A stretch of DNA of 64,000 nucleotides from Paenibacillus antibioticophila (GTDB lineage: Bacteria > Bacillota > Bacilli > Paenibacillales > Paenibacillaceae): contig NZ_HG005140.1 of assembly GCF_000455265.1 (NCBI RefSeq), positions 702,751-766,750 on the forward strand. Direction: 5' to 3'. Positions 1 through 64,000 of the stretch are shown one piece after another. The position numbers were made by a program, and so were the translations under genes. The stretch's first letter is position 1, and the number at the start of each line of letters is the position of its first letter. Under the pieces are notes generated by a model. It worked only from the letters and a program-made list of their open reading frames with translations, searched no databases and was not told where the DNA came from.

Positions 1-1
1 G

Positions 2-172
2 CAGGAGATTCTAAAGCTCGCAGCAGCCGGCTATCGCACCGGGGAAATCGCCAAGCAGCTGCATTTGTCCAGCGGGACGGTGCGCAATTACATCTCGGAG
101 ATACTGGGCAAGCTGGACGCCAAAAGCCGGATCGAAGCGATCCGGCTGGCAGAGGACAAGGGCTGGATTTGA
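2..172 (+). CDS. LuxR/NarL-type response regulator, C-terminal fragment
   Basis: The window opens inside this gene; 56 codons up to TGA are visible. They form a complete LuxR-type helix-turn-helix: EIAKQLHLSSGTVRNYISE is the recognition-helix region, followed by the usual LGKLDAKSRIEAIRLA dimerisation helix and a short WI ending. The GTVRNYISE wording is typical of the DesR/NarL response regulators of Bacillota, which bind DNA as dimers after phosphorylation of an N-terminal receiver domain. The receiver lies outside the window, so the signal and the partner kinase cannot be seen. The stop codon sits inside a terminator hairpin. Confidence 0.85.
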   Translation, partial: QEILKLAAAGYRTGEIAKQLHLSSGTVRNYISEILGKLDAKSRIEAIRLAEDKGWI

Positions 173-196
173 CGGCCCTTGTCCTTTATTTTATTG
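154..196 (+). terminator. Rho-independent terminator after LuxR gene
   Basis: A perfect 10-bp stem (GGACAAGGGC, 154-163, with GCCCTTGTCC, 175-184) encloses an 11-base loop and is followed by TTTATTTTATT. The LuxR stop codon lies in the loop. The T-rich tail on the plus side shows that it ends the LuxR transcript; the convergent TPR gene ends at 191, inside the same structure. Confidence 0.85.
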
Positions 197-1954
197 GACG
201 AATGGAACGGTTGGCTTCAATCGCTTCTTGACCGCACATACCTCATCAATCCGTTCCACATAACGCCGTATCAGCGATGCAGTAACCTCGTAGCGTTCAG
301 CAAGCACTTTATAGGTGAGCGGAAGATTGTGAAGCTTGGCGACCAGATATTCCAGCGCAGCTGCCCAGCCCTCAAGGTGTTTGATTTCCGGCACATTCGG
401 GTACATAGAGTCCAGGAACTCTATCCATAAGGATTTCAAATCCTGCAGCTTCTCTGCATCAAATTCTCCTTTGTTCTGCAGGGACACAAGATCAAGCACG
501 GCCTGCCATTCGACCTTCCAGACCGGCAGTCTATGAGCTTCTCCTTGCAGCGCACCGGCAAGCTCACGCTCCCTCATGGACGCCGCGCATTCCTGCTCGG
601 CACTCCAGTTCCGAAGCACAAATTGGGCAGTCTCTTTCAACTGAGGATCCTCGTCAGGATTCTGCAGGAAGGCCCGCAGCTCCAACTCCGCCTCATGATC
701 GGCAATATGCCGGAAGGCCTCGATCACTTGCAGCTTGACATTATCATCACCATGACGCAGCGCCCAGAAGCAGGACGCCCGAACGAGCGGATTCGCCAGC
801 AGGTCTTCTGTAAGCCCCTCTTCCGAGCCTTCCCAATGCTTCATCTGCTCCTCGAAGGGCAATTGATACTGGTAACTGATCACGGGCACAGACGAACTGC
901 TTGTCTCATTCTCTTCCTTGTCACGGCCCAATTCTTCCTGAAAAAGCGACAGCCACTCCAGGTAGTATTCAGCAACCTTGGAGGCAGGATCAAGGCTCTT
1001 CGCTTGCCGCCACAGCTTCTCTGCGGCCTGAAATCTTCCCGTATAAAAAGCAGCGGTAGCCGCATAGTGGTACAAAGACGGCTCAGGCACGATATCATCC
1101 TCCCGGAGCAAGCGGAGGAAGTGACTGTAGGCTGCCTCGTGGTCGCCGAGAATTCCCATCGTCGTAGCCAGCTTAAACACATGCTCCTGATGAAAAGGAA
1201 CAATTTTGCCGAGACGCCCCGAGAGGGCATTCAGCGCCTCTTGATCGCCCACATGCTGACTGAAAATCGCCAGATTGCAGAGCGCATGCAAATTCCCCGG
1301 CTCCTGCTGCAGCACCTCTTCCACCATATCCAGCGCCTTTTGAAACCGGCCCAGGTAATAATAGCCCAGCGCCAAATTATTACGGGCGGAATGGAAGTCC
1401 GGCTGCTTCTCCACGATCTCCTCCAGCAGCTTGACGGCTTGAACAAACTTGCCTTCCTCCAGCCACAAACGCGCGCGGTCATGCTCGACTACACCCTCCA
1501 TGGCTTTAATACTCGTTACCTTCGTCGGACGCTCCAATTCGAATTGAAGCAAGTCCATCATCTCTTCCGCTTCCTCCAGAAACTGGCCGCTGGCATCCCT
1601 CTCCAGATATGTGACCAGTGCCTGCTCCGCCGCTTCAAACATATTCATATTCGCATAATTATTAGCCATATAAAAATAGCATTCTGTCATGTTCGGATCG
1701 ATCTCATCCAGGACGATGGACAGGGCTGCATTCGAAGCCTCGAAGTCCCCCATCTCGGATAGAATCCCCGCCAGATTGCAATGATTTACCGGATTCTGCG
1801 GCTCATACTCCGCCGCTTTGCGAAAATACTTTAATGCCTTATCATAGTGGCGACGGTCCAGTGAAGAGACTGCCCGTTCAAAGAAAAAGCCCGCATCCAT
1901 CTCAAGCGGAAGCACTTTCCCCTCCTGCTGATCCGGTTCGCTATATTCTTTCAA
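191..1954 (-). CDS. tetratricopeptide repeat protein
   Basis: A 587-residue soluble protein made largely of TPR hairpins. An N-terminal set (about residues 20-150) contains ALKYFRKAAEYEPQNPVNHC and a second set (about 165-340) contains NNLALGYYYLGRFQKALDM. The C-terminal third (about 380-587) is helical with a HEAT-like stretch, and ends in a possible helix-turn-helix (VLAERYEVTASLIRRYVERI). TPRs are protein-binding scaffolds; no enzyme motif is seen and the partner is unknown. Start: AGGAGG at 1963-1968 overlaps the GTG at 1963, so that codon cannot be used. TTG at 1954 lies 8 nt downstream of the Shine-Dalgarno and is preferred. There is no signal peptide. Confidence 0.8.
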   Translation of the reverse strand: MKEYSEPDQQEGKVLPLEMDAGFFFERAVSSLDRRHYDKALKYFRKAAEYEPQNPVNHCNLAGILSEMGDFEASNAALSIVLDEIDPNMTECYFYMANNYANMNMFEAAEQALVTYLERDASGQFLEEAEEMMDLLQFELERPTKVTSIKAMEGVVEHDRARLWLEEGKFVQAVKLLEEIVEKQPDFHSARNNLALGYYYLGRFQKALDMVEEVLQQEPGNLHALCNLAIFSQHVGDQEALNALSGRLGKIVPFHQEHVFKLATTMGILGDHEAAYSHFLRLLREDDIVPEPSLYHYAATAAFYTGRFQAAEKLWRQAKSLDPASKVAEYYLEWLSLFQEELGRDKEENETSSSSVPVISYQYQLPFEEQMKHWEGSEEGLTEDLLANPLVRASCFWALRHGDDNVKLQVIEAFRHIADHEAELELRAFLQNPDEDPQLKETAQFVLRNWSAEQECAASMRERELAGALQGEAHRLPVWKVEWQAVLDLVSLQNKGEFDAEKLQDLKSLWIEFLDSMYPNVPEIKHLEGWAAALEYLVAKLHNLPLTYKVLAERYEVTASLIRRYVERIDEVCAVKKRLKPTVPFVQ

Positions 1955-1991
1955 ACAAGGCACCTCCTATCTACCATCAAGTCTATTCTAT

Positions 1992-2187
1992 ATAAGTCTA
2001 AACTAATGGGATGTACGTAATGGGGCAACGTGTGATGTGTTCTTTCGATCGCTGTTGTTCACGGATTTCTCTGATTAAACTAAGCCATGATAGAGTAGAA
2101 ATCCGATCGCAAAGGCGAACGCTAACGCTTCTACAGTACACATCACACTTATGCCCTTTATACGTAACAATCAATAGTCAAACTTAT
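1992..2187 (+). repeat. dispersed ~195-bp hairpin repeat, copy 1
   Basis: This is the most diverged of four copies. The ends are ATAAGTCTAAACTA and TAGTCAAACTTAT. Inside are long arms: GTGTGATGTG pairs with CACATCACAC, and GGATTTCT pairs with AGAAATCC. Relative to the other copies the outer arm carries a compensated A-T to T-A change. It lies in the long intergenic space upstream of the TPR gene. It encodes no protein; an open frame across it is a by-product. It is probably a MITE-like, non-autonomous element. Confidence 0.75.
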
Positions 2188-2589
2188 GATAGTATGCCTA
2201 AGCAACTTAAAGAAGCTCTCAGCTCTACCTTACATTATACCATAGCGATAGCTGGCGTCCCATGTAAAATACAGGTGAAGGTGATAGGGGGACACAAGGG
2301 AATGAGGGGGAGCCTCCGTTTACCGCAGTGAATTTTTTTCCCTTAAATCCGCCATTCGAGGCTCGAACCCCATTTTAGTGAAGAATCTTCTCTTAAATTC
2401 CTCAAAATAATGGATTTCCCCAGTTTTAGCACACTCTAATATCAAAAATTTCACTAGAGGTGCTCTCGGCCTATTTCTCTGAAATGTAATGTCCTTTTGT
2501 TCACTGCAGCTGCTATCCCGTTAGAAAAGCTCCCTGGCACCATCGGCGCGGATGTGGCTATGGAGGTAATGAGCTTCCACAGCGAGCAG
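2188..2589. other. non-coding stretch with TAGTGAA-type short repeats
   Basis: No gene is supported here. TTTAGTGAAGAATCTTCTC near 2374 and an inverted AAATTTCACTA near 2446 resemble the TAGTGAAAAAACTT elements seen at 30300-30490, about 70 bp apart and in opposite orientation. The rest is featureless intergenic sequence between the TPR gene upstream region and the terminator of the flavin reductase gene. Confidence 0.4.
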
Positions 2590-2636
2590 ACAACAAAAAA
2601 CAAGGAGCTAAGCGAGAATAGACTGCTTAACTCCTT
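2590..2636 (-). terminator. terminator of flavin reductase gene
   Basis: Read on the minus strand, AAGGAGTTAAGC pairs with GCTTAGCTCCTT (one A-C mismatch) around an 11-base loop, followed by GTTTTTTGTTG. It starts about 35 bases after the stop of the flavoprotein gene at 2673. Confidence 0.75.
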
Positions 2637-2672
2637 AATTTCTTACAAATACCATCCTATTTTATTGCTGGA

Positions 2673-4580
<1,908 letters not shown>

Positions 4581-4582
4581 CT

Positions 4583-4588
4583 ATTATA
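4583..4588 (-). promoter_or_regulatory. possible -10 box for flavin reductase gene
   Basis: A consensus TATAAT is read on the minus strand about 95 bp upstream of the reductase start. No good -35 is seen 16-18 bp further up, which would suit a promoter that needs an activator such as the neighbouring AraC-type regulator. Weak evidence. Confidence 0.3.
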
Positions 4589-4694
4589 AGGCAGTTGCAA
4601 TCACAAGTATTTGCACGATTCAGATGTTTTTTATCTTTTTCGGGCTTTATTCCGGACAAGCTGCCATTTGAAATACAAGGAGCTGATAAGCGCG

Positions 4695-6314
4695 ATGAAC
4701 TCTATACAGAAAAAGCTCTTATTGTATGCGGGCAGTTGCTTTACGCTTCTGTTTCTTGCTCTGCTGGTTACGATTTATATGGAGATGAATCATACGGTGA
4801 TTCCCTTGAACAAAAGCTTGACCCAGCAGGTGCTGGACGCCCGCAGCGACCAAATCGATTATTGGTTTAATCAAAGAATTGGCGAAATTGATACGCTGGC
4901 TGCTCTAGCCTCTGACCATCAGTGGTCCAGGGAGCAGCTTCTGCAAGAGACGCATAGGCTGGAGAGGCGAAAGCGGGAAGAATATGAATCAATTCGCGTC
5001 GTGGATCTTCATGCCTTCTCCTGGGGAATGGAGGATAAGCCCTTCTCTATCTTGAATCGTCCCTACTACCAGCACCTTATCGAATCCAATGCCGATTATG
5101 TAGTCAGTCATCCGATTGTATCCAAAGCAAACGGCGTAGAGATTGTTGTTATCCTCTATCGCATTCAACCCCTGAAGAATGAAGAAGCTGCCTACATTGC
5201 CGCTGGGGTCTCGCTAGAGAAGATGAAGGAGATTGCAGAGGATATCTCCATGTACGACCAGCTTGGCAAGCTGATTGTGGGCGGAAGCGACGAGCCGGAG
5301 CAGCAGGCGATTGGGTGTAACCATAGCAAGGGGTGTGATGGAATCAGTGTATTTGAAGCCCCGATTGATAGTGTAAAGGGTTGGAAAATCGTTCTCGAGG
5401 TGCCGGATTCCGAGCTGTCTCTGGCTGTCGTAAGAACTCAGCGAACGGCTCTAATCGTAGGCCCTCTGCTGGGACTGATATTCATTCTATTACTGATGCT
5501 GCTGCTGACCTCTATTATTCGCCCCATTCAAGCGCTCCGTCAGGTGATGAAGAACGTGCAGCAGGGCAATCAGCATATACGTGCAGATGAATCGCGACAA
5601 GATGAAATTGGCGACCTGGCCCATAGCTTCAATGAAATGCTTGTACAACTGTATCGTTCCGAGCAAGAAAAGCAAGAAATCGAGCTCAAGCTGGTGCATG
5701 AACAGATCAAGCCGCATTTTTTGTACAACACCCTGGATACGATCCAATGGATGGCCGGAGAATACGGAGCTGATAATATCGTTGAGATGGTAGAGGCGCT
5801 CAGCACATACTTCAGACTGAGCCTTGGCCATGGAGAGACGTATATCTCACTGGAGCAGGAATTGTACCATGTTGAAAGCTACTTGCAAATCCAATGTGTG
5901 CGGTATGAGGAAATCCTCGATTATGAGCTGAGCTATGAAGAAGATATCCTACAATGCCCGGTCCTTCGCTTCATGCTTCAGCCGCTGGTTGAGAACGCCA
6001 TCTATCATGGCATTAAGCCGCTGGAAGACCGAAGATGCACGATCTCAATTCAGGCCTGCTCCACGGGAGATCAGCTTGTAATTCATGTGGCAAATGACGG
6101 CCTGCCAATCCCTTCAGACAAGCTCGTCAGAATCAACCAAATGCTGACGGAGGACAAACAAGACGGGGCCGTAGCCGGATTTGGCCTATACAGCGTAAAT
6201 CATCGAATCAGAATGCTATACGGGAAAGGGTATGGGCTGAAGATAAGCAGCAGCGAGGGGATGACCACAATGACGATCCTCCTGCCAAAAAATGATAGAA
6301 GAGAGTGTGAGTGA
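4695..6314 (+). CDS. YesM/LytS-family sensor histidine kinase
   Basis: A 539-residue membrane kinase. TM1 is about residues 8-29; an extracytoplasmic sensor of ~220 residues (Cache-like size) follows; TM2 is ~250-276 (VGPLLGLIFILLLMLLL). Then come a HAMP linker (IIRPIQALRQVMKNVQQGN...DEIGDLAHSFNEML), a His_kinase domain with the phospho-acceptor in IKPHFLYNTLDTIQWMA (His341), and a GHKL ATPase domain (LVENAIYHGIKPLE as N-box, GFGLYSVNHRI as G-box). This architecture is that of YesM-type kinases, which usually sense carbohydrates or small ligands. ATG 4695 follows AAGGAG at a rather long 12-nt spacing. The next gene, a YesN-type regulator, starts one base after its stop. Confidence 0.88.
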   Translation: MNSIQKKLLLYAGSCFTLLFLALLVTIYMEMNHTVIPLNKSLTQQVLDARSDQIDYWFNQRIGEIDTLAALASDHQWSREQLLQETHRLERRKREEYESIRVVDLHAFSWGMEDKPFSILNRPYYQHLIESNADYVVSHPIVSKANGVEIVVILYRIQPLKNEEAAYIAAGVSLEKMKEIAEDISMYDQLGKLIVGGSDEPEQQAIGCNHSKGCDGISVFEAPIDSVKGWKIVLEVPDSELSLAVVRTQRTALIVGPLLGLIFILLLMLLLTSIIRPIQALRQVMKNVQQGNQHIRADESRQDEIGDLAHSFNEMLVQLYRSEQEKQEIELKLVHEQIKPHFLYNTLDTIQWMAGEYGADNIVEMVEALSTYFRLSLGHGETYISLEQELYHVESYLQIQCVRYEEILDYELSYEEDILQCPVLRFMLQPLVENAIYHGIKPLEDRRCTISIQACSTGDQLVIHVANDGLPIPSDKLVRINQMLTEDKQDGAVAGFGLYSVNHRIRMLYGKGYGLKISSSEGMTTMTILLPKNDRRECE

Positions 6315-6315
6315 G

Positions 6316-7101
6316 ATGTGGAAAATCATGCTTGTAGATGACGAAACAATTATTCGACGCGGGTTGAGGCAGTTCATTGAAAGCAGTCACTCCCCCTTCA
6401 CTGTCGTTGCAGAAGCCAAAAATGCAGGGGAAGCTTTGCAGCAATTGGACCAGCTGCCTGCTCACGTCTGCTTCATTGATATTAATATGCCGAATATGAA
6501 CGGACTCGATCTAATCAGCTTACTGCACAAGCGGTTCCCTTCGATGGTGGTGGTCATTATTAGCGGATATGACAATTTCGAATATGCGCGTCAAGCCGTG
6601 CAGCTGCAGGCATTTGACTATGTCCTGAAGCCAGTCCCCAAGAGCGATCTGGAACAGCTTCTTCATCGTCTGGATACCCATCTGCAGCAGAAATTTCCGG
6701 ATCAGTCCCATACAAGGGCATCACAGGATACACCACTTCCCCATCGTATGATCTCCGGCGGCGACGGTACACTCTTGATCTACAAGGTAACGGAGTATAT
6801 CAACGATCATTATCAGGATCCCGAGCTAACCATCACCCGAGTAGCCGACTTATTTCATATGAATCCAACCTATCTCAGCAAGCGGATGAAGCAGGAGACC
6901 GGGCTCTCTTTTCTGGATTATGTAACCGGGCTAAGAATAGCCAAGGCCAAGGAGGTATTGGACGATGCAGCCTCCAATATTCGAATAAACAGCCTCGCCA
7001 CCAAGGTAGGCTATAAGAGCCAATACTATTTTAGCCGCGTGTTCAAAAACAAGGTCGGGCTGTCTCCGCTGGAGTATAAAAATAGGGGGCGGGGGGATTA
7101 G
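6316..7101 (+). CDS. YesN-type response regulator (REC + AraC HTH)
   Basis: A 261-residue regulator paired with the kinase just upstream. The receiver domain (1-~120) has the acidic pair in MLVDDE, the phospho-acceptor Asp55 in CFIDINMPNMNG and the conserved Lys105 in DYVLKP. The C-terminal ~100 residues form an AraC/XylS double helix-turn-helix (ITRVADLFHMNPTYLSKRMK, then INSLATKVGYKSQYYFSRVF). Family members activate neighbouring genes when phosphorylated. The divergent lipoprotein flavin reductase is the obvious candidate target; this is inference. An upstream in-frame ATG at 6292 would overlap the kinase, so ATG 6316 is preferred; its Shine-Dalgarno is weak, consistent with translational coupling. 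Confidence 0.88.
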   Translation: MWKIMLVDDETIIRRGLRQFIESSHSPFTVVAEAKNAGEALQQLDQLPAHVCFIDINMPNMNGLDLISLLHKRFPSMVVVIISGYDNFEYARQAVQLQAFDYVLKPVPKSDLEQLLHRLDTHLQQKFPDQSHTRASQDTPLPHRMISGGDGTLLIYKVTEYINDHYQDPELTITRVADLFHMNPTYLSKRMKQETGLSFLDYVTGLRIAKAKEVLDDAASNIRINSLATKVGYKSQYYFSRVFKNKVGLSPLEYKNRGRGD

Positions 7102-7253
7102 ACGAGCTTTAACTATGAGCAAGAGAGAGGCTTGCAGAGCTTGAATACCTCGCAGCACAGTACAGCAATGATTTAATTACTATATCTATCATCCCGGATC
7201 AAGTATCCTTTGATGTAACAGATGAACGCAGTATATAAAGAGGTGAAATGATT

Positions 7254-7805
7254 TTGGCAACCAGACGTTTCCGCGCTTATGCAACGAAAGAAGATTTATA
7301 TGCTGTCTTCACTCAACTTCAAGAAAATTTGAAGGTTTATTACACGCCCACGTATTCAGACATAGGTGCTATTCAGATTGATGATATTACTAAAATTGAA
7401 ACATTCGGTACAAATCGCTATGGCAGTCATATTGGATATAATCAATTTCTTGTATTTCATGAACATCAAAAATGTGTATGGAGACAGTATCAATGCAAAA
7501 GTGAGCATGGTGTAAGAACCAGATATTCTTCTCACTGTGATGAAAATCAAGAATACATTGATATAGATTTGGGTGGAGTACACCAGTCTGCTGCTCTTTT
7601 CCCTACGACAATCAGTACCATACATTATGATGTTGAAGCTTCAAAGGAGCTATATAATAGCATTCGCAAAATTTTCAGGAAACTTTCTGTGAAATCACTT
7701 AATGGTTATTTCATATGCCCAAATGCATATGAGAAACGGGCGGATTTTCGATTCTGTATTATTGATATCAAATCACCCGTCGAATACGATTTTAACGTAG
7801 AATAA
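7254..7805 (+). CDS. hypothetical protein, AT-rich orphan
   Basis: A 183-residue protein that I do not recognise. It has no membrane segment or signal peptide. It contains many Tyr, His and Cys residues but no clear metal motif (HEHQKCVWRQYQC and SSHCDENQEYIDID are the most distinctive stretches). The mixed beta-strand pattern suggests a small globular domain. Start: AGGTG at 7241-7245 is only 2 nt from the ATG at 7248 but 8 nt from the in-frame TTG at 7254, so TTG is preferred. Base composition is clearly more AT-rich than the flanking genes. It sits beside a broken gene and a duplication scar, which suggests acquired or unstable sequence. Confidence 0.6.
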   Translation: MATRRFRAYATKEDLYAVFTQLQENLKVYYTPTYSDIGAIQIDDITKIETFGTNRYGSHIGYNQFLVFHEHQKCVWRQYQCKSEHGVRTRYSSHCDENQEYIDIDLGGVHQSAALFPTTISTIHYDVEASKELYNSIRKIFRKLSVKSLNGYFICPNAYEKRADFRFCIIDIKSPVEYDFNVE

Positions 7806-7825
7806 AATAAATTTATGCAGCAGGA

Positions 7826-8562
7826 TTGCAGGTTATATGTCAGAAAAGGATACTGTAATACTTCCCAATAGATAACATTTGTTGTGATTGTGTTCGGATC
7901 ATTATCAAAGTAAACAGCAATCGAAAATGGCTCTAAAATAGGATCGGAGACGGTACTTTCCCAGGTTATTCTCCCTGCCTTAAGCAAAATATTAGAACGA
8001 TCCCCTATTGTATACTGACCCATGGCAACCGCCTTACCACTTTCAATTTTTACAACAGTATGCGTAAGGCCATCATTAACTCATACATATCTGCTTTTCC
8101 TTCAGGGAAACGATAAGTCACATCTCTTCTTGTAGCAAATCCAATCGTCTTAAAATCAGCCACTATGGGGAGAGAAATCGCTGCTTTACGAGCCGATACT
8201 AAATCAGACGGGTCTAGCACATCAGTGTTCAAAGTATGCTCTGAAGATATCACGAAGATGATGTTGCGAATGGTTTCATAATGCATTTGATAGCCCATGC
8301 TTTCGGAAACAAATCGAATAGGTACGAGCACACGACCGTGCTTACTTTGAGCAGGAACACTCATTTCAATTCGTTTTCCATTTTTATAAGCAATGTTGCT
8401 CTCTGGGGTAATAGTTAATACATCACCAGAGGTATTCTTAATTGTCACTGTCCTAGAATTTGCATCCCAACTATTGGACAAGCCCAAAGAAGTAAGCGTA
8501 CGAATAGGAATCAGTAGACTTAACATTAATTTCATACCATTTTACATTGCTGCTGGTTGCCG
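7826..8562 (-). pseudogene. broken copper amine oxidase-type stalk-domain protein
   Basis: The first open part (8050-8535) encodes LLIPIRTLTSLGLSNSWD and GRVLVPIRFVSESMGYQMHY, two halves of a copper amine oxidase N-terminal-like stalk domain; both show the VPIR...E.LG signature. Near 8076 the frame breaks: the protein continues in another frame as GLTHTVVKIESGKAVAMGQY, and one extra A in TTAATGATGG would restore it. The N-terminal signal peptide and start are missing, with an in-frame TAA just upstream of the first Met, close to the scar at 8572. Stalk domains normally carry cell-surface proteins in Paenibacillus. The C-terminal limit is uncertain, so the left boundary is approximate. Confidence 0.65.
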
Positions 8563-8571
8563 CATAAGGAA

Positions 8572-8624
8572 CGGTATCAGGCGATGTATTGCGGACTGTG
8601 CCGCGTGCTTGATGAAAGACATGG
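8572..8624 (+). pseudogene. 53-bp fragment of the DUF5685 gene
   Basis: 53 bases are identical to 23484-23536 in the DUF5685 gene and would encode [19 protein letters not shown] few more matching bases lie to the left (ATAAG at 8564, versus 23476). To the right the similarity ends abruptly and a run of G follows near 8641. Both copies point the same way and flank the whole tail module, so this is a recombination scar, a remnant of a second gene copy, or one arm of an att-like duplication. Confidence 0.75.
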
Positions 8625-8797
8625 AGGATACGGGCCTGAAGGGGGGGGAATTGCCCTAGTTGTTTTTGCCGGTTGATACAACGTTAATTGTGCCGATGAT
8701 TGTGATTACGGAAAGAAATCCCGACAGCAGGTTGGTGAATGGGCAACTAAGAGTCCACAGGCTAATGAGGAGAATGGGGCCCACTTGGGATCACGCT

Positions 8798-8841
8798 AAA
8801 AAGCAGGCCGACCTTGGAGAATCCCCAGGATCGACCTTTTT
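8798..8841 (-). terminator. terminator of the phage tail operon
   Basis: Read on the minus strand, AAAAAGGTCGATC and TGG pair with CCA and GGTCGGCC...CTTTTT around a GGATTCT loop, giving a stem of about 12 pairs with G-T wobbles and a run of five T. It lies just beyond the last small gene (8873) and marks the end of the tail operon. It could also work on the other strand. Confidence 0.7.
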
Positions 8842-8872
8842 GAAGTTACATAGTAGCGCATATCGTGATTAC

Positions 8873-8980
8873 CTAATTGGCACGGTCCATGAGCTCCTGA
8901 ACCTGCTCTTTCCAGCGCAAAGGTACATCTTCGATGGACTTTAATCCTTTTTGAATTAAATCAACATAAATTTTAGCCAT
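8873..8980 (-). CDS. small phage protein, CD1375 family
   Basis: A 35-residue protein beginning MAKIYVDLIQKGLKSIEDVP and continuing LRWKEQVQELMDRAN. This matches the small CD1375-type (XkdX-position) proteins found after the tail fibre genes of many Bacillota phages; their role is not known. ATG 8980 lies 10 bases after a full AGGAGGTGA Shine-Dalgarno. It is the last gene of the operon, followed by a terminator; holin and amidase genes, which usually come next in PBSX-like clusters, are absent. Confidence 0.8.
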   Translation of the reverse strand: MAKIYVDLIQKGLKSIEDVPLRWKEQVQELMDRAN

Positions 8981-8995
8981 TGCTCTCATCACCTC

Positions 8996-9556
8996 CTAAT
9001 GAACTGCCACCAATTCAGCTAACTCGGCAAGAGCTAGTTGCATTTGTGTTCTGTCCGTTTCGTTAGCCTCTGCCAACTCGGTGAGAGCCAGCTTCAACTC
9101 CATGTTTTCCTGTTGCAAACGCTCCAGCTCAGTAGGCTGTTTCGGGGGATTTAAGGCTTCAATCTCTGATGGCGTGAGGCCCTCCAACCAGAGTTGGGGT
9201 TGTGCAGGCAACTGATGCATTGGCGGATCGCTGCGCTCATCCTCCGGTAGACTACTCCACTCTGCATAAGCTGTGTTGTACTCCTCTTGTACAGTAGACA
9301 AGTTGTCTTGATAGTCCTCCCAGGCAGTCATATCAAATCGCGGAAGGTACAATCCCGGCGTAACAGGCAGGCCCACCATGTAGCCGGCAATCTCCGGCTC
9401 CTGTTTAGCTGGCTGCTCATCCACGGTCCCCGTTTCCAATGGCAACTCTGGTACTGGCAACTCGGCATAAAAAGGGACGACCCCAGAAAAGGCATCGTCC
9501 ACTAAGGCGTCCTCTAAATAGAGGCCTTCTGTATTTACTTTGGGTATGGCTTTCAT
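8996..9556 (-). CDS. phage tail fibre-associated protein (XkdW position)
   Basis: A 186-residue protein. The proline-rich N-terminal half (GYMVGLPVTPGLYLPRFDM; WEDYQDNLSTVQEEYNTAYA) is followed from ~135 by an acidic heptad-like coiled coil (ELERLQQENMELKLALTELA). Its ATGA start overlaps the end of the tail fibre gene, as is common for fibre partners or assembly chaperones. In PBSX-like clusters this slot holds XkdW-like proteins of unclear role. Function beyond fibre association is inferred from position only. Confidence 0.65.
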   Translation of the reverse strand: MKAIPKVNTEGLYLEDALVDDAFSGVVPFYAELPVPELPLETGTVDEQPAKQEPEIAGYMVGLPVTPGLYLPRFDMTAWEDYQDNLSTVQEEYNTAYAEWSSLPEDERSDPPMHQLPAQPQLWLEGLTPSEIEALNPPKQPTELERLQQENMELKLALTELAEANETDRTQMQLALAELAELVAVH

Positions 9557-12102
9557 GTGATGCCTCCTTTATTGTTTGCAAGAAATGAGATACCTTCAAG
9601 ACTAAGCCAAGTATTTTTTACATTCACAGCGATCTGTATCTCACCATTAGATTTTATGTTGACTGTTCCAGGCGCAACATTTGTTCCGTCATATGAGGTT
9701 ACCGGCCAAGCCAGCCATAAATCGGGTCGGTATCCTTCCGGCAAAACAAACAACACGCCTGACGTTGTCCCATCTTTAACAAAACCCCTTATGCACACAA
9801 CTCCGTTGGAATCTTTATAATACTGAGCTTTGGGAAAATTCGCCGAATGCGATACCCACCCATTAAGCAGCGTAGGCGTAATCCATCCCGGCGCATCCTT
9901 CTCCGCTTTCTTCTGCTCGACCACGCTCACACGTTGCAGCGCCTCGGTCACGCCTGCGGTCAGGTCGCTGATCTGCGCCTTTTCATTAGCGGCCAACGTG
10001 CCTACAAGCGGCTGGATTGGCGATGTATCAAGTTTGATATAGGTGACGCTGTAGGCTGCGGCTTGGTCATAGTTCCACGTATCCACATAGGCTTGCACTA
10101 GATTTGCTCCGCCCCCGGGAGTGGCATCCACGTGCCATGTCGCATCATCCGTACTGTCTTTATATACGGCTATTATGCTGCTGGATTTAAAATAAAGCAG
10201 AGACGTTCCGAAATTTAGGTTGTTGATATAGTAACGGTTTTGCGGAGCGTGATAGTATGGATTCGCTCGCTCTCTCAACACAATCCCCGTACCTACTTCT
10301 ACCATATTGTCACCTTCGGACAGTGTTAGCGCACCTTCTGTCACTACAGGTTCGACGGTTTCTTTGGCTAGGCGGTATAGGAGTTGATAAGGTGTGTATC
10401 CCCCTTCTGTATTTAAGGCTGTTGGAAGTACAGTTGTTCCTGAACCTGGAACAAGTCCGCCAGTAGAGTTGATACGACCCCATGCCTTAACTCCAGTTCC
10501 GGGGTACGGAAGACCCCAATTGTCGTTGGCCGCCATCCTCCACCCGTTGAAATATGCCCTGATCTCGTCTTGTGTGGGTGTATAGTCGTCTCCCCATCCA
10601 CTGTTTGCACTCGAAACAGATATATAAAGATTATCTGTTGAATCTGTTGGATGATTGTACACATAATCAGGGAGGGTCATCCCAACAGTTGTATTAGACA
10701 GCCGATCACCATTAAATTTTGTGACAATCTTACTTCCACCTACATAATTCGGAGAAAGCCTATTAACCCTAAGTTGTTTAAAACCAGTTCCAGTTGAATG
10801 GATTTCCCAACTCAGCGACCCATCTAGCACAACCTTCCTCCACTTCGCTAGCTTCTTGTACTCCCCGTTTTGCTCAAATAGGATATCCGGATCACTACCA
10901 TCCGTAGGGTTAGCGTGTAACTCCGTCTGAAAGGCGAGCATGGATTTACGTTGTGGTACAAATGGTTGCGGCTCGGCACCGATAGAGAGCATTGGGTTTT
11001 CGAAAGTGAGCGTTTCGCTTGATGGCCCGCCATTTCCGAAAATCATTTGTAAATAGCTTGCACCTTCTGTTGAGACGGTGAATGTCTTGGTTCCGCTGAT
11101 TAAGCCGGAGTCGTACAAAGCATTACCCGCACTATCCCGAAGAATATATGCCGCAAACCCCGTCGATTCCCCCATGTCTAAGGTATAAGTTTGTCCTTGA
11201 ATTACGGGCACATTCACATAAAAAATAGCGACGGATGCAGATGGAGCAAGGAGTGCGCTGTAAGGTTCCGTAATCGATACGAGGTTGCCAAGTTCATCCC
11301 ACTTATAAAACGGCGGCAGCAGATTACCTGACGTATCGATTACGTAAGGAGATTGGACCCCAACAATACCTAGAGAAACGAAGGGGTATTTCATACCCAC
11401 TTCCTCTGCTGTCATATTATCAAGCGCGCTGTATTCTGCTTCTGATATTTCATAGAGCCTTATACCGTCTACATTAACGGAAATATCTCCGTTTGTTCCC
11501 CATCCCACAATAGCCACAATATTTATTGTATTGTCAATGGCACTATCACCGGTAAATTTAGCAAATACAGGCTGCCATACATTTAACTTAGACATATCTG
11601 CAGACTTATTTGTAATGACCTCCCCTAAAGATGGCTGCTGAATACTTAGCAGTGCTCCTTGGTCCCCTGTGGTTGATGCTATATTAATTTCTTGTATAGC
11701 TACGTATTTAGCGCCTGGTTTTAGCTTTACAACCCGATAAATATATGAGTCTACTGGTGGGAATGATCTAACCAAAGAAATAGAACTGCTTCCGTACTTT
11801 TTTTTGGCAGTATCGAGTGTTGGTAGTTGGTTTCCTGCTAAGTTCCACTCACCTAAGTTCTCACAACCTCCTGCTACCCCCAACAAATTCACCAACGTCC
11901 GCCCCCGAATTTCGCCCAGCTTGAAGCGGGAGTCCTTTTCAGCGTGGACGACCTGGAGGCCGGGCTGGAGGGTGAGGGGAGTGGTGGCTTCGTGGTCGAA
12001 GCGGGTGGACAGCTCGGTGCGCAGTCCGTTGATTTCTTCCCCGATTCCATTAAGGTCTTCCGGGATGACGGTATCTGTAAATCTCCAATCGGTTTTGGCC
12101 AT
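9553..12102 (-). CDS. phage tail fibre / receptor-binding protein
   Basis: An 849-residue protein and the largest in the tail block. The N-terminus (MAKTDWRFTDTVIPEDLNGI; EINGLRTELSTRFDHEATTP) is typical of fibres that dock on the baseplate through the preceding small protein. The middle is beta-rich with jelly-roll-like segments (residues ~60-400). Around 700-745 there is a short helical region (NEKAQISDLTAGVTEALQRV) and the end is a compact beta domain (WITPTLLNGWVS...), likely the receptor-binding tip. No hydrolase motif is seen. The start overlaps the upstream stop (TAATG) after AAGGAGGT. Confidence 0.8.
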   Translation of the reverse strand: MAKTDWRFTDTVIPEDLNGIGEEINGLRTELSTRFDHEATTPLTLQPGLQVVHAEKDSRFKLGEIRGRTLVNLLGVAGGCENLGEWNLAGNQLPTLDTAKKKYGSSSISLVRSFPPVDSYIYRVVKLKPGAKYVAIQEINIASTTGDQGALLSIQQPSLGEVITNKSADMSKLNVWQPVFAKFTGDSAIDNTINIVAIVGWGTNGDISVNVDGIRLYEISEAEYSALDNMTAEEVGMKYPFVSLGIVGVQSPYVIDTSGNLLPPFYKWDELGNLVSITEPYSALLAPSASVAIFYVNVPVIQGQTYTLDMGESTGFAAYILRDSAGNALYDSGLISGTKTFTVSTEGASYLQMIFGNGGPSSETLTFENPMLSIGAEPQPFVPQRKSMLAFQTELHANPTDGSDPDILFEQNGEYKKLAKWRKVVLDGSLSWEIHSTGTGFKQLRVNRLSPNYVGGSKIVTKFNGDRLSNTTVGMTLPDYVYNHPTDSTDNLYISVSSANSGWGDDYTPTQDEIRAYFNGWRMAANDNWGLPYPGTGVKAWGRINSTGGLVPGSGTTVLPTALNTEGGYTPYQLLYRLAKETVEPVVTEGALTLSEGDNMVEVGTGIVLRERANPYYHAPQNRYYINNLNFGTSLLYFKSSSIIAVYKDSTDDATWHVDATPGGGANLVQAYVDTWNYDQAAAYSVTYIKLDTSPIQPLVGTLAANEKAQISDLTAGVTEALQRVSVVEQKKAEKDAPGWITPTLLNGWVSHSANFPKAQYYKDSNGVVCIRGFVKDGTTSGVLFVLPEGYRPDLWLAWPVTSYDGTNVAPGTVNIKSNGEIQIAVNVKNTWLSLEGISFLANNKGGIT

Positions 12103-12389
12103 TAGTTGTTGACCTCCTTGATTTGTAACGTTTGTAGCATGAGCGTGTCTGACGGCACGGGTAAGTTCACCGTGTGGGTGGACAGCGTGGCATCGGTCTC
12201 ATCACGCAGCTCGATTTGTGTGATGACCGGCAGTTCGTTCGCCGGGATCAGATATTGCAAGGCCAAGGTCGAGTCGTTAACGACGCTCTGCTGGAATTCT
12301 GTAATTTCAAAGCTGCCATTTAATACGACCTTCGCCAGCCGCGAATGGACGTACTGGGCAATTTCCTGTTTAAAAGTGGCGGTTATCAT
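12102..12389 (-). CDS. small phage tail protein between baseplate and fibre
   Basis: A 95-residue protein beginning MITATFKQEIAQYVHSRLAK, mostly beta strands after the first helix (GSFEITEFQQSVVNDSTLAL; ITQIELRDETDATL). It lies between the YmfQ/XkdU protein and the fibre, where a fibre-attachment or baseplate wedge protein is expected. ATG 12389 has GGAGGTG 8 nt upstream and overlaps the previous stop; a longer upstream frame would overlap most of the preceding gene end and lacks a ribosome site. No specific family is recognised. Confidence 0.7.
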   Translation of the reverse strand: MITATFKQEIAQYVHSRLAKVVLNGSFEITEFQQSVVNDSTLALQYLIPANELPVITQIELRDETDATLSTHTVNLPVPSDTLMLQTLQIKEVNN

Positions 12390-12973
12390 ATCACGCGCAC
12401 CTCCGTTCCGAGTGTGGCAAACGGCTTCTCCCCGAGCTGCCATGAACCATCTAGCTTATAGTTCCAGGTCACGGACCTGCTGGCGACATGCTCTTCCAGA
12501 CCGATGCGGTCATGGAGCGCCGTATTTTGCTGATAGACCATGTTCGCCGGCTTTACCGTTTGCAGCGTATATTGAACTTCTTTGAAGACATTGGCATTCT
12601 CAATGCTCGTCGTGACATACAACATGAACCGATCCGGGTCCACCGACACAATGGTCATGCCCGGCCCAACCAGGCGGTCAAGCTGTTCTTGCAGCCAGCG
12701 CACGGTAAAAGGAGGCTTCGTCCGGTAGCGATTGAGGATTCGCTGCTTACGGAACTCCAAGGTCTCCACGGCAGGATCGGCTTGAATGCCCAGCATACGC
12801 TCCCGGCGTTTGATCGCCTGAAGTCCGGCCGTCTCTACAAACTGATCGGCAAATAGCTGCTCCACCGCTCCCTCCAATTGATCCAGCTCCAGATCTTCTG
12901 TGCGGGCCAATTGGATAAAATCCAGCACCTCCCCGTAATAGTCAGGAAGATAGGGTAAAATGCGTTCAGGCAT
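12386..12973 (-). CDS. YmfQ/XkdU-like baseplate protein (DUF2313)
   Basis: A 195-residue protein starting MPERILPYLPDYYGEVLDF, followed by helices (LDQLEGAVEQLFADQFVETA) and the LRFRKQRILNRYRT-type segment (LEFRKQRILNRYRTKPPFTV) that is characteristic of DUF2313/YmfQ. It corresponds to phage Mu gp48 / P2 gpI-type baseplate wedge components. It directly follows baseplate J and overlaps it (the J stop lies inside its first codons). ATG 12973 is chosen for its GGTGA at 6-nt spacing. Confidence 0.82.
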   Translation of the reverse strand: MPERILPYLPDYYGEVLDFIQLARTEDLELDQLEGAVEQLFADQFVETAGLQAIKRRERMLGIQADPAVETLEFRKQRILNRYRTKPPFTVRWLQEQLDRLVGPGMTIVSVDPDRFMLYVTTSIENANVFKEVQYTLQTVKPANMVYQQNTALHDRIGLEEHVASRSVTWNYKLDGSWQLGEKPFATLGTEVRVI

Positions 12974-14045
12974 GAACAATCACCGTCCCCACTCGCGGAA
13001 TCTCCTCAGCCGCCAGCGTAAGATTGCCCGCTACCCCGTTAAGCTCTGTCTCCGTCACATCAATGACCCCGGGAACCTGCAACATGGCAGCCTCAATCAA
13101 GGCCACCCGTACAATAATTTGCTCTGTGTCGGCCCAGGTTTGCCGTAATCCCAGCAGATAAGCCGTCACCGCTTCCTCAATCGGGGCCTGGACTTGACCG
13201 GAGGTTGTCTCTGGAGCGAGCGTAACCGTCGTCGCTACATCCACGGTAACCCCAGCTACACCGGTCACCGTAACGGTGTGCCCAATCGGGGCTGTACCAT
13301 AACCCTTGCCCTGGTTTACCGTAGGGTCTATAGCCGTCTGCAACTCGGCGAGAAAAGCCGCAGATGGCTCGCTCCAATCCGAAGTGATTACCGTACATTT
13401 GACGGTCCCGCCGCCGTTCCAGACCGGGAATACTTTGGTGGCTCCCACACCCTCCATCTTGTTCAGGGTCTGTTCATAATCCGCCACATTCCCGCCAAAG
13501 GCAGGCTCATTAACGGTTTCGTAATAACGCAGCCGCAGCGCATCATCTGTCTCCTGATCCTCGCCAGGAATAACCACATCCGCTAACTCTGCGCGAACCA
13601 AGCCAGGCACATAATCAATGGGCAGCAAAGCCCCATACTGTTGATTGCCGACGGCTCCCGCTGTTTCGCATTCCAGCACCCATTCACCGACCGTGATTCG
13701 GGATATTGCCGTATAATCCAGATCATTCAGCGAGAACCGACTGCCAGGGAGAATATCGATAGGGGCATCTTGGGCTCCATAGAAACGTCCTCTCCGGCGC
13801 GCCTTCGTGGCCTGTTGTCGGTCCACACCAAATTCAGCAGTACGACGCGATAAATAATCCCCGCTAGCGGTATCCGCAAAGGACAGACCAAAGCTGAGAT
13901 CCAGCTCAATATACATCTGCGCCAGCTCGGCCGCCGCCGGGGCTAGCCCATCATAGATGATGCTCCCCTCCCGCTTGTCAATCGTATCCGGTATCCGGGA
14001 CAGCATCCGGGAGAGAATGGCTTCATAAGTCTCATGCTCATACAT
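12966..14045 (-). CDS. baseplate J-like protein (XkdT)
   Basis: 359 residues. The N-terminus (MLSRIPDTIDKREGSIIYDG; AAAELAQMYIELDLSFGLSF; SGDYLSRRTAEFGVDRQQAT) is a classic baseplate J / gp47 signature. The middle has beta-rich insertions and the C-terminal region has VRVALIEAAMLQVPGVIDV. Baseplate J proteins form the wedges of contractile tails around the hub. The start ATG 14045 overlaps the end of the DUF2634 gene and follows GGAGGTGA. The gene order DUF2577-DUF2634-J-YmfQ matches PBSX. Confidence 0.92.
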   Translation of the reverse strand: MYEHETYEAILSRMLSRIPDTIDKREGSIIYDGLAPAAAELAQMYIELDLSFGLSFADTASGDYLSRRTAEFGVDRQQATKARRRGRFYGAQDAPIDILPGSRFSLNDLDYTAISRITVGEWVLECETAGAVGNQQYGALLPIDYVPGLVRAELADVVIPGEDQETDDALRLRYYETVNEPAFGGNVADYEQTLNKMEGVGATKVFPVWNGGGTVKCTVITSDWSEPSAAFLAELQTAIDPTVNQGKGYGTAPIGHTVTVTGVAGVTVDVATTVTLAPETTSGQVQAPIEEAVTAYLLGLRQTWADTEQIIVRVALIEAAMLQVPGVIDVTETELNGVAGNLTLAAEEIPRVGTVIVHA

Positions 14046-14436
14046 TCGTATTCACCTCCATGCGGAAATCCCCATACACGGATAGTACCGTGAAGCTGAC
14101 CTCCGCCTCATCTCCTTGCATTTCGATCCGGAAATCCGTGATATCCGAGATCCGTTCATCCGCCAGCAGCGCCTCGCGAGTCCGGCGTCCTAACTCCAAA
14201 CGTACAAAGTCAGGATTGCCTCCAAGCAAGCCCGCTCGCTCAAAGCCGTAGTCTCCTGAATAGATCAAATGGGCAAAACGCTGGGTATGCAGTATTTTAT
14301 ACACCGCCTGCCTTACCGCATCCAGTCCATCCGCCATTCCCGCCATACGGCCTTGCCTCACATCCAGCTTGTAGGTACGGCTTGGCTGCTCCACCGGGAC
14401 TGTGTCCGGCATCAGGCTTCCTCCTTGTGGAATCAT
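14038..14436 (-). CDS. XkdS-like baseplate protein (DUF2634)
   Basis: 132 residues, with the DUF2634 core: SRTYKLDVRQGRMAGMADGL, AVRQAVYKILHTQRFAHLIY, DYGFE and ITDFRIEMQGDEAEVSF. This is the gp25/W-like lysozyme-fold wedge protein that connects hub and baseplate J in contractile tails. ATG 14436 shares an ATGA with the previous stop and has GGTGGTGAG just before it, so the earlier in-frame ATG at 14457 is not favoured. Confidence 0.88.
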   Translation of the reverse strand: MIPQGGSLMPDTVPVEQPSRTYKLDVRQGRMAGMADGLDAVRQAVYKILHTQRFAHLIYSGDYGFERAGLLGGNPDFVRLELGRRTREALLADERISDITDFRIEMQGDEAEVSFTVLSVYGDFRMEVNTNV

Positions 14437-14774
14437 CCGCTCACCACCTTGTCCCATACGATGTATTTTTGACCGCCCTGCATGCGTAGCAGCAATACGC
14501 TATCGCCAGACTGCAAGCCTTCGCGAATGACTACTTTATCGATCAGCGCCTCCTGAGTGTCCTCCTCACGGGTCTTGTGCCTGTGCTTCAAGTCCAATTC
14601 ATAGCGGGTCATTTGCTGCGTAACGACCAAAAAATCCTGATCGATGGTAAAACGTTGATCGACCAGGATTTCCAGCGGAGCCGTATTCATCACTTTACCG
14701 AACAGCACAGACACCGGGCTGGACGCATCGACCGCCCCGGCGCCGAGCTGACGGATTTTGTTCGCCAACCCCAT
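14433..14774 (-). CDS. XkdR-like tail protein (DUF2577)
   Basis: 113 residues: MGLANKIRQLGAGAVDASSP, VLFGKVMNTAPLEILVDQRF, LVVTQQMTRYELDL and a final QSGDSVLLLRMQGGQKYIVWD. This is the DUF2577 pattern, a small OB-like baseplate spike/hub protein. ATG 14774 sits in a TAATG overlap with the hub gene and follows GAAGGTGA. A longer frame would begin inside the hub gene with no ribosome site. Confidence 0.88.
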   Translation of the reverse strand: MGLANKIRQLGAGAVDASSPVSVLFGKVMNTAPLEILVDQRFTIDQDFLVVTQQMTRYELDLKHRHKTREEDTQEALIDKVVIREGLQSGDSVLLLRMQGGQKYIVWDKVVSG

Positions 14775-15730
14775 TAAATCACCTTCAAATCTATAGAAGT
14801 GGTATATTCGCCCCCACGAAATTGGTGAGAGCACTCGTCAATCAAAAAGTCCTGGTTCATGCTCAGGGCGCTGATGTTCACCGCAACCAGACAACCTGCA
14901 CGAAGCTGCGGCTGGCCAAGCACATCCAGTTTGAGTCGCCGTGTCTCACGGTTTTTCAGCTTTTGGAGCATGTCCAGCAGCTTGTTAATCTGAGCCGCAT
15001 TCTGGTTATCGTCCACCTTATCGTAATAAATGAGCTTGCCCCATGTGGCGATATTGGCTTCATCCTTGGCTGCATATACATCGCGATGTCCAGTCTTCTG
15101 GTTGTCCTGCACCAATTTGAAATAGTTATACGTATCGCTGTCAATGCTCCGCTCATAGGAGTAGCTGTACAGGAGGCTTTGATCCCCAAGCTGCAAATTC
15201 AATTTCATCTCTTTGGCGCAGTCCCGCACAGCCAGCGCTCCAAACTCGTCATAAAGGGTATAGATGATACCGGTATTAATAACCGTTTTGTCAAACGCCT
15301 CCGACAGGATATCCAGCAGCTTCTTCCCATCGCCCACCAGCGTTGGAATAACATACTTCGTATCGGCAATATGGCCCCATTTTAGGCCCACATCATCAGT
15401 AATCCGTTTCACGGCGGCCGCAGCGGTGATATTCTTGAACACATAAGTCTCCTTAGCATTCAAGTAACGCATTTGGTCATAGCATTTGACCGAAATTTCC
15501 TCACTCTGCCCGCGGTTGACAGAAAACACATAGCCATAAAACAGTGGGATATCATCCCACTTCACGCGGACAATATTGCCGTTAGCCACGGCGATCTGCG
15601 AGGAGGCAATCATGCGGAAGTCGAGGCTTCCCGGCTGAATAGCCCGCGTGGTTTTCCAGGTTGCTTCCGTGACCAATTCAGAAATATCCCAAACCGTGCC
15701 TAATTTATCGTCCAGCAAAACTTGCAGCAA
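14774..15730 (-). CDS. XkdQ-like tail hub protein
   Basis: A 318-residue member of the late control D / XkdQ hub family: AIQPGSLDFRMIASSQIAVA, GNIVRVKWDDIPLFYGYVFS, ISVKCYDQMRYLNAKETYVF, and RLKLDVLGQPQLRAGCLVAV near the end. Hub proteins close the tail tube and hold the puncturing spike. GTG 15739 directly abuts the GAGAGG Shine-Dalgarno; TTG 15730 is 8 nt away and is preferred. There is a 15-nt gap to the LysM gene. Confidence 0.85.
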   Translation of the reverse strand: MLQVLLDDKLGTVWDISELVTEATWKTTRAIQPGSLDFRMIASSQIAVANGNIVRVKWDDIPLFYGYVFSVNRGQSEEISVKCYDQMRYLNAKETYVFKNITAAAAVKRITDDVGLKWGHIADTKYVIPTLVGDGKKLLDILSEAFDKTVINTGIIYTLYDEFGALAVRDCAKEMKLNLQLGDQSLLYSYSYERSIDSDTYNYFKLVQDNQKTGHRDVYAAKDEANIATWGKLIYYDKVDDNQNAAQINKLLDMLQKLKNRETRRLKLDVLGQPQLRAGCLVAVNISALSMNQDFLIDECSHQFRGGEYTTSIDLKVI

Positions 15731-15745
15731 ACGACTCACCTCTCC

Positions 15746-16423
15746 TCATGGCAGCTTCAACACCTTGCCGACAGGCAACCGGCGCAGTTCACTGTCCTGA
15801 ATGCCGTTGAGCTTCTGTATTTCTTTGTAACGGGCACCGCTTCCCAGCAACTTCTGCGCTACCTTCCACAGGCTGTCGCCGGATACCAGCGTATAGGTTT
15901 TGGGCTGTACCCTGGTGTCGGGCCGGACTGGGGCATTTGTTCCTGCGGGAGCAGCCGCAGCCTTGGCCCCCCCGGGCTGTTCTACCGCCGGCTTCTTTGC
16001 GGTATAGTAGCGATATTCCTTTAACTTCAAGGTATAGCTGATATCCCCCACGGCTCCGCCTGATTCGGAATAGGTAAAGCTCTCAATGCTCACTGGCAAA
16101 TCAAGATTAAGCGTGGACCCGATAAAGGTCAGACGAATCGGCTTCTGGTTGGACAGCCACTTCTCCAAGGTCTGGTAATAATGCAACGGCTCCTGAAAGG
16201 CGCCAGGCTCTTGCCCGCTTGCATACAGGGGATGTGCCGGGAAAATACCAGAGAACGAAATATCGAGCAACTTCTGTCCCGTTAACACCTGAACCTCCCC
16301 AAGCTGGGAGATATCGTAGCTCTTGCTGTTGCCGCTCTGATTAACTTCAATTTTCTCCGGGAGCACCGGTAGATAAATCTTCTCTGCCCCATTGTTATAG
16401 GACAGCATTAATGTATAGCTCAT
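15746..16423 (-). CDS. LysM-containing tail protein (XkdP)
   Basis: 225 residues. The N-terminal ~130 residues (YTLMLSYNNGAEKIYLPVLP; KLLDISFSGIFPAHPLYASG) are the beta domain of XkdP/gp53-like tail proteins. A Pro/Ala linker (residues ~145-165) leads to a C-terminal LysM (YTLVSGDSLWKVAQKLLGSG; LPVGKVLKLP), which binds peptidoglycan. The start shares an ATGA with the tape measure stop and follows GGGGGTG. Such proteins form the first baseplate ring and connect to the hub. Confidence 0.9.
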   Translation of the reverse strand: MSYTLMLSYNNGAEKIYLPVLPEKIEVNQSGNSKSYDISQLGEVQVLTGQKLLDISFSGIFPAHPLYASGQEPGAFQEPLHYYQTLEKWLSNQKPIRLTFIGSTLNLDLPVSIESFTYSESGGAVGDISYTLKLKEYRYYTAKKPAVEQPGGAKAAAAPAGTNAPVRPDTRVQPKTYTLVSGDSLWKVAQKLLGSGARYKEIQKLNGIQDSELRRLPVGKVLKLP

Positions 16424-18432
16424 GCATACACCCCCGCTGCGCTGGTGGCAATCTCCTCTTCCAATACTTGTTCAATCTGCGTCACGATCGTGTGGATGTC
16501 GACTTCCTTGGAGACCGGCCCCGTGTTGACCGTCACCGTTGGTGTCAGCGTCGTAAAGTTCTGAATAGCGGTTACCTCCGCCAGTTCACGCATCATTTTG
16601 AGGTCTTCCGAAGAAATATCCACCGTCTCATTAATGCGGTCCACACTGCCGACATGACCAACGCTGCCGATTTGAGAAATGTTCATGCCTGGCTGAGTTC
16701 TTAGCTGAGTTCCTAGCTGAGCTGCATCCTCGGTACCTGGGCTGCCTGGGAGCATCTCTTCCCGATTATTGTCAAGCTTGGATTTTGCTGAATCGAGAAA
16801 ATCCGTTCCCTTACTCACGAGATTCTTCCCAGCCTGGTTACCTTGATTAAAGGCTCCTAGTATATCCTTCGTTTCCATTCTACCCAGTTGAACCGAATCA
16901 CCTGGAGCCTCCGGAGCCTCCATACTGTCCAGCTTAACTCTGAGCTTATCGCTCAGCATGTGCATGTCGGGTTTATCAAGTAATGAGATGGCTGAAATAT
17001 CAGAATTAGTCAGTTTATTGAACCCTTTGATGAGTAAATTAATGCCGCGAAGGGCTCCATTTACCGCATCCAGAATGATACTTACAAATCCGCTGGCGAA
17101 GTCCTCCGCGGCAAGGAGCATTTTATACATGTGTTCGCCAAAGAACTGTCCCATATCAAAGATAAACTTCCTAATGCGATACACCGAATTATGGAAGGTA
17201 TTGATTAGAAATTCTGCAAGGGTAATCCATAAATTGACGCAGATAGCAACGTAGTTATAAATAGCAGCATATAAGCCATAAAATAAGCCCACAACAAAGC
17301 CAACGATAGACTCTGCAGATACTCCAAACTTGATGAGAGCCCCAATAATCAGCCCAATGACAGCCACAACCAGCAGAATGGGCCAATACACACCTAGCCA
17401 AGCAATAGCCTGTGCCACCACCGGAGCCACCATGGCCCAGAGAATGACACCCATGGCAGCTAGCGCCACTCCCATGCCAATAAGTAACATGTTCGTAGAG
17501 GAGCCACCAGAAGTTAGCGAGCCAATAAAGGATGCGACCCCTGCCATGGCTTCGCCCAAAAGAGAGCCTACAAGGCTAAAGGCTGCGCCAACACCGCTCA
17601 TAAACTGACTGAACGCTTCGCTGTTCAACATACTTAACAGGGCGTCTATTGCAGGAGTGAGCGCATTCATCCCTTGTTGACCTAATGAGGCTAATTGAAA
17701 ATTAAAGCCATCCACTACGCTCTTCCATTTCACCGCTGGTGAATCTAACATCGTATCAAACGCGGCCTGCGTGATTCCCTGCTTGTTCAGCAACGTATCC
17801 ATCGCCGCAATCATGCCGTTAATATCTCCCGAGTTGGATGCGGTGCTTAGGGCCGCTTGATCCCCTGCCTCAAATTTGTAATCCTCTCCCAAGGACTTGC
17901 TATCGCCTGTCATCAGCTTGGATAGCGCATCGGCGGCCCCTTTCAATCCCTTGTCCGGGTTCAATTGCGACATACGCATTGCCAGCATATTCAGTTGTTC
18001 TAACTGGGCCGGGTCAGTGGTACTCGCCATGAACCCCTGCGTTCCTGCCAAAGCAGTCTTCACATCCTGACCGTATTTCAGAGCCTGTGTCGCCGTTTGG
18101 TCAAAGATGGTCTGTCCTGCCCCAGAGCTTCCGGCTCGAAGGGACATCTGGTCCAGAACGGATTGTTGGTCCGTACCCTCCTTAAACATATTTCCTAAAA
18201 TTGCACTTCCTGCTTTCGCTAATTTCCCAAGTGCCGGACCATTAAAGATGCCCATCAATGCATTCGCCTTCTTGGTTGAATCATCCATGGTCTTATTCAG
18301 CTTGGTCTGAGCTTGATTGATGTTATTAACTTGTTGAAACACAATATTGGAATTAGCAATAGCCACATTCTGTTGTTGAATGTAGGTTTGAAAAAGCGTA
18401 TTTTGTTGAAGCATTAAATTAATACTCGCCAA
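16420..18432 (-). CDS. tail tape measure protein (XkdO-like)
   Basis: 670 residues. The N-terminal helical region (IQQQNVAIANSNIVFQQVNN) is followed by a long Ala/Gly/Ser-rich helical body. A hydrophobic centre (about residues 300-420) includes LLIGMGVALAAMGVILWAMV and WPILLVVAVIGLIIGALIKF. The hydrophilic C-terminus contains a short QLGTQLRTQPGM stretch. The position after the frameshifted chaperone and before XkdP fixes it as the tape measure, which sets tail length and inserts in the target membrane. At 670 residues it is short compared with many XkdO proteins (over 1,000), which predicts a short tail. TTG start after AAGGTG. Confidence 0.88.
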   Translation of the reverse strand: MASINLMLQQNTLFQTYIQQQNVAIANSNIVFQQVNNINQAQTKLNKTMDDSTKKANALMGIFNGPALGKLAKAGSAILGNMFKEGTDQQSVLDQMSLRAGSSGAGQTIFDQTATQALKYGQDVKTALAGTQGFMASTTDPAQLEQLNMLAMRMSQLNPDKGLKGAADALSKLMTGDSKSLGEDYKFEAGDQAALSTASNSGDINGMIAAMDTLLNKQGITQAAFDTMLDSPAVKWKSVVDGFNFQLASLGQQGMNALTPAIDALLSMLNSEAFSQFMSGVGAAFSLVGSLLGEAMAGVASFIGSLTSGGSSTNMLLIGMGVALAAMGVILWAMVAPVVAQAIAWLGVYWPILLVVAVIGLIIGALIKFGVSAESIVGFVVGLFYGLYAAIYNYVAICVNLWITLAEFLINTFHNSVYRIRKFIFDMGQFFGEHMYKMLLAAEDFASGFVSIILDAVNGALRGINLLIKGFNKLTNSDISAISLLDKPDMHMLSDKLRVKLDSMEAPEAPGDSVQLGRMETKDILGAFNQGNQAGKNLVSKGTDFLDSAKSKLDNNREEMLPGSPGTEDAAQLGTQLRTQPGMNISQIGSVGHVGSVDRINETVDISSEDLKMMRELAEVTAIQNFTTLTPTVTVNTGPVSKEVDIHTIVTQIEQVLEEEIATSAAGVYA

Positions 18433-18460
18433 GGTTTCACCTTCTTTCCTGGCCGGAAAT

Positions 18461-18628
18461 TCACTTTCTCTTCGCTGCTTTCTTCTCCGTCTTGATGATC
18501 TCCTGGATCATTGCGACCAAGGCCGCCTTCTGCCTGATGCCCAAGGCAGCGAATTCCCATGGCATCAGGTTGAAGCGGTTTAAGGCAAAGAGGGCGCAGG
18601 TCGCCTCGCCGTCGCCCTCGTTGATTAG
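18461..18628 (-). CDS. tail assembly chaperone, -1 frameshift extension
   Basis: 55 codons in the -1 frame relative to the chaperone, entered at the slippery site and running LINEGDGEATCALFALNRFN ... MPWEFAALGIRQKAALVAMI ... KAAKRK to TGA. It has no start codon or ribosome site of its own. Phages use such G/GT-type fusions, made by a few percent of ribosomes, to chaperone the tape measure protein, whose gene follows directly. The predicted fusion is 139 + 55 = 194 residues. Confidence 0.85.
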   Translation of the reverse strand, partial: LINEGDGEATCALFALNRFNLMPWEFAALGIRQKAALVAMIQEIIKTEKKAAKRK

Positions 18629-19044
18629 TTTTTTACCTCGTCCGCCAGCTCGTTAATGCTCTTGTCAAAGCCGTTAATCTGCTGTACCTTTTGCACCAGC
18701 GTAGCGTACTCACCAGGCAGCAGCATCTTGCGCAGACATTGGTCCGCACCCATCACCTGATAGGATTGCTGCAGCTCCGCATTCTTCAAATCCGGGAATA
18801 CGACGCTTGCGACCGCCAGCTTGGCCAAATACTCATCCGTATTCGTCTCATAGCTGACCACCCCCTTATCCTTTACCTTACGCTGGCAGGATTTACGAAT
18901 GGCTTCGTTCTCCTCCTCCGTCATGCTGCGGAGCCGCCAAGGCACGGCAGCTCCATTCTCATCTTGGAAACGATCGGAAACGACGACTTCCTCCACCTGT
19001 CCGGCGGCGGCATTTTGGGCAAAAGAAGCAGTTAAAGCACTCAT
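18625..19044 (-). CDS. tail assembly chaperone (XkdN-like)
   Basis: 139 residues: an N-terminal beta region (VVVSDRFQDENGAAVPWRLR; SMTEEENEAIRKSCQRKVKD), then YLAKLAVASVVFPDLKNAEL and LLPGEYATLVQKVQQINGFD. This is the XkdN/phage tail assembly chaperone family, which coats the tape measure before tail tube polymerisation. The stop at 18625 is preceded by the A_AAA_AAC slip site that produces the extended form. ATG 19044 follows AGGAGGAG. Confidence 0.88.
   Translation of the reverse strand: MSALTASFAQNAAAGQVEEVVVSDRFQDENGAAVPWRLRSMTEEENEAIRKSCQRKVKDKGVVSYETNTDEYLAKLAVASVVFPDLKNAELQQSYQVMGADQCLRKMLLPGEYATLVQKVQQINGFDKSINELADEVKN
18628..18634 (-). promoter_or_regulatory. -1 ribosomal frameshift site A_AAA_AAC
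   Basis: On the minus strand the last codons of the chaperone read GTA AAA AAC TAA. The heptamer A_AAA_AAC is in the correct register (X_XXY_YYZ) for tandem -1 slippage, and the zero-frame stop follows immediately. A slip puts the ribosome on CTA ATC AAC GAG, the start of a 55-codon open frame. Confidence 0.85.
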
Positions 19045-19068
19045 TCGTGAATCTCCTCCTGAATTGGT

Positions 19069-19545
19069 TTAGTTGCTTGGCTGAACCGTGCCAAACGATT
19101 CGATAATGTCATAGTCTTCAAAGGTAAACGGAATTTCCTCATCCAGCATATCATCAGCGGTCGCATCGAATTTAGCCGCGATAATGCTGTCGATGTTGCA
19201 GCCCCGCAGGAACACCGTCTGCTTGCCCGCGCCGCTCCCCGGCTGCTCATTGGTAATCATCAGATCGAACCAGAAGTCCGTCCCGTTCTTGACATAGTCC
19301 TGCATCAGATTACGGAAGAAGGAGGAGACATAATAAATCGTCAGCGTCCCCGTACCCTTCCAGCCGGCGGAACGCTGCGGTGTGCTGGTTCTGCCCAGCG
19401 TAGGCACGTCTACCTTGGTCTTCTCAATCGTAGATTCCAGTGTTTTAGCATAAAACAATTCTTCCGTACGCCCGTCGATTTTGATAAATGCCTTGGCTTG
19501 CTTGCCGCTTACGGCATCCTTCACATTAAAAAAAGAGCCTGCCAT
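19069..19545 (-). CDS. phage tail tube protein (XkdM)
   Basis: 158 residues: DAVSGKQAKAFIKIDGRTEE, FYAKTLESTIEKTKVDVPTL, QRSAGWKGTGTLTIYYVSSF and LDEEIPFTFEDYDIIESF. This is the XkdM/DUF2001 tail tube family; the protein polymerises inside the sheath. ATG 19545 follows AAGGAGG. It lies directly downstream of the sheath gene, the standard order for contractile tails. Confidence 0.92.
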   Translation of the reverse strand: MAGSFFNVKDAVSGKQAKAFIKIDGRTEELFYAKTLESTIEKTKVDVPTLGRTSTPQRSAGWKGTGTLTIYYVSSFFRNLMQDYVKNGTDFWFDLMITNEQPGSGAGKQTVFLRGCNIDSIIAAKFDATADDMLDEEIPFTFEDYDIIESFGTVQPSN

Positions 19546-19558
19546 GATTTCGTCCTCC

Positions 19559-20887
19559 TTAGTTGACCGTCACGGTCATGTAGATTTTTTCGATGCTGTC
19601 CACCGGCTGTACATTCAGGTTAATCACGACGGCATCGCCTTCGTTGCCTGGAAGCACTTCAAGGTCGCTCTCCGCATCGAAATTCTGAATCGCACCGATG
19701 CCCTGCAAGCTGCCGAGGTAGCTCAGCACTTCACCCTTCAACAAATTGCGGCCATCCGCATTGTTGCCAATCTTACCAAGGTAGCTCGAAGCAAAGGTCC
19801 GTTGCAGATCACGGGCAATCGTATCCAGCACCCGTACCACGCGGTTTTTGCTGAAATGCTTGGCTTTTTCCGGGGTAAAAGTAGTCAGTGTATTGATGTC
19901 CTGTTGGATTTGCACTTTGCCGTTGGAGGCGGTAAGCACAAGCTCCCCGTTTTGCAGCGCCTGGATCATCTCGCTATAAGTCATTTTAGGCGATACGTCC
20001 GCTGCATTCGGGATCTCCGTATAAGTAAGGGATTCGTTGACATTGGCGGCAGCCTCCATGGCCGTAATTTCCCATAGCAGGTAGATAGGCTCCACGGCCA
20101 GGCCGTCTGTCGTAATAATGCTGTTCTTCAAGCTGATAATTCCTTCGTAATTAGCTTGCGGATGATTATATAGCACAGTGACGATTTTCTTGCCTTCTTG
20201 CTCACGCAGACGCTTCGTGTAAGCTACAGCCAGTTGCTTGATCGCCGCATCATCCGTCGGCACGCCCAGCACGTCGAACTCTTCCGCTTCCAAAGCTGCC
20301 AGCGCCGCCGTCCAATCTCCGTTGCTTACCGGACCATCCACACCGCCCGCAAGCGCTGCTCCAGCCGTCTCCGTCAACTCACCGCTCCCCGTAAAGGTAA
20401 CAAAGTCGTGATTCACCAACTCTTCGATGGAACCTACGATTTGCGCGTCTACTTCTTCGCCTTCGAGCAAAGTGCGGACTTCATAGTGATCCGGCTCGTC
20501 GACGCTAGCTTGCACAATAATCTGCAGGTCGTTCCCACGCGTACCGCCATAGTTGGCCGTAGCTGTCAGTTCGCCTACCGTGGCCTTGGCCTGTTCAGAC
20601 CCCTTGGCTCCGAGCCGGTAAATGAGCACTCGGCTGGCATGAGCCATGGCGGCTGCGATATGACGGATCCTGGCATCGGCTGCTCCGAAGCCCAGCAGCT
20701 TCTCTGCATTTTGCAGAAAGGATTCCGCCTCCAATTTGATAACTCCCTCAGGGCCCCAAGGCAAGGGTGCCGGGAAAGCAGCCACCCCTCGTTCCCCCAC
20801 TGTACCCACTGCACGGGCCGCTGATTTAAAGTTGATATACGTCCCCGGGGATACTTTATTTTGCGTTGTCCATGTGCCATTAGCCAT
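19559..20887 (-). CDS. phage tail sheath protein (XkdK)
   Basis: 442 residues. The N-terminus KVSPGTYINFKSAARAVGTV and GVAAFPAPLPWGPEGVIKLE is typical of PBSX sheath proteins. Later motifs are LTATANYGGTRGNDLQIIVQ and, near the C-terminus, DTIARDLQRTFASSYLGKIG and GNEGDAVVINLNVQPVDSIE. Sheath subunits contract to drive the inner tube into the target envelope. This gene identifies the block as myovirus-like rather than siphovirus-like. ATG 20887 after GAGGAG; it overlaps the end of the small upstream gene by 8 bases. Confidence 0.93.
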   Translation of the reverse strand: MANGTWTTQNKVSPGTYINFKSAARAVGTVGERGVAAFPAPLPWGPEGVIKLEAESFLQNAEKLLGFGAADARIRHIAAAMAHASRVLIYRLGAKGSEQAKATVGELTATANYGGTRGNDLQIIVQASVDEPDHYEVRTLLEGEEVDAQIVGSIEELVNHDFVTFTGSGELTETAGAALAGGVDGPVSNGDWTAALAALEAEEFDVLGVPTDDAAIKQLAVAYTKRLREQEGKKIVTVLYNHPQANYEGIISLKNSIITTDGLAVEPIYLLWEITAMEAAANVNESLTYTEIPNAADVSPKMTYSEMIQALQNGELVLTASNGKVQIQQDINTLTTFTPEKAKHFSKNRVVRVLDTIARDLQRTFASSYLGKIGNNADGRNLLKGEVLSYLGSLQGIGAIQNFDAESDLEVLPGNEGDAVVINLNVQPVDSIEKIYMTVTVN

Positions 20888-21080
20888 GTTCCTTCACTCC
20901 TCTTTGAATAAATGATTGCACGGCCTGCTCGGCTTGAGCCGCCGTATAAACTCCCTCATCCGTTAGTGCCACGTGCAGGACATCCTTCTCCACACCACTG
21001 AAACGGCCTGCTGCCAGCAATTGTGCTTTGGAGTAAGTCCGCTGCACAGGCTGGGCTGTCTTTTTCTTCTTAAACACCAT
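20880..21080 (-). CDS. YqzN/YkzM-type small phage protein
   Basis: 66 residues with a lysine-rich start (FKKKKTAQPVQRTYSKAQLL), then AAGRFSGVEKDVLHVALTDE and YTAAQAEQAVQSFIQRGV. This resembles the YqzN/YkzM small proteins that lie just upstream of the sheath gene in PBSX and skin elements; their role is unknown. ATG 21080 follows GGAGGGAG and overlaps the stop of the previous gene. Confidence 0.75.
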   Translation of the reverse strand: MVFKKKKTAQPVQRTYSKAQLLAAGRFSGVEKDVLHVALTDEGVYTAAQAEQAVQSFIQRGVKEHG

Positions 21081-21513
21081 CTTTAAGCTCTCCCTCCTGC
21101 CGGAGCTTTCCCATCTTGATCTCTTCGCCAGCCGGCGACCAGACGATTTGAGTAAATGTCAGCTGCACAAGCAGCCGCCCATCCTCCTGCCACTGTGCTG
21201 CCAAGGCCGCGCCCGGCATCAGACCATCACCTGTGCCAAAATCAGCAAGCAGCTCATAAAGGCGCTCTGCCATGTCATAGGTAGACACCCGGCTATCCGC
21301 TCCGCCTGGAACGAATTGTACCTCCAGCGAATGGGTACGCTTGTACCTTCGATGAAGCTCTCGGCTCTGCTCCGACTTCGCCAGTTGTACGAGCAAATAG
21401 GACTCTTCCGTCTCCCCAGGCTGCTTCTCCGTATGCACGGGGACCTCCGGGATACCGGCGGTGAGCACATGAGCCAAGCTCTGTACAACGTCCTTCAAAG
21501 TCATCTGTGTCAA
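21070..21513 (-). CDS. phage tail terminator/completion-like protein
   Basis: 147 residues: MTQMTLKDVVQSLAHVLTAG, then IPEVPVHTEKQPGETEESYL, HSLEVQFVPGGADSRVSTYD and AERLYELLADFG. The fold pattern (an N-terminal helix followed by alternating strands) and the position directly upstream of sheath and tube match tail terminator proteins (DUF6838-like). TTG 21513 has AGGTGA 7 nt upstream; the longer frame starting at 21546 lacks a Shine-Dalgarno. This is the first intact gene of the tail block; no capsid, portal or terminase gene precedes it. Confidence 0.75.
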   Translation of the reverse strand: MTQMTLKDVVQSLAHVLTAGIPEVPVHTEKQPGETEESYLLVQLAKSEQSRELHRRYKRTHSLEVQFVPGGADSRVSTYDMAERLYELLADFGTGDGLMPGAALAAQWQEDGRLLVQLTFTQIVWSPAGEEIKMGKLRQEGELKDGV

Positions 21514-21515
21514 AA

Positions 21516-21728
21516 TACAATCACCTGCTTTCGACTTCACTTGCATTTGCTGTCTCTGCCTTGTTCCAGACGTTTCACGATCTGTTGTTCTGTGGGAGCG
21601 GGACCTCGACTTGCCTTATGCTGAGAGCGCCCTTCCTCTATAGCGCCTGCGAGGGTTCGTTGAACCGGTGCAAGGGTCCCGCCAAACACGAACAGCCGGT
21701 CCAAATGCCTGGAACCGGCGAGAAAACA
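21516..21728 (-). pseudogene. possible remnant of an upstream phage gene
   Basis: An open minus-strand stretch ends GRSQHKASRGPAPTEQQIVK plus RLEQGRDSKCK, with stop at 21537, just upstream of the tail terminator gene. The hydrophilic helical ending looks coding, but no start with a ribosome site is visible and a terminator hairpin precedes it. It may be the tail end of a deleted phage gene. Weak call. Confidence 0.25.
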
Positions 21729-21761
21729 GCAGGGCCGTAAAGGTCTCATTCACGGCCCTGC
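21721..21761 (-). terminator. terminator separating subtilase remnant from tail operon
   Basis: A perfect 10-bp inverted repeat (GCAGGGCCGT with ACGGCCCTGC) around a 13-base loop is followed on the minus strand by TGTTTTCT. It would stop transcription coming from 22.5 kb and isolate the tail operon. Confidence 0.6.
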
Positions 21762-22009
21762 GCAAGCTTTATGTTGTTGTATCCTTCTTCGGCTACACTA
21801 TCATTTTATCGCAGATTTCCGGTCGCCAGCGGCCTGTGAACAGACAAACATGAGCCACGGATCGGACAGGAAGAGGACAGATAGGCGAACAAGCGAAACA
21901 GGTAAGGCCCCATAACCCATGTCTACACCCGTTGGTAAGGGACACCGTATTGGTCGATTGCTTTCTGATAATTGAGATCGTGAGGTGAGCAATGGTGTAT
22001 TGTACAATT

Positions 22010-22480
22010 TCAATCCGTTCTTCGATCTCATTACCAGGTGCAACAACATCCAGTTCTTGCCCGTTACTAGAATATGGTGCTACCCTAAAAGATTTCTTTA
22101 CAGCACCTACCGAAACAACTTCGGAAAATAAAAATACCGGCATGTTTGGCCCTTTGTATTGACTCGTGCAAAATTTCACTATACTATGTTCCACCAAAAC
22201 TAATAGATATTATATCCATCCCATTATCTATTGCCCAATTTATACCTTCAACGACTTGACTATACCTTCCGTTCCCAGTTGAATCTAGCACCTTTACTGC
22301 ATATATTGATGCATTTGGCGCTACACCTACCACTCCACTCCATTTAATTGAGCTCCGATAATCCCTGCAACATGAGTACCGTGTCCATTGTCATCATAAT
22401 AGGAGAATGTATCCTCAATAAATGAAACTCCACCAAAATCAGAGTCTTCTCCTTCGATTAATTTGTCGTGGTATCACTTC
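22010..22480 (-). pseudogene. decayed subtilisin-family (S8) protease
   Basis: Fragments of an S8 protease are readable on the minus strand. HDKLIEGEDSDFGGVSF leads to [15 protein letters not shown], which holds the catalytic His motif. After a frameshift come [20 protein letters not shown] and [17 protein letters not shown], followed by a stop near 22193. A further fragment, SEVVSVGAVKKSFRVAPYSS with NGQELDVVAPGNE, lies after a deletion that removed the Asn region. The Asp-box start and the catalytic Ser GTSMA region are missing. Borders are approximate. It is a dead gene. Confidence 0.75.
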
Positions 22481-22507
22481 ATAGCTATCAGAGTTTCCCT
22501 TCAAATT

Positions 22508-22537
22508 TTGACTCACTAGGTAAAACTCAATTATAAT
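22508..22537 (+). promoter_or_regulatory. sigma-A promoter of marR operon
   Basis: TTGACT (22508-22513), an 18-bp spacer and TATAAT (22532-22537) give a good vegetative promoter 43 bp before the MarR start. Confidence 0.7.
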
Positions 22538-22561
22538 AATTACTAATAGTGTTAGCTAATT
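22538..22561 (+). promoter_or_regulatory. candidate MarR operator
   Basis: An imperfect palindrome (AATTACTAA, 5-bp spacer, TTAGCTAATT) lies right after the -10 box, where a MarR dimer would block transcription of its own operon. Assigned from position and symmetry only. Confidence 0.45.
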
Positions 22562-22579
22562 ACTTGGAGGAAATTGAAC

Positions 22580-23014
22580 ATGAATTATGAGGCTACTGCC
22601 GACGAAATTCTTCAAGTCTTGGAGGCTTTGTCGCGCAATTCTCCGCTTAAACAGATTGGCGAGCTGTCCAAGGGGGAAGTTTTTCTGCTGAGTTATTTGC
22701 ATTCCTACAGCGGGACTGCCAGATCAAACGTGCTTAGTGAGGCTTTGGGGACCAGCACAGCCCGGATTGCGGCAGCCGTGAAGAGCATGGAACGCAAGGG
22801 ATGGGTGTATCGGGAAGTCGATCAGGAGGACCATCGGAAGACGATTGTGCATCTAACTCCGGAAGGAGAAGCGCATGTATTAGAATATCGGCGGCATGTA
22901 CGCAACGCCTTGAAGGATTTGCTTGAAGCACTTGGCGAGCAGGATACCCGGGAGTATCTGCGGATTGCCTGCAGGATGAATGAAATAGCTGCCAAAATGC
23001 ACTCTGATTCGTAA
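22580..23014 (+). CDS. MarR-family transcriptional regulator
   Basis: 144 residues of winged-helix MarR fold: a helical N-terminus, GTARSNVLSEALGTSTARIA as the helix-turn-helix, and the wing EVDQEDHRKTIVHLTPEGEA with the conserved DxRxxxVxLT-type pattern. The C-terminal dimer helix contains YLRIACRMNEIAAKM. MarR dimers repress their own operon and nearby genes until a ligand or oxidant releases them. ATG 22580 has GGAGG at 9-nt spacing; the TTG at 22574 is too close. A zinc-ribbon membrane protein gene follows 19 bases later and the chaperone operon after it, so all may be co-transcribed. Confidence 0.88.
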   Translation: MNYEATADEILQVLEALSRNSPLKQIGELSKGEVFLLSYLHSYSGTARSNVLSEALGTSTARIAAAVKSMERKGWVYREVDQEDHRKTIVHLTPEGEAHVLEYRRHVRNALKDLLEALGEQDTREYLRIACRMNEIAAKMHSDS

Positions 23015-23033
23015 TTAAAAGGAGCTCGGGGAC

Positions 23034-23426
23034 ATGAAAGAACGAATACGTCAATGGATGTTGGGCCGTTACGGGGTAGACCAGTTTGGGCAATTCTTAA
23101 ATATCACCGCTTTAATCATGGTCGTGCTGGGAAGCTTCTTCTTCCGGTTGCTGGCAACCTTCGGCTTTGCACTGATCCTCTATCAGACCTTCCGAATATT
23201 CAGCCGCAACATCGGAAAACGCAGCCAGGAAAATCTGGCCTATATCTCACTGCAACGAAAGATCACCGGAAGGTTTAAATCAGCTGTACAGCAGGTAAAG
23301 CAATCGAGAACTCACCGGTTCTACAGCTGCCCTTCCTGCAAACAGAAGGTGCGGGTCCCGAAGGGGAAGGGGAAGATTATGATTACCTGTCCGAAATGCA
23401 GAGCGCAATTCGAGAGGAAGAGCTAG
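23034..23426 (+). CDS. zinc-ribbon membrane protein
   Basis: 130 residues. Two adjacent hydrophobic segments (~22-55, LNITALIMVVLGSFFF and LATFGFALILYQTF) make a membrane hairpin. A basic linker leads to a C-terminal zinc ribbon with two CxxC pairs (YSCPSCKQKVRVPKGKGK; ITCPKCRAQF). The ribbon probably faces the cytoplasm and may bind protein or nucleic acid. It ends 3 bases before the DUF5685 gene, which suggests a shared role with the J-domain/Hsp70 genes that follow. No known function. Confidence 0.75.
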   Translation: MKERIRQWMLGRYGVDQFGQFLNITALIMVVLGSFFFRLLATFGFALILYQTFRIFSRNIGKRSQENLAYISLQRKITGRFKSAVQQVKQSRTHRFYSCPSCKQKVRVPKGKGKIMITCPKCRAQFERKS

Positions 23427-23429
23427 CCT

Positions 23430-24257
23430 ATGTTTGGATATATCATGATTAACCCCAAGCAGTTGAGCGAGAGTGATAAGCAGCGGTATCAGGCGATGTA
23501 TTGCGGACTGTGCCGCGTGCTTGATGAAAGACATGGCAAATGGGGGCGCACGACACTTACCTATGACTTGACCTTTGTAAGCATGCTGCTATCCTCGCTC
23601 TACGCTCCCCAAGAGGAACAAGCTATGCAGCGTTGTCTGATCCACCCTGTCCGCCAGCTTCCCTATATAACGACGGAGATAACTGAATATGCGGCGGATA
23701 TGAACCTTGTACTTGCGTATTATAAGGCGCTTGATGATTGGAATGATGACCGCAGTTTGACGGCAAAAAGCCTCCTTAAGTTGCTGGAGCCCGGCATGAA
23801 GAAGGTTGAAGCGCGCTGGCCCGGCCAGTGCACCACGATTAGAGATTCGCTGGCTTTGCTGACACAGATGGAGCAGGCGAACGAGCTCAACCCGGATTTG
23901 CCGGCAAATGTCTTCGGAGAAGTCATGGGCAAGCTGCTGGTGATCAAGGAGGATGAATGGTCGGCACAGCTGTATCGTCTGGGTGCCGCCTTGGGCCGTT
24001 TTATATACATTATGGATGCCAGCATGGATCTTGCTTCGGACTTGAAGCATGGCCGTTATAATCCTTTGACCGCCCAGAGCAACATAGATCACAGCCTGTT
24101 ACTGACGATGCTGATCAGCGAATGCACCCAGGAGTTCGAAGCACTTCCCCTGCAGCGCGATCAGGATATTCTCCGCAATATCCTATATTCCGGCGTATGG
24201 ATGAAATTTAAGCCGAGAAAAGAAGAGGTAAGTAAACATCATGAGCGATCCCTATAA
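23430..24257 (+). CDS. DUF5685 family protein
   Basis: 275 residues, all-helical. The N-terminus has [20 protein letters not shown], a Cys-rich motif found in DUF5685. Two Asp-rich stretches are striking: [17 protein letters not shown] (~100) and [20 protein letters not shown] (~195). They recall the paired metal-binding motifs of isoprenoid-synthase-like folds, but catalytic function is not established. The gene overlaps the J-domain gene by 17 bases, so the two are translationally coupled and likely co-operate. A 53-bp piece of this gene is duplicated at 8572. No signal peptide. Confidence 0.8.
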
Positions 24258-24960
24258 AATCATGGAGTTGACCCCCTCTGCCTCGGAAGAGGAGATTAAA
24301 CAGGCCTACCGCAGGCTGGCCAAAAAGTACCATCCCGATCTCAACCCCGGGAATGAGTCGGCCAAGGTTAAGATGCAGCAGATTAATGCGGCCTATGAGC
24401 AAATCAAACTGGAGCGCGAGGGAGGGACAAGCGGCGCCTCCGCCGGGCAGACGAGAGCCGGGGCCTCCGGTCCTCAAGGCTATGGACAGGCGGGGAACCC
24501 CTTTGGACAAGGGAATCCTTACGGACAAGGCAATCCGTTTGAGGATGGTGATTTTTATAAGCAATTTAATGATCTTTTTGGAAAGGCCCGGCAGGAACCG
24601 TACAAAGCAAGCTCTCCCAGAATGCAGGCTGTGTTCAATTTCATCGAACGCAACCAATACCAGGAAGCCCTGCGCACCCTTTCGGAAATGGAACGGGATG
24701 ATGAATGGTTCTACGCCAGTGCCATTGCCCATGCAGGAGCCGGAAATCGTATTACCGCTTTGAATCATGCACAGGAAGCTGTACGTCTCAATCCTAACGC
24801 AGAGGAATATCTCACCCTGCTTGAACAATTTCAAAAAGGCATTTTCAATTACCGTCAAGCCGGACAAGGCTATGGCTTCGATATGAATCCCTTATCCAAA
24901 ACCCTGCTGCAATTTTGCGCACTACAATTTTTCTGTCTATGCTGCTGTCGGCCGTGTTGA
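24241..24960 (+). CDS. J-domain (DnaJ-like) co-chaperone
   Basis: 239 residues. Residues 1-65 form a J-domain ([36 protein letters not shown]) with the essential HPD. A Gly/Gln-rich linker with repeated GQGNP units (~80-105) follows, then a short helical TPR-like region ([40 protein letters not shown]) and a Cys/Phe-rich hydrophobic end ([10 protein letters not shown]) that may anchor it to the membrane. There is no zinc-finger or DnaJ C-terminal domain, so it is not the housekeeping DnaJ. It overlaps DUF5685 and precedes an Hsp70 gene by 47 bases, forming a dedicated Hsp40/Hsp70 pair. Confidence 0.88.
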
Positions 24961-25007
24961 TGACCAGGCATCGGCATAACCTACTCAGATGGAGGTACCG
25001 GAACAAT

Positions 25008-26714
25008 ATGGGAAAAGTAATAGGCATTGACTTAGGGACTACGAACTCTTGTGTGGCTGTTATGGAGGGAGACAAGCCCGTAATCATCCCCAGCAAAGAA
25101 GGAGGACGAACCATGCCCTCCGTCGTAGCCTTCGCCAAAAATGGAGACCGTCTGGTCGGACAAACCGCATTGCGGCAGTCCGTCATTAACAGCAGCCGAA
25201 CGATCATGTCAATCAAGAGACAAATGGGAACGAAGCACGTCGTTAACATTGATGGGCGAGAATACAGACCACAAGAAATATCGGCGATGGTCTTGAAGAA
25301 GCTGAAGGAAGACGCGGAGGAATTTTTGGGAGAAAAGGTTTCGGATGCGGTTATTACCGTTCCCGCTTATTTCACCGACGCTCAGCGTCAAGCCACTAAG
25401 GATGCCGGACGTATCGCAGGGCTGGAAGTCCAGCGGATTATTAACGAGCCTACCGCTGCAGCAGTAGCTTATGGGGTAGACAAGGAGCAATCCCAGAAAA
25501 TCATGGTCTATGATCTGGGCGGCGGTACCTTTGATGTCTCGATCCTGGATATTAATCATGGAGTCATCGAGGTGTTGGCAACTTCAGGCAACAACCACCT
25601 AGGCGGCGATGATTTTGACCAATGTGTAGTGGAATATTTACTGGAGGAATTCAGACGGGAGCATCACTTGGACCTAGCTGCCCACCCAACCGCTATGCAG
25701 CGTGTGAAGGAAGCAGCAGAAAAGGCAAAGATCGAGCTTTCCGGTTCTGTCAGTACAGAAATAAATCTCCCTTATATTGCTGATGCAAAGGGCGCTCCGC
25801 TGCACATGGAGATCACGCTGACCCGAACTAAATTCAATGAACTAACCAGTCATCTGGTCAAGGCAAGTCTGATTCCGGTACGGCAAGCGCTGGAGGATGC
25901 GGGCGTGAAAGGCGAGGATATCGACAAAGTACTGCTTGTTGGAGGCTCCAGCCGAATTCCGGCCGTCCAGGAGACGGTGAAGAGTATCACGGGAAAAGAG
26001 GGCTTCAAAGGAATTAATCCCGATGAATGCGTCGCGATGGGAGCTGCACTGCAGGGCGGAGTCTTGATCGGTTCGGTGACAGGGCTTCTATTGCTCGACG
26101 TCACTCCTTTGTCGCTCGGCATCGAAACGGTAGGAGGAAGATTTACTCCCGTTATTGACCGGAATACTTCCATCCCTATTTCCAAAAGCCAGATTTTCAG
26201 TACGGCGGCAAACTTTCAGACATCCGTGGAAGTCCATGTGCTGCAGGGAGAGCGTCCGCTAGCCAAACAAAACAAAACGCTGGGCAAATTTAAGCTAAAG
26301 GGGATCCAGCGCGCGCTCCGCGGAGTACCTCAGATCGAGGTTACCTTTACTATCGATACCAATGGCATCGTAAATGTAAGTGCCAAGGACCTGGGCACCG
26401 GCAAACAGCAAGAAATCACGTTGACTGATTCCTCCAATATGAGCGACCTCGAAATTGAACGGGCCATTCGGGATGCCGAACAGCATGCCGCCGAAGACGC
26501 TCAATTGCATCATGAGAGCGAAGTTCGCAGCCGTGCGGACCATTTGATCGTTCAAGCACAGACCCAGGAGAAAAAGAAGCTGGACAAGGAATTGAAGGCA
26601 CAGCTGGCCTCCGCCATGAAAGACACGAAGAAGGCGCTGCGCGGGAAGGATTATGATCTCATCTCGTCAGCCAGTGACCGGCTTGAGCAAGTGTTACAGA
26701 ACATCGGCGCTTGA
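25008..26714 (+). CDS. Hsp70 (DnaK-like) chaperone, second copy type
   Basis: 568 residues. The ATPase domain carries [18 protein letters not shown], the phosphate 2 motif [16 protein letters not shown] and the adenosine motif [17 protein letters not shown]. The substrate-binding beta domain begins at [20 protein letters not shown], and a shortened helical lid follows. It is about 40 residues shorter than housekeeping DnaK and lacks the Gly-rich tail and EEVD-like end. It is not next to hrcA/grpE, and its J-protein partner is encoded directly upstream, so it is probably a specialised Hsp70. ATG 25008 lies after GGAGG at a rather long 12-nt spacing; the longer in-frame extension overlaps the upstream gene and has no ribosome site. 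Confidence 0.88.
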
Positions 26715-26778
26715 CCATTCAAGCGGAGCGGCTTCCGTCCGTGGCGGAAATAGATGCCAGAACGTCATTAAAATTGCT

Positions 26779-26821
26779 AAGAGCCAGCCAAGAATAACAT
26801 CTCTTGGCCGGCTCTTTTTTC
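26779..26821 (+). terminator. terminator after Hsp70 gene
   Basis: AAGAGCCAGCCAAGA pairs with TCTTGGCCGGCTCTT (one A-G mismatch) around an 8-base loop, followed by TTTTTT. It separates the chaperone operon from the convergent histidine operon. Confidence 0.88.
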
Positions 26822-26847
26822 AAAATTTCCTAATTCATCTTGCTAAG

Positions 26848-27675
26848 CTACTTCAACTCCAGCGGCACCATCGTCCGCTTACGTCCCTCAAAGGTCGCCA
26901 GCTCACGTACACCCAGCTCATGCAATAGCGCCCGCGCCTGACCCAGATGCTCGCCCAGCTTGAGCGGGTCGTGCGCATCTGAACCAACGGTGAGCGGGAT
27001 GCCCCGTTCCACGGCAGCGGACAAAATCCGCCGGCTCGGGAACATTTCCGCCACCGGCTTGGACAAACCCGAAGCGTTCAGCTCCATCGCTACGCCAGCT
27101 TTTTTAACAGCCGTCAGCGTATGCAGCTCCAGATCAACCGTCTCGGCTTCAAGCGCTGCACCCGGGCGATGGCCGAAGCGCTTGATCACGTCGAGATGCC
27201 CCATGATGTCATAGAAGCCGGTTCGCGCCGCTTTGGCGACGGCATCATAGTACCGCTCATAGACGGCAAATACATTCTGCCCCTCCCAGTTGTGCACCTG
27301 CCGGAAGTCCGACACATCCCACTCGCCGAGAAAATGAACGGAGCCGATGACATAGTCCCATGGATAGGCCTTGACGATCTCTTCAATCTGCCGCTCCCAG
27401 CCTTCGATGTAGTCACCCTCCAGCCCGACCCGAAGGTCGATCTGCCCGCGATACTTCTCCTTAAGCTGAAAAGCCTCCTCCACATAGCGGGGAAGCTCGT
27501 CCAGCGGCATCGCCATCTCGGGATAATAGGCAGCCGGGTCCACATGAAGCAGCGGCATATGGTCAGACAGTCCAAGCTGGGACAAGCCCAGCTCGATTCC
27601 CCGCTTCACGTATTCCTCCAGCTCGCCTACCGCATGGCCGCAGCGGGCATGATGCGTATGATAATCAATCAGCAT
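26848..27675 (-). CDS. hisJ: histidinol-phosphatase, PHP family
   Basis: 275 residues. It removes phosphate from L-histidinol phosphate, the step before HisD. The PHP fold is clear: MLIDYHTHHARCGHAVGEL (HxH metal site), LGLSDHMPLL, RVGLEGDYIE, DYVIGSVHFLGEW, and the terminal VGSDAHDPLKLGEH. It is the last gene of the his operon, 15 bases after hisIE. The length fits the HisK/HisJ type used by Bacillota in place of the HAD-type enzyme. Confidence 0.92.
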   Translation of the reverse strand: MLIDYHTHHARCGHAVGELEEYVKRGIELGLSQLGLSDHMPLLHVDPAAYYPEMAMPLDELPRYVEEAFQLKEKYRGQIDLRVGLEGDYIEGWERQIEEIVKAYPWDYVIGSVHFLGEWDVSDFRQVHNWEGQNVFAVYERYYDAVAKAARTGFYDIMGHLDVIKRFGHRPGAALEAETVDLELHTLTAVKKAGVAMELNASGLSKPVAEMFPSRRILSAAVERGIPLTVGSDAHDPLKLGEHLGQARALLHELGVRELATFEGRKRTMVPLELK

Positions 27676-27690
27676 AGATTCGCCACCGCC

Positions 27691-28386
27691 TTAATCGCGC
27701 CGCGGCCGTTCATGCCGCCGCTCCAGCTCTGCCATAATATCGTTCAGCGGCAAGTCCCGCTCGCGCAGCAGCACCAGCAGGTGATAGATCAGATCGCTGA
27801 CCTCTAACCGCAGCTCGTCGTTATCTCCATTTTTCGCGGCAATGATCGACTCGGCAGTCTCTTCGCCCACCTTTTTCAGAATCTTATCGATGCCCTTCTC
27901 AAATAAATAAGTCGTATACGCGCCTTCGGGACGTTCCTTATAGCGCTCGCCGATCAACCGCTCCAGCTCCGCCAACACCTCAAAGCGCCCGCGAGCAAGT
28001 TCCGTTGAACCTTCCAGCTCTGCCGCTGTCCGATAGAAGCAGCTATCCTCGCCTGTATGGCAGGCAGGTCCGTTCCGATCCACCAGCATCAGCAAGGTAT
28101 CTCCATCACAGTCGTAGCTCAGCGACCGAATCTGCTGCGTATTCCCGGAGGTTGCTCCCTTGTTCCACAGCTCGCTGCGCGAACGGCTCCAGAACCAGGT
28201 CTGTCCGCTTTCCAGCGACTTGCCAAGCGACTCCTTGTTCATATACGCCAGCATCAGCACCTCACGGCTCTGCGCATCCTGTACAATCGCAGGAACCAAT
28301 CCTTGATCATCCCAGCGAATCTGCTGCAGAAGCTCCTCCAATGGCTGGGACAGCCGCAATGCTTGGTTTTGTCCGTCTGTTGTCAT
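27691..28386 (-). CDS. hisI: bifunctional phosphoribosyl-AMP cyclohydrolase / phosphoribosyl-ATP pyrophosphatase
   Basis: 231 residues; carries out steps 2 and 3 of histidine synthesis. The N-terminal HisI part (~20-125) has [36 protein letters not shown] and the zinc site [20 protein letters not shown]. The C-terminal HisE part (~130-225) has [20 protein letters not shown] and [20 protein letters not shown]. The fused HisIE arrangement is common in Bacillota. Its ATG shares ATGA with the hisF stop, so the two are translationally coupled. Confidence 0.93.
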
Positions 28387-29141
28387 CGCACTTCCACTCC
28401 TCTTGCTCTAAGATCCCGCTTCAAATCCGGAACCGCGATTTCTTTAAAGTGAAAAATCGTCGCCGCCAGTGCCGCATCTGCCGCACCTTCCGTGAACACC
28501 TCGTAGAAATCATCCGGCTTCCCTGCTCCGCCCGAGGCAATCACAGGAATGCCAGCCGCTGCGCTAACTGCCTTCGTGAGCGGCAGGTCGAAGCCATCCT
28601 TCGTGCCATCGGCGTCCATACTGGTGAGTAAAATTTCCCCCGCTCCCCGTGCCTCAGCTTCTTTTATCCATTCCAAGGCTTTGATGCCTGTTGCTTTTCG
28701 TCCGCCGTGGGTGTACACTTCCCACTCGCCCCAGGCTGGGTTGAACTTCGCATCCACAGCAACCACGATACATTGAGAGCCGAAGCGGCGCGCCCCATCC
28801 GAGATCAGCTCCGGGTTCAGCACAGCCGCTGTATTAATACCGATCTTATCCGCCCCGGCTCGAAGGATGCGCTTCATGTCCTCTACTTGAGAAATGCCTC
28901 CGCCTACCGTAAAAGGAATCGCGATCTCTCCCGCCGTCTGGCGAACGACCTCGATCATCGTTGCCCGGCCCTCATTCGAAGCCGAGATATCGAGAAATAC
29001 AATTTCGTCCGCGCCTTCGCGATCATACAAGGCCGCCAATTCTACCGGGTCCCCTGCATCGCGAAGATTCACAAAATTCACGCCTTTGACAACCCGACCA
29101 TCCTTCACATCCAGGCAGGGAATAATCCTCTTTGCCAGCAT
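28383..29141 (-). CDS. hisF: imidazole glycerol phosphate synthase, cyclase subunit
   Basis: 252 residues, a (beta/alpha)8 barrel that joins PRFAR with ammonia from HisH to give IGP and AICAR. Conserved segments: [20 protein letters not shown] (catalytic Asp), [53 protein letters not shown] (second catalytic Asp) and [18 protein letters not shown]. Length is normal. It is separated from hisA by a dispersed repeat that occupies most of the ~290-bp gap. Confidence 0.95.
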
Positions 29142-29233
29142 CGTGCCTTCACCCGCTTTCTATCATTTGCAGCCCAGTCCCCAGTCTGGCCAACTTTAAC
29201 CACAATTCCTCGGCTGGATTCAAAATCTAGTCT

Positions 29234-29428
29234 ATATAAGTTGAACTAAAGATTAAACACTGAGGGCAACGTGTGAAGTGTGCTTACGATCGCTGTTGTT
29301 CGCGGATTTCTCTAATTGAACTAAGTTATTATAAGGTAGAAATCCACTCACAAAGGCGAACGCTTACGCTTCTACAGTACACTTCACACTTATGCCCTTT
29401 CTGTACATCATTTTCTAGTTCAACTTAT
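29234..29428 (+). repeat. dispersed ~195-bp hairpin repeat, copy 2 (between hisA and hisF)
   Basis: Ends ATATAAGTTGAACTA and TAGTTCAACTTAT; internal arms GTGTGAAGTG/CACTTCACAC and GGATTTCT/AGAAATCC. The 7-mer CTAGTCT stands on both sides (29227-29233 and 29429-29435), the mark of a target-site duplication. The right copy contains the hisA stop codon, so the element entered at the very end of hisA without damaging it. Confidence 0.85.
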
Positions 29429-30178
29429 CTAGTCTGCTGATTTTACCGTCGATATCGCCTGAATTGCTTGCGCCAAATCAATACTGCCGGTATACAGCGC
29501 CTTGCCCACAATCGCTCCGCCGATGCCCTGCGCGGCATAAGCCGCCAGCTTCAACAGATCGTCTTGCACCGTCACGCCGCCGGAGGCAATCACGGTCCGT
29601 CCGGAAGCCTGCGCTAATGAGCGGATCGCCTCGACATTAGGTCCCTGCATCATTCCATCACGGGAAATATCGGTGAAAATAAACGTTTCCGCACCTTTTG
29701 CCGCCAGCTCCTTGGCCAGCACCTCCGCCTGCACCTCCGAGGTTTCCAGCCAGCCGCGTGTAGCTACGAAGCCGTCTCTTGCATCGATGCCTATAGCCAC
29801 CTTGTCGCCGTATGTACCGAGCACCGCTTCCGTAAATGCGCGGTCCTCAATCGCGGCTGTGCCGAGAATGACCCGGCTTACACCAAGACCTAGCAAACGC
29901 TCCACATCCGCTAACGTGCGCAGCCCTCCGCCAACTTGCACCGGCACCTGTACGCTGCGGGCAATCTCGCCGATCAGTTCGTCGTTTACGGGATGCCCGG
30001 CCTTTGCCCCGTCCAGATCAACCAGATGAATATAGCTGCCGCCCTGAGCTTCCCAGGAACGAGCGACCTCCGCCGGATTCTCATTATAAACCGTCTCCCG
30101 GGCATAATCCCCTTGCACTAGACGCACACATTTGCCGCCGCGGATATCGATGGCCGGATAAATTGTAAAAGCTGACAT
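29429..30178 (-). CDS. hisA: ProFAR isomerase
   Basis: 249 residues, a (beta/alpha)8 barrel that isomerises ProFAR to PRFAR. Conserved parts: TIYPAIDIRGGKCVRLVQGD (catalytic Asp), YIHLVDLDGAKAGHPVND, VPVQVGGGLRTLADVERLL, KVAIGIDARDGFVATRGWLE and IFTDISRDGMMQGPN (second Asp). ATG 30178 after GGAGGAG. The stop codon directly abuts the dispersed repeat. A 370-bp gap separates it from hisH, unusual inside a his operon. Confidence 0.95.
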   Translation of the reverse strand: MSAFTIYPAIDIRGGKCVRLVQGDYARETVYNENPAEVARSWEAQGGSYIHLVDLDGAKAGHPVNDELIGEIARSVQVPVQVGGGLRTLADVERLLGLGVSRVILGTAAIEDRAFTEAVLGTYGDKVAIGIDARDGFVATRGWLETSEVQAEVLAKELAAKGAETFIFTDISRDGMMQGPNVEAIRSLAQASGRTVIASGGVTVQDDLLKLAAYAAQGIGGAIVGKALYTGSIDLAQAIQAISTVKSAD

Positions 30179-30548
30179 ACAGGCTCCTCCTCCTTACATC
30201 TCATAGATGCGCATAACTCTTGTTTCGTCCACACAGCACACCGAGAGCACCAACTGTACTTCGTATATTGGACATGCTCTCTTGCACCATCCGCAAAGCA
30301 ATATAGTGAAAAAACTTGCCTTAAAATCTCCAGTTTGCGCGATATGCCCAATTTAGTGAAATTACTTACCTTACATTTTAAAAAAACAGCCAATCAGGGC
30401 ACTTCTCCAAATCTAGCGGAAGTTTTTTCACTATACGCTTATATACCCACTGTCGGCCAATTCTTAGGTATGTTTTTTCACTAAATACAACCGGCTTTGG
30501 GGTGCAGCACACAACACAACACAAAACACACACATCAATCTATCAACT
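30179..30548. repeat. non-coding gap in his operon with four TAGTGAA...ACTT elements
   Basis: No gene is visible. Four copies of a TAGTGAAAAAACTT-like element lie about 50 bp apart: two direct (near 30304, followed by GCCTTA, and near 30354, TAGTGAAATTACTTACCTTA) and two inverted (GGAAGTTTTTTCACTATA near 30419 and ATGTTTTTTCACTAAA near 30470). The inverted pairs could form a large fold in the transcript. The region lies inside the his operon between hisH and hisA. Confidence 0.6.
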
Positions 30549-31181
30549 CTAACTCTGCTCCCGCCCCCGGACAGCCAGCTCCAGAAAATTCCGCAGCAGC
30601 GACATGCCCAGCTCTCCGCTCTTTTCCGGATGGAACTGCATGCCGTACACATTGTCGTGACCGACAATCGCTGTGACCGGATGTCCGTAATCCGTAACCG
30701 CCAGCAAATCACCGGAACGCCCGGTCAGTACATGATAGGAATGAACAAAATACACATGACCCTCCGTCAGCCCTGCCAGAATGGGGTGATCCTGCTGCAA
30801 AAACTCCAGCCGATTCCAGCCCATATGAGGAACCTTAAGGCCGCTGTCTCCTGCAAAGCGTTCAACTCTCCCCGGCAGCAGGCCAAGGCCCTCATGTCGG
30901 CCATGCTCCTCACTGCTGTCAAACAGCAGCTGCATTCCGAGACAGATACCGAGCAGGGGCAAGCCATCCGCGGCAGCCCGGCGAACCACAACATCCAGCC
31001 CCGTGTCCCGCAAATGCATCATCGCATCGCCAAATGCCCCTACCCCGGGAAGCAGCACCCCGTCCGAAGACAGAATCGTCTCCGCATCACCCGTGACAAT
31101 CACCTCGTAACCCAGCCGCTCCACAGCCTTGCTGACGCTATGCAGATTGCCCATTCCATAGTCGACAATTGCAATCGCCAC
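30549..31181 (-). CDS. hisH: imidazole glycerol phosphate synthase, glutaminase subunit
   Basis: 210 residues, a class I glutamine amidotransferase that supplies ammonia to HisF. It has IVDYGMGNLHSVSKAVERLG, VLLPGVGAFGDAM, the nucleophile PLLGICLGMQLLFDSSEEHG, HMGWNRLEF, VYFVHSYHV and the His/Glu pair in GMQFHPEKSGELGM. GTG start with GGGAG 11 nt upstream. It follows hisB after 3 bases. Confidence 0.95.
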   Translation of the reverse strand: MAIAIVDYGMGNLHSVSKAVERLGYEVIVTGDAETILSSDGVLLPGVGAFGDAMMHLRDTGLDVVVRRAAADGLPLLGICLGMQLLFDSSEEHGRHEGLGLLPGRVERFAGDSGLKVPHMGWNRLEFLQQDHPILAGLTEGHVYFVHSYHVLTGRSGDLLAVTDYGHPVTAIVGHDNVYGMQFHPEKSGELGMSLLRNFLELAVRGREQS

Positions 31182-31184
31182 CGG

Positions 31185-31808
31185 CTATAGCACTCCCTTC
31201 GTCGAAGGCACACCGCTCACGCGCGGATCCATGCTGGTCGCCTCATCCAGCGCCCGGCCAAGCGCCTTGAACACCGCTTCAATCATATGGTGCGTATTCT
31301 GCCCGTAGTGAACGATCACATGCAGCGTAATCCGCGCTTCCAGCGCTAATTTCCACAAGAATTCCTGCACCAGTTGAACATCGAAGCTGCCAACCCGGTC
31401 TGACGGATACTCCGCACGATACTCAAAATGCGGCCGATTGCTGATATCAATCACTACTTGAGCCAGCGCTTCATCCATTGGAATAAAGACACTGGAGTAA
31501 CGCTTGATCCCGCGCTTATCTCCCAGCGCCTCACGCAGACACTGTCCAAGGCAAATTCCGATGTCCTCCACCGTATGGTGGTCATCAATCTCAATATCGC
31601 CACGAGCATCCACGGACAGATTAAACTGTCCATGCTTGGTGAACAGATCCAGCATATGGTTCAAAAAGGGCACATCCGTTGCCAGCTCTGCCTGACCTGT
31701 CCCGTCAATGCCCAGCGCCAGCTTAATATCCGTCTCGTTCGTCTTGCGGCTGATCTCGGCACGGCGCTCACGCACCACGTCCCCAGCTCCTGTAATTTCT
31801 GACATCAT
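31185..31808 (-). CDS. hisB: imidazoleglycerol-phosphate dehydratase
   Basis: 207 residues, a manganese enzyme that dehydrates IGP to imidazole acetol phosphate. Signature motifs: FLNHMLDLFTKHGQFNLSVD, IEIDDHHTVEDIGICLGQCL and, in the second half, HVIVHYGQNTHHMIEAVFKA, the two HHxxE metal sites. It is monofunctional (no phosphatase domain), which agrees with the separate hisJ. Its ATG overlaps the hisD stop (ATGA). Confidence 0.95.
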   Translation of the reverse strand: MMSEITGAGDVVRERRAEISRKTNETDIKLALGIDGTGQAELATDVPFLNHMLDLFTKHGQFNLSVDARGDIEIDDHHTVEDIGICLGQCLREALGDKRGIKRYSSVFIPMDEALAQVVIDISNRPHFEYRAEYPSDRVGSFDVQLVQEFLWKLALEARITLHVIVHYGQNTHHMIEAVFKALGRALDEATSMDPRVSGVPSTKGVL

Positions 31809-33106
31809 TCTGCTTCCCCCGCCTTTCCCTCTTTGCGCAGCCGGATCTCTATCGCCCGGGCATGGCCTTCCAGCCCTTCCCGGCGTGCCAGCTCCATAAT
31901 TGTCGCTCCATTGCTCAGCAATGCTTCCTTGCTATAGTAAATCAGACTCGATTTCTTGATAAAATCGTCCACATCCACCGGCGACGAGAACCTTGCCGTG
32001 CCGTTCGTAGGGATAATATGGTTCGGTCCGGCAAAATAATCCCCCACAGGCTCCGAGCTGTAAGGCCCGAGGAAAATCGCCCCGGCATTCTCGATCAGGC
32101 CGAGATACGCCATCGGCTCCTCCACGATCAGCTCGAAATGCTCCGGCGCCAGCCGGTTGATCACGTCGATGCCTTCCACGACGGAATCAACCAGAATAAT
32201 GGCGCCGTAATCCCGCACCGAGGCCTCGGCAATCCCGCGGCGCGGCAGCTCGCCCAGCTGCCGCTGCACCTCCGCCCGGCAGGCCTCGGCAAAGGCTGGC
32301 GACGGCGTCACCAGGATCGCCGACGCCATCTCATCGTGCTCCGCCTGGGACAGCAGATCAGCGGCTACATAGGCCGGATCTGCACTGTCGTCCGCGAGCA
32401 CGGCGATCTCGCTGGGGCCGGCGATACTGTCGATATCGACGACCCCGTACACCTCGCGCTTAGCCAGCGCGACGTAGATATTCCCCGGTCCGCAGATCTT
32501 ATCGACCGGGGCCATGCTCTCCGTGCCATAGGCTAACGCCGCTATGGCCTGGGCCCCGCCGACCCGGTAAATTTCGCTGACGCCGGCCTCAGCCGCCGCC
32601 ACCAGAATATACGGGTCGATGCCTTCCGTGCCGCTCGTCGAAGGCGGCGTCACCATCACGATCTCCGGCACCCCGGCCACCTGTGCCGGAATGACGTTCA
32701 TCAGCACCGATGACGGATAGGCTGCCTTGCCTCCAGGGACATACACGCCGACCCGTTTCAGCGGGCGGATGATCTGTCCAAGCAGGCTGCCGTCGGGCTG
32801 CAAATCCATCCAGGAATTGCGCTTCTGCCGAGAATGGAATGCCCGTATATTGGCCGCGGCCGCGGCGATAGCCTCCACAAAGGAAGGCTCTACCTGCCGG
32901 TAAGCTGCCGCCAGCTCTTCCTCCATTACCCGCAGCTGTCCTGCCGTAAGATGTACCCGATCGAACTGCTCTGTATATTTCAGCAGGGCTGCATCCCCTT
33001 GCTGCTTCACTTGCGCTACGATTTCTCGAACGGCCTTATTCTGCTCGGGAGAGCCGTACTCCACTTCCCGCCGCAGATCGAAATCCTCCGCCTTGACGAT
33101 CTTCAT
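31805..33106 (-). CDS. hisD: histidinol dehydrogenase
   Basis: 433 residues; oxidises L-histidinol to L-histidine in two NAD-dependent steps with a zinc ion. Conserved: RPLKRVGVYVPGGKAAYPSS, YRVGGAQAIAALAYGTESM, VDKICGPGNIYVALAKREVY, VDIDSIAGPSEIAVLADDSA, LLSQAEHDEMASAILVTPS and, near the end, GPYSSEPVGDYFAGPNHIIP. Three ATGs lie close together; the third (33106) is 9 nt from the GGGGG Shine-Dalgarno and is preferred. Confidence 0.95.
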   Translation of the reverse strand: MKIVKAEDFDLRREVEYGSPEQNKAVREIVAQVKQQGDAALLKYTEQFDRVHLTAGQLRVMEEELAAAYRQVEPSFVEAIAAAAANIRAFHSRQKRNSWMDLQPDGSLLGQIIRPLKRVGVYVPGGKAAYPSSVLMNVIPAQVAGVPEIVMVTPPSTSGTEGIDPYILVAAAEAGVSEIYRVGGAQAIAALAYGTESMAPVDKICGPGNIYVALAKREVYGVVDIDSIAGPSEIAVLADDSADPAYVAADLLSQAEHDEMASAILVTPSPAFAEACRAEVQRQLGELPRRGIAEASVRDYGAIILVDSVVEGIDVINRLAPEHFELIVEEPMAYLGLIENAGAIFLGPYSSEPVGDYFAGPNHIIPTNGTARFSSPVDVDDFIKKSSLIYYSKEALLSNGATIMELARREGLEGHARAIEIRLRKEGKAGEAE

Positions 33107-33133
33107 CGTCATCATCCCCCTTATGCCCGCCGT

Positions 33134-33772
33134 TTAGATCCCTGTCTTAACCGGAATGACCTTACTGAGCGCATCACATACGCTCTGAATCTCGGCATTC
33201 TTCATCCGATAGCTGACCCGGTTTGCCACCAGGCGGCTCGTAATATCCAGAATGGTCTCCCGTTCCATCAATCCGTTCTCCTTCAAGGTCTGGCCTGTCT
33301 CCACCAGATCGACGATCCGGTCGGCAAGCCCGATTAGCGGAGCCAGCTCGATGGAGCCGTTCAGCTTGATCACCTCAACCTGCTGCCCTTGCTCGCGAAA
33401 ATACTGCGAGGCCAGATTCGGATATTTGGTCGCTACCCGTTGGTAAATGCCCGGCGTCCAATCCGGCAAGGCGATGACTGACATCCGGCAGCGGGCAATG
33501 CCAAGGTCCAGCAACTCGTAGACGTCCCGGCTTTCCTCCAGCAATACGTCCTTGCCGACAATTCCGATATCGGCGACACCGTATTCCACATAGGTGGGCA
33601 CATCCACCGGCTTGGCGAGAATGAACTCCATCCCGATCTCCGGCAATTCAATCACCAGCTTGCGCGATTCATCCACATCCGGCCGCACCGGAATACCTGC
33701 CTCACGGAACAGCTCCGAAGCTTTTTTATAAATCCGGCCCTTCGGCATCGCGACTTTAATCGTCTGTGTCAA
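33134..33772 (-). CDS. hisG: ATP phosphoribosyltransferase, short form
   Basis: 212 residues; makes phosphoribosyl-ATP, the first and regulated step. Motifs: [38 protein letters not shown] and [20 protein letters not shown] plus [19 protein letters not shown]. It lacks the C-terminal histidine-binding domain of long HisG and so needs HisZ, encoded directly upstream. TTG start shares TTGA with the hisZ stop. Confidence 0.95.
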
Positions 33773-35019
33773 GACTGATCCGCTCCCTTCCGCTCTGCAA
33801 AAGTAAGGACCTCTCCATATGTGGTACCAAGAGGACCAACCACGGGAGACGGTTTCCCGCTCTCGGATATCCCTTCTGTCTTCTCCTTATTCAGTGCAGC
33901 TGCTTCATCGTCCATATGGCGGAGAATGACGCTTTGTCCTTGGCTCCGAAGACGCGCCGCCTCGGCAAAAGCCTCCTTGCGCCTGCTCTGATCATATTGC
34001 AGCAGCACGGGAAGCACTCGTTCCTGCTTGATCCCGTTCACACCGTCCAGAATCCGGCTCGTCTTGAGCGCGAATCCGGTCGCCGGAGCCGGCCGTCCGA
34101 ATTGCTGCAGCAGGTTGTCATATCTGCCCCCGCTGCAGACGGGGAAGCCAAGCTCGGCTGCATATCCTTCGAAGGTCATTCCTGTATAGTAAGAGAAGTC
34201 TCCAATCATCGTCAGATCGATCATGACCTGCTCGGCCACACCGTAATCCTCCAGAGCATCCCACACCGCGCATAAATGCTCGGCGGCATGCTTGGCTTCA
34301 GGATTTCCGCTTAATTCTATCGCCTGCGAGCAAATTTCTTTGCCGCCGCGCAGCCGCAAAATCCCTTCCAATTCTTCCTTTTGGAGCTCAGAGAGTGCAA
34401 GTCCCGTCAGCATCTCGCGATATCCAACGAAGTCTCGCTGCAGCAGCACCTCTTTCAGGCCCGCCCGGATGTCTTCCTGCCCTTCTCCCGGGATAGCCTC
34501 CTCCAGAAGTCCATTGAGGAAGCCGACATGCCCGAGTGCAATCTTGAACGACTGAACTCCTGCTGCCTTCAGCGATTCGATCGCCAGCGCAACCACCTCT
34601 GCATCCGCCTCCGGCGAATCATCGCCGACCAGCTCCACACCCGTCTGGAAGAATTCCGCCTCTCTTCCGGCCTCTTCTTCCATAGCCCGAAAGACATTGG
34701 CATGATAGGACAGCCGGAGCGGCAACGGCTCTTCCTTCAATAAGGAAGCGACCACCCGAGCAATCGGAGCGGTTATATCCGAGCGAAGCACCATCGTCGT
34801 CCCCCGGTTATTTAGCAGCTTGAATAGCTTCTGATCAGACGTGGAGCTGGCTACGCCGACCGTTTCGTAATACTCCATCGTCGGAGTTATAATCTGTCTG
34901 TATCCCCAGGCCCCCATGCAATCCAGCACACTACGCTCAATCGCCCGCAGCTTCTCTGCGGCATGCGGCAAATAGTCGCGGACGCCGGCCGGTTTTTCGA
35001 ACCCCTTTGGTTTCGGCAA
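33769..35019 (-). CDS. hisZ: ATP phosphoribosyltransferase regulatory subunit
   Basis: 416 residues, a histidyl-tRNA synthetase-like protein that lost tRNA charging and activates and regulates short HisG. Class II core: [37 protein letters not shown], motif 2 region [20 protein letters not shown] with [20 protein letters not shown], and [20 protein letters not shown] with [12 protein letters not shown]. First gene of the his operon. GTG 35028 is fused to the AGAGG Shine-Dalgarno; TTG 35019 lies at 8-nt spacing and is preferred. Confidence 0.92.
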
Positions 35020-35080
35020 AGCTCTCACCTCTTTAGTACATTAAAGTGCTACCATGCTACCAAAATAAAGAATATGCCAT

Positions 35081-35110
35081 ATCTTATCATACTCCAAATC
35101 AAATCGTCAA
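35081..35110 (-). promoter_or_regulatory. promoter of the his operon
   Basis: Minus-strand TTGACG (35110-35105), an 18-bp spacer and TAAGAT (35086-35081) lie about 62 bp upstream of the hisZ start. The leader is too short for a T-box, so this operon shows no visible tRNA-sensing control. Confidence 0.6.
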
Positions 35111-35139
35111 CGGACGGTTCTTTCATCCTTGCCATTTAT

Positions 35140-36345
35140 TCAAAAGCTTGCCGATGCCTGGTCCTCCACAGAAGCAAGCGGCTTGGTCTTCTTCAAGGAA
35201 GCAGGGGTATTCCCCAGAATAACGGAGGCATACGGCAATCTTTTGAAGCAGAATTGAGTGAATCCCCAGGACAAGGCCAAGGCTAGGATTGCCCCGCCAA
35301 TAATGTACAAGAAATAAGCGAGTCCAATCCCCTCTCCAATCAGGCGATAACGCAGGTGCCGATAGACAAGCAGAACAACAGGATGGAACAAATAAATAGC
35401 AAAGGACAGCTCCCCAAGCCGGGTAAGCCAGCGCAGCCACCTGGCGGATGCATGGCGATAGACCGCAAAAGCAGCGTGAAGCAGTACAAGCGCAGAAAGC
35501 AGCAGGTGAATATTCCAGACTAATTCAAAGGTATATGTACTTGCTGTGTAAATTCGCTGCCGCAGCATATAGTAGAGCTGTACATCGACCATCGACAGAA
35601 GGAGCCAGCCTCCCCACAGAGAGGCCGTTGCTATTTTTTGACGCTTGGTAGAGTCACTCCAGCCTTTGCTAAGCCAATCCTTAATGTAATCAAAATAGAC
35701 GGCGACAGCCGCGCCAAGCAAATAGAATGAAAAATAGGAGGGGGCGAAGCTGCCCTTATTGACCAATTGCAAATCATACTTATTCCAGACAAAGAACCCC
35801 CATTGAAGCATGAGTCCGATCGGAATGATCCAGGCTACCGCAACTTTGCTTCGGCCCATTTTCTGAATCAGCCATAGCAGCAGCGGAAACAGAAGGTAAA
35901 ACTGAATACTGATGAAGACAAAGTACAGGTGGGTATATGCCGACCCGGTCAGCAGTTGAATACCCAGCTTGCCGAGAAGCTCCGTAACCGGAAGATTGAA
36001 TAGCGTCTTGGTGTACCAGGAGACCACAAAAAAGTAGCAACAGGAGACCAGTACATAAGGAAGAATGATGTATAGAAGCCGTTTCTTATAGAAGCGTCCA
36101 ATCCGCTCCATCGTGTAGGACTTACTGTAATAATTATAGAAGAGCACGAAGCTGCTAAGAAAGATAAAGGAGCTTGTCCCGACCCGGAAAAAGATGTTCA
36201 TCCCGTTATAAAAATAATGGATCGGGGAGGATAAAGCCTGCTCAGCTGCTGCAAATGAAGAGGCATGCACCTGAATGACACAAAAAATCGCAAACGCCCG
36301 GAATAAATCCAGTTGAGGAAGCCGTTCTTTTATTTTCGATACCAC
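35140..36345 (-). CDS. membrane acyltransferase (acyltransferase 3 family)
   Basis: 401 residues with about ten membrane segments. The N-terminus LPQLDLFRAFAIFCVIQVHA contains the R..A...V...H signature of acyltransferase 3 proteins, whose catalytic His acts in acetyl/acyl transfer to surface sugars or polymers. Other segments: SSFIFLSSFVLFYNYYSKSY, YIILPYVLVSCCYFFVVSWY and, near the end, LGELSFAIYLFHPVVLLVYR. It shares features with OatA/WecH-type enzymes but has no extracellular SGNH domain. GTG 36345 is 8 nt from GGGAG; the GTG at 36354 overlaps it. The target polymer is unknown. Confidence 0.85.
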   Translation of the reverse strand: MVSKIKERLPQLDLFRAFAIFCVIQVHASSFAAAEQALSSPIHYFYNGMNIFFRVGTSSFIFLSSFVLFYNYYSKSYTMERIGRFYKKRLLYIILPYVLVSCCYFFVVSWYTKTLFNLPVTELLGKLGIQLLTGSAYTHLYFVFISIQFYLLFPLLLWLIQKMGRSKVAVAWIIPIGLMLQWGFFVWNKYDLQLVNKGSFAPSYFSFYLLGAAVAVYFDYIKDWLSKGWSDSTKRQKIATASLWGGWLLLSMVDVQLYYMLRQRIYTASTYTFELVWNIHLLLSALVLLHAAFAVYRHASARWLRWLTRLGELSFAIYLFHPVVLLVYRHLRYRLIGEGIGLAYFLYIIGGAILALALSWGFTQFCFKRLPYASVILGNTPASLKKTKPLASVEDQASASF

Positions 36346-36552
36346 ATCATCCACTCCCAGCCGGTAATTTATAATAAGTTACCCAATCAAGCTGAAATCA
36401 AGCTGAATGAAGCCGAAAACCCAGATATAATCCATCATAACTGCAACTGGAAAATTTTAAAACCATTTGTGTCACTTGGGAGTCTTAACTATAGAGATCA
36501 AGATTACCGGCCGGTAATCCAACGCTGCTGTAACGAGGAAAGGAACCTTGAA

Positions 36553-37107
36553 ATGAATGAAAAGGAATGGACTGTGCATGCACGTCATGGCGATGAGCTA
36601 GCCTTCAATCAATTAGTATCTTTGCATAAAAGAAAGCTTTACAGTATTGCCTACAGCTATCTGCGTAATGAGGCTGATGCTTTGGAGGCGCTGCAGGATA
36701 GCGTATGCAAGGCCTGGCTTAAGAAAGCGACGCTCAAAGACCGTGATGCTTTTTTGCCCTGGATTACCCGTATCCTGATAAACGGTTGTATCGATGAATT
36801 GAAGAGAAAGCAGAGGGTACTGCCTCAATCCCACGCCGCGTATGAAGGAACGCATGAAATGATGAGCATTTACAGAATGGATCTTGAAATAGCGCTTGCC
36901 CGTCTTAAGCCCAAATATCGGCACGTACTGACTTTGAAGTACTACCATGACATGACATTGCCGGACATTGCAAAAATTCTGGATCGGCCTGAGGGCACGA
37001 TAAAGACTTGGCTTCACCAGGCACTTAAGCAAGTTAGAAAGCAAATAAATAAGGGAGGTGAGCAATACTATGGAGCATCTGGAAAACTTCCGGCTTCACG
37101 AAATTAA
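36553..37107 (+). CDS. ECF-type RNA polymerase sigma factor
   Basis: 184 residues. Region 2 (DELAFNQLVSLHKRKLYSIA, YSYLRNEADALEALQDSVCK) recognises the -10 element and region 4 (LKPKYRHVLTLKYYHDMTLP, DIAKILDRPEGTIKTWLHQA) the -35. It is close to SigV/SigW-like ECF factors of Bacillota. ATG 36553 follows AAAGGA at 8 nt; an open frame extends upstream but has no start with a ribosome site. The following gene overlaps its end and looks like its anti-sigma factor, so the pair is probably a membrane stress switch. Confidence 0.9.
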   Translation: MNEKEWTVHARHGDELAFNQLVSLHKRKLYSIAYSYLRNEADALEALQDSVCKAWLKKATLKDRDAFLPWITRILINGCIDELKRKQRVLPQSHAAYEGTHEMMSIYRMDLEIALARLKPKYRHVLTLKYYHDMTLPDIAKILDRPEGTIKTWLHQALKQVRKQINKGGEQYYGASGKLPASRN

Positions 37108-38470
37108 ACAGGAAATTGAAGCTGCTAGCGAACAAGTTGCTGAGGAACGACTTCATCAGGCAGTGGCGAAGGGACTCGATCGTGCCAAGAAGACTTCCAT
37201 CAAGAGACGAATCGGTTTTCAGGTGGGGATCATGGCCGGGCTTCTCGCCCTGACTGTATTTTTGCTAAATTATTGGGGACATGACATGAAAGAGCAGGGT
37301 AATTCCTCTTACGAATCTGTTGTTCAAGGGAGTCTCGGAGATATACCCGAATATGTGCTGTCACAGATGACTTCCGATATGGAGGCAGCTGCCGAGCATG
37401 GTCTTTATCAACCCGTTAACCGCTCTGAACAGACTGGACCTTATCAGGTTACGGTTGATGGCATACTGGCTGATCAGCAGCAAATTTATCTGTTTATAAC
37501 TCTTGCTAATCAATCGGGAAAATCCACCCCCATGGAACTTTCCAATTATCAATTTTATGATCCGAAAGGAGACCGCTCCCCTCGCAGAATAACATCGCCT
37601 GCTTTTATGTCCAACGATAAGTACAAGACGGTTCAGCACCTGACCTATACCCTATCCTTTGATGAGTCACCGGCCGGGCTTCTTGTCTTTTCCGGGAATA
37701 TACAATCCAGCAGCTCTTATGAAGCTGAAAGCGCATTTGAAATTTCCATCGAGTGGAACCCGGACATTTATAAAAATTTGCAGCGCACAATTGCACTTCA
37801 TCAAACAGAAGTCATCGAGGGACACTCGTTTACGCTGAATAGTCTTGTATTGACCCCGCTCGCCACAACGCTGGCTGTGGATACAGACCCGGAAGCCGGC
37901 ACAGGAATTGAGGGCTTTATCAATAGCAAGCTGATTTTAGACCGTAAACAGGAGGGGCGGTTTGTACAGGCTATTTATCCAAGAAACTACGAGTACAGGT
38001 ATGCAGCCGATGATAACTTAAGCTTGTCGCGACTAATTTTCAACAGTATTTATTACCGTGACATCAACGAGATCACCTTCCAGGCTTCAGGTATTACACT
38101 AAGCTCACGCCATGCATTTGAAATAACAATAGACACCGCTAAAGAACAATTAATAGCTGCTCCATCCAATTTCACATTACTCAGCTTGAAAGAAAATAAT
38201 GCTCAGGAGGTAGAACTTCAGCTTCGTTACAGTCCTCCTCAGCCCGATAGCCCTGACCTCGAACCCTTATCCTTTGATTTTAATCGCTATTTCCTGGATC
38301 AGGAGGGAAACCGGCATCGCTTCCTTAGTGGAGACTATTTAAAAAGAGTAGCCATTCTCAAATTTGATGCATTATCTTATCCTCAGCCCTTGACCTTCAC
38401 AGGCAATCAGATTGACAGGGAGCAGATACAGCATGCTATGCAATGGGATTTCCCATTTATTGAACAGTAA
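37070..38470 (+). CDS. anti-sigma factor-like membrane protein (DUF4179-like)
   Basis: 466 residues. A cytoplasmic helical N-terminus (MEHLENFRLHEIKQEIEAAS; ERLHQAVAKGLDRAKK) would hold the sigma factor. One membrane span follows (~48-66, VGIMAGLLALTVFLLNYW). The large outer part contains DUF4179-like beta domains (GPYQVTVDGILADQQQIYLF; SYEAESAFEISIEWNPDIYK) and a second Ig-like half. This matches anti-sigma factors that pair with SigV-like ECFs. The gene begins inside the end of the sigma gene, which couples their synthesis. The signal sensed is unknown. Confidence 0.8.
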   Translation: MEHLENFRLHEIKQEIEAASEQVAEERLHQAVAKGLDRAKKTSIKRRIGFQVGIMAGLLALTVFLLNYWGHDMKEQGNSSYESVVQGSLGDIPEYVLSQMTSDMEAAAEHGLYQPVNRSEQTGPYQVTVDGILADQQQIYLFITLANQSGKSTPMELSNYQFYDPKGDRSPRRITSPAFMSNDKYKTVQHLTYTLSFDESPAGLLVFSGNIQSSSSYEAESAFEISIEWNPDIYKNLQRTIALHQTEVIEGHSFTLNSLVLTPLATTLAVDTDPEAGTGIEGFINSKLILDRKQEGRFVQAIYPRNYEYRYAADDNLSLSRLIFNSIYYRDINEITFQASGITLSSRHAFEITIDTAKEQLIAAPSNFTLLSLKENNAQEVELQLRYSPPQPDSPDLEPLSFDFNRYFLDQEGNRHRFLSGDYLKRVAILKFDALSYPQPLTFTGNQIDREQIQHAMQWDFPFIEQ

Positions 38471-38914
38471 GCACGGACTTCATAAAGAACAGTTATTCGA
38501 ACCATTTTTCGAACCGTTTTTTCGGAATGATGCTGGACTCTCCTTATGAGACTCCTCTTTGGGTGCAACCGATTCTCTGATTAGCCATCTGCTGTTCGCT
38601 GTCGGATATTTTAATCGCTAACCGACATTCTAGACTCGCTAACGGACATTCTGAACCCTTAGCAGACTTGTTCTCATGATTCAAAGGGTTAACGGACATT
38701 TCGGGCGCTTAGGACGCAAACGACGCTGGTTCACCCGATTCTACTCTCTTAGCAGCCAAAATGTCCGTTACAATTCTGGCTCATCCAAAAGCGGACCGTA
38801 AGGAGATATAACGTCCGTTAGACCAAGTACCACGTATTTACTTCGCTTAGATCAAATGTACCGCATGGCTTCCATTGGTAAACAGAGTTGATCCCTGCGA
38901 TCGAATGTACAAAG
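38471..38914. repeat. non-coding region with CTAACGGACATT repeats
   Basis: No gene is visible. A short element recurs: CTAACCGACATTCT (near 38618), CTAACGGACATTCT (38639) and TTAACGGACATTT (38689) on the plus strand; inverted AAATGTCCGTTA (38758) and ACGTCCGTTAG (38811). Some copies are followed by a CTTAG-type motif. Spacing is irregular (20-70 bp). It resembles a small REP-like intergenic array; the function is unknown. Confidence 0.55.
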
Positions 38915-38974
38915 AAACCGCCCCCTTTGGTTTATGGTTGGTGGTACCTCCATTTTCCAGAGAGCGGTTTTTTT
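38915..38974 (+). terminator. likely terminator after anti-sigma gene
   Basis: AAACCGC (38915-38921) pairs with GCGGTTT (38964-38970), ending in seven T. Partial inner pairing (CTTTGG...ATGG with CCAT...CCAGAG) extends the stem. It lies 440 bp after the gene, so other RNA may end here too. Confidence 0.55.
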
Positions 38975-38988
38975 GCTTGATGAAATGA

Positions 38989-39037
38989 AAGAGGGGGCTC
39001 CTCAGTTCATCTTATGAACACTTTTGGGAACCCTCTT
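38989..39037 (-). terminator. likely terminator of the CMD-family gene
   Basis: AAGAGGG and CCCTCTT form the outer stem, with GTTCAT/ATGAAC as a second small stem inside. On the minus strand it is followed by TCATTTCATC, only moderately T-rich. It lies just after the carboxymuconolactone decarboxylase-like gene. Confidence 0.4.
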
Positions 39038-39054
39038 GTCTTTATCCTTCTATT

Positions 39055-39372
39055 CTATTCATCGAACGCCTTCAAAGCAGCGGGGAGGACCTCGATCACG
39101 GTATTGCCTACCGCCGGCAGGCCTACAAGCACAGTGCTGATAATTTCATCTCTTGTAGCGCCGAGTTCCTTCGCATGCTTCACATGGAATGGAATTCCCC
39201 CATGCATTCTCACAGCGGCTAGTACGGCAATGTAAGCCAGTTCCTCCGTCTTCGGGTCAAGCTTGCTTGCTTGTCCAAGCCTCTCTACCGTGTCCATCCA
39301 GATTTGCTGCTGCTCGGGGGCTTCCCGGATAAACGTCTGGAACGCATTGCTAACATTCGCCATCTCACTCAC
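39055..39372 (-). CDS. carboxymuconolactone decarboxylase (AhpD-like) family protein
   Basis: 105 residues, the helical CMD/AhpD fold: LDPKTEELAYIAVLAAVRMH, GIPFHVKHAKELGATRDEII, STVLVGLPAVGNTVIEVLPA. The usual redox motif CxxC(H) is replaced here (AVRMHGGIPFHVKHA), so peroxidase activity of the AhpD type is not expected. It could be a decarboxylase-like or structural member of the family. GTG 39372 is 10 nt after GAGGAG; the upstream TTG overlaps the ribosome site. Confidence 0.75.
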   Translation of the reverse strand: MSEMANVSNAFQTFIREAPEQQQIWMDTVERLGQASKLDPKTEELAYIAVLAAVRMHGGIPFHVKHAKELGATRDEIISTVLVGLPAVGNTVIEVLPAALKAFDE

Positions 39373-39422
39373 AAAAACCCATCTCCTCAAATGGAATAAA
39401 CTACCTTATTCCATTTCGATGC

Positions 39423-39944
39423 TCAGGGCTTAATTCCTTCCGGCGTCTTGCGCTCTAATTCCCGCAGCGGATTGCCGCCGACGAAGGTGCCGGGAGCTAC
39501 ATCCTTATGTACTACAGAACCGGCAGCAACGACAGCGCCGTCCCCGATGGTGACGCCGGGCAAGATTGTGGTATTGGCACCGATCAGCACCTCGTCTCCA
39601 ATGACGACCTCACCGAGACGATACTCCCGGATCATGTATTCATGGGCGAGAATCGTGGTATTATAGCCGATAACCGAGTTACGGCCTATGGTGATTTTCT
39701 CCGGAAAGAAGACGTCGACCATCACCATCAGGCCGAATGCCGTATGCTCTCCGACCCGCATCCCAAGCATATGGCGATAAATCCAGTTCTTGATGGAGAG
39801 AACCGGAGTGTACCGACTGATCTGGATAAAGATAAAGTTCTTTACACCCTTCCATGGGCTGACCGTCCGATAGAGCTGCCATAAAGCATTCGGCCCTTCA
39901 ACGGGATAGCGGGTAACCTTTCTCACCGCAGCTTCGACTCCCAT
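39423..39944 (-). CDS. left-handed beta-helix (hexapeptide) acyltransferase
   Basis: 173 residues. The N-terminal ~60 residues are helical ([20 protein letters not shown]). From ~75 on come hexapeptide coils ([78 protein letters not shown]), the trimeric fold of acetyltransferases such as CAT/NodL-like enzymes. The acceptor is unknown. It overlaps ppaX by 22 bases and is the fourth gene of the hprK-lgt-ppaX-acyltransferase cluster common in Bacillota. Confidence 0.85.
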
Positions 39945-40579
39945 CCCAACAGACTGTATAAATCAGTCATGTCCTGCAGGATTACATCCGGCTCATACTT
40001 CCTAAGCTCTTCCTCACCCTTCAGCGACCAGGCCACCCCGGCGGCCAGCACGCCTGCAGCCCTGGCCGACTTGATGTCCGCAGGGCTGTCGCCCACCATC
40101 ACCGTACAGGCCGGATCGGCCCCCAGCTGTTCTATCGCTGTTAATACCGGCTCCGGGTGGGGCTTGGGATGCTCCACATCCTGCACCGTCACGATAACGT
40201 CCATATATTGCTTCAACTTGAACATCTCTAGTGCACGGAGCGTCGTCGGCCGGATTTTGGTGGTAACCACGCCGAGCCGGATACCTTTCGCATGCAAGGT
40301 CGAGATGACCTCATGAACACGAGGGAACTCCGCAACCATGCTGTCGTGATGGGCATAATTAAACTCCCGATAATCCGCGACAAGATCTTCGACCTCCTGC
40401 CGGCCTGAAAAGGTCTGCAGTTGATGCTCCAGCGTCATTCCCATATAAGGAATGATCTGTTCTCTGGCATAGGGCTGTCCGGGAAAATTCTTTCCCATCA
40501 CATGGATGAAGCTGCTGATAATCAGCTCATTCGTATCGATAATTGTACCGTCCAGGTCAAACAATACCGTGTTAATCAT
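39923..40579 (-). CDS. ppaX: pyrophosphatase PpaX
   Basis: 218 residues, HAD superfamily: [20 protein letters not shown] (catalytic Asp), a helical cap, [20 protein letters not shown] and [17 protein letters not shown] plus [17 protein letters not shown]. PpaX hydrolyses the pyrophosphate made when HprK dephosphorylates P-Ser-HPr by phosphorolysis. The position two genes after hprK supports this identity over a generic phosphoglycolate phosphatase. Confidence 0.9.
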
Positions 40580-40594
40580 GCAGCAAATACTCCT

Positions 40595-41638
40595 TTACGC
40601 CTTCGGTCCGTGCTCCCCTTGATGATCCGAATGATCTTTCTCAGTAACGGAACTTTCATTCACTACTGGCTGTTCAGCCTGCCCCGGGACTTCCGCGACG
40701 GGCATAGCTTCTGCGTCCTGCAGCTTGGTTGAGACAATAGGATCCAAGTACCTCGGCAGATCAACCACAGTCTTTCTCCGGTATATAATAATACCAACCG
40801 CTGCGATAACAATGACAATCGCCAGCATTTGAGAGATCCGGACATTGCCGTAAGACGGTGCCAAATAGCCCTGTTCAAAGCCAAACCAGGTCATCGGTGC
40901 CCACATGCCATTGATCAGCGAAGCCAACCATTCGGCCCCTTGGAAGGCCAGGCTGTCTGTTCTTAGTGCTTCAATAAAGAACCGTCCGATGGAATACCAG
41001 ATGAAGTAAGACATGAACAGCTCGCCCGCGCGCAAAAACTTCTGTCTGCGAAGCACAAGCAATATGAGAATACCAACTACATTCCACAGGGACTCATACA
41101 GGAAAGTCGGATGATGAAAGACTCCCTGAACATTCATCTGATTCACAATAAAATCAGGCAGATGCAAATTGCCTCGCAGGAAGTTCTCCGTCGTCGGACC
41201 GCCGTAGGCCTCCTGGTTCACAAAGTTCCCCCAGCGCCCGATGATTTGTCCAATCAGCAGGGATGGCGCGCAGATATCCGCAATGCGCCAGAAATTGTAG
41301 CCTTTCTTCCGCACATAGATCAACGCGGCAATAATTGCACCGATCAAAGCGCCATAGATGGCGATTCCGCCATTCCAAATCTTGAAAATGTCAATCAGAT
41401 TATTCTTGTAGTCATCCCACATGAAGGCGACATAGTAAATCCGCGCTCCTACAATCGCAGAAGGGACGCCGATCAGGAGCAGGTCCATGAAGAAATCCTG
41501 CGAAATGTTAAACCGTTTCCCTTCCCAGATCGCTAACAGCAGGCCCATCAATGCAGCACTACCCAGGATCAGTCCATACCAATGAATATCCAGGCTGCCG
41601 ATTGAAAAAGCGATGGGATTAATCAACAATGTGTTCAT
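40595..41638 (-). CDS. lgt: prolipoprotein diacylglyceryl transferase
   Basis: 347 residues with seven membrane spans. Lgt transfers diacylglycerol from phosphatidylglycerol to the lipobox Cys of prolipoproteins, such as the flavin reductase at 2673. Motifs: IHWYGLILGSAALMGLLLAI, GARIYYVAFMWDDYKNN, GGIAIYGALIGAIIAALIYV and the Lgt signature LIGQIIGRWGNFVNQEAYG, then HHPTFLYESLWNV. About 50 hydrophilic residues at the C-terminus are an extra tail. It lies 11 bases after hprK. Confidence 0.95.
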   Translation of the reverse strand: MNTLLINPIAFSIGSLDIHWYGLILGSAALMGLLLAIWEGKRFNISQDFFMDLLLIGVPSAIVGARIYYVAFMWDDYKNNLIDIFKIWNGGIAIYGALIGAIIAALIYVRKKGYNFWRIADICAPSLLIGQIIGRWGNFVNQEAYGGPTTENFLRGNLHLPDFIVNQMNVQGVFHHPTFLYESLWNVVGILILLVLRRQKFLRAGELFMSYFIWYSIGRFFIEALRTDSLAFQGAEWLASLINGMWAPMTWFGFEQGYLAPSYGNVRISQMLAIVIVIAAVGIIIYRRKTVVDLPRYLDPIVSTKLQDAEAMPVAEVPGQAEQPVVNESSVTEKDHSDHQGEHGPKA

Positions 41639-41649
41639 CCTTCACTCTC

Positions 41650-42591
41650 CTAATCCAAATCGTCAATATCTTCCGCAATCGTCTCCGTCAGCTTCGTTGT
41701 AAATTGAAGTGCCGCATTATAGCCCATCCGCTTCAGGCGGAAGTTCATGGCTGCAACCTCAATAATGACTGCCAGGTTTCGTCCCGGGCGAACCGGAATC
41801 GTCACCAAAGGAACATCAGTATCAATGATACGTGTGGTCTCTTCGTCAAGACCGAGACGATCATACTGCTTCTCTTGCTGCCAGGCTTCCAGTCTGACTA
41901 CCAGGGTAATCCGTTTGTTATTGCGGATCGCGCCGGCACCGAAGAGCGTCATCACATTAATGATACCCACGCCGCGGATTTCCAGCAGATGGCGGATCAG
42001 CTCCGGCGCGGAACCATGAAGCTGGTTATCCGAGGTCTGACGAATCTCCACCGCATCATCTGCGATCAGACGGTGTCCACGCTTAACCAACTCCAACGCG
42101 GTCTCACTCTTCCCGATCCCGCTGCTGCCGGTAATCAGCATCCCCACACCGTACACGTCCACCAACACGCCATGAATCGTAGCGGTAGGCGCCAGCTTCC
42201 GTTCAAGGAAGCTGGTGATGCGGCTCGACAAAATCGTCGTTGCCATGCTGCTGCGAAGTACGGGAATCTGCTTATTCGAGCTGATCTCGATCAGCTCCTG
42301 CGGTACTTCCCAGGATCTCGTGACGATAATACATGGAGTCTCTTCACTGCTGCACAACCGCTCCATGCGGTCCTTCCGTTCTTCAATCGGAAGCATTTCA
42401 TAAAAAGCCAGCTCAGTCTTTCCTAGAATCTGGACGCGCTCTGGCGGGTGATATTCGAAATAACCGGCCATTTCAAGGCCCGGGCGGTACAGATCATCCA
42501 CGGTAATCGAACGCTTCAGTCCTTGCTCTCCTGACACGACTTCGAGCCCGAACTGATTGACAAGCTCAGATACTTTCACCTTTTTAGGCAT
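41650..42591 (-). CDS. hprK: HPr kinase/phosphorylase
   Basis: 313 residues; phosphorylates HPr on Ser46 and reverses the reaction, the central switch of carbon catabolite control. The N-terminal domain (1-~130) precedes the kinase core: [20 protein letters not shown] with P-loop [21 protein letters not shown], and the HprK signature [22 protein letters not shown] 42591 follows GGAAAGGAAG; a longer in-frame stretch upstream has no ribosome site. Confidence 0.95.
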
Positions 42592-42671
42592 GGTGTTCTT
42601 CCTTTCCGAGGCATTCCTGCTCAAATTCAATACCATTAATGTACTCATCGTATCGGAATTTTCACTGTAAA

Positions 42672-45600
42672 TCAATCATTACCGGAATCCGTAGGCCGTT
42701 CGGTGTTGCCGGAAGACTCTGCATTTCCCGCTCCATCTGTACGGGTAGAATCCGGTGAATCTATCTCCGGGGATGTCCACGCCTTTACCTTGTAATTTAC
42801 TCCGTTCACTTGAATTACACTGCCCTCAGGCACTGCTTGATCCAGCACCACGGTAACCCGCCCTGCATACTGATCCGGGCTTGTCTTGCTCTCCTTCGGA
42901 AGACCGGCATTGTTGTCCTCTCCATCGGAAACCGCGGTCCCTGCAGCTGTTCCAGACTCGGATTTCCCAGTCTGATCCGGTTCGCCGGTACTCTCTCCGG
43001 CAGCATCTGCTTTGTCTTGATCTGCAGCCTCGCCATCAGTTTCATCCGCCGCATCTATGTTGTTTTGATTTCCTGCCGTATCACCGGCTTCATCCCCGTT
43101 CTCAACCTGATCCGTAGTTCCATTTTCAGTTGTCGGGGCTCCTGAGGTTCCTGAGGTACCCGAGTTATCCGAGGTACCTGAGTTACCTGAGCTACCTGGG
43201 TTACCTGAGTCACCTGAAGTATCCGGTGTGTCCGCAGCGTCTGAATCTTCCTGCTTCGGAAGCGCACATCCGCTCTCATAGTTCTGTATCGGCACCACTT
43301 GCGGATCCAGGCCCGGCGCTGTAAGCGTCAGCTCGGTCGGTGTGAACACCGTGCACTGAGCCAGATCATCAAACGGGAAAATCAAGCGTGTCTGCTCTTT
43401 TTCACCGTCAGCCACGATCAGCTTCTCGGCAAAGACAATCTGTTCTTCGGCAGTATTCCCTTCGTCCGCCACTACCGGAGGAGTCTCAGGCAACGGATCT
43501 GCCTTTCCGATGATGCCGGTCTGTTTCAGAACCAGCCAGCTCGCCGCCACAATCAAAATCAGCAGCACCATCATCGTAGAACCCATCATGACCGTCTTCC
43601 GATTCCCGGAAAAAAATCGGCTCACCGGCGACGACAGCTCCAGCTTTGCCTTGTTGAGCACCGTGCTTAATGCCGGGCCAGCCTTGGCGAAATATTCACG
43701 GCGGTTTTCCCGGCTTTTGAATGCATTTTTATCATGCCGTTTGAAATAAGCCAGAATTGCCGCAGCATAAGCAGGCACCAGGCCGCGCGGGCGGGTAAAG
43801 CTCGAATCGCTCTGCGACCACAGCAAGAACTTGTAAATTATATTCTTATCCGCAGCATTTCTGCGCAAGTAATCCAGCAACGCCCCATACTCTACAAATC
43901 CGGCATCCGACTCCCGGAAGAAAGCAAGCGCAATTCGCGGAAATTCAGCCGTTTCGATCTCGCCCTGCAGCCATTTCCGGGCCGTTTGCTGGACCCGGTC
44001 TGTCTCCATCGGTCCAAGTCCGGCGAAGATCTCGGCCTCCGGCTTCGGTTCGGTGAACAACCGGTACAGCGCATGAAGCATGACGGCATGACTGCTCAGT
44101 CTGGAATCCCGCAGTTCTTTGGCCGGGCGGCTTAAATCATGCTGTCTCAGAAATTCGGCCCCTACCACCTGTTCTTTCGTCAGCCTGTCCAGATCCAATT
44201 CGCTAAGCAGCAAACGAAGAGCCGACGAGGTTAGCAGCTCGGTCATGCCGGAATTTTGGAAGACCCGCTCCCTCTCCGGGACTCCGGCATCCCACTTGCC
44301 TATCTCCTTCATCACAATATCTGCAGCCCGCAGAAGCTGGTTCGCACTTCGGAGCTTGTCCATCAGCCGGGTTCGGCTCAACTCCTGAAAGGAATGATTT
44401 TGCAGCACGAACGGGAACTTCTTTCCCCAGGCTCGAATCAGATTCAAGAGTGCTTTCAGATCGGTTGCCCGCTGAAACTTAGCCCGAATATACGGATCGA
44501 ACAAGACCGTCATCAGCCGCTCACTATTCAATACGTTCGTGAAGAAGGCGGCCTCCAGCCCGGTATGTCCTTCAATAAGCGTATAGAAGGCATCCGCCTC
44601 CTCTTGCCGCTCCTGTGTCATAGCGTTGTGCAGCGCAAGAATATAATAGGAGACAATCTTGTCCTCCTGTCCCGCACCAGGCAAGCCGAAATAATCGCGG
44701 AAGCACTCTGCCACAGCAGCAGGCGGGATATGTCCCAGCCTGTTAAGATCAAATTCCCGGTCAAAGCGGGAAAGGAAGAGATCATTCAGCCTCATCCGGG
44801 CATCCAGCCCGCCAGGCGGCTTCAAATATTCCAATAAGCCCCGAAGAACCGTAACCTTGTTCTCTTCGTATAGAGACTCTTCACCGCGCTCGATCCGGTA
44901 ATATACTGCCAACTCATGATAGCTGGATAAGGCCGACTTCCGTTCGCCCTCCATGCCGGACAGCATTTCATCGGCAAAATCAAAAAATCCTTGAAGCTGC
45001 TCCTTCTGCTCTAAATGGCTCCATACGAAGTCCAAATAAGGCTGACGGGACCAGTCCGCATCAATCTGCCCAAATCGCCCGGCTGCCAGATCAAAAATAT
45101 AGTCTTTCTCGATGCTCCGGTCATGCGGGCGCAGGCTGCCCTTCTCCACAAATTGCACTTGAATAAACTTCCGGCTCTGCGGCTCCTTCACATAGGATAG
45201 AAATCCAAGCCGTCTGCGATGTTCATAGGGTAGACAGGAATATACAATTTGCATTAACGAGAGGGCCTCTCTCGAGATATCTTCAACGGGGACATCCAGC
45301 GAGATATAAACCTTCTTCCGTCCTTCGCCGGAAGCGGTCATGACCGCAAACAGCAATTGCTTGAATAGCTGTTCGTCAAACCCCAGGCGCTCCAAAGTTT
45401 CCTTGGCGGAAGCATGTCCAAGCGCAGCATCCGCAGCCGCTCTTGTCGGGACTTCGTCCAGCTCAGCCAGCTCTGTGCCGATCTCCGGATCATAGCTATC
45501 CGCAAATGACGCGTCGAGCCAGGCACTAAAGCTCTCAGTTACTTCCCCGGAACGGCCCGAAGGAATAATGTAGTTATGCGTTAAAAAGGCGCTTCGCAGC

Positions 45601-45890
45601 CCCGTGAAATCCACCGGCTGATAGATGCTCCGTCCCAGTACCGTCTCTCCGTTCTCTGCATGAAACAAGTGAACGGCCTCCGGATACAGCGCTCCATCCT
45701 TCTCGCTGCGGGATACAAGCTCCGCCGGCGCATCATACATACAAAAAGGGTGGAGCACCTTTTTAATAAATGCGACATCCAGCCCGGACGATTTGGCTAC
45801 CGTATCAAAGCCTTCCGTGGAACGAAAGACACCCTTCCGCTCCCGGGTATACATCTGCTGCTGGATGCTTCCTGGAGAGTTCGGCTTCAA
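42672..45890 (-). CDS. GAP1-like (GTPase-associated protein) membrane protein with external Ser/Gly tail
   Basis: 1072 residues, the longest-reaching component of the system. Residues 1-~260 resemble GTPase-associated protein 1 N-terminal domains ([60 protein letters not shown]). Residues ~270-760 are helical with no known domain ([20 protein letters not shown]). One membrane span lies at ~767-790 ([15 protein letters not shown]). Outside there is a small beta domain, a Ser/Gly/Asn/Asp low-complexity tail (~885-1000) and a final beta domain ([20 protein letters not shown]). TTG 45890 shares TTGA with the stop of the GTPase gene, so both are made together. Probably the membrane effector or anchor of the GTPase; no enzyme motif is seen. 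Confidence 0.7.
43141..43222 (-). repeat. 9-bp tandem repeats coding a Ser-Gly-Asn/Thr tail
   Basis: About nine degenerate copies of a 9-base unit (plus strand CCTGAGTTA-like) encode the external Ser-Gly-Asn/Thr repeats of the GAP1-like protein. Such units expand and contract by slippage, so tail length may vary between strains. Confidence 0.75.
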
Positions 45891-47149
45891 TTCGCTTCTC
45901 TCCCCTCAATGTATTTCAGTTGATACAAGAGCCAGATAAAGGGCTCATCCACCCGGATCGGGCTAACCACGCCCTGGAGCTTCTGGTCGATAGGGTTGCT
46001 GCCAAGCGCGGAGACGGCGAAATACGCGGTGTTCTTGAAGTAAACGTCCATCGTTCCCTTGAAGGGCCGATCCACCTTTTCAATAAAGCGCCGGATTTCG
46101 CCGTCGATATTCTCGAATTCGGTAATATTGAATGTCTTCCGGTGCACCACATTGTTGAAGACGTTACTATTCGACTTGATATACTCTCCGTCCTCGTCAC
46201 TGAGCGCACGAAGCATGTCGCTCTTCGTCAAGACGACGGCTGTAGGAATATCGGTCTTCCCCTTATCCTCATAAGCGATGAAATCCCCGAACATGGTCAG
46301 AACGACATCGCGCGGCTCATCGTACTGGGATACCCATTCTCCCGGCTCGGTGCCAAGATTGATCCGGATTCGTTCCCGGATGGAACGGATCTGCAGCGGG
46401 TCGACCATGAATAAAATACCGGAGGAGTTCTTAATATGCTGCCCCTGCAGTCCAAGATAGTCCTGATCCACCATGCCCTCACCGGCTACATCGAAGAACA
46501 CCAGCGTCAGCGGCGGCTTACTCTCGTCCTTGAAGACGAATTGGAAAATAAACGGCTCTTGCATCCTCTCCTTCTGGGTGGAGGCAAGCAGATCGCCCCG
46601 TTCAAATAAAGGCTCCTCATACATACTCCGGAACTTACGGCTAATCTCCGCATTCAGCGGCATACAGGCCGCATCGAAATGATCTGCGGTCGTATTTTGC
46701 AGCGTATGGATCAACGAGGTCATATAGACCGATTTCCCCACCTGGGAAGCTCCAATAATGGAAATGATATTGCTCGGCACTTTGCCTGCCGTGACCGGCA
46801 GCTCGTTGTGGCAATGCGGGCACAGTCTGCGCCGGGTCACAATGCCATAACGGTCGTTCAGTCCGATCAGAACATGATCCGAGTAAATATGATGCTCCTC
46901 CGGCACCTGTCTGGGGTGGATAATCGCCTCCAGATCATAGACCGTATCCAATCCGAAGCGCTCCCGGTATTTATTCAGCTGCTCATCCTCGCCCAGCGCG
47001 TAATCCTCATCGTCCTCCCGGTGATGGGCGGCACGAAAGACAACGGCCTCCGGTGAAAATTTGCTGAAGCAAAAAGGACAGACAATATCGTAAAATAACG
47101 GACGCGGCGCGTCCTGCGTTTTTTTCTTGAAAAGCTCGAAAAGGCCCAT
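45887..47149 (-). CDS. zinc-ribbon TRAFAC-like GTPase
   Basis: 420 residues. A split zinc site precedes the G domain: CPFC (24-27) and CPHC (110-113). The G domain has the P-loop IIGASQVGKSVYMTSLIHTL (133-140 GASQVGKS), switch II VFFDVAGEGMVDQD (DxxG) and base-specificity motif AVVLTKSDM (NKxD variant TKSD, ~308-311). This resembles the TRAFAC/double-GTPase proteins that accompany GAP1 proteins in predicted ternary conflict systems. No membrane segment. The stop overlaps the GAP1-like start, pointing to a physical complex. ATG 47149 after AGGAGG. Confidence 0.82.
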   Translation of the reverse strand: MGLFELFKKKTQDAPRPLFYDIVCPFCFSKFSPEAVVFRAAHHREDDEDYALGEDEQLNKYRERFGLDTVYDLEAIIHPRQVPEEHHIYSDHVLIGLNDRYGIVTRRRLCPHCHNELPVTAGKVPSNIISIIGASQVGKSVYMTSLIHTLQNTTADHFDAACMPLNAEISRKFRSMYEEPLFERGDLLASTQKERMQEPFIFQFVFKDESKPPLTLVFFDVAGEGMVDQDYLGLQGQHIKNSSGILFMVDPLQIRSIRERIRINLGTEPGEWVSQYDEPRDVVLTMFGDFIAYEDKGKTDIPTAVVLTKSDMLRALSDEDGEYIKSNSNVFNNVVHRKTFNITEFENIDGEIRRFIEKVDRPFKGTMDVYFKNTAYFAVSALGSNPIDQKLQGVVSPIRVDEPFIWLLYQLKYIEGREAN

Positions 47150-47175
47150 GGTCCATTCCTCCTTCAGGCTTGCAA

Positions 47176-47814
47176 CTACTGTGCAATAAGCTCATAGAAT
47201 TGCCCGTATTTGCGGCCATCCGTAAAGAACAGCCGGACATAATCGTTCTTGCCTACCTCAATGACAGGCAGGGTGTTTTTTCCCGGGGCAAAGTCGTGCA
47301 GGAAGTGGTACACGGTACCATCCTCCCTGTTCGCCGGATAGCCGCCCTGCTTCTTCACATAGCAGAGCACATCCTTTGCAACCGCCGCCTCGGCCATCAC
47401 TTGAATCTGGATACTCTTGTACTTGCGGAACAAGTTGTTCTTCTGGGAGATCGTATAGAAAATGCGGGCCCGGCCGGCATTTACAGTCAGCCGGTTCCTT
47501 CCATCCTGCTGAAGGACAAGCTCCAGTTCATCCTCCTCCATCAGACCGGCATAGACGGTGTACTGCACCTGTCCGATCTCTTCGAGACGATCCCGATAGC
47601 CGCCGGAGGCCTTGTATTCCTCGCGCGTATACAGCTTCAGGTCTGCTTCGTCAGGCATCCTGTCGGCGGTGCTATCGGAGACCGGACCCTTGTGAATGTA
47701 TACAGCCTGAACCCCTTCGGGCCAGCGCCAGCGCAGGCATACCCGGTCCTCATCCAGGCTGTGGGTCATATCCCGGATGGCCGGGGTGGATGATGTAGCG
47801 TCAATAACCCGCAT
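47176..47814 (-). CDS. small beta-sandwich-like protein of the tubulin/GTPase operon
   Basis: 212 residues, not recognised. The start region (SLDEDRVCLRWRWPEGVQAV, YIHKG) looks like the A-B strands of a fibronectin III-like sandwich, repeated weakly later (RLTVNAGRARIFYTISQKNN; KSIQIQVMAEAAVAKDVLCY; NDYVRLFFTDGRKYGQFYEL). No signal peptide or membrane segment, so it should act in the cytoplasm, perhaps as an adaptor between the vWA protein encoded just upstream and the GTPase encoded just downstream. ATG 47814 follows AGGAGGAGAG; a longer frame upstream overlaps the vWA gene. Confidence 0.65.
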   Translation of the reverse strand: MRVIDATSSTPAIRDMTHSLDEDRVCLRWRWPEGVQAVYIHKGPVSDSTADRMPDEADLKLYTREEYKASGGYRDRLEEIGQVQYTVYAGLMEEDELELVLQQDGRNRLTVNAGRARIFYTISQKNNLFRKYKSIQIQVMAEAAVAKDVLCYVKKQGGYPANREDGTVYHFLHDFAPGKNTLPVIEVGKNDYVRLFFTDGRKYGQFYELIAQ

Positions 47815-47836
47815 ATTCCTCTCTCCTCCTTGGGTT

Positions 47837-49120
47837 CTAGAATCCCCGGTTCTGGTTCTCGCCCTGACGTCTGCCGACCGCATTTCCTGCGGATCTGGCA
47901 CCGCCGAATCTGCTGCGACGTTCCGATATTCGAGGCTGGTTATCCTTGACTGGCACCACGAGCGTGAACAGGGCAATGACGGCGGCCAGGATCAGGCAAG
48001 CCAACAGGCGAATGATCCCATCCGGGAAGTCAGCTCCGGATAGTCCGAACTCCAGAAGCAGTCCGGCCAGCACGCCGCCTGTGGCCCCGCCGATACTGAA
48101 GCTCTTGGCAAGATGGCGGTTATCAAACAGAACTCCTAAGCCCAGTCCAAGCGCAGCACCGAGCAGGATCACGAACACAATGCGAAGAATCATATAATAG
48201 CTGCTGTTCTGTGTAACTCCGGTTCGCTCGGTAACCAATGTCCGCTCTCCGATATTGTCATAGATTTTCTGAAAGGCAAAGGACAACTGATCCGCCTCGC
48301 TCACATCCTGATATTGTCCGCCTGTAACGGCTGCAATCTCCTTCAAGAGTTCGGAGCCCTCCGGATTATCCAGGCCGAGTCCGATCGTGTTGACCGCCAC
48401 CCCGCTGCTCTGATATTCACTAAGCACACCGGAAGGATCTACCTCGCTGAATCCGTCGGACAGCAGAATGACAAGCGTTCCGCGCCGGGAGGTGCTTCGT
48501 CCCTGAATCTGCTCCATCGCCTCATTGAGAGCAAGATTGAAGTTCGTCCCGCCCTGCATCGGCTCCATTTCATCCAGTCTGGAGTACACCTCATTTTTAA
48601 CTTCCTGATTCTTCAGTCTCACAAAAGGCTGCAACAGCTGTACTCTGTCATCGAAGACGACAATGGCTGCTTCCTTGTCCTGATCCATTTTGCCGATCAG
48701 CATCTTAGTCGCTTCATATCGGTCGCCATTCGGATCATTAACATCCATACTGCCTGAATCGTCAATCACGAACACAATGTTCTTTACCTGCTTCGCTCCG
48801 TTCAAGTTCAATTCATAGACAAACTCCAGGAGCGTCCCCAGCGCAAAGAGCAGCACCAGCGTCGCAGGCACCAGCAGCTTCCATGAAGCGCCGACATATC
48901 TCTGGCGCCAGGACGAGCCGTTCAGGCGGGGCTTGATCATCTCTGCGATCAGGCAGGACAATCCGACACATAGTGCAAGAATGCCGAAGTACAGCCCGAT
49001 CAGGACGATGCTCGGCACCTCTCCGGATAGCTGATGCAGCAGCACTTCGCCGATCCCAAAGCCGATGGCCCCTCCGATCAGACTGAACAGCAGCAGGAGC
49101 AAATTGATTTTTCTCGTCAT
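47837..49120 (-). CDS. polytopic membrane vWA protein
   Basis: 427 residues. Three N-terminal spans (~5-25, 36-60, 80-102) are followed by a von Willebrand factor A domain (~112-290) with an intact MIDAS: VFVIDDSGSMDVND (DxSxS), MQGGTNFNLALNEAM and LVILLSDGFSEVDP. Three more spans follow (~315-340, 345-365, 372-395) and a basic Arg/Gly tail. Depending on topology, the vWA domain would face outward or inward; an even number of spans after it brings the tail to the same side as the N-terminus if the counts are right. vWA domains bind partners through a metal ion and often assemble membrane machines. Confidence 0.82.
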   Translation of the reverse strand: MTRKINLLLLLFSLIGGAIGFGIGEVLLHQLSGEVPSIVLIGLYFGILALCVGLSCLIAEMIKPRLNGSSWRQRYVGASWKLLVPATLVLLFALGTLLEFVYELNLNGAKQVKNIVFVIDDSGSMDVNDPNGDRYEATKMLIGKMDQDKEAAIVVFDDRVQLLQPFVRLKNQEVKNEVYSRLDEMEPMQGGTNFNLALNEAMEQIQGRSTSRRGTLVILLSDGFSEVDPSGVLSEYQSSGVAVNTIGLGLDNPEGSELLKEIAAVTGGQYQDVSEADQLSFAFQKIYDNIGERTLVTERTGVTQNSSYYMILRIVFVILLGAALGLGLGVLFDNRHLAKSFSIGGATGGVLAGLLLEFGLSGADFPDGIIRLLACLILAAVIALFTLVVPVKDNQPRISERRSRFGGARSAGNAVGRRQGENQNRGF

Positions 49121-49156
49121 CTTGTTTGCTTCCTTTCCAAATGAAATAAGGAGCTG

Positions 49157-51532
49157 TTAACGAAGCTCAGGCAGTCTTGCCGGATCCAACCCATGGAGCT
49201 CATAACCATTCGCAACGTAGCTCTCGTAATACACCTTGCCGTTCCGGTAGTACATCAGATCCTCCAAATGGAACCCGCCCATCAGATTCAGCTTCACAAT
49301 TCCGCTGCTCCGCTTCTCGTGCACCCCGCCCAGCTTGTAAATCCTTGAAGACTCATCCACGCTGAATACATAGCGGACAAATTCGCTCTCCACATCGCCA
49401 AAGACGTACTTCTCCTCGTAACGATGCTCCTGTGTATAATCATACAGGCGCAATTGAATAGCCGCCCGGTCCTCCAAGGTTCGATACAATTTCTTAAACA
49501 GGTCGTCCTTCGACAGGACCTCCTTGTTGTTGTATTCGATCGTGACATTCGAGCGCTGCAGCAGCTCCTCCTCGAAGGAGAGCTTGAAATACGGGGAGGT
49601 CAGGATATGCTCCCGGCATGCCTTTATCAGCTTCGTTAAAAAGCCTTCGGTGCCTTGCTCCAGCAGCTCCCTTTGGTTCCCAAGCAGCCGATCCTCGAAA
49701 AAGGCTCCCGCTCCCCGTTTAGCCTTCAGCTCATCCGTAACACGCTTGGTCACCAGCTCATAATACTCCATAATGTTCTGGCCGATATAATCATCAGCCC
49801 AAGTTACACTTTCCTGGGCAGATGCTCTCAGCAGCTGCTCCAGGCTCTCGAACTGATGTATTTTCACCTCGCAGCGTTTATGGAATGCTTCAATCTCCGC
49901 CTCGTATCTGGAGATCAGCTTCAGCTTGATTTCCAGCATTAATAGATCGCGCTTTCGATAATAAACACTCCGGAACAGCTCGGAAATGAAGCTTCGCACA
50001 TTACGCTTATCCATGAACGGCACCTTTTTGAAAGGAAGCTGCTCGACTCTTCCCTCATAGGCCTGTTCCAGCTCGAAGCGCGCCAGCTCCAGCTCGCGCT
50101 GGGTCTCCCGGTACAGATTCTGCACGTAAGGAAGAAGTCCGCCCTCCTCCTTGCGTTCTCCGCTCCAATGATATAGCTGAAATAAACCAATCATCGGCGT
50201 TGCCGACGTGCGGCTCCGCAGCTCGTTCTCCAGCTTCGCCGCTACATCCAGCTGCTCCAGTCCGTGCCGGGCAGGGTCCTCATAATTACTCCGGAAGAAG
50301 GCTCGGCAGCCTTCGCCATACAAAGCCTGCTCGGCTTCACGAAGCGACATTTGGCGTAGGGAGGCATAGCTCACCTCATGCGTCATGAGCGCGTGCATCT
50401 CGGATATCGCCTCGACATCGGGTACGAGCCGCGCAGCCTGCTCTTCGAAGGCTGCCGGGTGGACGCCGAACATGCTCAGCTTCTCCTGCTCGCCGATCTC
50501 CGGTTCCTCCGCCATATCTGCCTTGAGCTGACGCAGAAAGTGATACAGCACTACCAGCGCAATCGATTGGTTCGGCCGCTTCACCTTGGCCATCCCCGCA
50601 GAGACATATCCTTGGCGTCCTGATTCCGTCATTACATTATTCTTGAACGAAGTATTATTGTAGCTGCCACTGCCAGGGCCAAAGACTTGCTCTTTGTATT
50701 TCCTGTTCTTCAGCAGACTGATATGGCTAATCATCTCATAGCAGCCTTGCAGCTCGTCTGCGGCCAGCAAGCCCCGCTCATTGCGATCGGATAACACATA
50801 GACCAGATCAAAAAGCGGCGAGGCCTGATGCGTCACCGGGATCGAGATCCCGTCCTCTGTGACGTGCAGAGGAGCCGAGAAGCTGTAGTCAGGCTGCTGC
50901 ATATAATCAAGCTCTCGCAAAAAGGCTACGCCCGCCGAGCTGCCATAACCGAAAGCCTCCACCTGCTCCCGTTCGCTAATCAGTGCATACAGGTCCATCT
51001 GGACAGACTTGAAGGACTGGCCCAGGATCGACTTCGCCAACAAGGAAAGCTCCTGTACAAACACATTAAGCGGGTCATCGACCCGCGTAATGACAGAGAG
51101 ATGAATCCGGTCGAACGAAGCATATAACCGTCCGTACTCCGCAATATGGCTGCTGACCTGACGGAGCGTCCGGTTCAGCTCGAACCAGCCTTGCCCGCTG
51201 TCATACAGCTTCCGGTACAGCTCGGCGCGAGCCTTCTTGGGGTCGCCGCCTCCCTCGGTTCCTGCAAGAACATGGCGCTTAACCGCAGGGGACTCCTCTG
51301 CTTGCACAGAGGCTCCTCCTGCGGTCGTCACCCACAAATACATGACACCGCGGCTGTTATCCCACTTGCGGTCATGAATTTCTTTCATCGCCCCGATGGC
51401 CTCGCCTGCCTTGTCTCCAATAAACAAGTACAGGGCAGGATAATGGATACTGCTCTGGTCATCGCCCTGTCCGGCCAACCGCTCCTCGGCGCGGTCATAA
51501 TCAAGTGCAAATCGCTCCAACTGCTGCTTCAT
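49157..51532 (-). CDS. tubulin-like paralogue lacking nucleotide-binding loops
   Basis: 791 residues. It aligns by eye with the tubulin-like GTPase encoded 3 bases upstream. YPALYLFIGDKAGEAIGAMK (31-50) stands where the GTPase has PILIIGLGGTGIDALLRLK. IHLSVITRVDDPLNVFVQEL (143-162) replaces the GTP loop TGLSGGTGSG. AFLRELDYMQ matches ALKELDYWM, and PLFDLVYVLSDRNERG matches PPFNLCHLISATNTEG. The glycine loops are gone, so it should not bind or hydrolyse GTP in the usual way. The C-terminal half (~330-791) is helical with long coils (RNLYRETQRELELARFELEQ; SISELFRSVYYRKRD-like). Inference: a pseudo-tubulin partner that caps or dimerises with the active one. Confidence 0.7.
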   Translation of the reverse strand: MKQQLERFALDYDRAEERLAGQGDDQSSIHYPALYLFIGDKAGEAIGAMKEIHDRKWDNSRGVMYLWVTTAGGASVQAEESPAVKRHVLAGTEGGGDPKKARAELYRKLYDSGQGWFELNRTLRQVSSHIAEYGRLYASFDRIHLSVITRVDDPLNVFVQELSLLAKSILGQSFKSVQMDLYALISEREQVEAFGYGSSAGVAFLRELDYMQQPDYSFSAPLHVTEDGISIPVTHQASPLFDLVYVLSDRNERGLLAADELQGCYEMISHISLLKNRKYKEQVFGPGSGSYNNTSFKNNVMTESGRQGYVSAGMAKVKRPNQSIALVVLYHFLRQLKADMAEEPEIGEQEKLSMFGVHPAAFEEQAARLVPDVEAISEMHALMTHEVSYASLRQMSLREAEQALYGEGCRAFFRSNYEDPARHGLEQLDVAAKLENELRSRTSATPMIGLFQLYHWSGERKEEGGLLPYVQNLYRETQRELELARFELEQAYEGRVEQLPFKKVPFMDKRNVRSFISELFRSVYYRKRDLLMLEIKLKLISRYEAEIEAFHKRCEVKIHQFESLEQLLRASAQESVTWADDYIGQNIMEYYELVTKRVTDELKAKRGAGAFFEDRLLGNQRELLEQGTEGFLTKLIKACREHILTSPYFKLSFEEELLQRSNVTIEYNNKEVLSKDDLFKKLYRTLEDRAAIQLRLYDYTQEHRYEEKYVFGDVESEFVRYVFSVDESSRIYKLGGVHEKRSSGIVKLNLMGGFHLEDLMYYRNGKVYYESYVANGYELHGLDPARLPELR

Positions 51533-51535
51533 GTC

Positions 51536-54500
51536 TTATTTCAACCTTTTCCGGATATCATTCAGTTGAGATGCGATCTCTTTGTAGAATTGGTACATAT
51601 CCTGACCATTGGCCAGCTCGACCTTCTCATATTCCAGCGCATCCCGCGCTTCAAGGAAGTTCACGGTCAACTCATCCAGCTTGGACAGCAGCGGTGTGAT
51701 GTCCTCGGAGGAAGTCATTTCATTCGCACGGCGCGAGGATTTCCGCAAGAGTGCGCTCCGGCTCTTATCATCCAGTCCCCGGAAGTGAACAAACACCTCA
51801 TACTCGGCATAATTGCGCGTCTTCATCAGATTCGCAAACGGCTCCCAGGCCTCTTCCTCGGCATCGCGGTCATAGACATACAGGGCGCCCTTCTTCACGA
51901 TTGTACTGGTGTACATCGCTTCAAGGAATTGCTCCAGCAGCTTCTCTTCATCCCGGAATTGTCCGAGCAGGCTTTCCAGCTTCGCAGCCATCTCCTGAAT
52001 GGCCGTATATTTCGCCAGTTCTACGCGCACGGCTTGAATCAGCTCCGGCGAACGGATCAGATTCTCCTGCGCCATCTCCTCGTTAATGCTGCCGAAAATG
52101 TCCTTCGAAGCTACGAGCTCCAGTCCATCGGACAAGAGACGCTTCAACTCGGTATAGGCCGCTTTGACCTCACCCAGGTTCGGCTTCGGCGCATCCAGTC
52201 GCATATCATATTTTTGCAGCTGCTTGTTCAGATCGAACGGCACGGTCTGCACCACGGCATAACGGCTGCTTGTATTCTGATCCATGCCCTTCTCGACAAT
52301 CACCTTGAACTCGCGGGCACTGGCAAATTCCCCGCGTACCCGGGAGTTGTAGCTCTTCACCCGCGGATTCATATAGACATCGCCCCAGGATCTTTCCGGG
52401 ATCGGGGAAGGCAAATACGTCCAGTTGTTCTTCTCGGTCTGAACCAGATGGCGTCCGATGCCTTCCTTCTCCAGAATCGTGCGCTCGTAGCTCTCCTCGT
52501 ACACCTTCAGCGGGGTGTAGACAAAGAGCGGAACTCCGTTCCGGGTGTTCAGCCAGAAGATCCGGTTCTTGACTTCACTTTCCTTCACGGTGAAATGCGA
52601 TTTGCCTACCGCGTTATTCTGATAATTCCGAATTCCCTTCAGGATGCTTGGCGCCTGCACGGGCACCGATACAAATCCCCAGGCCGGGAAATTTAGATTG
52701 CCTGTGCTGTTTGATAGATGGAAGACCGGCACGGCCTCTTCGTCCAGCTTGCTGGCAATCTGGCGCTCCACAAACTTCTCAATGGACTCATCCTGTCCGT
52801 ATTTGATAATCAGGAATTCTTCCATCGACTTTGTAATCAAATCTCCGAACTTGTCACTGAGGAAGGAAGAGATCGAGTTGACGATATCGATTTCCTGCTC
52901 CTTGATCCATTGGCTGGAATGATTCAGCAGCTCTGAAGAGAAATCGCGAATCAGATCGTCGACATCCTTTTGATCCATCAGCTGGTTGACCAGCTTGGAG
53001 ATATCAGGAACGCTCACCAGGTTCCAGTAATAGGTTTTGTTTCCCTTATGATCGGTTTGCTCCTCGCCATTGATGAGAATATCCCCGTTCTTGGCAAAAA
53101 TCGAGCTAAGCGCATTCAGCACCTCAGTAAACACGTTATAGATCCGATTGTTCTCCGAGTTAAGCAATTCATACAGGTCTTCATAGAACTCGATTAATTG
53201 CTCGGTCCGCTCCACATCGGCATGAAGCCAATATTCGTTGATCTTTGCTTCAATATAGAAATTTTTCTTCTTTTCCTTGGAGACGAAGGCGCTCTTCGCA
53301 TCGCCCAGCTTATCATTGGCTTGCTCCTGCGCAGCCTCAATATCGCGTGGAATGCGAAGCAGATTCTCCCGCAAGGCCTCAATGTAGGACAGGATCATTT
53401 TCAAGAGGCAGAAGCCCTTCTCGGTGTAGACAAGCCGGGATACATAGAATGGCCCCTGCTCCGGATGCAGGAACAGACGGCGCACCTGGTCACGGAACTG
53501 CTCCATGATTTCACCCGGGAGCTGCTTCTTCGCCTTGATGTACTCCTCGCGTGCCCGGGCCAGGAAGTTCTGCTCCAGCTCAGTATCGATGTTAACGACC
53601 TGTGATTTCACCACATTGGCATGGCTCAGCCGTTCGCTGTTCTCAAAGCCGGGCAGCGGCTCCGGTACGCGGGATTCAAAGGTCTTGGCCATGCTGTCCA
53701 GATCAAGCCCTAGCTTGCGTGCAAACTTCTCCACATCCTCCTGGCTCGGAGCCTTATGGAACATGCCCTCCATCTTGTCAAACAAGCGGTAGGCGAGATA
53801 CGTCGTCATCTCTTCAATCGGCAGCACCGCGGAAGAGGCCCCGATAATGTTGTATTCATAGTTGGCCGGATACTGCTTATTCATCTGCGCAATATTCGTG
53901 CGAATGTTGCTGATATAGTCATGGATAGCAAATTCTTCGCCGGACTGCTTCTCCTCGCTGGCCATGAAGTTTGTAATGTTCTCGGCGGTGACGTTCATAC
54001 AGTAGTCGTAAGCATTCTCCAGCAGCTTGCCCTCTGTATTCGTCGCAGAGATCAAATGGCATAGATTAAACGGAGGCAATGGAGAGTTCACCGTCAAAAT
54101 ATTGCCGTACTGCTGCTTGAACCGCTCGCCGCGGCTATCGACGTTCATCCAGTAGTCGAGCTCCTTGAGCGCAGCATAACCGTTCTTCTTGATGTACTCC
54201 CGGGTATGCTCGCTCAAGCTCTTGTTCGAGAGGTTGATATCCGGCGTGAACAAGTAACCAAGTGTGTTCACCCGGTCAATCCCGGCCGACCCGTGGTCGC
54301 GCTCAATAATTCCCCGCACAATATAGGCGATGTCCAGGAAGCAGCCGCTGCCGGTTCCGCCCGATAAGCCGGTGAGCAGGAAGACCATCAGCTTTTTATT
54401 CGTGCCTACAGACAAGGTTTTGATCTTCTTATCGATCGCTTGGACCACTTGTGTAATCTTCGTGAACAAGAGCAGTCTGCCCGCCTGGCGGACGCCGGCT

Positions 54501-54925
54501 GCGCCGTTCATGCCGTCCGTGATGCTCAGCTCGGGCGACAGCCATTCCGTAATATAAGGCTCCAGAATGCTGCGATTTTGCAGCAACCCGCCGATCTCAG
54601 CGTTGGACAGCAGAACAAATTCATTGATCGGGTCCAGCCCGATTCCTTTGTACTTCTTCGTGCGGTCTTGTTCATTCGTCTCAAAGGCAAGAAACTCTAC
54701 ATTATCCGGCTTCTCGCGCTTCTTCTTGGACAGCGGATCCTCCGGCAGACGGAATCTGCGGTTAATCTGATATTTCAAACGAAGCAAGGCATCGATCCCC
54801 GTCCCGCCAAGTCCGATAATCAGAATCGGGTTGTCGATCGTGTCGACCCGGATCTTGTCGCTGACAATACCGCCGCCTAAGGATACGTCCAATTGTTGAA
54901 TATGCTCTCTTACTACGGGCTTCAT
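51536..54925 (-). CDS. tubulin/FtsZ-like GTPase (Tubulin_2 type)
   Basis: 1129 residues. The N-terminal ~400 residues are a tubulin-like G domain: NPILIIGLGGTGIDALLRLK (loop T1, 38-43), FLAFETNEQD, MNGAAGVRQAGRLLLFTKIT, the tubulin signature FLLTGLSGGTGSGCFLDIAY (T4, 185-194) and HLISATNTEGKLLENAYDYC. The remaining ~700 residues are mostly helical with long coiled-coil stretches (AQEQANDKLGDAKSAFVSKE; ELKRLLSDGLELVASKDIFG), far longer than FtsZ. No membrane span. Proteins of this type are found with vWA and GTPase genes in Bacillota and actinobacteria; polymerisation is expected but unproven. ATG 54925 follows GGGGGAAAC. The partner pseudo-tubulin starts 3 bases after its stop. Confidence 0.85.
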   Translation of the reverse strand: MKPVVREHIQQLDVSLGGGIVSDKIRVDTIDNPILIIGLGGTGIDALLRLKYQINRRFRLPEDPLSKKKREKPDNVEFLAFETNEQDRTKKYKGIGLDPINEFVLLSNAEIGGLLQNRSILEPYITEWLSPELSITDGMNGAAGVRQAGRLLLFTKITQVVQAIDKKIKTLSVGTNKKLMVFLLTGLSGGTGSGCFLDIAYIVRGIIERDHGSAGIDRVNTLGYLFTPDINLSNKSLSEHTREYIKKNGYAALKELDYWMNVDSRGERFKQQYGNILTVNSPLPPFNLCHLISATNTEGKLLENAYDYCMNVTAENITNFMASEEKQSGEEFAIHDYISNIRTNIAQMNKQYPANYEYNIIGASSAVLPIEEMTTYLAYRLFDKMEGMFHKAPSQEDVEKFARKLGLDLDSMAKTFESRVPEPLPGFENSERLSHANVVKSQVVNIDTELEQNFLARAREEYIKAKKQLPGEIMEQFRDQVRRLFLHPEQGPFYVSRLVYTEKGFCLLKMILSYIEALRENLLRIPRDIEAAQEQANDKLGDAKSAFVSKEKKKNFYIEAKINEYWLHADVERTEQLIEFYEDLYELLNSENNRIYNVFTEVLNALSSIFAKNGDILINGEEQTDHKGNKTYYWNLVSVPDISKLVNQLMDQKDVDDLIRDFSSELLNHSSQWIKEQEIDIVNSISSFLSDKFGDLITKSMEEFLIIKYGQDESIEKFVERQIASKLDEEAVPVFHLSNSTGNLNFPAWGFVSVPVQAPSILKGIRNYQNNAVGKSHFTVKESEVKNRIFWLNTRNGVPLFVYTPLKVYEESYERTILEKEGIGRHLVQTEKNNWTYLPSPIPERSWGDVYMNPRVKSYNSRVRGEFASAREFKVIVEKGMDQNTSSRYAVVQTVPFDLNKQLQKYDMRLDAPKPNLGEVKAAYTELKRLLSDGLELVASKDIFGSINEEMAQENLIRSPELIQAVRVELAKYTAIQEMAAKLESLLGQFRDEEKLLEQFLEAMYTSTIVKKGALYVYDRDAEEEAWEPFANLMKTRNYAEYEVFVHFRGLDDKSRSALLRKSSRRANEMTSSEDITPLLSKLDELTVNFLEARDALEYEKVELANGQDMYQFYKEIASQLNDIRKRLK

Positions 54926-54978
54926 TTTGTTTCCCCCTGAATTCAATATGCAATACGATGCAAGATTCGATGTCGAAC

Positions 54979-55174
54979 TATATAAGTTGAACTAATGATT
55001 ATACACAGGAGGCAACGTGTAAAGTGTTCTTACGATCGCTGTTGTTCGCGAATTTCTTGGATTGAATTGGCCATGTGAAGGAAGAAATTCGCTCTCAAAG
55101 GCGAACGCTGCCGCTTCTTCAGAACACTTTACACTTATGCCTTTTCTCTGCAGTTCTTTAGTTCAACTTATATA
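54979..55174 (+). repeat. dispersed ~195-bp hairpin repeat, copy 3 (inside tubulin operon)
   Basis: The best-preserved ends: TATATAAGTTGAACTAA and TTTAGTTCAACTTATATA. Arms GTGTAAAGTG/CACTTTACAC and GAATTTCTT/AAGAAATTC differ from other copies by paired, compensating changes. It fills the 280-bp gap between the secreted vWA gene and the tubulin gene, both on the minus strand. Confidence 0.85.
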
Positions 55175-55205
55175 ACTTCTTAAAAGACACTTCACAGTCA
55201 AAAGC

Positions 55206-57005
55206 CTACACGAGGTATTCGATAAAGATTGTCTTATCTACGCTGCTTAGCGGCAAGGTGATCCGGTCTCCACTCTTGAGCTCAAGACCCTTGCTGGTAT
55301 CAACGGCGCGACCGGACCTCTCCACCGTACCGCCGCTCTTGCTTGTCAGAATAATTCTGTCATTGCTTCCCGGAGTAAATATCATGTCTTCGGTCTCTTT
55401 CAGCTCCGGTGCGAGCTGCAGAAGCTGGTGAAGGGTGAACTTGCCCCGGAAGGCTGTTAACTTCTTATACTGCGGGTACGTCTTATCTCCGGTATTCTCA
55501 TCCCGGATCTCGAGAACGATCTGTCCGACAAATCCGCGGTTGCTCTGCTTCATCTTATGAAGCAGGAAGTAGCCGACGGCAAGCAGAACAAGGACTCCCA
55601 GAACACTCAAAATTACCGGCAGCAGCGGAAAAGGCTTCTCTTCTCCGGTTCCCGTCTCTTCCGGAGCCGTTGCCGGAGGGGGCGTAGTAGCACCGCCCGG
55701 TTTGGCCGAGATATTCACCGCCGGACTCTCGCGGTAAAAGCTCTTCTCCTCGGCCCTTACCACCAATTCATATTCATGCTCTTCGGGAATCTTGTACGTT
55801 CCTTCAAATTTGTCGCCGGTATTGGTCAACGGTATCTCTTCCGTCGTTCCGGCATCGAGATCCTTGACCTTCAGAACAGCGGTCATATTCTTATACATCT
55901 CTGCATCGGCAAGCTTCTGTCCGTTGCTTGTAAGATAAGAGGATACGGCAATCTCGTCCCCTTGCTTGTAGGAGGACGAAGGCAGCGGCTCCATGGCCAG
56001 CTCCAGATCATAGTTGAAGACAAGGTTAATATCAATTTTGTCCTTCGATACTCCCTTAACCTTAAGCGTCCAATCTCCTTCACTCGGATTGAGCAGCTTC
56101 AGTAAGGAATAGCTCTTCGACTTGGTCACCAGCACCTCGTTCGACGGAATCGCCACCGCATTGCCGGAAGGGTCGATCAGCTCTGTCTCTACCGGCTGGG
56201 AGGACATGATCGAGATGTTCGCCTCCAGCACATTCGCATTCGGAACATTCACCGTAACCTCTTGATAGTTGCCGGTTCCTGTCAGACTCTGAATCGGAAC
56301 AATTTTCAGCTTCAGATGGCTGGCGAAGATCTCGCTCAGAATTTGCGGCAAATCCTCGGCGGAACTAGTGGAGAACGACTTTGCCCCGGTCTTATCCGAC
56401 AGCTCGGCCAAGGCCTCTTTATTCAGCTTGCCGTCTGCATTCAGGCCAATCGTATAGATCGGGATACCCGCTTGCTTGGCTTCCTCTACTGCGGCGTCCA
56501 GCTCTTGGTCGGATTGTGCTGCTGTCCGGCCGGATGCCTTATCAAAATCATTGTTGCCGTCAGCAAGCAATACGATCATCGGATCATGATTCGGATCAGC
56601 GCCGTTCTGAAGCACCTTGATCGCTTCCTTTACCCCTACCGCAATATCGGTATAAGGTCCGCGGTCCAGGCCGTCGATAAACTGCTTCAGGTCTTCTTTG
56701 TCACTTTGGGTATTGATCTCCAGCAGCGCCTTCTCTCGCTGGATCTTGTCGGTATACGCAACAATACCTACTCTGTCTCCGCTTACCGACAGCATATCGA
56801 TGAACATCTTCATCGCTTCATTGCCGATCTTATTTGTATCACTCGTATTCATGGAGTTGCTGACATCCACGACAAGCACAGCGTCAATCTGCGAGGCCTG
56901 TCCATTTGCTGCATATGCGCCCTGCACGTGAAGGCTGGACAACATCAGCAGCATGGCAAGCAAGATGAGCAGCACACTGGAAGTCGATTTCTTTCTCTTG
57001 GACAT
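55206..57005 (-). CDS. secreted, membrane-anchored vWA protein
   Basis: 599 residues. Signal peptide 1-32 (MSKRKK, then a leucine-rich core, ending AYA). An extracytoplasmic vWA domain (~38-225) has an intact MIDAS: VLVVDVSNSMNTSD, DRGPYTDIAVGVKEAIKVL, IVLLADGNNDFDKASG. Two Ig-like beta regions follow (~240-440: NVLEANISIMSSQPVETELI; DKFEGTYKIPEEHEYELVVR), a Pro/Thr linker, one membrane span (~459-483) and a ~116-residue cytoplasmic domain with an FHA-like strand pattern (DRIILTSKSGGTVERSGRAV; LELKSGDRITLPLSSVDKTI). It thus links an outer metal-binding adhesion domain to the cytoplasm, where the tubulin, pseudo-tubulin and GTPase are encoded downstream. ATG 57005. Confidence 0.85.
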   Translation of the reverse strand: MSKRKKSTSSVLLILLAMLLMLSSLHVQGAYAANGQASQIDAVLVVDVSNSMNTSDTNKIGNEAMKMFIDMLSVSGDRVGIVAYTDKIQREKALLEINTQSDKEDLKQFIDGLDRGPYTDIAVGVKEAIKVLQNGADPNHDPMIVLLADGNNDFDKASGRTAAQSDQELDAAVEEAKQAGIPIYTIGLNADGKLNKEALAELSDKTGAKSFSTSSAEDLPQILSEIFASHLKLKIVPIQSLTGTGNYQEVTVNVPNANVLEANISIMSSQPVETELIDPSGNAVAIPSNEVLVTKSKSYSLLKLLNPSEGDWTLKVKGVSKDKIDINLVFNYDLELAMEPLPSSSYKQGDEIAVSSYLTSNGQKLADAEMYKNMTAVLKVKDLDAGTTEEIPLTNTGDKFEGTYKIPEEHEYELVVRAEEKSFYRESPAVNISAKPGGATTPPPATAPEETGTGEEKPFPLLPVILSVLGVLVLLAVGYFLLHKMKQSNRGFVGQIVLEIRDENTGDKTYPQYKKLTAFRGKFTLHQLLQLAPELKETEDMIFTPGSNDRIILTSKSGGTVERSGRAVDTSKGLELKSGDRITLPLSSVDKTIFIEYLV

Positions 57006-57101
57006 GTGTAGTACTCCTTTTCGATTAAATCGTTATATTAGAGGTAGTAACTCGTACTATTATTGTAATTATACATCATATGACAAATTCCCCCCTAGAA
57101 T

Positions 57102-57130
57102 CTGTCACTGCTATGCCATTATGATATAAT
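57102..57130 (+). promoter_or_regulatory. promoter of the plus-strand arm
   Basis: CTGTCA (57102-57107), a 17-bp spacer and a consensus TATAAT (57125-57130) lie 67 bp upstream of the first plus-strand gene. The facing minus arm starts 97 bp to the left, so both arms are expressed from one divergent control region. Confidence 0.65.
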
Positions 57131-57196
57131 TAACGCCTGTAAAGTTCAATTTTTTTGGTGCAAAGGGCCCATTTTGTGAAGGAGCGGCGACTTTAT

Positions 57197-57352
57197 ATGA
57201 TTACTTACGTTTGCTTGGCTGTTTTGTTACTGTTTGTTACTGTAAGATCTATCCTCTTTTGGCGGCGCAATAAGAATCTGGTCCCCTCTCAGGAGTTGGA
57301 CCAAGCCCTAATCTATCAAATAAACCGGGAAAGTGACCAATATGAACAATAA
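57197..57352 (+). CDS. small single-span membrane protein
   Basis: 51 residues: MITYVCLAVLLLFVTVRSIL is one membrane span, followed by FWRRNKNLVPSQELDQALIY and an acidic end. Ribosome site AAGGAG lies 12 nt before ATG. It overlaps the next gene by 11 bases, so it belongs to the plus arm. Not recognised; perhaps an assembly factor for the membrane complex. Confidence 0.55.
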   Translation: MITYVCLAVLLLFVTVRSILFWRRNKNLVPSQELDQALIYQINRESDQYEQ

Positions 57353-58298
57353 AATTCCTGTACAGCTTCGCCCTCCCCGCCACACTAAATATGTCTATGA
57401 AAAATTACGAATATGCAAGCATTGCCTGCGGTACACCATCCTGTATGACGAGGAATGTCCAACCTGCGGTAAATCAGGGGGGCTTATTTCGCTCCACAGC
57501 AAGGCTGCCGCTCAAGTACAGCGCTCGATTCGAAATGACCGTCTGATTGCGCTGCTAATCACGCTGGTTAGCATTTTCTTCGGACGTACCTTTCAGGAGA
57601 TGGCTCTCGCCCTGGTGGCGGGTCTGCTGTTGACCGGCGTGCTGATCTATGTTCAGCATCGGACAAAGCCCCAGGCGATCTCCAGGGAACTGAACCGGAT
57701 TTTCATACGCGACCGTCAGCAGATTATTAACGGATTAATTGCCAATCTGGATTGGGCTGCGGCCATCGGAAAGGAGAACAAAGCTCTTTCCTATGAAATG
57801 ATGCGGGAGATTGCCACGCTGGTGCACGATGACAGCATACGCTCGCTGCAAATTATGCTGCTTCAATCCTTTGTGCTGCGCAAAGATATGGACCTGGAGC
57901 TGGAACCGTTACTGCAAAAGCGATTTGATCCGGATCTGGTCGAATATATCGGTGAATTAAGCAAAATTAAGCGTGAGCTTATCAAGGATAAAACCTTCCG
58001 GTATATCTTGAAATATGAGCAGCATATCGCTTCCATGAGCCGCGGAGACGAAATCCTGTCAGGAGTAGCCGCAGCAGCCGTAAGACAAAAACGTTACTGT
58101 CTGACCTATGCGGAATTCATTGCCCGTTACGCTCGCCTCTTCCCCAAGGAGCGGTTCTTGCGCCTTTACCGCGTAGTCAACGGAAGTCCGCAGGACGACT
58201 GGGGGGCGCTGGGAGAAGAGGTTGCCCGGATTTTTACCGAAAAATATAAATGGGACGCCGATTTTCAGCAGCCCGCAATTAGGAGCAACTCCTTATGA
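57342..58298 (+). CDS. zinc-ribbon membrane protein of the plus arm
   Basis: 318 residues. The N-terminal zinc ribbon has paired CxxC (CKHC 25-28 and CPTC 39-42). Two membrane segments follow (~65-105: LIALLITLVSIFFG; ALALVAGLLLTGVLIYV). The C-terminal ~200 residues are helical and soluble (RIFIRDRQQIINGLIANLDW; IRSLQIMLLQSFVLRKDMDL), so both ends are probably cytoplasmic. It resembles no named family I know. The zinc ribbon parallels the one on the GTPase of the minus arm. ATG 57342 is favoured over the GTG at 57333, which touches the GGGAAA ribosome site. Confidence 0.7.
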   Translation: MNNKIPVQLRPPRHTKYVYEKLRICKHCLRYTILYDEECPTCGKSGGLISLHSKAAAQVQRSIRNDRLIALLITLVSIFFGRTFQEMALALVAGLLLTGVLIYVQHRTKPQAISRELNRIFIRDRQQIINGLIANLDWAAAIGKENKALSYEMMREIATLVHDDSIRSLQIMLLQSFVLRKDMDLELEPLLQKRFDPDLVEYIGELSKIKRELIKDKTFRYILKYEQHIASMSRGDEILSGVAAAAVRQKRYCLTYAEFIARYARLFPKERFLRLYRVVNGSPQDDWGALGEEVARIFTEKYKWDADFQQPAIRSNSL

Positions 58299-60043
58299 TG
58301 ACACGAAGATTATTCTCCCTTCAGTCCCTGCTTCTGGCGCTATGCTTAATTATCCTGGTGCTGATCGGCTATAAGGGCATAGAAATTTCAGCTAAAATTT
58401 CTTCCTTTAAAGAAGCGGAGCGTCTCTATGCGGAAAAGGACCTGGTAGGTGCGGAAACCTGGTATTTGAAGACTCGGGACAACCGCTCGATTCTTTATCA
58501 TGAAGATGAGATCGCTGCCCGCTTGGAGGAGCTTGCTCCAATTACCAAGATGAAGCAGCAACTGGACTTCTATGATTCGGAAGGCGCCGAGGCTGTGGCC
58601 GAAGGACAATTCGATCGGCTGCTGGAAATCTACGCAGAGCTCTCGCAATTCCGCAACACCTATTATACGGGAGACGGCCCGTACAGTGAATATTACAGAG
58701 AAATCTCCCAGGCTATCGGGGTATCGGAGCATTTTGTCTCTTATTTTGCCCAGTTTAAGAATCAGTTCTACGCAGAAATGAACAGCAATCTGACGAATCA
58801 GAACTATGACGACGAATCCTTCAAATGGAACCTCCTGGAAATTCCTGAAATCTTCTACGGGGATCAGGACAAACAGATGAATGAATTGATGGCCGCCTAT
58901 GAGGATTATGACCTTAAGAAATTCGATGCTCTAGCAGCAAATGGTCTCTATGACCGGCTGTTGACTGATGCCGAGGCTATTTTAAGCGCTTATTCCAAAA
59001 ATGACCTAAAAGCCCCCTGGGTTGCCAGCAAGGTTGAGGAGCTTATGGAAGCTCTGCTGAGACAAGAACTGGAAGCTGACAATTATTCCAGCTTCGCAAG
59101 ACATGCCAAGCAATATAATGCCTTCGCAGCCAAAGTCAACCCCAAGTCCTCGCTTGTTACTTATGTAGAGGGGCAAATAGCGAAGCTTATGAAGCAAGCC
59201 AAGAGCTTATCAAGGGATGGGGCATACCAGGAAGCCATTGACCTCTATACATCGCTGAATCCATACCAGGACACGGCGGAGGCCGTAAGCCAGGTCCGAT
59301 TGGCGTGGATGGCTGCAGAGCCCGTTCTGCTGCTTCCTCAGCTTGAGGGAGATAAACAGTATACTCACGTAACGGGCGGAACGAAATCCTATAATGCTCA
59401 AATCTACGTTGCTGCGGCTGATGGAGATAACCGGGTCTATTTTGGAAAAATGAACGATCAAGGCAATATCCAGGTGCTAACGAATACGGATCTGATATCA
59501 GGCAATTCGATTCAATCCCTTTCTATAGATCCGGTCCTAAGCACGCGTCAGAACCCGGTCATTAAGGTTACGGCTGAGTCCTTAAATCGAAACGCGCTGT
59601 ATGCCCTGTTCGAAGTCTCTGAGAGCTCCATTGAGCTGATCCTGTGGGTAGAGGCAGATGGCCTGGAGACGAACTCTGACGGCAGCCTGCTGGTCGATAA
59701 TCCTTACGGTTCCGCTGGCGAAGGGCAAGTCTCGATCTACGAACGAATCGACTCCTACTATCAGTTTACAGGGGTTAAAAAGTTCATCCGAGACGTTACT
59801 GCCGACCAAGTTGCGCAATACCCGAACGATACCATTAGATTGCTCTGTACAGTAACGCAGCCGGGCTTTCTGGAGACCCTTGCCTATGCGGACGATACGG
59901 ATATCGTGTTGAAGGGGAATTTCGACTTCTCAGAGGGGGATGCCGTAATTACCGGAACCTTCCTTCAATACACGGATATTATTGTTCAAGGGGAATGGAT
60001 CACCGTGCCCGTGATTCAAGTGGAGACCTATGAGCCAAAGTAG
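58295..60043 (+). CDS. membrane-anchored extracytoplasmic helical/beta protein
   Basis: 582 residues. One N-terminal span (~8-27, LLLALCLIILVLIGYKGIEI) with no cleavage site anchors it outside. Residues ~35-345 are helical repeats of TPR-like type (FKEAERLYAEKDLVGAETWY; KSLSRDGAYQEAIDLYTSLN). Residues ~350-582 are beta-rich (YNAQIYVAAADGDNRVYFGK; GQVSIYERIDSYYQFTGVKK), with NAQIYVAAADG-type strands that look like a propeller or sandwich. It is the last gene of the plus arm and overlaps the zinc-ribbon gene by 4 bases; a strong terminator follows. It probably meets the outer parts of the vWA and GAP1-like proteins. Confidence 0.72.
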   Translation: MMTRRLFSLQSLLLALCLIILVLIGYKGIEISAKISSFKEAERLYAEKDLVGAETWYLKTRDNRSILYHEDEIAARLEELAPITKMKQQLDFYDSEGAEAVAEGQFDRLLEIYAELSQFRNTYYTGDGPYSEYYREISQAIGVSEHFVSYFAQFKNQFYAEMNSNLTNQNYDDESFKWNLLEIPEIFYGDQDKQMNELMAAYEDYDLKKFDALAANGLYDRLLTDAEAILSAYSKNDLKAPWVASKVEELMEALLRQELEADNYSSFARHAKQYNAFAAKVNPKSSLVTYVEGQIAKLMKQAKSLSRDGAYQEAIDLYTSLNPYQDTAEAVSQVRLAWMAAEPVLLLPQLEGDKQYTHVTGGTKSYNAQIYVAAADGDNRVYFGKMNDQGNIQVLTNTDLISGNSIQSLSIDPVLSTRQNPVIKVTAESLNRNALYALFEVSESSIELILWVEADGLETNSDGSLLVDNPYGSAGEGQVSIYERIDSYYQFTGVKKFIRDVTADQVAQYPNDTIRLLCTVTQPGFLETLAYADDTDIVLKGNFDFSEGDAVITGTFLQYTDIIVQGEWITVPVIQVETYEPK

Positions 60044-60077
60044 ATGTTTTAAGTCTTTCGAGCATTAAATGGCAAGT

Positions 60078-60107
60078 AAAAAACCGCCCCGAGGGGCGGT
60101 TTTCTTT
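60078..60107. terminator. bidirectional terminator between plus arm and msmX
   Basis: AAAACCGCCCC pairs perfectly with GGGGCGGTTTT around GA, with T-rich tails on both strands. It ends the plus arm (stop 60043) and the convergent ABC ATPase gene (end 60129). Confidence 0.9.
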
Positions 60108-60128
60108 ATAAAAAGTTGCCTTTACCGA

Positions 60129-61250
60129 TTAGGAAAAGAATACGTTAAGCTCTGTTTCCTTGTCGAAGATATGAATTTTGTTCATATCGATTGCAAGCTT
60201 CACATTGTCACCTTCACGAGTTGTCGAACGTCCGTCAACACGAGCGATCAACGTGTCGGCGCCAGCGCCCTTCAAGTACAGCTGCATTTCATGACCGAGG
60301 TTTTCAGTCAGGTATACGTTAGCTGTGAACGAAGTGTGCGGGAATGCTTCCAGGAATACAGGCTCTTCATGAATATCTTCAGGACGAATGCCCATGATCA
60401 CTTCTTTACCAATGTAGCCCTTCTCCTTCAGAGTCGAAGCTTTGCCTTGAGGAACCTCTACATCCATGTTGTTGGCTCTGAAGCGAACTACGCCGCCTTC
60501 TTCAGCAAGTGTACCATGTACAAAGTTCATTGTAGGGGATCCGATAAATCCGGCTACAAAGATGTTTTGTGGTTGGTTGTACAGTTCTTCAGGAGAAGCT
60601 GCTTGTTGAATGATACCATCTTGCATAACTACGATCCGGTCACCCATCGTCATAGCTTCGATTTGGTCATGTGTTACGTAGATGCAAGTAGTTTCAAGAC
60701 GCTTAACCAGCTTTGTGATTTCCGCACGCATTTGACCGCGCAGCTTAGCATCCAAGTTGGAAAGAGGTTCGTCCATGAGGAAGACTTGAGGATCGCGGAC
60801 AATCGCGCGGCCCAAGGCAACCCGTTGACGTTGACCACCGGACAGAGCCTTTGGTTTACGGTCAAGCAAATGCTCGATATCGAGAATCTTCGCTGCTTCG
60901 CGAACGCGTTGATCGATTTCTTCCTTCTTCACTTTGCGAAGCTTCAGGCCGAACGCCATGTTTTGGTATACGTTCATGTGCGGATACAAAGCGTAGGATT
61001 GGAATACCATCGCGATGTCGCGATCCTTAGGAGCAACATCGTTCACGACGCGGTCGCCGATGTACAGCTTACCTTCAGTGATTTCTTCAAGACCTGCGAT
61101 CATACGCAGTGTAGTAGACTTACCGCAACCGGATGGACCTACCAATACCAAGAACTCTTTATCGGCGATATCAAGATTAACGTCCATAACTGTTGCCTTA
61201 TCAGCACCTGCATATTTCTTATAAATGTGTTCTAAGCGTACGCCTGCCAT
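60129..61250 (-). CDS. msmX: multi-sugar ABC transporter ATPase (MsmX/UgpC type)
   Basis: 373 residues. ABC core: Walker [22 protein letters not shown]-loop [20 protein letters not shown], signature [20 protein letters not shown], Walker [20 protein letters not shown] and switch [20 protein letters not shown]. The C-terminal ~130 residues are the TOBE/OB regulatory domain of UgpC/MalK-like ATPases. In Bacillota one such orphan ATPase energises many carbohydrate importers whose operons lack their own. No permease gene is adjacent, in keeping with that role. AGGAGG precedes ATG 61250. Confidence 0.9.
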
Positions 61251-61373
61251 TTGTTTGGCCTCCTAAAAAGTAATTTAGTGTCACTTAAAAATGAAATCGG
61301 ATACAATTCATATTTATATAATACCTTTATGGGCGAAAATGAGCCATGCGCAAACTGCACAAAATTGCCGTCC

Positions 61374-62471
61374 TCATTTTGTCACTTTGTACAATAGGAG
61401 CAGCAGGTTCATGAGCACCGCGTCTTGAAAGGCTCTGACATCCAAACCCGTCTCTTGTTTAATCTTATCAATCCGGTACATCAGCGTATTCCGATGGATA
61501 TAGAGTCGCTTGGCCGTCTCGCTAATATTGCAGTCCATTTCGAAGAAGGTCTCCAGCGTCAACAGCACTTCTTCGTCTGTAAAAATCCCCGAATGTCTGC
61601 CTGTCTCCATAATAAACCTTTCCCGTTCAGGCTCCGGAATGCTGTAAATAAAACGCTCCAGCCGGAGCTCCCAAGGCAAGTGAATATACTCGCTGACATG
61701 AAACAATCGACCAATCAGTAAGGATTCATACAAGGTCACGGCCATCTCCAAAAGTCTCGATTCACCCGTAATCAGCTCATGAACAGACAGATGACAGCCG
61801 CTGCCCATCCATTCATTAGCGATCAATTCATATAAGCCCTGGCACAGCGCATGGAGCATGTCACGCTCCGCATCTGTCCCTTCCTCGCTCTCTTCCCGGA
61901 GCTCCGTCAATAACGCTTCACTGACAAGAATCAGCCAGCTGTCCTTCAGAGGAATCAGCAGCAGATCGCCGCCAAAATAGCTTTTTAATAGCTTATATAG
62001 CTTGGTATAGACCACCTCGTGGCCAGCCCGGTTTTCCCAGGACAACATAAACGGCAAGAAAGAGCCCTGAAGCTTTGGCTTCAACGCAAAGTGCTCGGGA
62101 ACCGTTCCTTGCAGCTCCCCAAGATCCATCCGCTCCTGAATCCACTCACCGAGCTGAAGGCTCCGGGATTCGTCATCCTTTTTGGCGGTATGCCCTTTGA
62201 CACTCTCTCTTGCGCGTACAAGCAATAGTCCGATTAACTTCGCTTCGGTATCTGTAAGAAGAGTCTGATCGACCTCAAAAAAGTGGACAGTAGATAAGGC
62301 GTTATTTTTTTTATAAAGCCACACGTACTTGCCGTTCACTTTCAAGAGTGCTGCGGGATCAGAATCGATGGCTCGTACAAGAAGATTCCATTCCTTCATC
62401 CCCATCTCAGACTCTTTGAGGGTGACGCCGATGGCGGCTTCGACCTGCTGTTTTAGCAAATTAATTTCCAT
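61374..62471 (-). CDS. PucR/CdaR-type transcriptional regulator
   Basis: 365 residues. The C-terminal ~60 residues form the PucR helix-turn-helix: CNISETAKRLYIHRNTLMYR, IDKIKQETGLDVRAFQDAVL. The N-terminal and central parts (~1-290) contain a GGDEF-like/CdaR fold used for ligand binding (KLYKLLKSYFGGDLLLIPLK; YELIANEWMGSGCHLSVHEL). Relatives regulate uptake or catabolic genes; the position upstream of msmX, on the same strand, suggests a link to carbohydrate transport. No ligand can be assigned. ATG 62471 with no strong ribosome site visible. Confidence 0.8.
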   Translation of the reverse strand: MEINLLKQQVEAAIGVTLKESEMGMKEWNLLVRAIDSDPAALLKVNGKYVWLYKKNNALSTVHFFEVDQTLLTDTEAKLIGLLLVRARESVKGHTAKKDDESRSLQLGEWIQERMDLGELQGTVPEHFALKPKLQGSFLPFMLSWENRAGHEVVYTKLYKLLKSYFGGDLLLIPLKDSWLILVSEALLTELREESEEGTDAERDMLHALCQGLYELIANEWMGSGCHLSVHELITGESRLLEMAVTLYESLLIGRLFHVSEYIHLPWELRLERFIYSIPEPERERFIMETGRHSGIFTDEEVLLTLETFFEMDCNISETAKRLYIHRNTLMYRIDKIKQETGLDVRAFQDAVLMNLLLLLYKVTK

Positions 62472-62494
62472 ACTCGATGCCTTTCTGCTTCTAG

Positions 62495-62689
62495 ATAAGT
62501 TGAACTATTGAATTTTACGTTTTGAGGGTAACGTGTGAAGTGTGCTTATGATCGCTGTTGTTCGCGGATTTCTCTGATTGAACTAAGATATTGTAAGGTA
62601 GACATCCACTCACAAAGGCGAACGCTTTCGCTTCTTCAGCACACTTCACACTTATGCCCTTTCTACGTAGTTTAGATAGTTCAACTTAT
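62495..62689 (+). repeat. dispersed ~195-bp hairpin repeat, copy 4
   Basis: Ends ATAAGTTGAACTA and TAGTTCAACTTAT. Outer arms GTGTGAAGTGTGCT and AGCACACTTCACAC pair perfectly; the inner arm has one mismatch (GGATTTCT/AGACATCC). It lies 24 bp upstream of the PucR-like gene, so it could affect its expression. Confidence 0.85.
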
Positions 62690-62800
62690 ATAGATAATTT
62701 ATTGTTGCTTATACGCATTTTAGCATATCCAATCGTTAAAGCGTAATCCGCGGCAGAGTGCATTGTACGCTTTATTCCTAATTATTAAGCTGGTATGTAT

Positions 62801-62838
62801 ATAAAAGAAAGAGTGAGCCGGTTGCTACCGACTCACTC
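62801..62838 (-). terminator. terminator after small ORF
   Basis: GAGTGAGTCGGT pairs with ACCGGCTCACTC (one mismatch) around a 4-base loop, followed on the minus strand by TTTCTTTTAT. It begins 6 bases after the stop of the 49-codon frame at 62845. Confidence 0.7.
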
Positions 62839-62844
62839 CTAAAT

Positions 62845-62994
62845 TTAGAACCATAAAGAGCTTCGCTTCTTCTCTTCAAACAAGGCTTTTAATTCAACAA
62901 ACCAATCTTTACCGCTGCCGCCTAAAACCAGAGCATTCGATCTTCTTCGGTTCGTACCCTTTTTGACTTCGACCTGTCCCAATGAATCTATCAA
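62845..62994 (-). CDS. small conserved-looking protein, 49 residues
   Basis: MIDSLGQVEVKKGTNRRRSN is followed by ALVLGGSGKDWFVELKALFE and a basic end (EKKRSSLWF). The balanced composition and the terminator placed right after the stop argue for a real gene. The start is uncertain: an in-frame TAG lies just upstream, TTG at 62994 is the first possible codon, and no clear ribosome site precedes it. The function is unknown; the basic, Gly-containing middle might bind nucleic acid or ribosomes. Confidence 0.45.
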   Translation of the reverse strand: MIDSLGQVEVKKGTNRRRSNALVLGGSGKDWFVELKALFEEKKRSSLWF

Positions 62995-63080
62995 AGTCGT
63001 CTATAACACAATCCTTTCACTACACTGCTTCATAATATGTATTCTACATCAGTTCTAATAAAAGGGATAAGCATAACAAG

Positions 63081-63106
63081 CAAAAAGCCGTCAACCGAAG
63101 TTGACG
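63081..63106 (-). terminator. terminator of the tRNA cluster
   Basis: CGTCAAC, CGAA-type loop and GTTGACG form a tight stem; the minus strand continues GGCTTTTTG. It lies 12 bases after the last tRNA (Lys). Confidence 0.85.
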
Positions 63107-63117
63107 ACCTTTTGAGA

Positions 63118-63190
63118 TGAGCCATGAAGGACTCGAACCTTCGACACCCTGATTAAAAGTCAGGTGCTCTACCAACTGAGCTAATGGCTC
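63118..63190 (-). tRNA. tRNA-Lys (UUU)
   Basis: 73 bases; acceptor GAGCCAT/ATGGCTC, anticodon TTT in CTTTTAA, T-loop GGTTCGAGTCC. CCA is not encoded. Last gene of the cluster. Confidence 0.95.
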
Positions 63191-63200
63191 AAAACAATGG

Positions 63201-63282
63201 TGGAGGCTGATGGATTCGAACCACCGAACTCGTAGAGAGCAGATTTACAGTCTGCCGTGTTTAGCCACTTCACTAAGCCTCC
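63201..63282 (-). tRNA. tRNA-Tyr (GUA)
   Basis: 82 bases with a long variable arm; acceptor GGAGGCT/AGCCTCC, anticodon GTA in CTGTAAA. CCA is not encoded. Confidence 0.95.
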
Positions 63283-63291
63283 ATATAAAAG

Positions 63292-63364
<73 letters not shown>

Positions 63365-63444
63365 ATATGTAATTGACAAAAAATAAAGCGGTTAAGTTGT
63401 CGTTAACTTTCCCACTTTGCTGTGGAACCATTCATTTGAAAAAG

Positions 63445-63462
63445 TGGCGGAGCCGACGGGAT
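63445..63462 (-). repeat. duplicate of the tRNA-Asp 3' end
   Basis: 18 bases (TGGCGGAGCCGACGGGAT on the plus strand) repeat the 3' end of tRNA-Asp, including its encoded CCA, 113 bp away in the same orientation. The rest of the tRNA is absent. Confidence 0.8.
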
Positions 63463-63557
63463 ACTCTACGCTTCGCTCCGAGACTGCGATGTATCGCTAA
63501 CGAAGCTTATCCTTCGACGAACCCTTTTTGGGTTCTCACCCTTGATTCAAGAAGTAA

Positions 63558-63634
63558 TGGCGGAGCCGACGGGATTCGAACCCGCGGTCTCCTGCGTGAC
63601 AGGCAGGCATGTTAGGCCTCTACACCACGGCTCC
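63558..63634 (-). tRNA. tRNA-Asp (GUC)
   Basis: 77 bases including the encoded CCA; acceptor GGAGCCG/CGGCTCC, discriminator G, anticodon GTC in CTGTCAC, T-loop GGTTCGAATCC. Confidence 0.95.
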
Positions 63635-63648
63635 GCATTAGGTAAAGA

Positions 63649-63724
<76 letters not shown>

Positions 63725-63747
63725 ACGGTGCAAAATATAGATTTGAA

Positions 63748-63823
63748 TGGTGGAGGCTGAGGGGATCGAACCCCCGACCCTCTGCTTGTAAGGCAGATGC
63801 TCTCCCAGCTGAGCTAAGCCTCC
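63748..63823 (-). tRNA. tRNA-Val (UAC)
   Basis: 76 bases including CCA; acceptor GGAGGCT/AGCCTCC, anticodon TAC in CTTACAA. Confidence 0.95.
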
Positions 63824-63832
63824 AGGGAAATA

Positions 63833-63909
63833 TGGTAGCGGCGGAGGGGATCGAACCCCCGACCTCACGGGTATGAACCGTACGCTCTAGCCAGCTGAGC
63901 TACGCCGCC
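63833..63909 (-). tRNA. tRNA-Met (CAU), elongator
   Basis: 77 bases including CCA; acceptor GGCGGCG/CGCCGCT, anticodon CAT in TTCATAC. The paired first base and the lack of the GGG/CCC anticodon stem of initiators mark it as elongator. Confidence 0.93.
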
Positions 63910-63929
63910 ACACTAATTATTTATTTAAA

Positions 63930-64000
63930 TGGCGGAGAGAGAGGGATTCGAACCCTCGCACCGCTTACGCAGTCTAACCCCTTAGCAGAGGGTCCCCTTA
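63930..64000 (-). tRNA. tRNA-Ser (GCU), partial
   Basis: The 3' part with encoded CCA, a T-arm and a long variable arm (GGGGTTAGACTGCGTAAGC region), and the anticodon GCT in CTGCTAA. The 5' end lies beyond the window. Confidence 0.9.

Follow-up and report, generated by a model that had tools for sequence, protein, structure and literature searches.

In the window, that is, the whole 64,000-nucleotide stretch of Paenibacillus antibioticophila DNA analysed here, a gene for a tubulin-like GTPase (A) lies next to one for a 791-residue protein (B) that, judged by sequence comparison, is a diverged homologue of A's Tubulin_2 domain, and from which the T1 and T4 GTP loops have been lost in all 65 orthologues compared. 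Taken as a whole, the best explanation, to which we assign a probability of about one half, is that B is related to A, has been retained, is probably free of nucleotide and works as A's partner. A partnership is suggested because the two proteins are homologous, because both loops are missing from every orthologue of B compared, because A and B are inherited together, and because B evolves under purifying selection.

The gene pair and its cassette

Both open reading frames of the first-pass annotation, and the sequence blocks that it quoted from them, are present as it described them, with the two frames separated by 3 nt (Table 1). The gene for A starts at an ATG, and a TTG further upstream would add 7 residues. 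Its product scores 260.3 bits against a Pfam Tubulin_2 cut-off of 27, has intact T1 (GLGGTG) and T4 (GGTGSG) loops, and carries a long C-terminal part; its AlphaFold model reaches a pLDDT of 40 and shows long helices at low confidence. The divergent Tubulin_2-type domain of B spans about residues 30–340 and is followed by a helical region, with long helices modelled at 508–580, and by a C-terminal region (about 650–790) rich in invariant positions. In the surrounding cassette, the DO-GTPase (PF19993, 29.8 bits, cut-off 27) and both GAP1 domains (PF20013, 151.6 bits; PF20014, 102.1 bits; cut-off 24) exceed their Pfam thresholds. Homologues of the 212-residue protein occupy the same gap at 28/28 Paenibacillus loci compared, and neither Pfam nor NCBIfam gives a match at E ≤ 0.1 for the frame that contains it (47176–47976).

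Table 1. Genes of the tubulin cassette, in window coordinates.
Feature	Coordinates	Strand	Evidence
GAP1 (GAP1-N2 + GAP1-M); TM segment and polar C-terminal tail by eye	42672..45890	-	Pfam
DO-GTPase; N-terminal CxxC pairs by eye	45887..47149	-	Pfam DO-GTPase2, above cut-off
Conserved 212-aa protein between TM-vWA and GTPase genes	47176..47814	-	Homologues
Second vWA protein; several TM helices by eye	47837..49120	-	Pfam vWA, conserved place
B, 791-aa pseudo-tubulin	49157..51532	-	ORF, Pfam, MAFFT, hhalign, AlphaFold model
A, tubulin-like GTPase, 1129 aa	51536..54925	-	Pfam Tubulin_2 (FtsZ-like 1), E 4e-77
vWA protein; signal peptide, TM segment and cytosolic C-terminal part by eye	55206..57005	-	Pfam vWA

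The first-pass annotation knew of no such pair in this type of cluster, a statement that does not hold, since Firmicutes GAP1-N2 neighbourhoods with two tubulin-domain genes, both fused to a C-terminal coiled coil, have been described, together with two vWA genes, one fused to YtkA and the other with TM helices (Kaur et al., 2020; eLife 9:e52696, PMC7159879); the role of these systems in conflicts with invaders is there a prediction. The window cassette fits this description in its DO-GTPase, a GAP1-N2 protein with (by eye) a polar tail, two vWA genes, with TM segments read by eye, and two adjacent tubulin-domain genes, of which A stands above the Pfam cut-off and B is recognised at the profile level. 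The vWA gene at 55206–57005 is the positional counterpart of the vWA-YtkA gene, in a conserved place, and no YtkA match is listed for it in Pfam. In the excerpts of the article consulted, no distinction is drawn between the two tubulins and a lost nucleotide site goes unmentioned, so that the pair is already in print and the loss of the site in its second member is absent from those excerpts. A itself belongs to the FtsZ-like 1 family, the Tubulin_2 family of Pfam (Makarova and Koonin, 2010; PMC2875224), with which it shares an N-terminal tubulin domain bearing the GTP loop, a long C-terminal part and proximity to vWA and GTPase genes. B differs from that family in lacking the GGGTG(S/T)G loop and in falling below the Pfam cut-off, and no protein of its kind is described in the consulted portions of that text. 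Among the literature matches listed, in which subscription literature is thinly covered, no paper was recognised as describing a dead tubulin partner.

Relationship of B to the Tubulin_2 domain

The similarity between B and tubulin-like proteins emerges at the level of families. Pairwise BLAST of A against B is not significant (E 0.025), and the Pfam Tubulin_2 model matches the window copy of B with E 3.5e-4 and 20.4 bits, below the 27-bit cut-off; among the B-type matches listed, only G678 is flagged as exceeding it (25.7 bits, 27 with neighbours). At E ≤ 0.05, however, the same model matches 20 of 28 Paenibacillus orthologues of B (best E 6.2e-6) and 11 of 21 proteins in a second, more divergent set (best E 1.1e-5), the window copy belonging to both sets.

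Profile–profile comparison likewise shows more resemblance than chance would give. Against a diverse Tubulin_2 profile, B obtains an hhalign score of 49.4 (E 8.3e-6, probability 84%), compared with a maximum of 26.8 over 200 column shuffles and 14.8–20.4 for four other cassette families used as controls. The signal becomes clear only once six Tubulin_2 proteins from outside the cassette join the profile: against these six B scores 41.2, while against the cassette A proteins only it scores 26.5 (at most 24.0 in 100 shuffles), near noise, as is the comparison of Paenibacillus-only profiles (E 0.037). The significant region covers residues 196–341 of B, and the half that carries the T1 and T4 positions is weak on its own, scoring 25.4 where the best of 100 shuffles reaches 23.7. 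The T1/T4 register of B rests on weak local scores together with an unguided MAFFT alignment. In that alignment of B with Tubulin_2 proteins, the blocks that had been quoted as equivalent do fall in order and in register, with FIGDKAGEAI placed under GLGGTGIDAL, FLRELDY under LKELDYW, VITR-VDDPLN under LLTGLSGGTGSG, and FDLVYVLSDRNERG under FNLCHLISATNTEG. No homology is claimed for the C-terminal parts of the two proteins, which score 29.9, with 25.2 as the highest value among 60 shuffles. A PDB sequence search with the B profile returned nothing at E ≤ 1, and one with the A profile returned five unrelated weak matches.

On the tubulin fold expected of B in the first-pass annotation, structure prediction points both ways. 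The ten best VIA-align matches of the AlphaFold model all belong to the tubulin superfamily (TubZ, CetZ and FtsZ, Z 7.3–8.8), led by TubZ (Z 8.8 over 157 residues at 3.9 Å) and CetZ (Z 8.5 over 132 residues at 3.1 Å). The model is nevertheless modest, with a mean pLDDT of 61 and values below 50 for residues 173–317; eight of those ten matches (Z 7.3–7.6) count, under the rule that the tool itself applies, as ties with unrelated Rossmann folds (Z 7.2). Foldseek yields no match at E ≤ 0.001, with FtsZ and TubZ appearing against the PDB at E 0.3–0.9 only.

Replacement loops, co-occurrence and selection

In the window copy of B, FIGDKAGEAI stands in the T1 position and TRVDDPLN in the T4 position, and the loss of both GTP loops, as first annotated, extends to all of its relatives compared. 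These comprise 65 distinct sequences, with exact duplicates and frames shorter than 700 residues left out; the set hence lacks 13 of the 57 first loci, among them L055, whose frame is too short. None of the 65 has GGTG in the T1 stretch, a GGTG(S/T)G-type T4 signature (GGTGSG is found in 48/48 A proteins), a Walker A motif, or a partial tubulin signature (at least 5 of 7 letters) at T1 or T4. Partial signatures of 5 or 6 letters do occur elsewhere in 11/65, mostly within variable or inserted stretches, and somewhat less often (7%) in shuffled sequences. The segment GPGSGS (residues 285–290 of the window copy) was considered as a substitute GTP loop and rejected because it is not conserved among B proteins. 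The replacement loops, by contrast, are conserved as GDK and DDPxN motifs (G39 65/65, D40 60/65, D153 65/65, P154 62/65, N156 59/65), as is E161 (64/65). At a T7-like stretch, B has Asn in 61/65 sequences where A has an invariant Asp (48/48); read by eye in the alignment, this Asp is found in only 3/6 Tubulin_2 proteins from outside the cassette.

The two genes occur in the same 95 of the 197 genomes of the window's family, across which the cassette is patchy, and B is present in 68/68 genomes of three further families that have a full-strength Tubulin_2 match. The two frames are found together at 57/57 first loci and at 20/20 more divergent ones, where the DO-GTPase and GAP1 are present too, and this co-inheritance keeps to one gene order. 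In all, both genes are found in about 160 genomes. Frames for A were required to have at least 1000 residues, alignment A1 is without L055, and alignment A2 is without L034, in which A is cut by a contig end, and L060. In L055, G007, G629, G689 and G732, B seems to be interrupted or in fragments. Some Tubulin_2 genes of other lineages have no recognisable B next to them, and ten neighbours of distant Tubulin_2 genes, scanned for hidden pseudo-tubulins, gave no Tubulin_2 match at E ≤ 0.05; the domain therefore does not always need such a companion. A search of plasmids with B gave no match.

Against three relatives, the dN/dS of the tubulin region of B is 0.04–0.10, indicating purifying selection, and because of this constraint B has, at the sequence level, the look of a pseudo-GTPase that is being maintained and not of a gene in decay. 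Of three parts of the protein, residues 651–791 have the lowest dN/dS in two of three comparisons (0.024 and 0.021), with synonymous change saturated in the second and no value computable in the third. Mean pairwise identity is 60% for B (45 sequences) and 86% for A (28 sequences), so that B evolves much faster, a pattern equally compatible with a filament subunit and with a sensor or adaptor.

Candidate roles of the pseudo-tubulin

Paired tubulin paralogues that go together are familiar from alpha/beta-tubulin and from BtubA/BtubB, where both subunits bind GTP. A and B resemble these pairs in their paralogy and differ from them in that B has no recognisable GTP loops; because B carries Asn at the invariant T7-like Asp of A, the logic of alpha/beta-tubulin may also partly fail here. 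The likeness to eukaryotic catalytic/non-catalytic pairs drawn in the first-pass annotation is an analogy. In the partner model, A would bind GTP and assemble as a filament or oligomer, and B would dock on it through tubulin–tubulin faces, its conserved DDPxN loop set where GTP would otherwise sit. As a non-exchangeable, non-hydrolysing subunit, B might then act as a cap, nucleator or adaptor, setting the place and time of A assembly. The assembly would presumably form beneath the membrane, where both membrane vWA proteins would be linked to it and the cassette's own DO-GTPase/GAP1 switch would gate it, and its output could be an anti-invader response or membrane remodelling. A stricter version, which we put forward tentatively, holds that A and B form an obligate heteromer in which the DDPxN side chains of B replace GTP, the T7-like acid has become Asn, and B is a permanent cap. 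The B-bound ends of A would in that case neither exchange nor hydrolyse GTP, and a cap built of protein would control an assembly linked to the membrane, with the DO-GTPase/GAP1 switch as its gate.

Other readings account for parts of the same evidence. B could conceivably, though this is unlikely, be a dead copy, derived from tubulin, that serves as a decoy or sensor: it would bind an invader protein directed at the tubulin family and signal to the DO-GTPase/GAP1 switch. The faster evolution of B and the patchy distribution of the cassette (95/197 family genomes) would suit such a role, as would the inactive domains and decoys discussed for related systems in the excerpts of Kaur et al. (2020; PMC7159879), but purifying selection and ordered, conserved motifs in B speak against it, and the PADLOC matches listed are weak (E 0.015 or worse), with none on A or B. 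The conservation of the replacement loops, with D153 in 65/65 and D40 in 60/65 sequences, could also reflect a second switch, a tubulin fold that binds another ligand or a metal through its GDK and DDPxN loops; we consider this rather improbable, as no known ligand signature, Walker A included (0/65), was recognised, and conserved Asp residues may equally be structural or lie at an interface.

The low dN/dS of residues 651–791 in two of the three comparisons and their many invariant columns would be expected if B were a structural scaffold only, with the tubulin-like part as a remnant and with its function carried by the helical part together with the C-terminal region. That the tubulin-like region is itself constrained, with invariant positions over several bacterial families, makes this poorly probable. 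It is very improbable that B is unrelated to tubulin and that the similarity reflects chance or a generic Rossmann-like arrangement: the BLAST and Pfam scores, the Foldseek result and non-tubulin Rossmann folds reaching Z 7.2 would allow for it, but not readily the Tubulin_2 matches across both sets of orthologues, the profile–profile score with its shuffle and family controls, or a list of structural matches whose best ten are all of the tubulin superfamily.

If B is indeed the nucleotide-free partner of A, the two would constitute a tubulin pair of natural origin, one of whose subunits has been stripped of nucleotide binding, and this loss would have persisted in three bacterial families as well as in one genome of a fourth. 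Such a pair would offer a clean system for asking about the role of a non-hydrolysing subunit in a tubulin pair, and a predicted class of bacterial gene system would thereby gain a specific first experiment.

Family-level homology and predicted fold

Although a single-sequence comparison between A, the 1129-aa tubulin-like GTPase, and B, its 791-aa putative pseudo-tubulin neighbour, cannot decide homology (pairwise BLAST, E = 0.025), matches to family models support it. Pfam Tubulin_2 matches the window's B at residues 201–336 (E = 3.5e-4, under the Pfam cut-off), and matches at E ≤ 0.05 are found in 20/28 Paenibacillus B orthologues (best 6.2e-6) and in 11 of the 21 members of a more divergent B set (best 1.1e-5), the window's B being counted in both. 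In hhalign, 65 B proteins scored 49.4 (E = 8.3e-6, probability 84%, B 196–341) against a profile of cassette A proteins and six Tubulin_2 proteins from outside the cassette, compared with at most 26.8 in 200 column shuffles and 14.8–20.4 for four other cassette families. B scored 41.2 against the six outside proteins alone and 26.5 against cassette A proteins alone (26.1 on repeat), the latter near noise (≤24.0 in 100 shuffles). The tubulin likeness proposed in the first-pass annotation is hence recovered at the family level, and B is very likely homologous to the tubulin domain.

The AlphaFold model of B (28 sequences) is modest, with a mean pLDDT of 61 and residues 173–317 under 50. In VIA-align, its ten top-ranked rows all belong to TubZ, CetZ or FtsZ (Z 7.3–8.8), but the first non-tubulin fold follows at Z 7.2; only the top two rows exceed it by more than 1, and the other eight, lying within 1 of it, count as ties under the VIA-align rule. 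Foldseek alone returned no match to the model at E ≤ 0.001. The suggested tubulin fold is favoured by the identity of the best rows and held back by the ties, the Foldseek result and the quality of the model; a detailed tubulin fold for B appears likely.

Nucleotide site and rate of change

The reported loss of the T1 and T4 GTP loops in B is borne out across the family: GGTGSG is present in 48/48 A orthologues, and a signature of this type in 0/65 B proteins. Partial matches covering 5 or 6 of its 7 letters are found in 11/65, none at T1 or T4, and Walker A in 0/65. In an unguided joint alignment, a GDK loop of B aligns with the T1 GGTG of A, and TRxDDPxN with T4. These replacements are themselves conserved (G39 65/65, D40 60/65, D153 65/65, P154 62/65, N156 59/65, E161 64/65). 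The T1/T4 half alone scores 25.4, barely over shuffles (≤23.7), as expected if the motifs carrying the signal are gone. At the T7-like stretch, Asp in 48/48 A proteins aligns with Asn in 61/65 B proteins, in a register that is less secure because Makarova and Koonin (PMC2875224) were unable to locate T6–H7 confidently in the FtsZ-like 1 family and, by eye, the Asp is found in just 3/6 outside proteins. These sequence patterns strongly predict that B does not bind GTP.

The tubulin region of B shows dN/dS of 0.04–0.10 against three relatives, and that of A 0 and 0.01 against two, with synonymous change near saturation except in the comparison with Paenibacillus brevis, the nearest named relative among the matches listed (L033; B 97% identical). 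Pairs of B sequences are on average 60% identical (45 sequences), compared with 86% for pairs of A sequences (28 sequences).

Co-occurrence and gene neighbourhood

Within the window's family, searches for A at E ≤ 1e-30 and for B at E ≤ 1e-5 pick out the same 95/197 genomes. A further 70 genomes outside the family, each with a Tubulin_2 match that exceeds the cut-off, were searched for B, which is present in 68/68 of those matching at full strength (E of 3.2e-66 or lower); in the two that lack B the match is weak and partial, at 36 and 28 bits. By family, the 68 divide into 47 f145 genomes, 20 f168 genomes and one f158 genome (G901, 8% contamination listed), and the count denotes presence per genome, with position checked in part (the G709 matches sit on different contigs). 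Across 398 sampled genomes of the phylum, B occurs in 7, all with A, and three more carry distant Tubulin_2 proteins only. The A and B reading frames were both found in 57/57 first loci. In 20/20 more divergent loci (18 outside the family, two within), A and B share a strand with TM-vWA (short in L103), DO-GTPase and GAP1; the outer vWA gene is present in 19/20, the L107 contig stopping before its place. B is apparently interrupted or fragmented in L055, G007, G629, G689 and G732.

Cassette genes of the window in order of transcription, followed by an antisense open frame
Feature	Position	Strand	Remarks
vWA protein	55206-57005	-	First transcribed
A	51536-54925	-	Second
B	49157-51532	-	Third
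vWA protein with TM helices (TM-vWA)	47837-49120	-	TM helices by eye
Conserved 212-aa protein	47176-47814	-	Between TM-vWA and DO-GTPase genes
DO-GTPase	45887-47149	-	
GAP1	42672-45890	-	GAP1-N2 and GAP1-M domains
516-aa open frame	51146-52696	+	Antisense over A/B junction; probably a by-product of composition

Downstream of GAP1 lie hprK, lgt and ppaX. The 212-aa protein has homologues in the same gap in 28/28 Paenibacillus loci compared; it is a candidate for the FNIII-like component described by Kaur et al. (PMC7159879), although domain searches gave no match to any family.

On Allomeiothermus silvanus plasmid pMESIL01 (L120, 5781-15209), vWA, Tubulin_2 and 686-aa genes, the last without a convincing family match, are grouped; next come an IS701-type transposase and the BREX gene brxL. 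In L121 (6079-13566), a distant Tubulin_2 protein (6079-8607) precedes an NYN/LOTUS-domain protein, a clostripain-family peptidase and a HerA-like helicase. On Azospirillum sp. TSA2s plasmid p2 (L119, 7824-14788), a tubulin-like gene adjoins two opposite-strand caspase-family genes, with OmpA-family genes nearby.

Published descriptions and possible roles of B

The first-pass remark that no established description was known for such a pair in this kind of cluster gives way to Kaur et al. (2020; PMC7159879), whose available text describes this Firmicutes cassette of two tubulin-domain, two vWA, DO-GTPase and GAP1-N2 proteins, the last with a polar tail, and classes it as a predicted conflict system. 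The FtsZ-like 1 family is the subject of Makarova and Koonin (2010; PMC2875224), who, in the portions available, propose a role in membrane remodelling; in the available passages of a 2023 phylogeny (PMC9871819), Tubulin_2 proteins are treated as a separate group, both divergent and sparse. Nucleotide-site loss in the second tubulin is not stated in the main-text passages available from these three papers.

B may be a decoy or sensor, may bind a different ligand or may be a mere scaffold. The economical reading, with a probability of about 0.5, is that B would be an obligate partner of A, serving as its cap, nucleator or anchor, since B would keep the tubulin shape without nucleotide and is found only alongside A, which would itself act as the GTP-using, assembling subunit.
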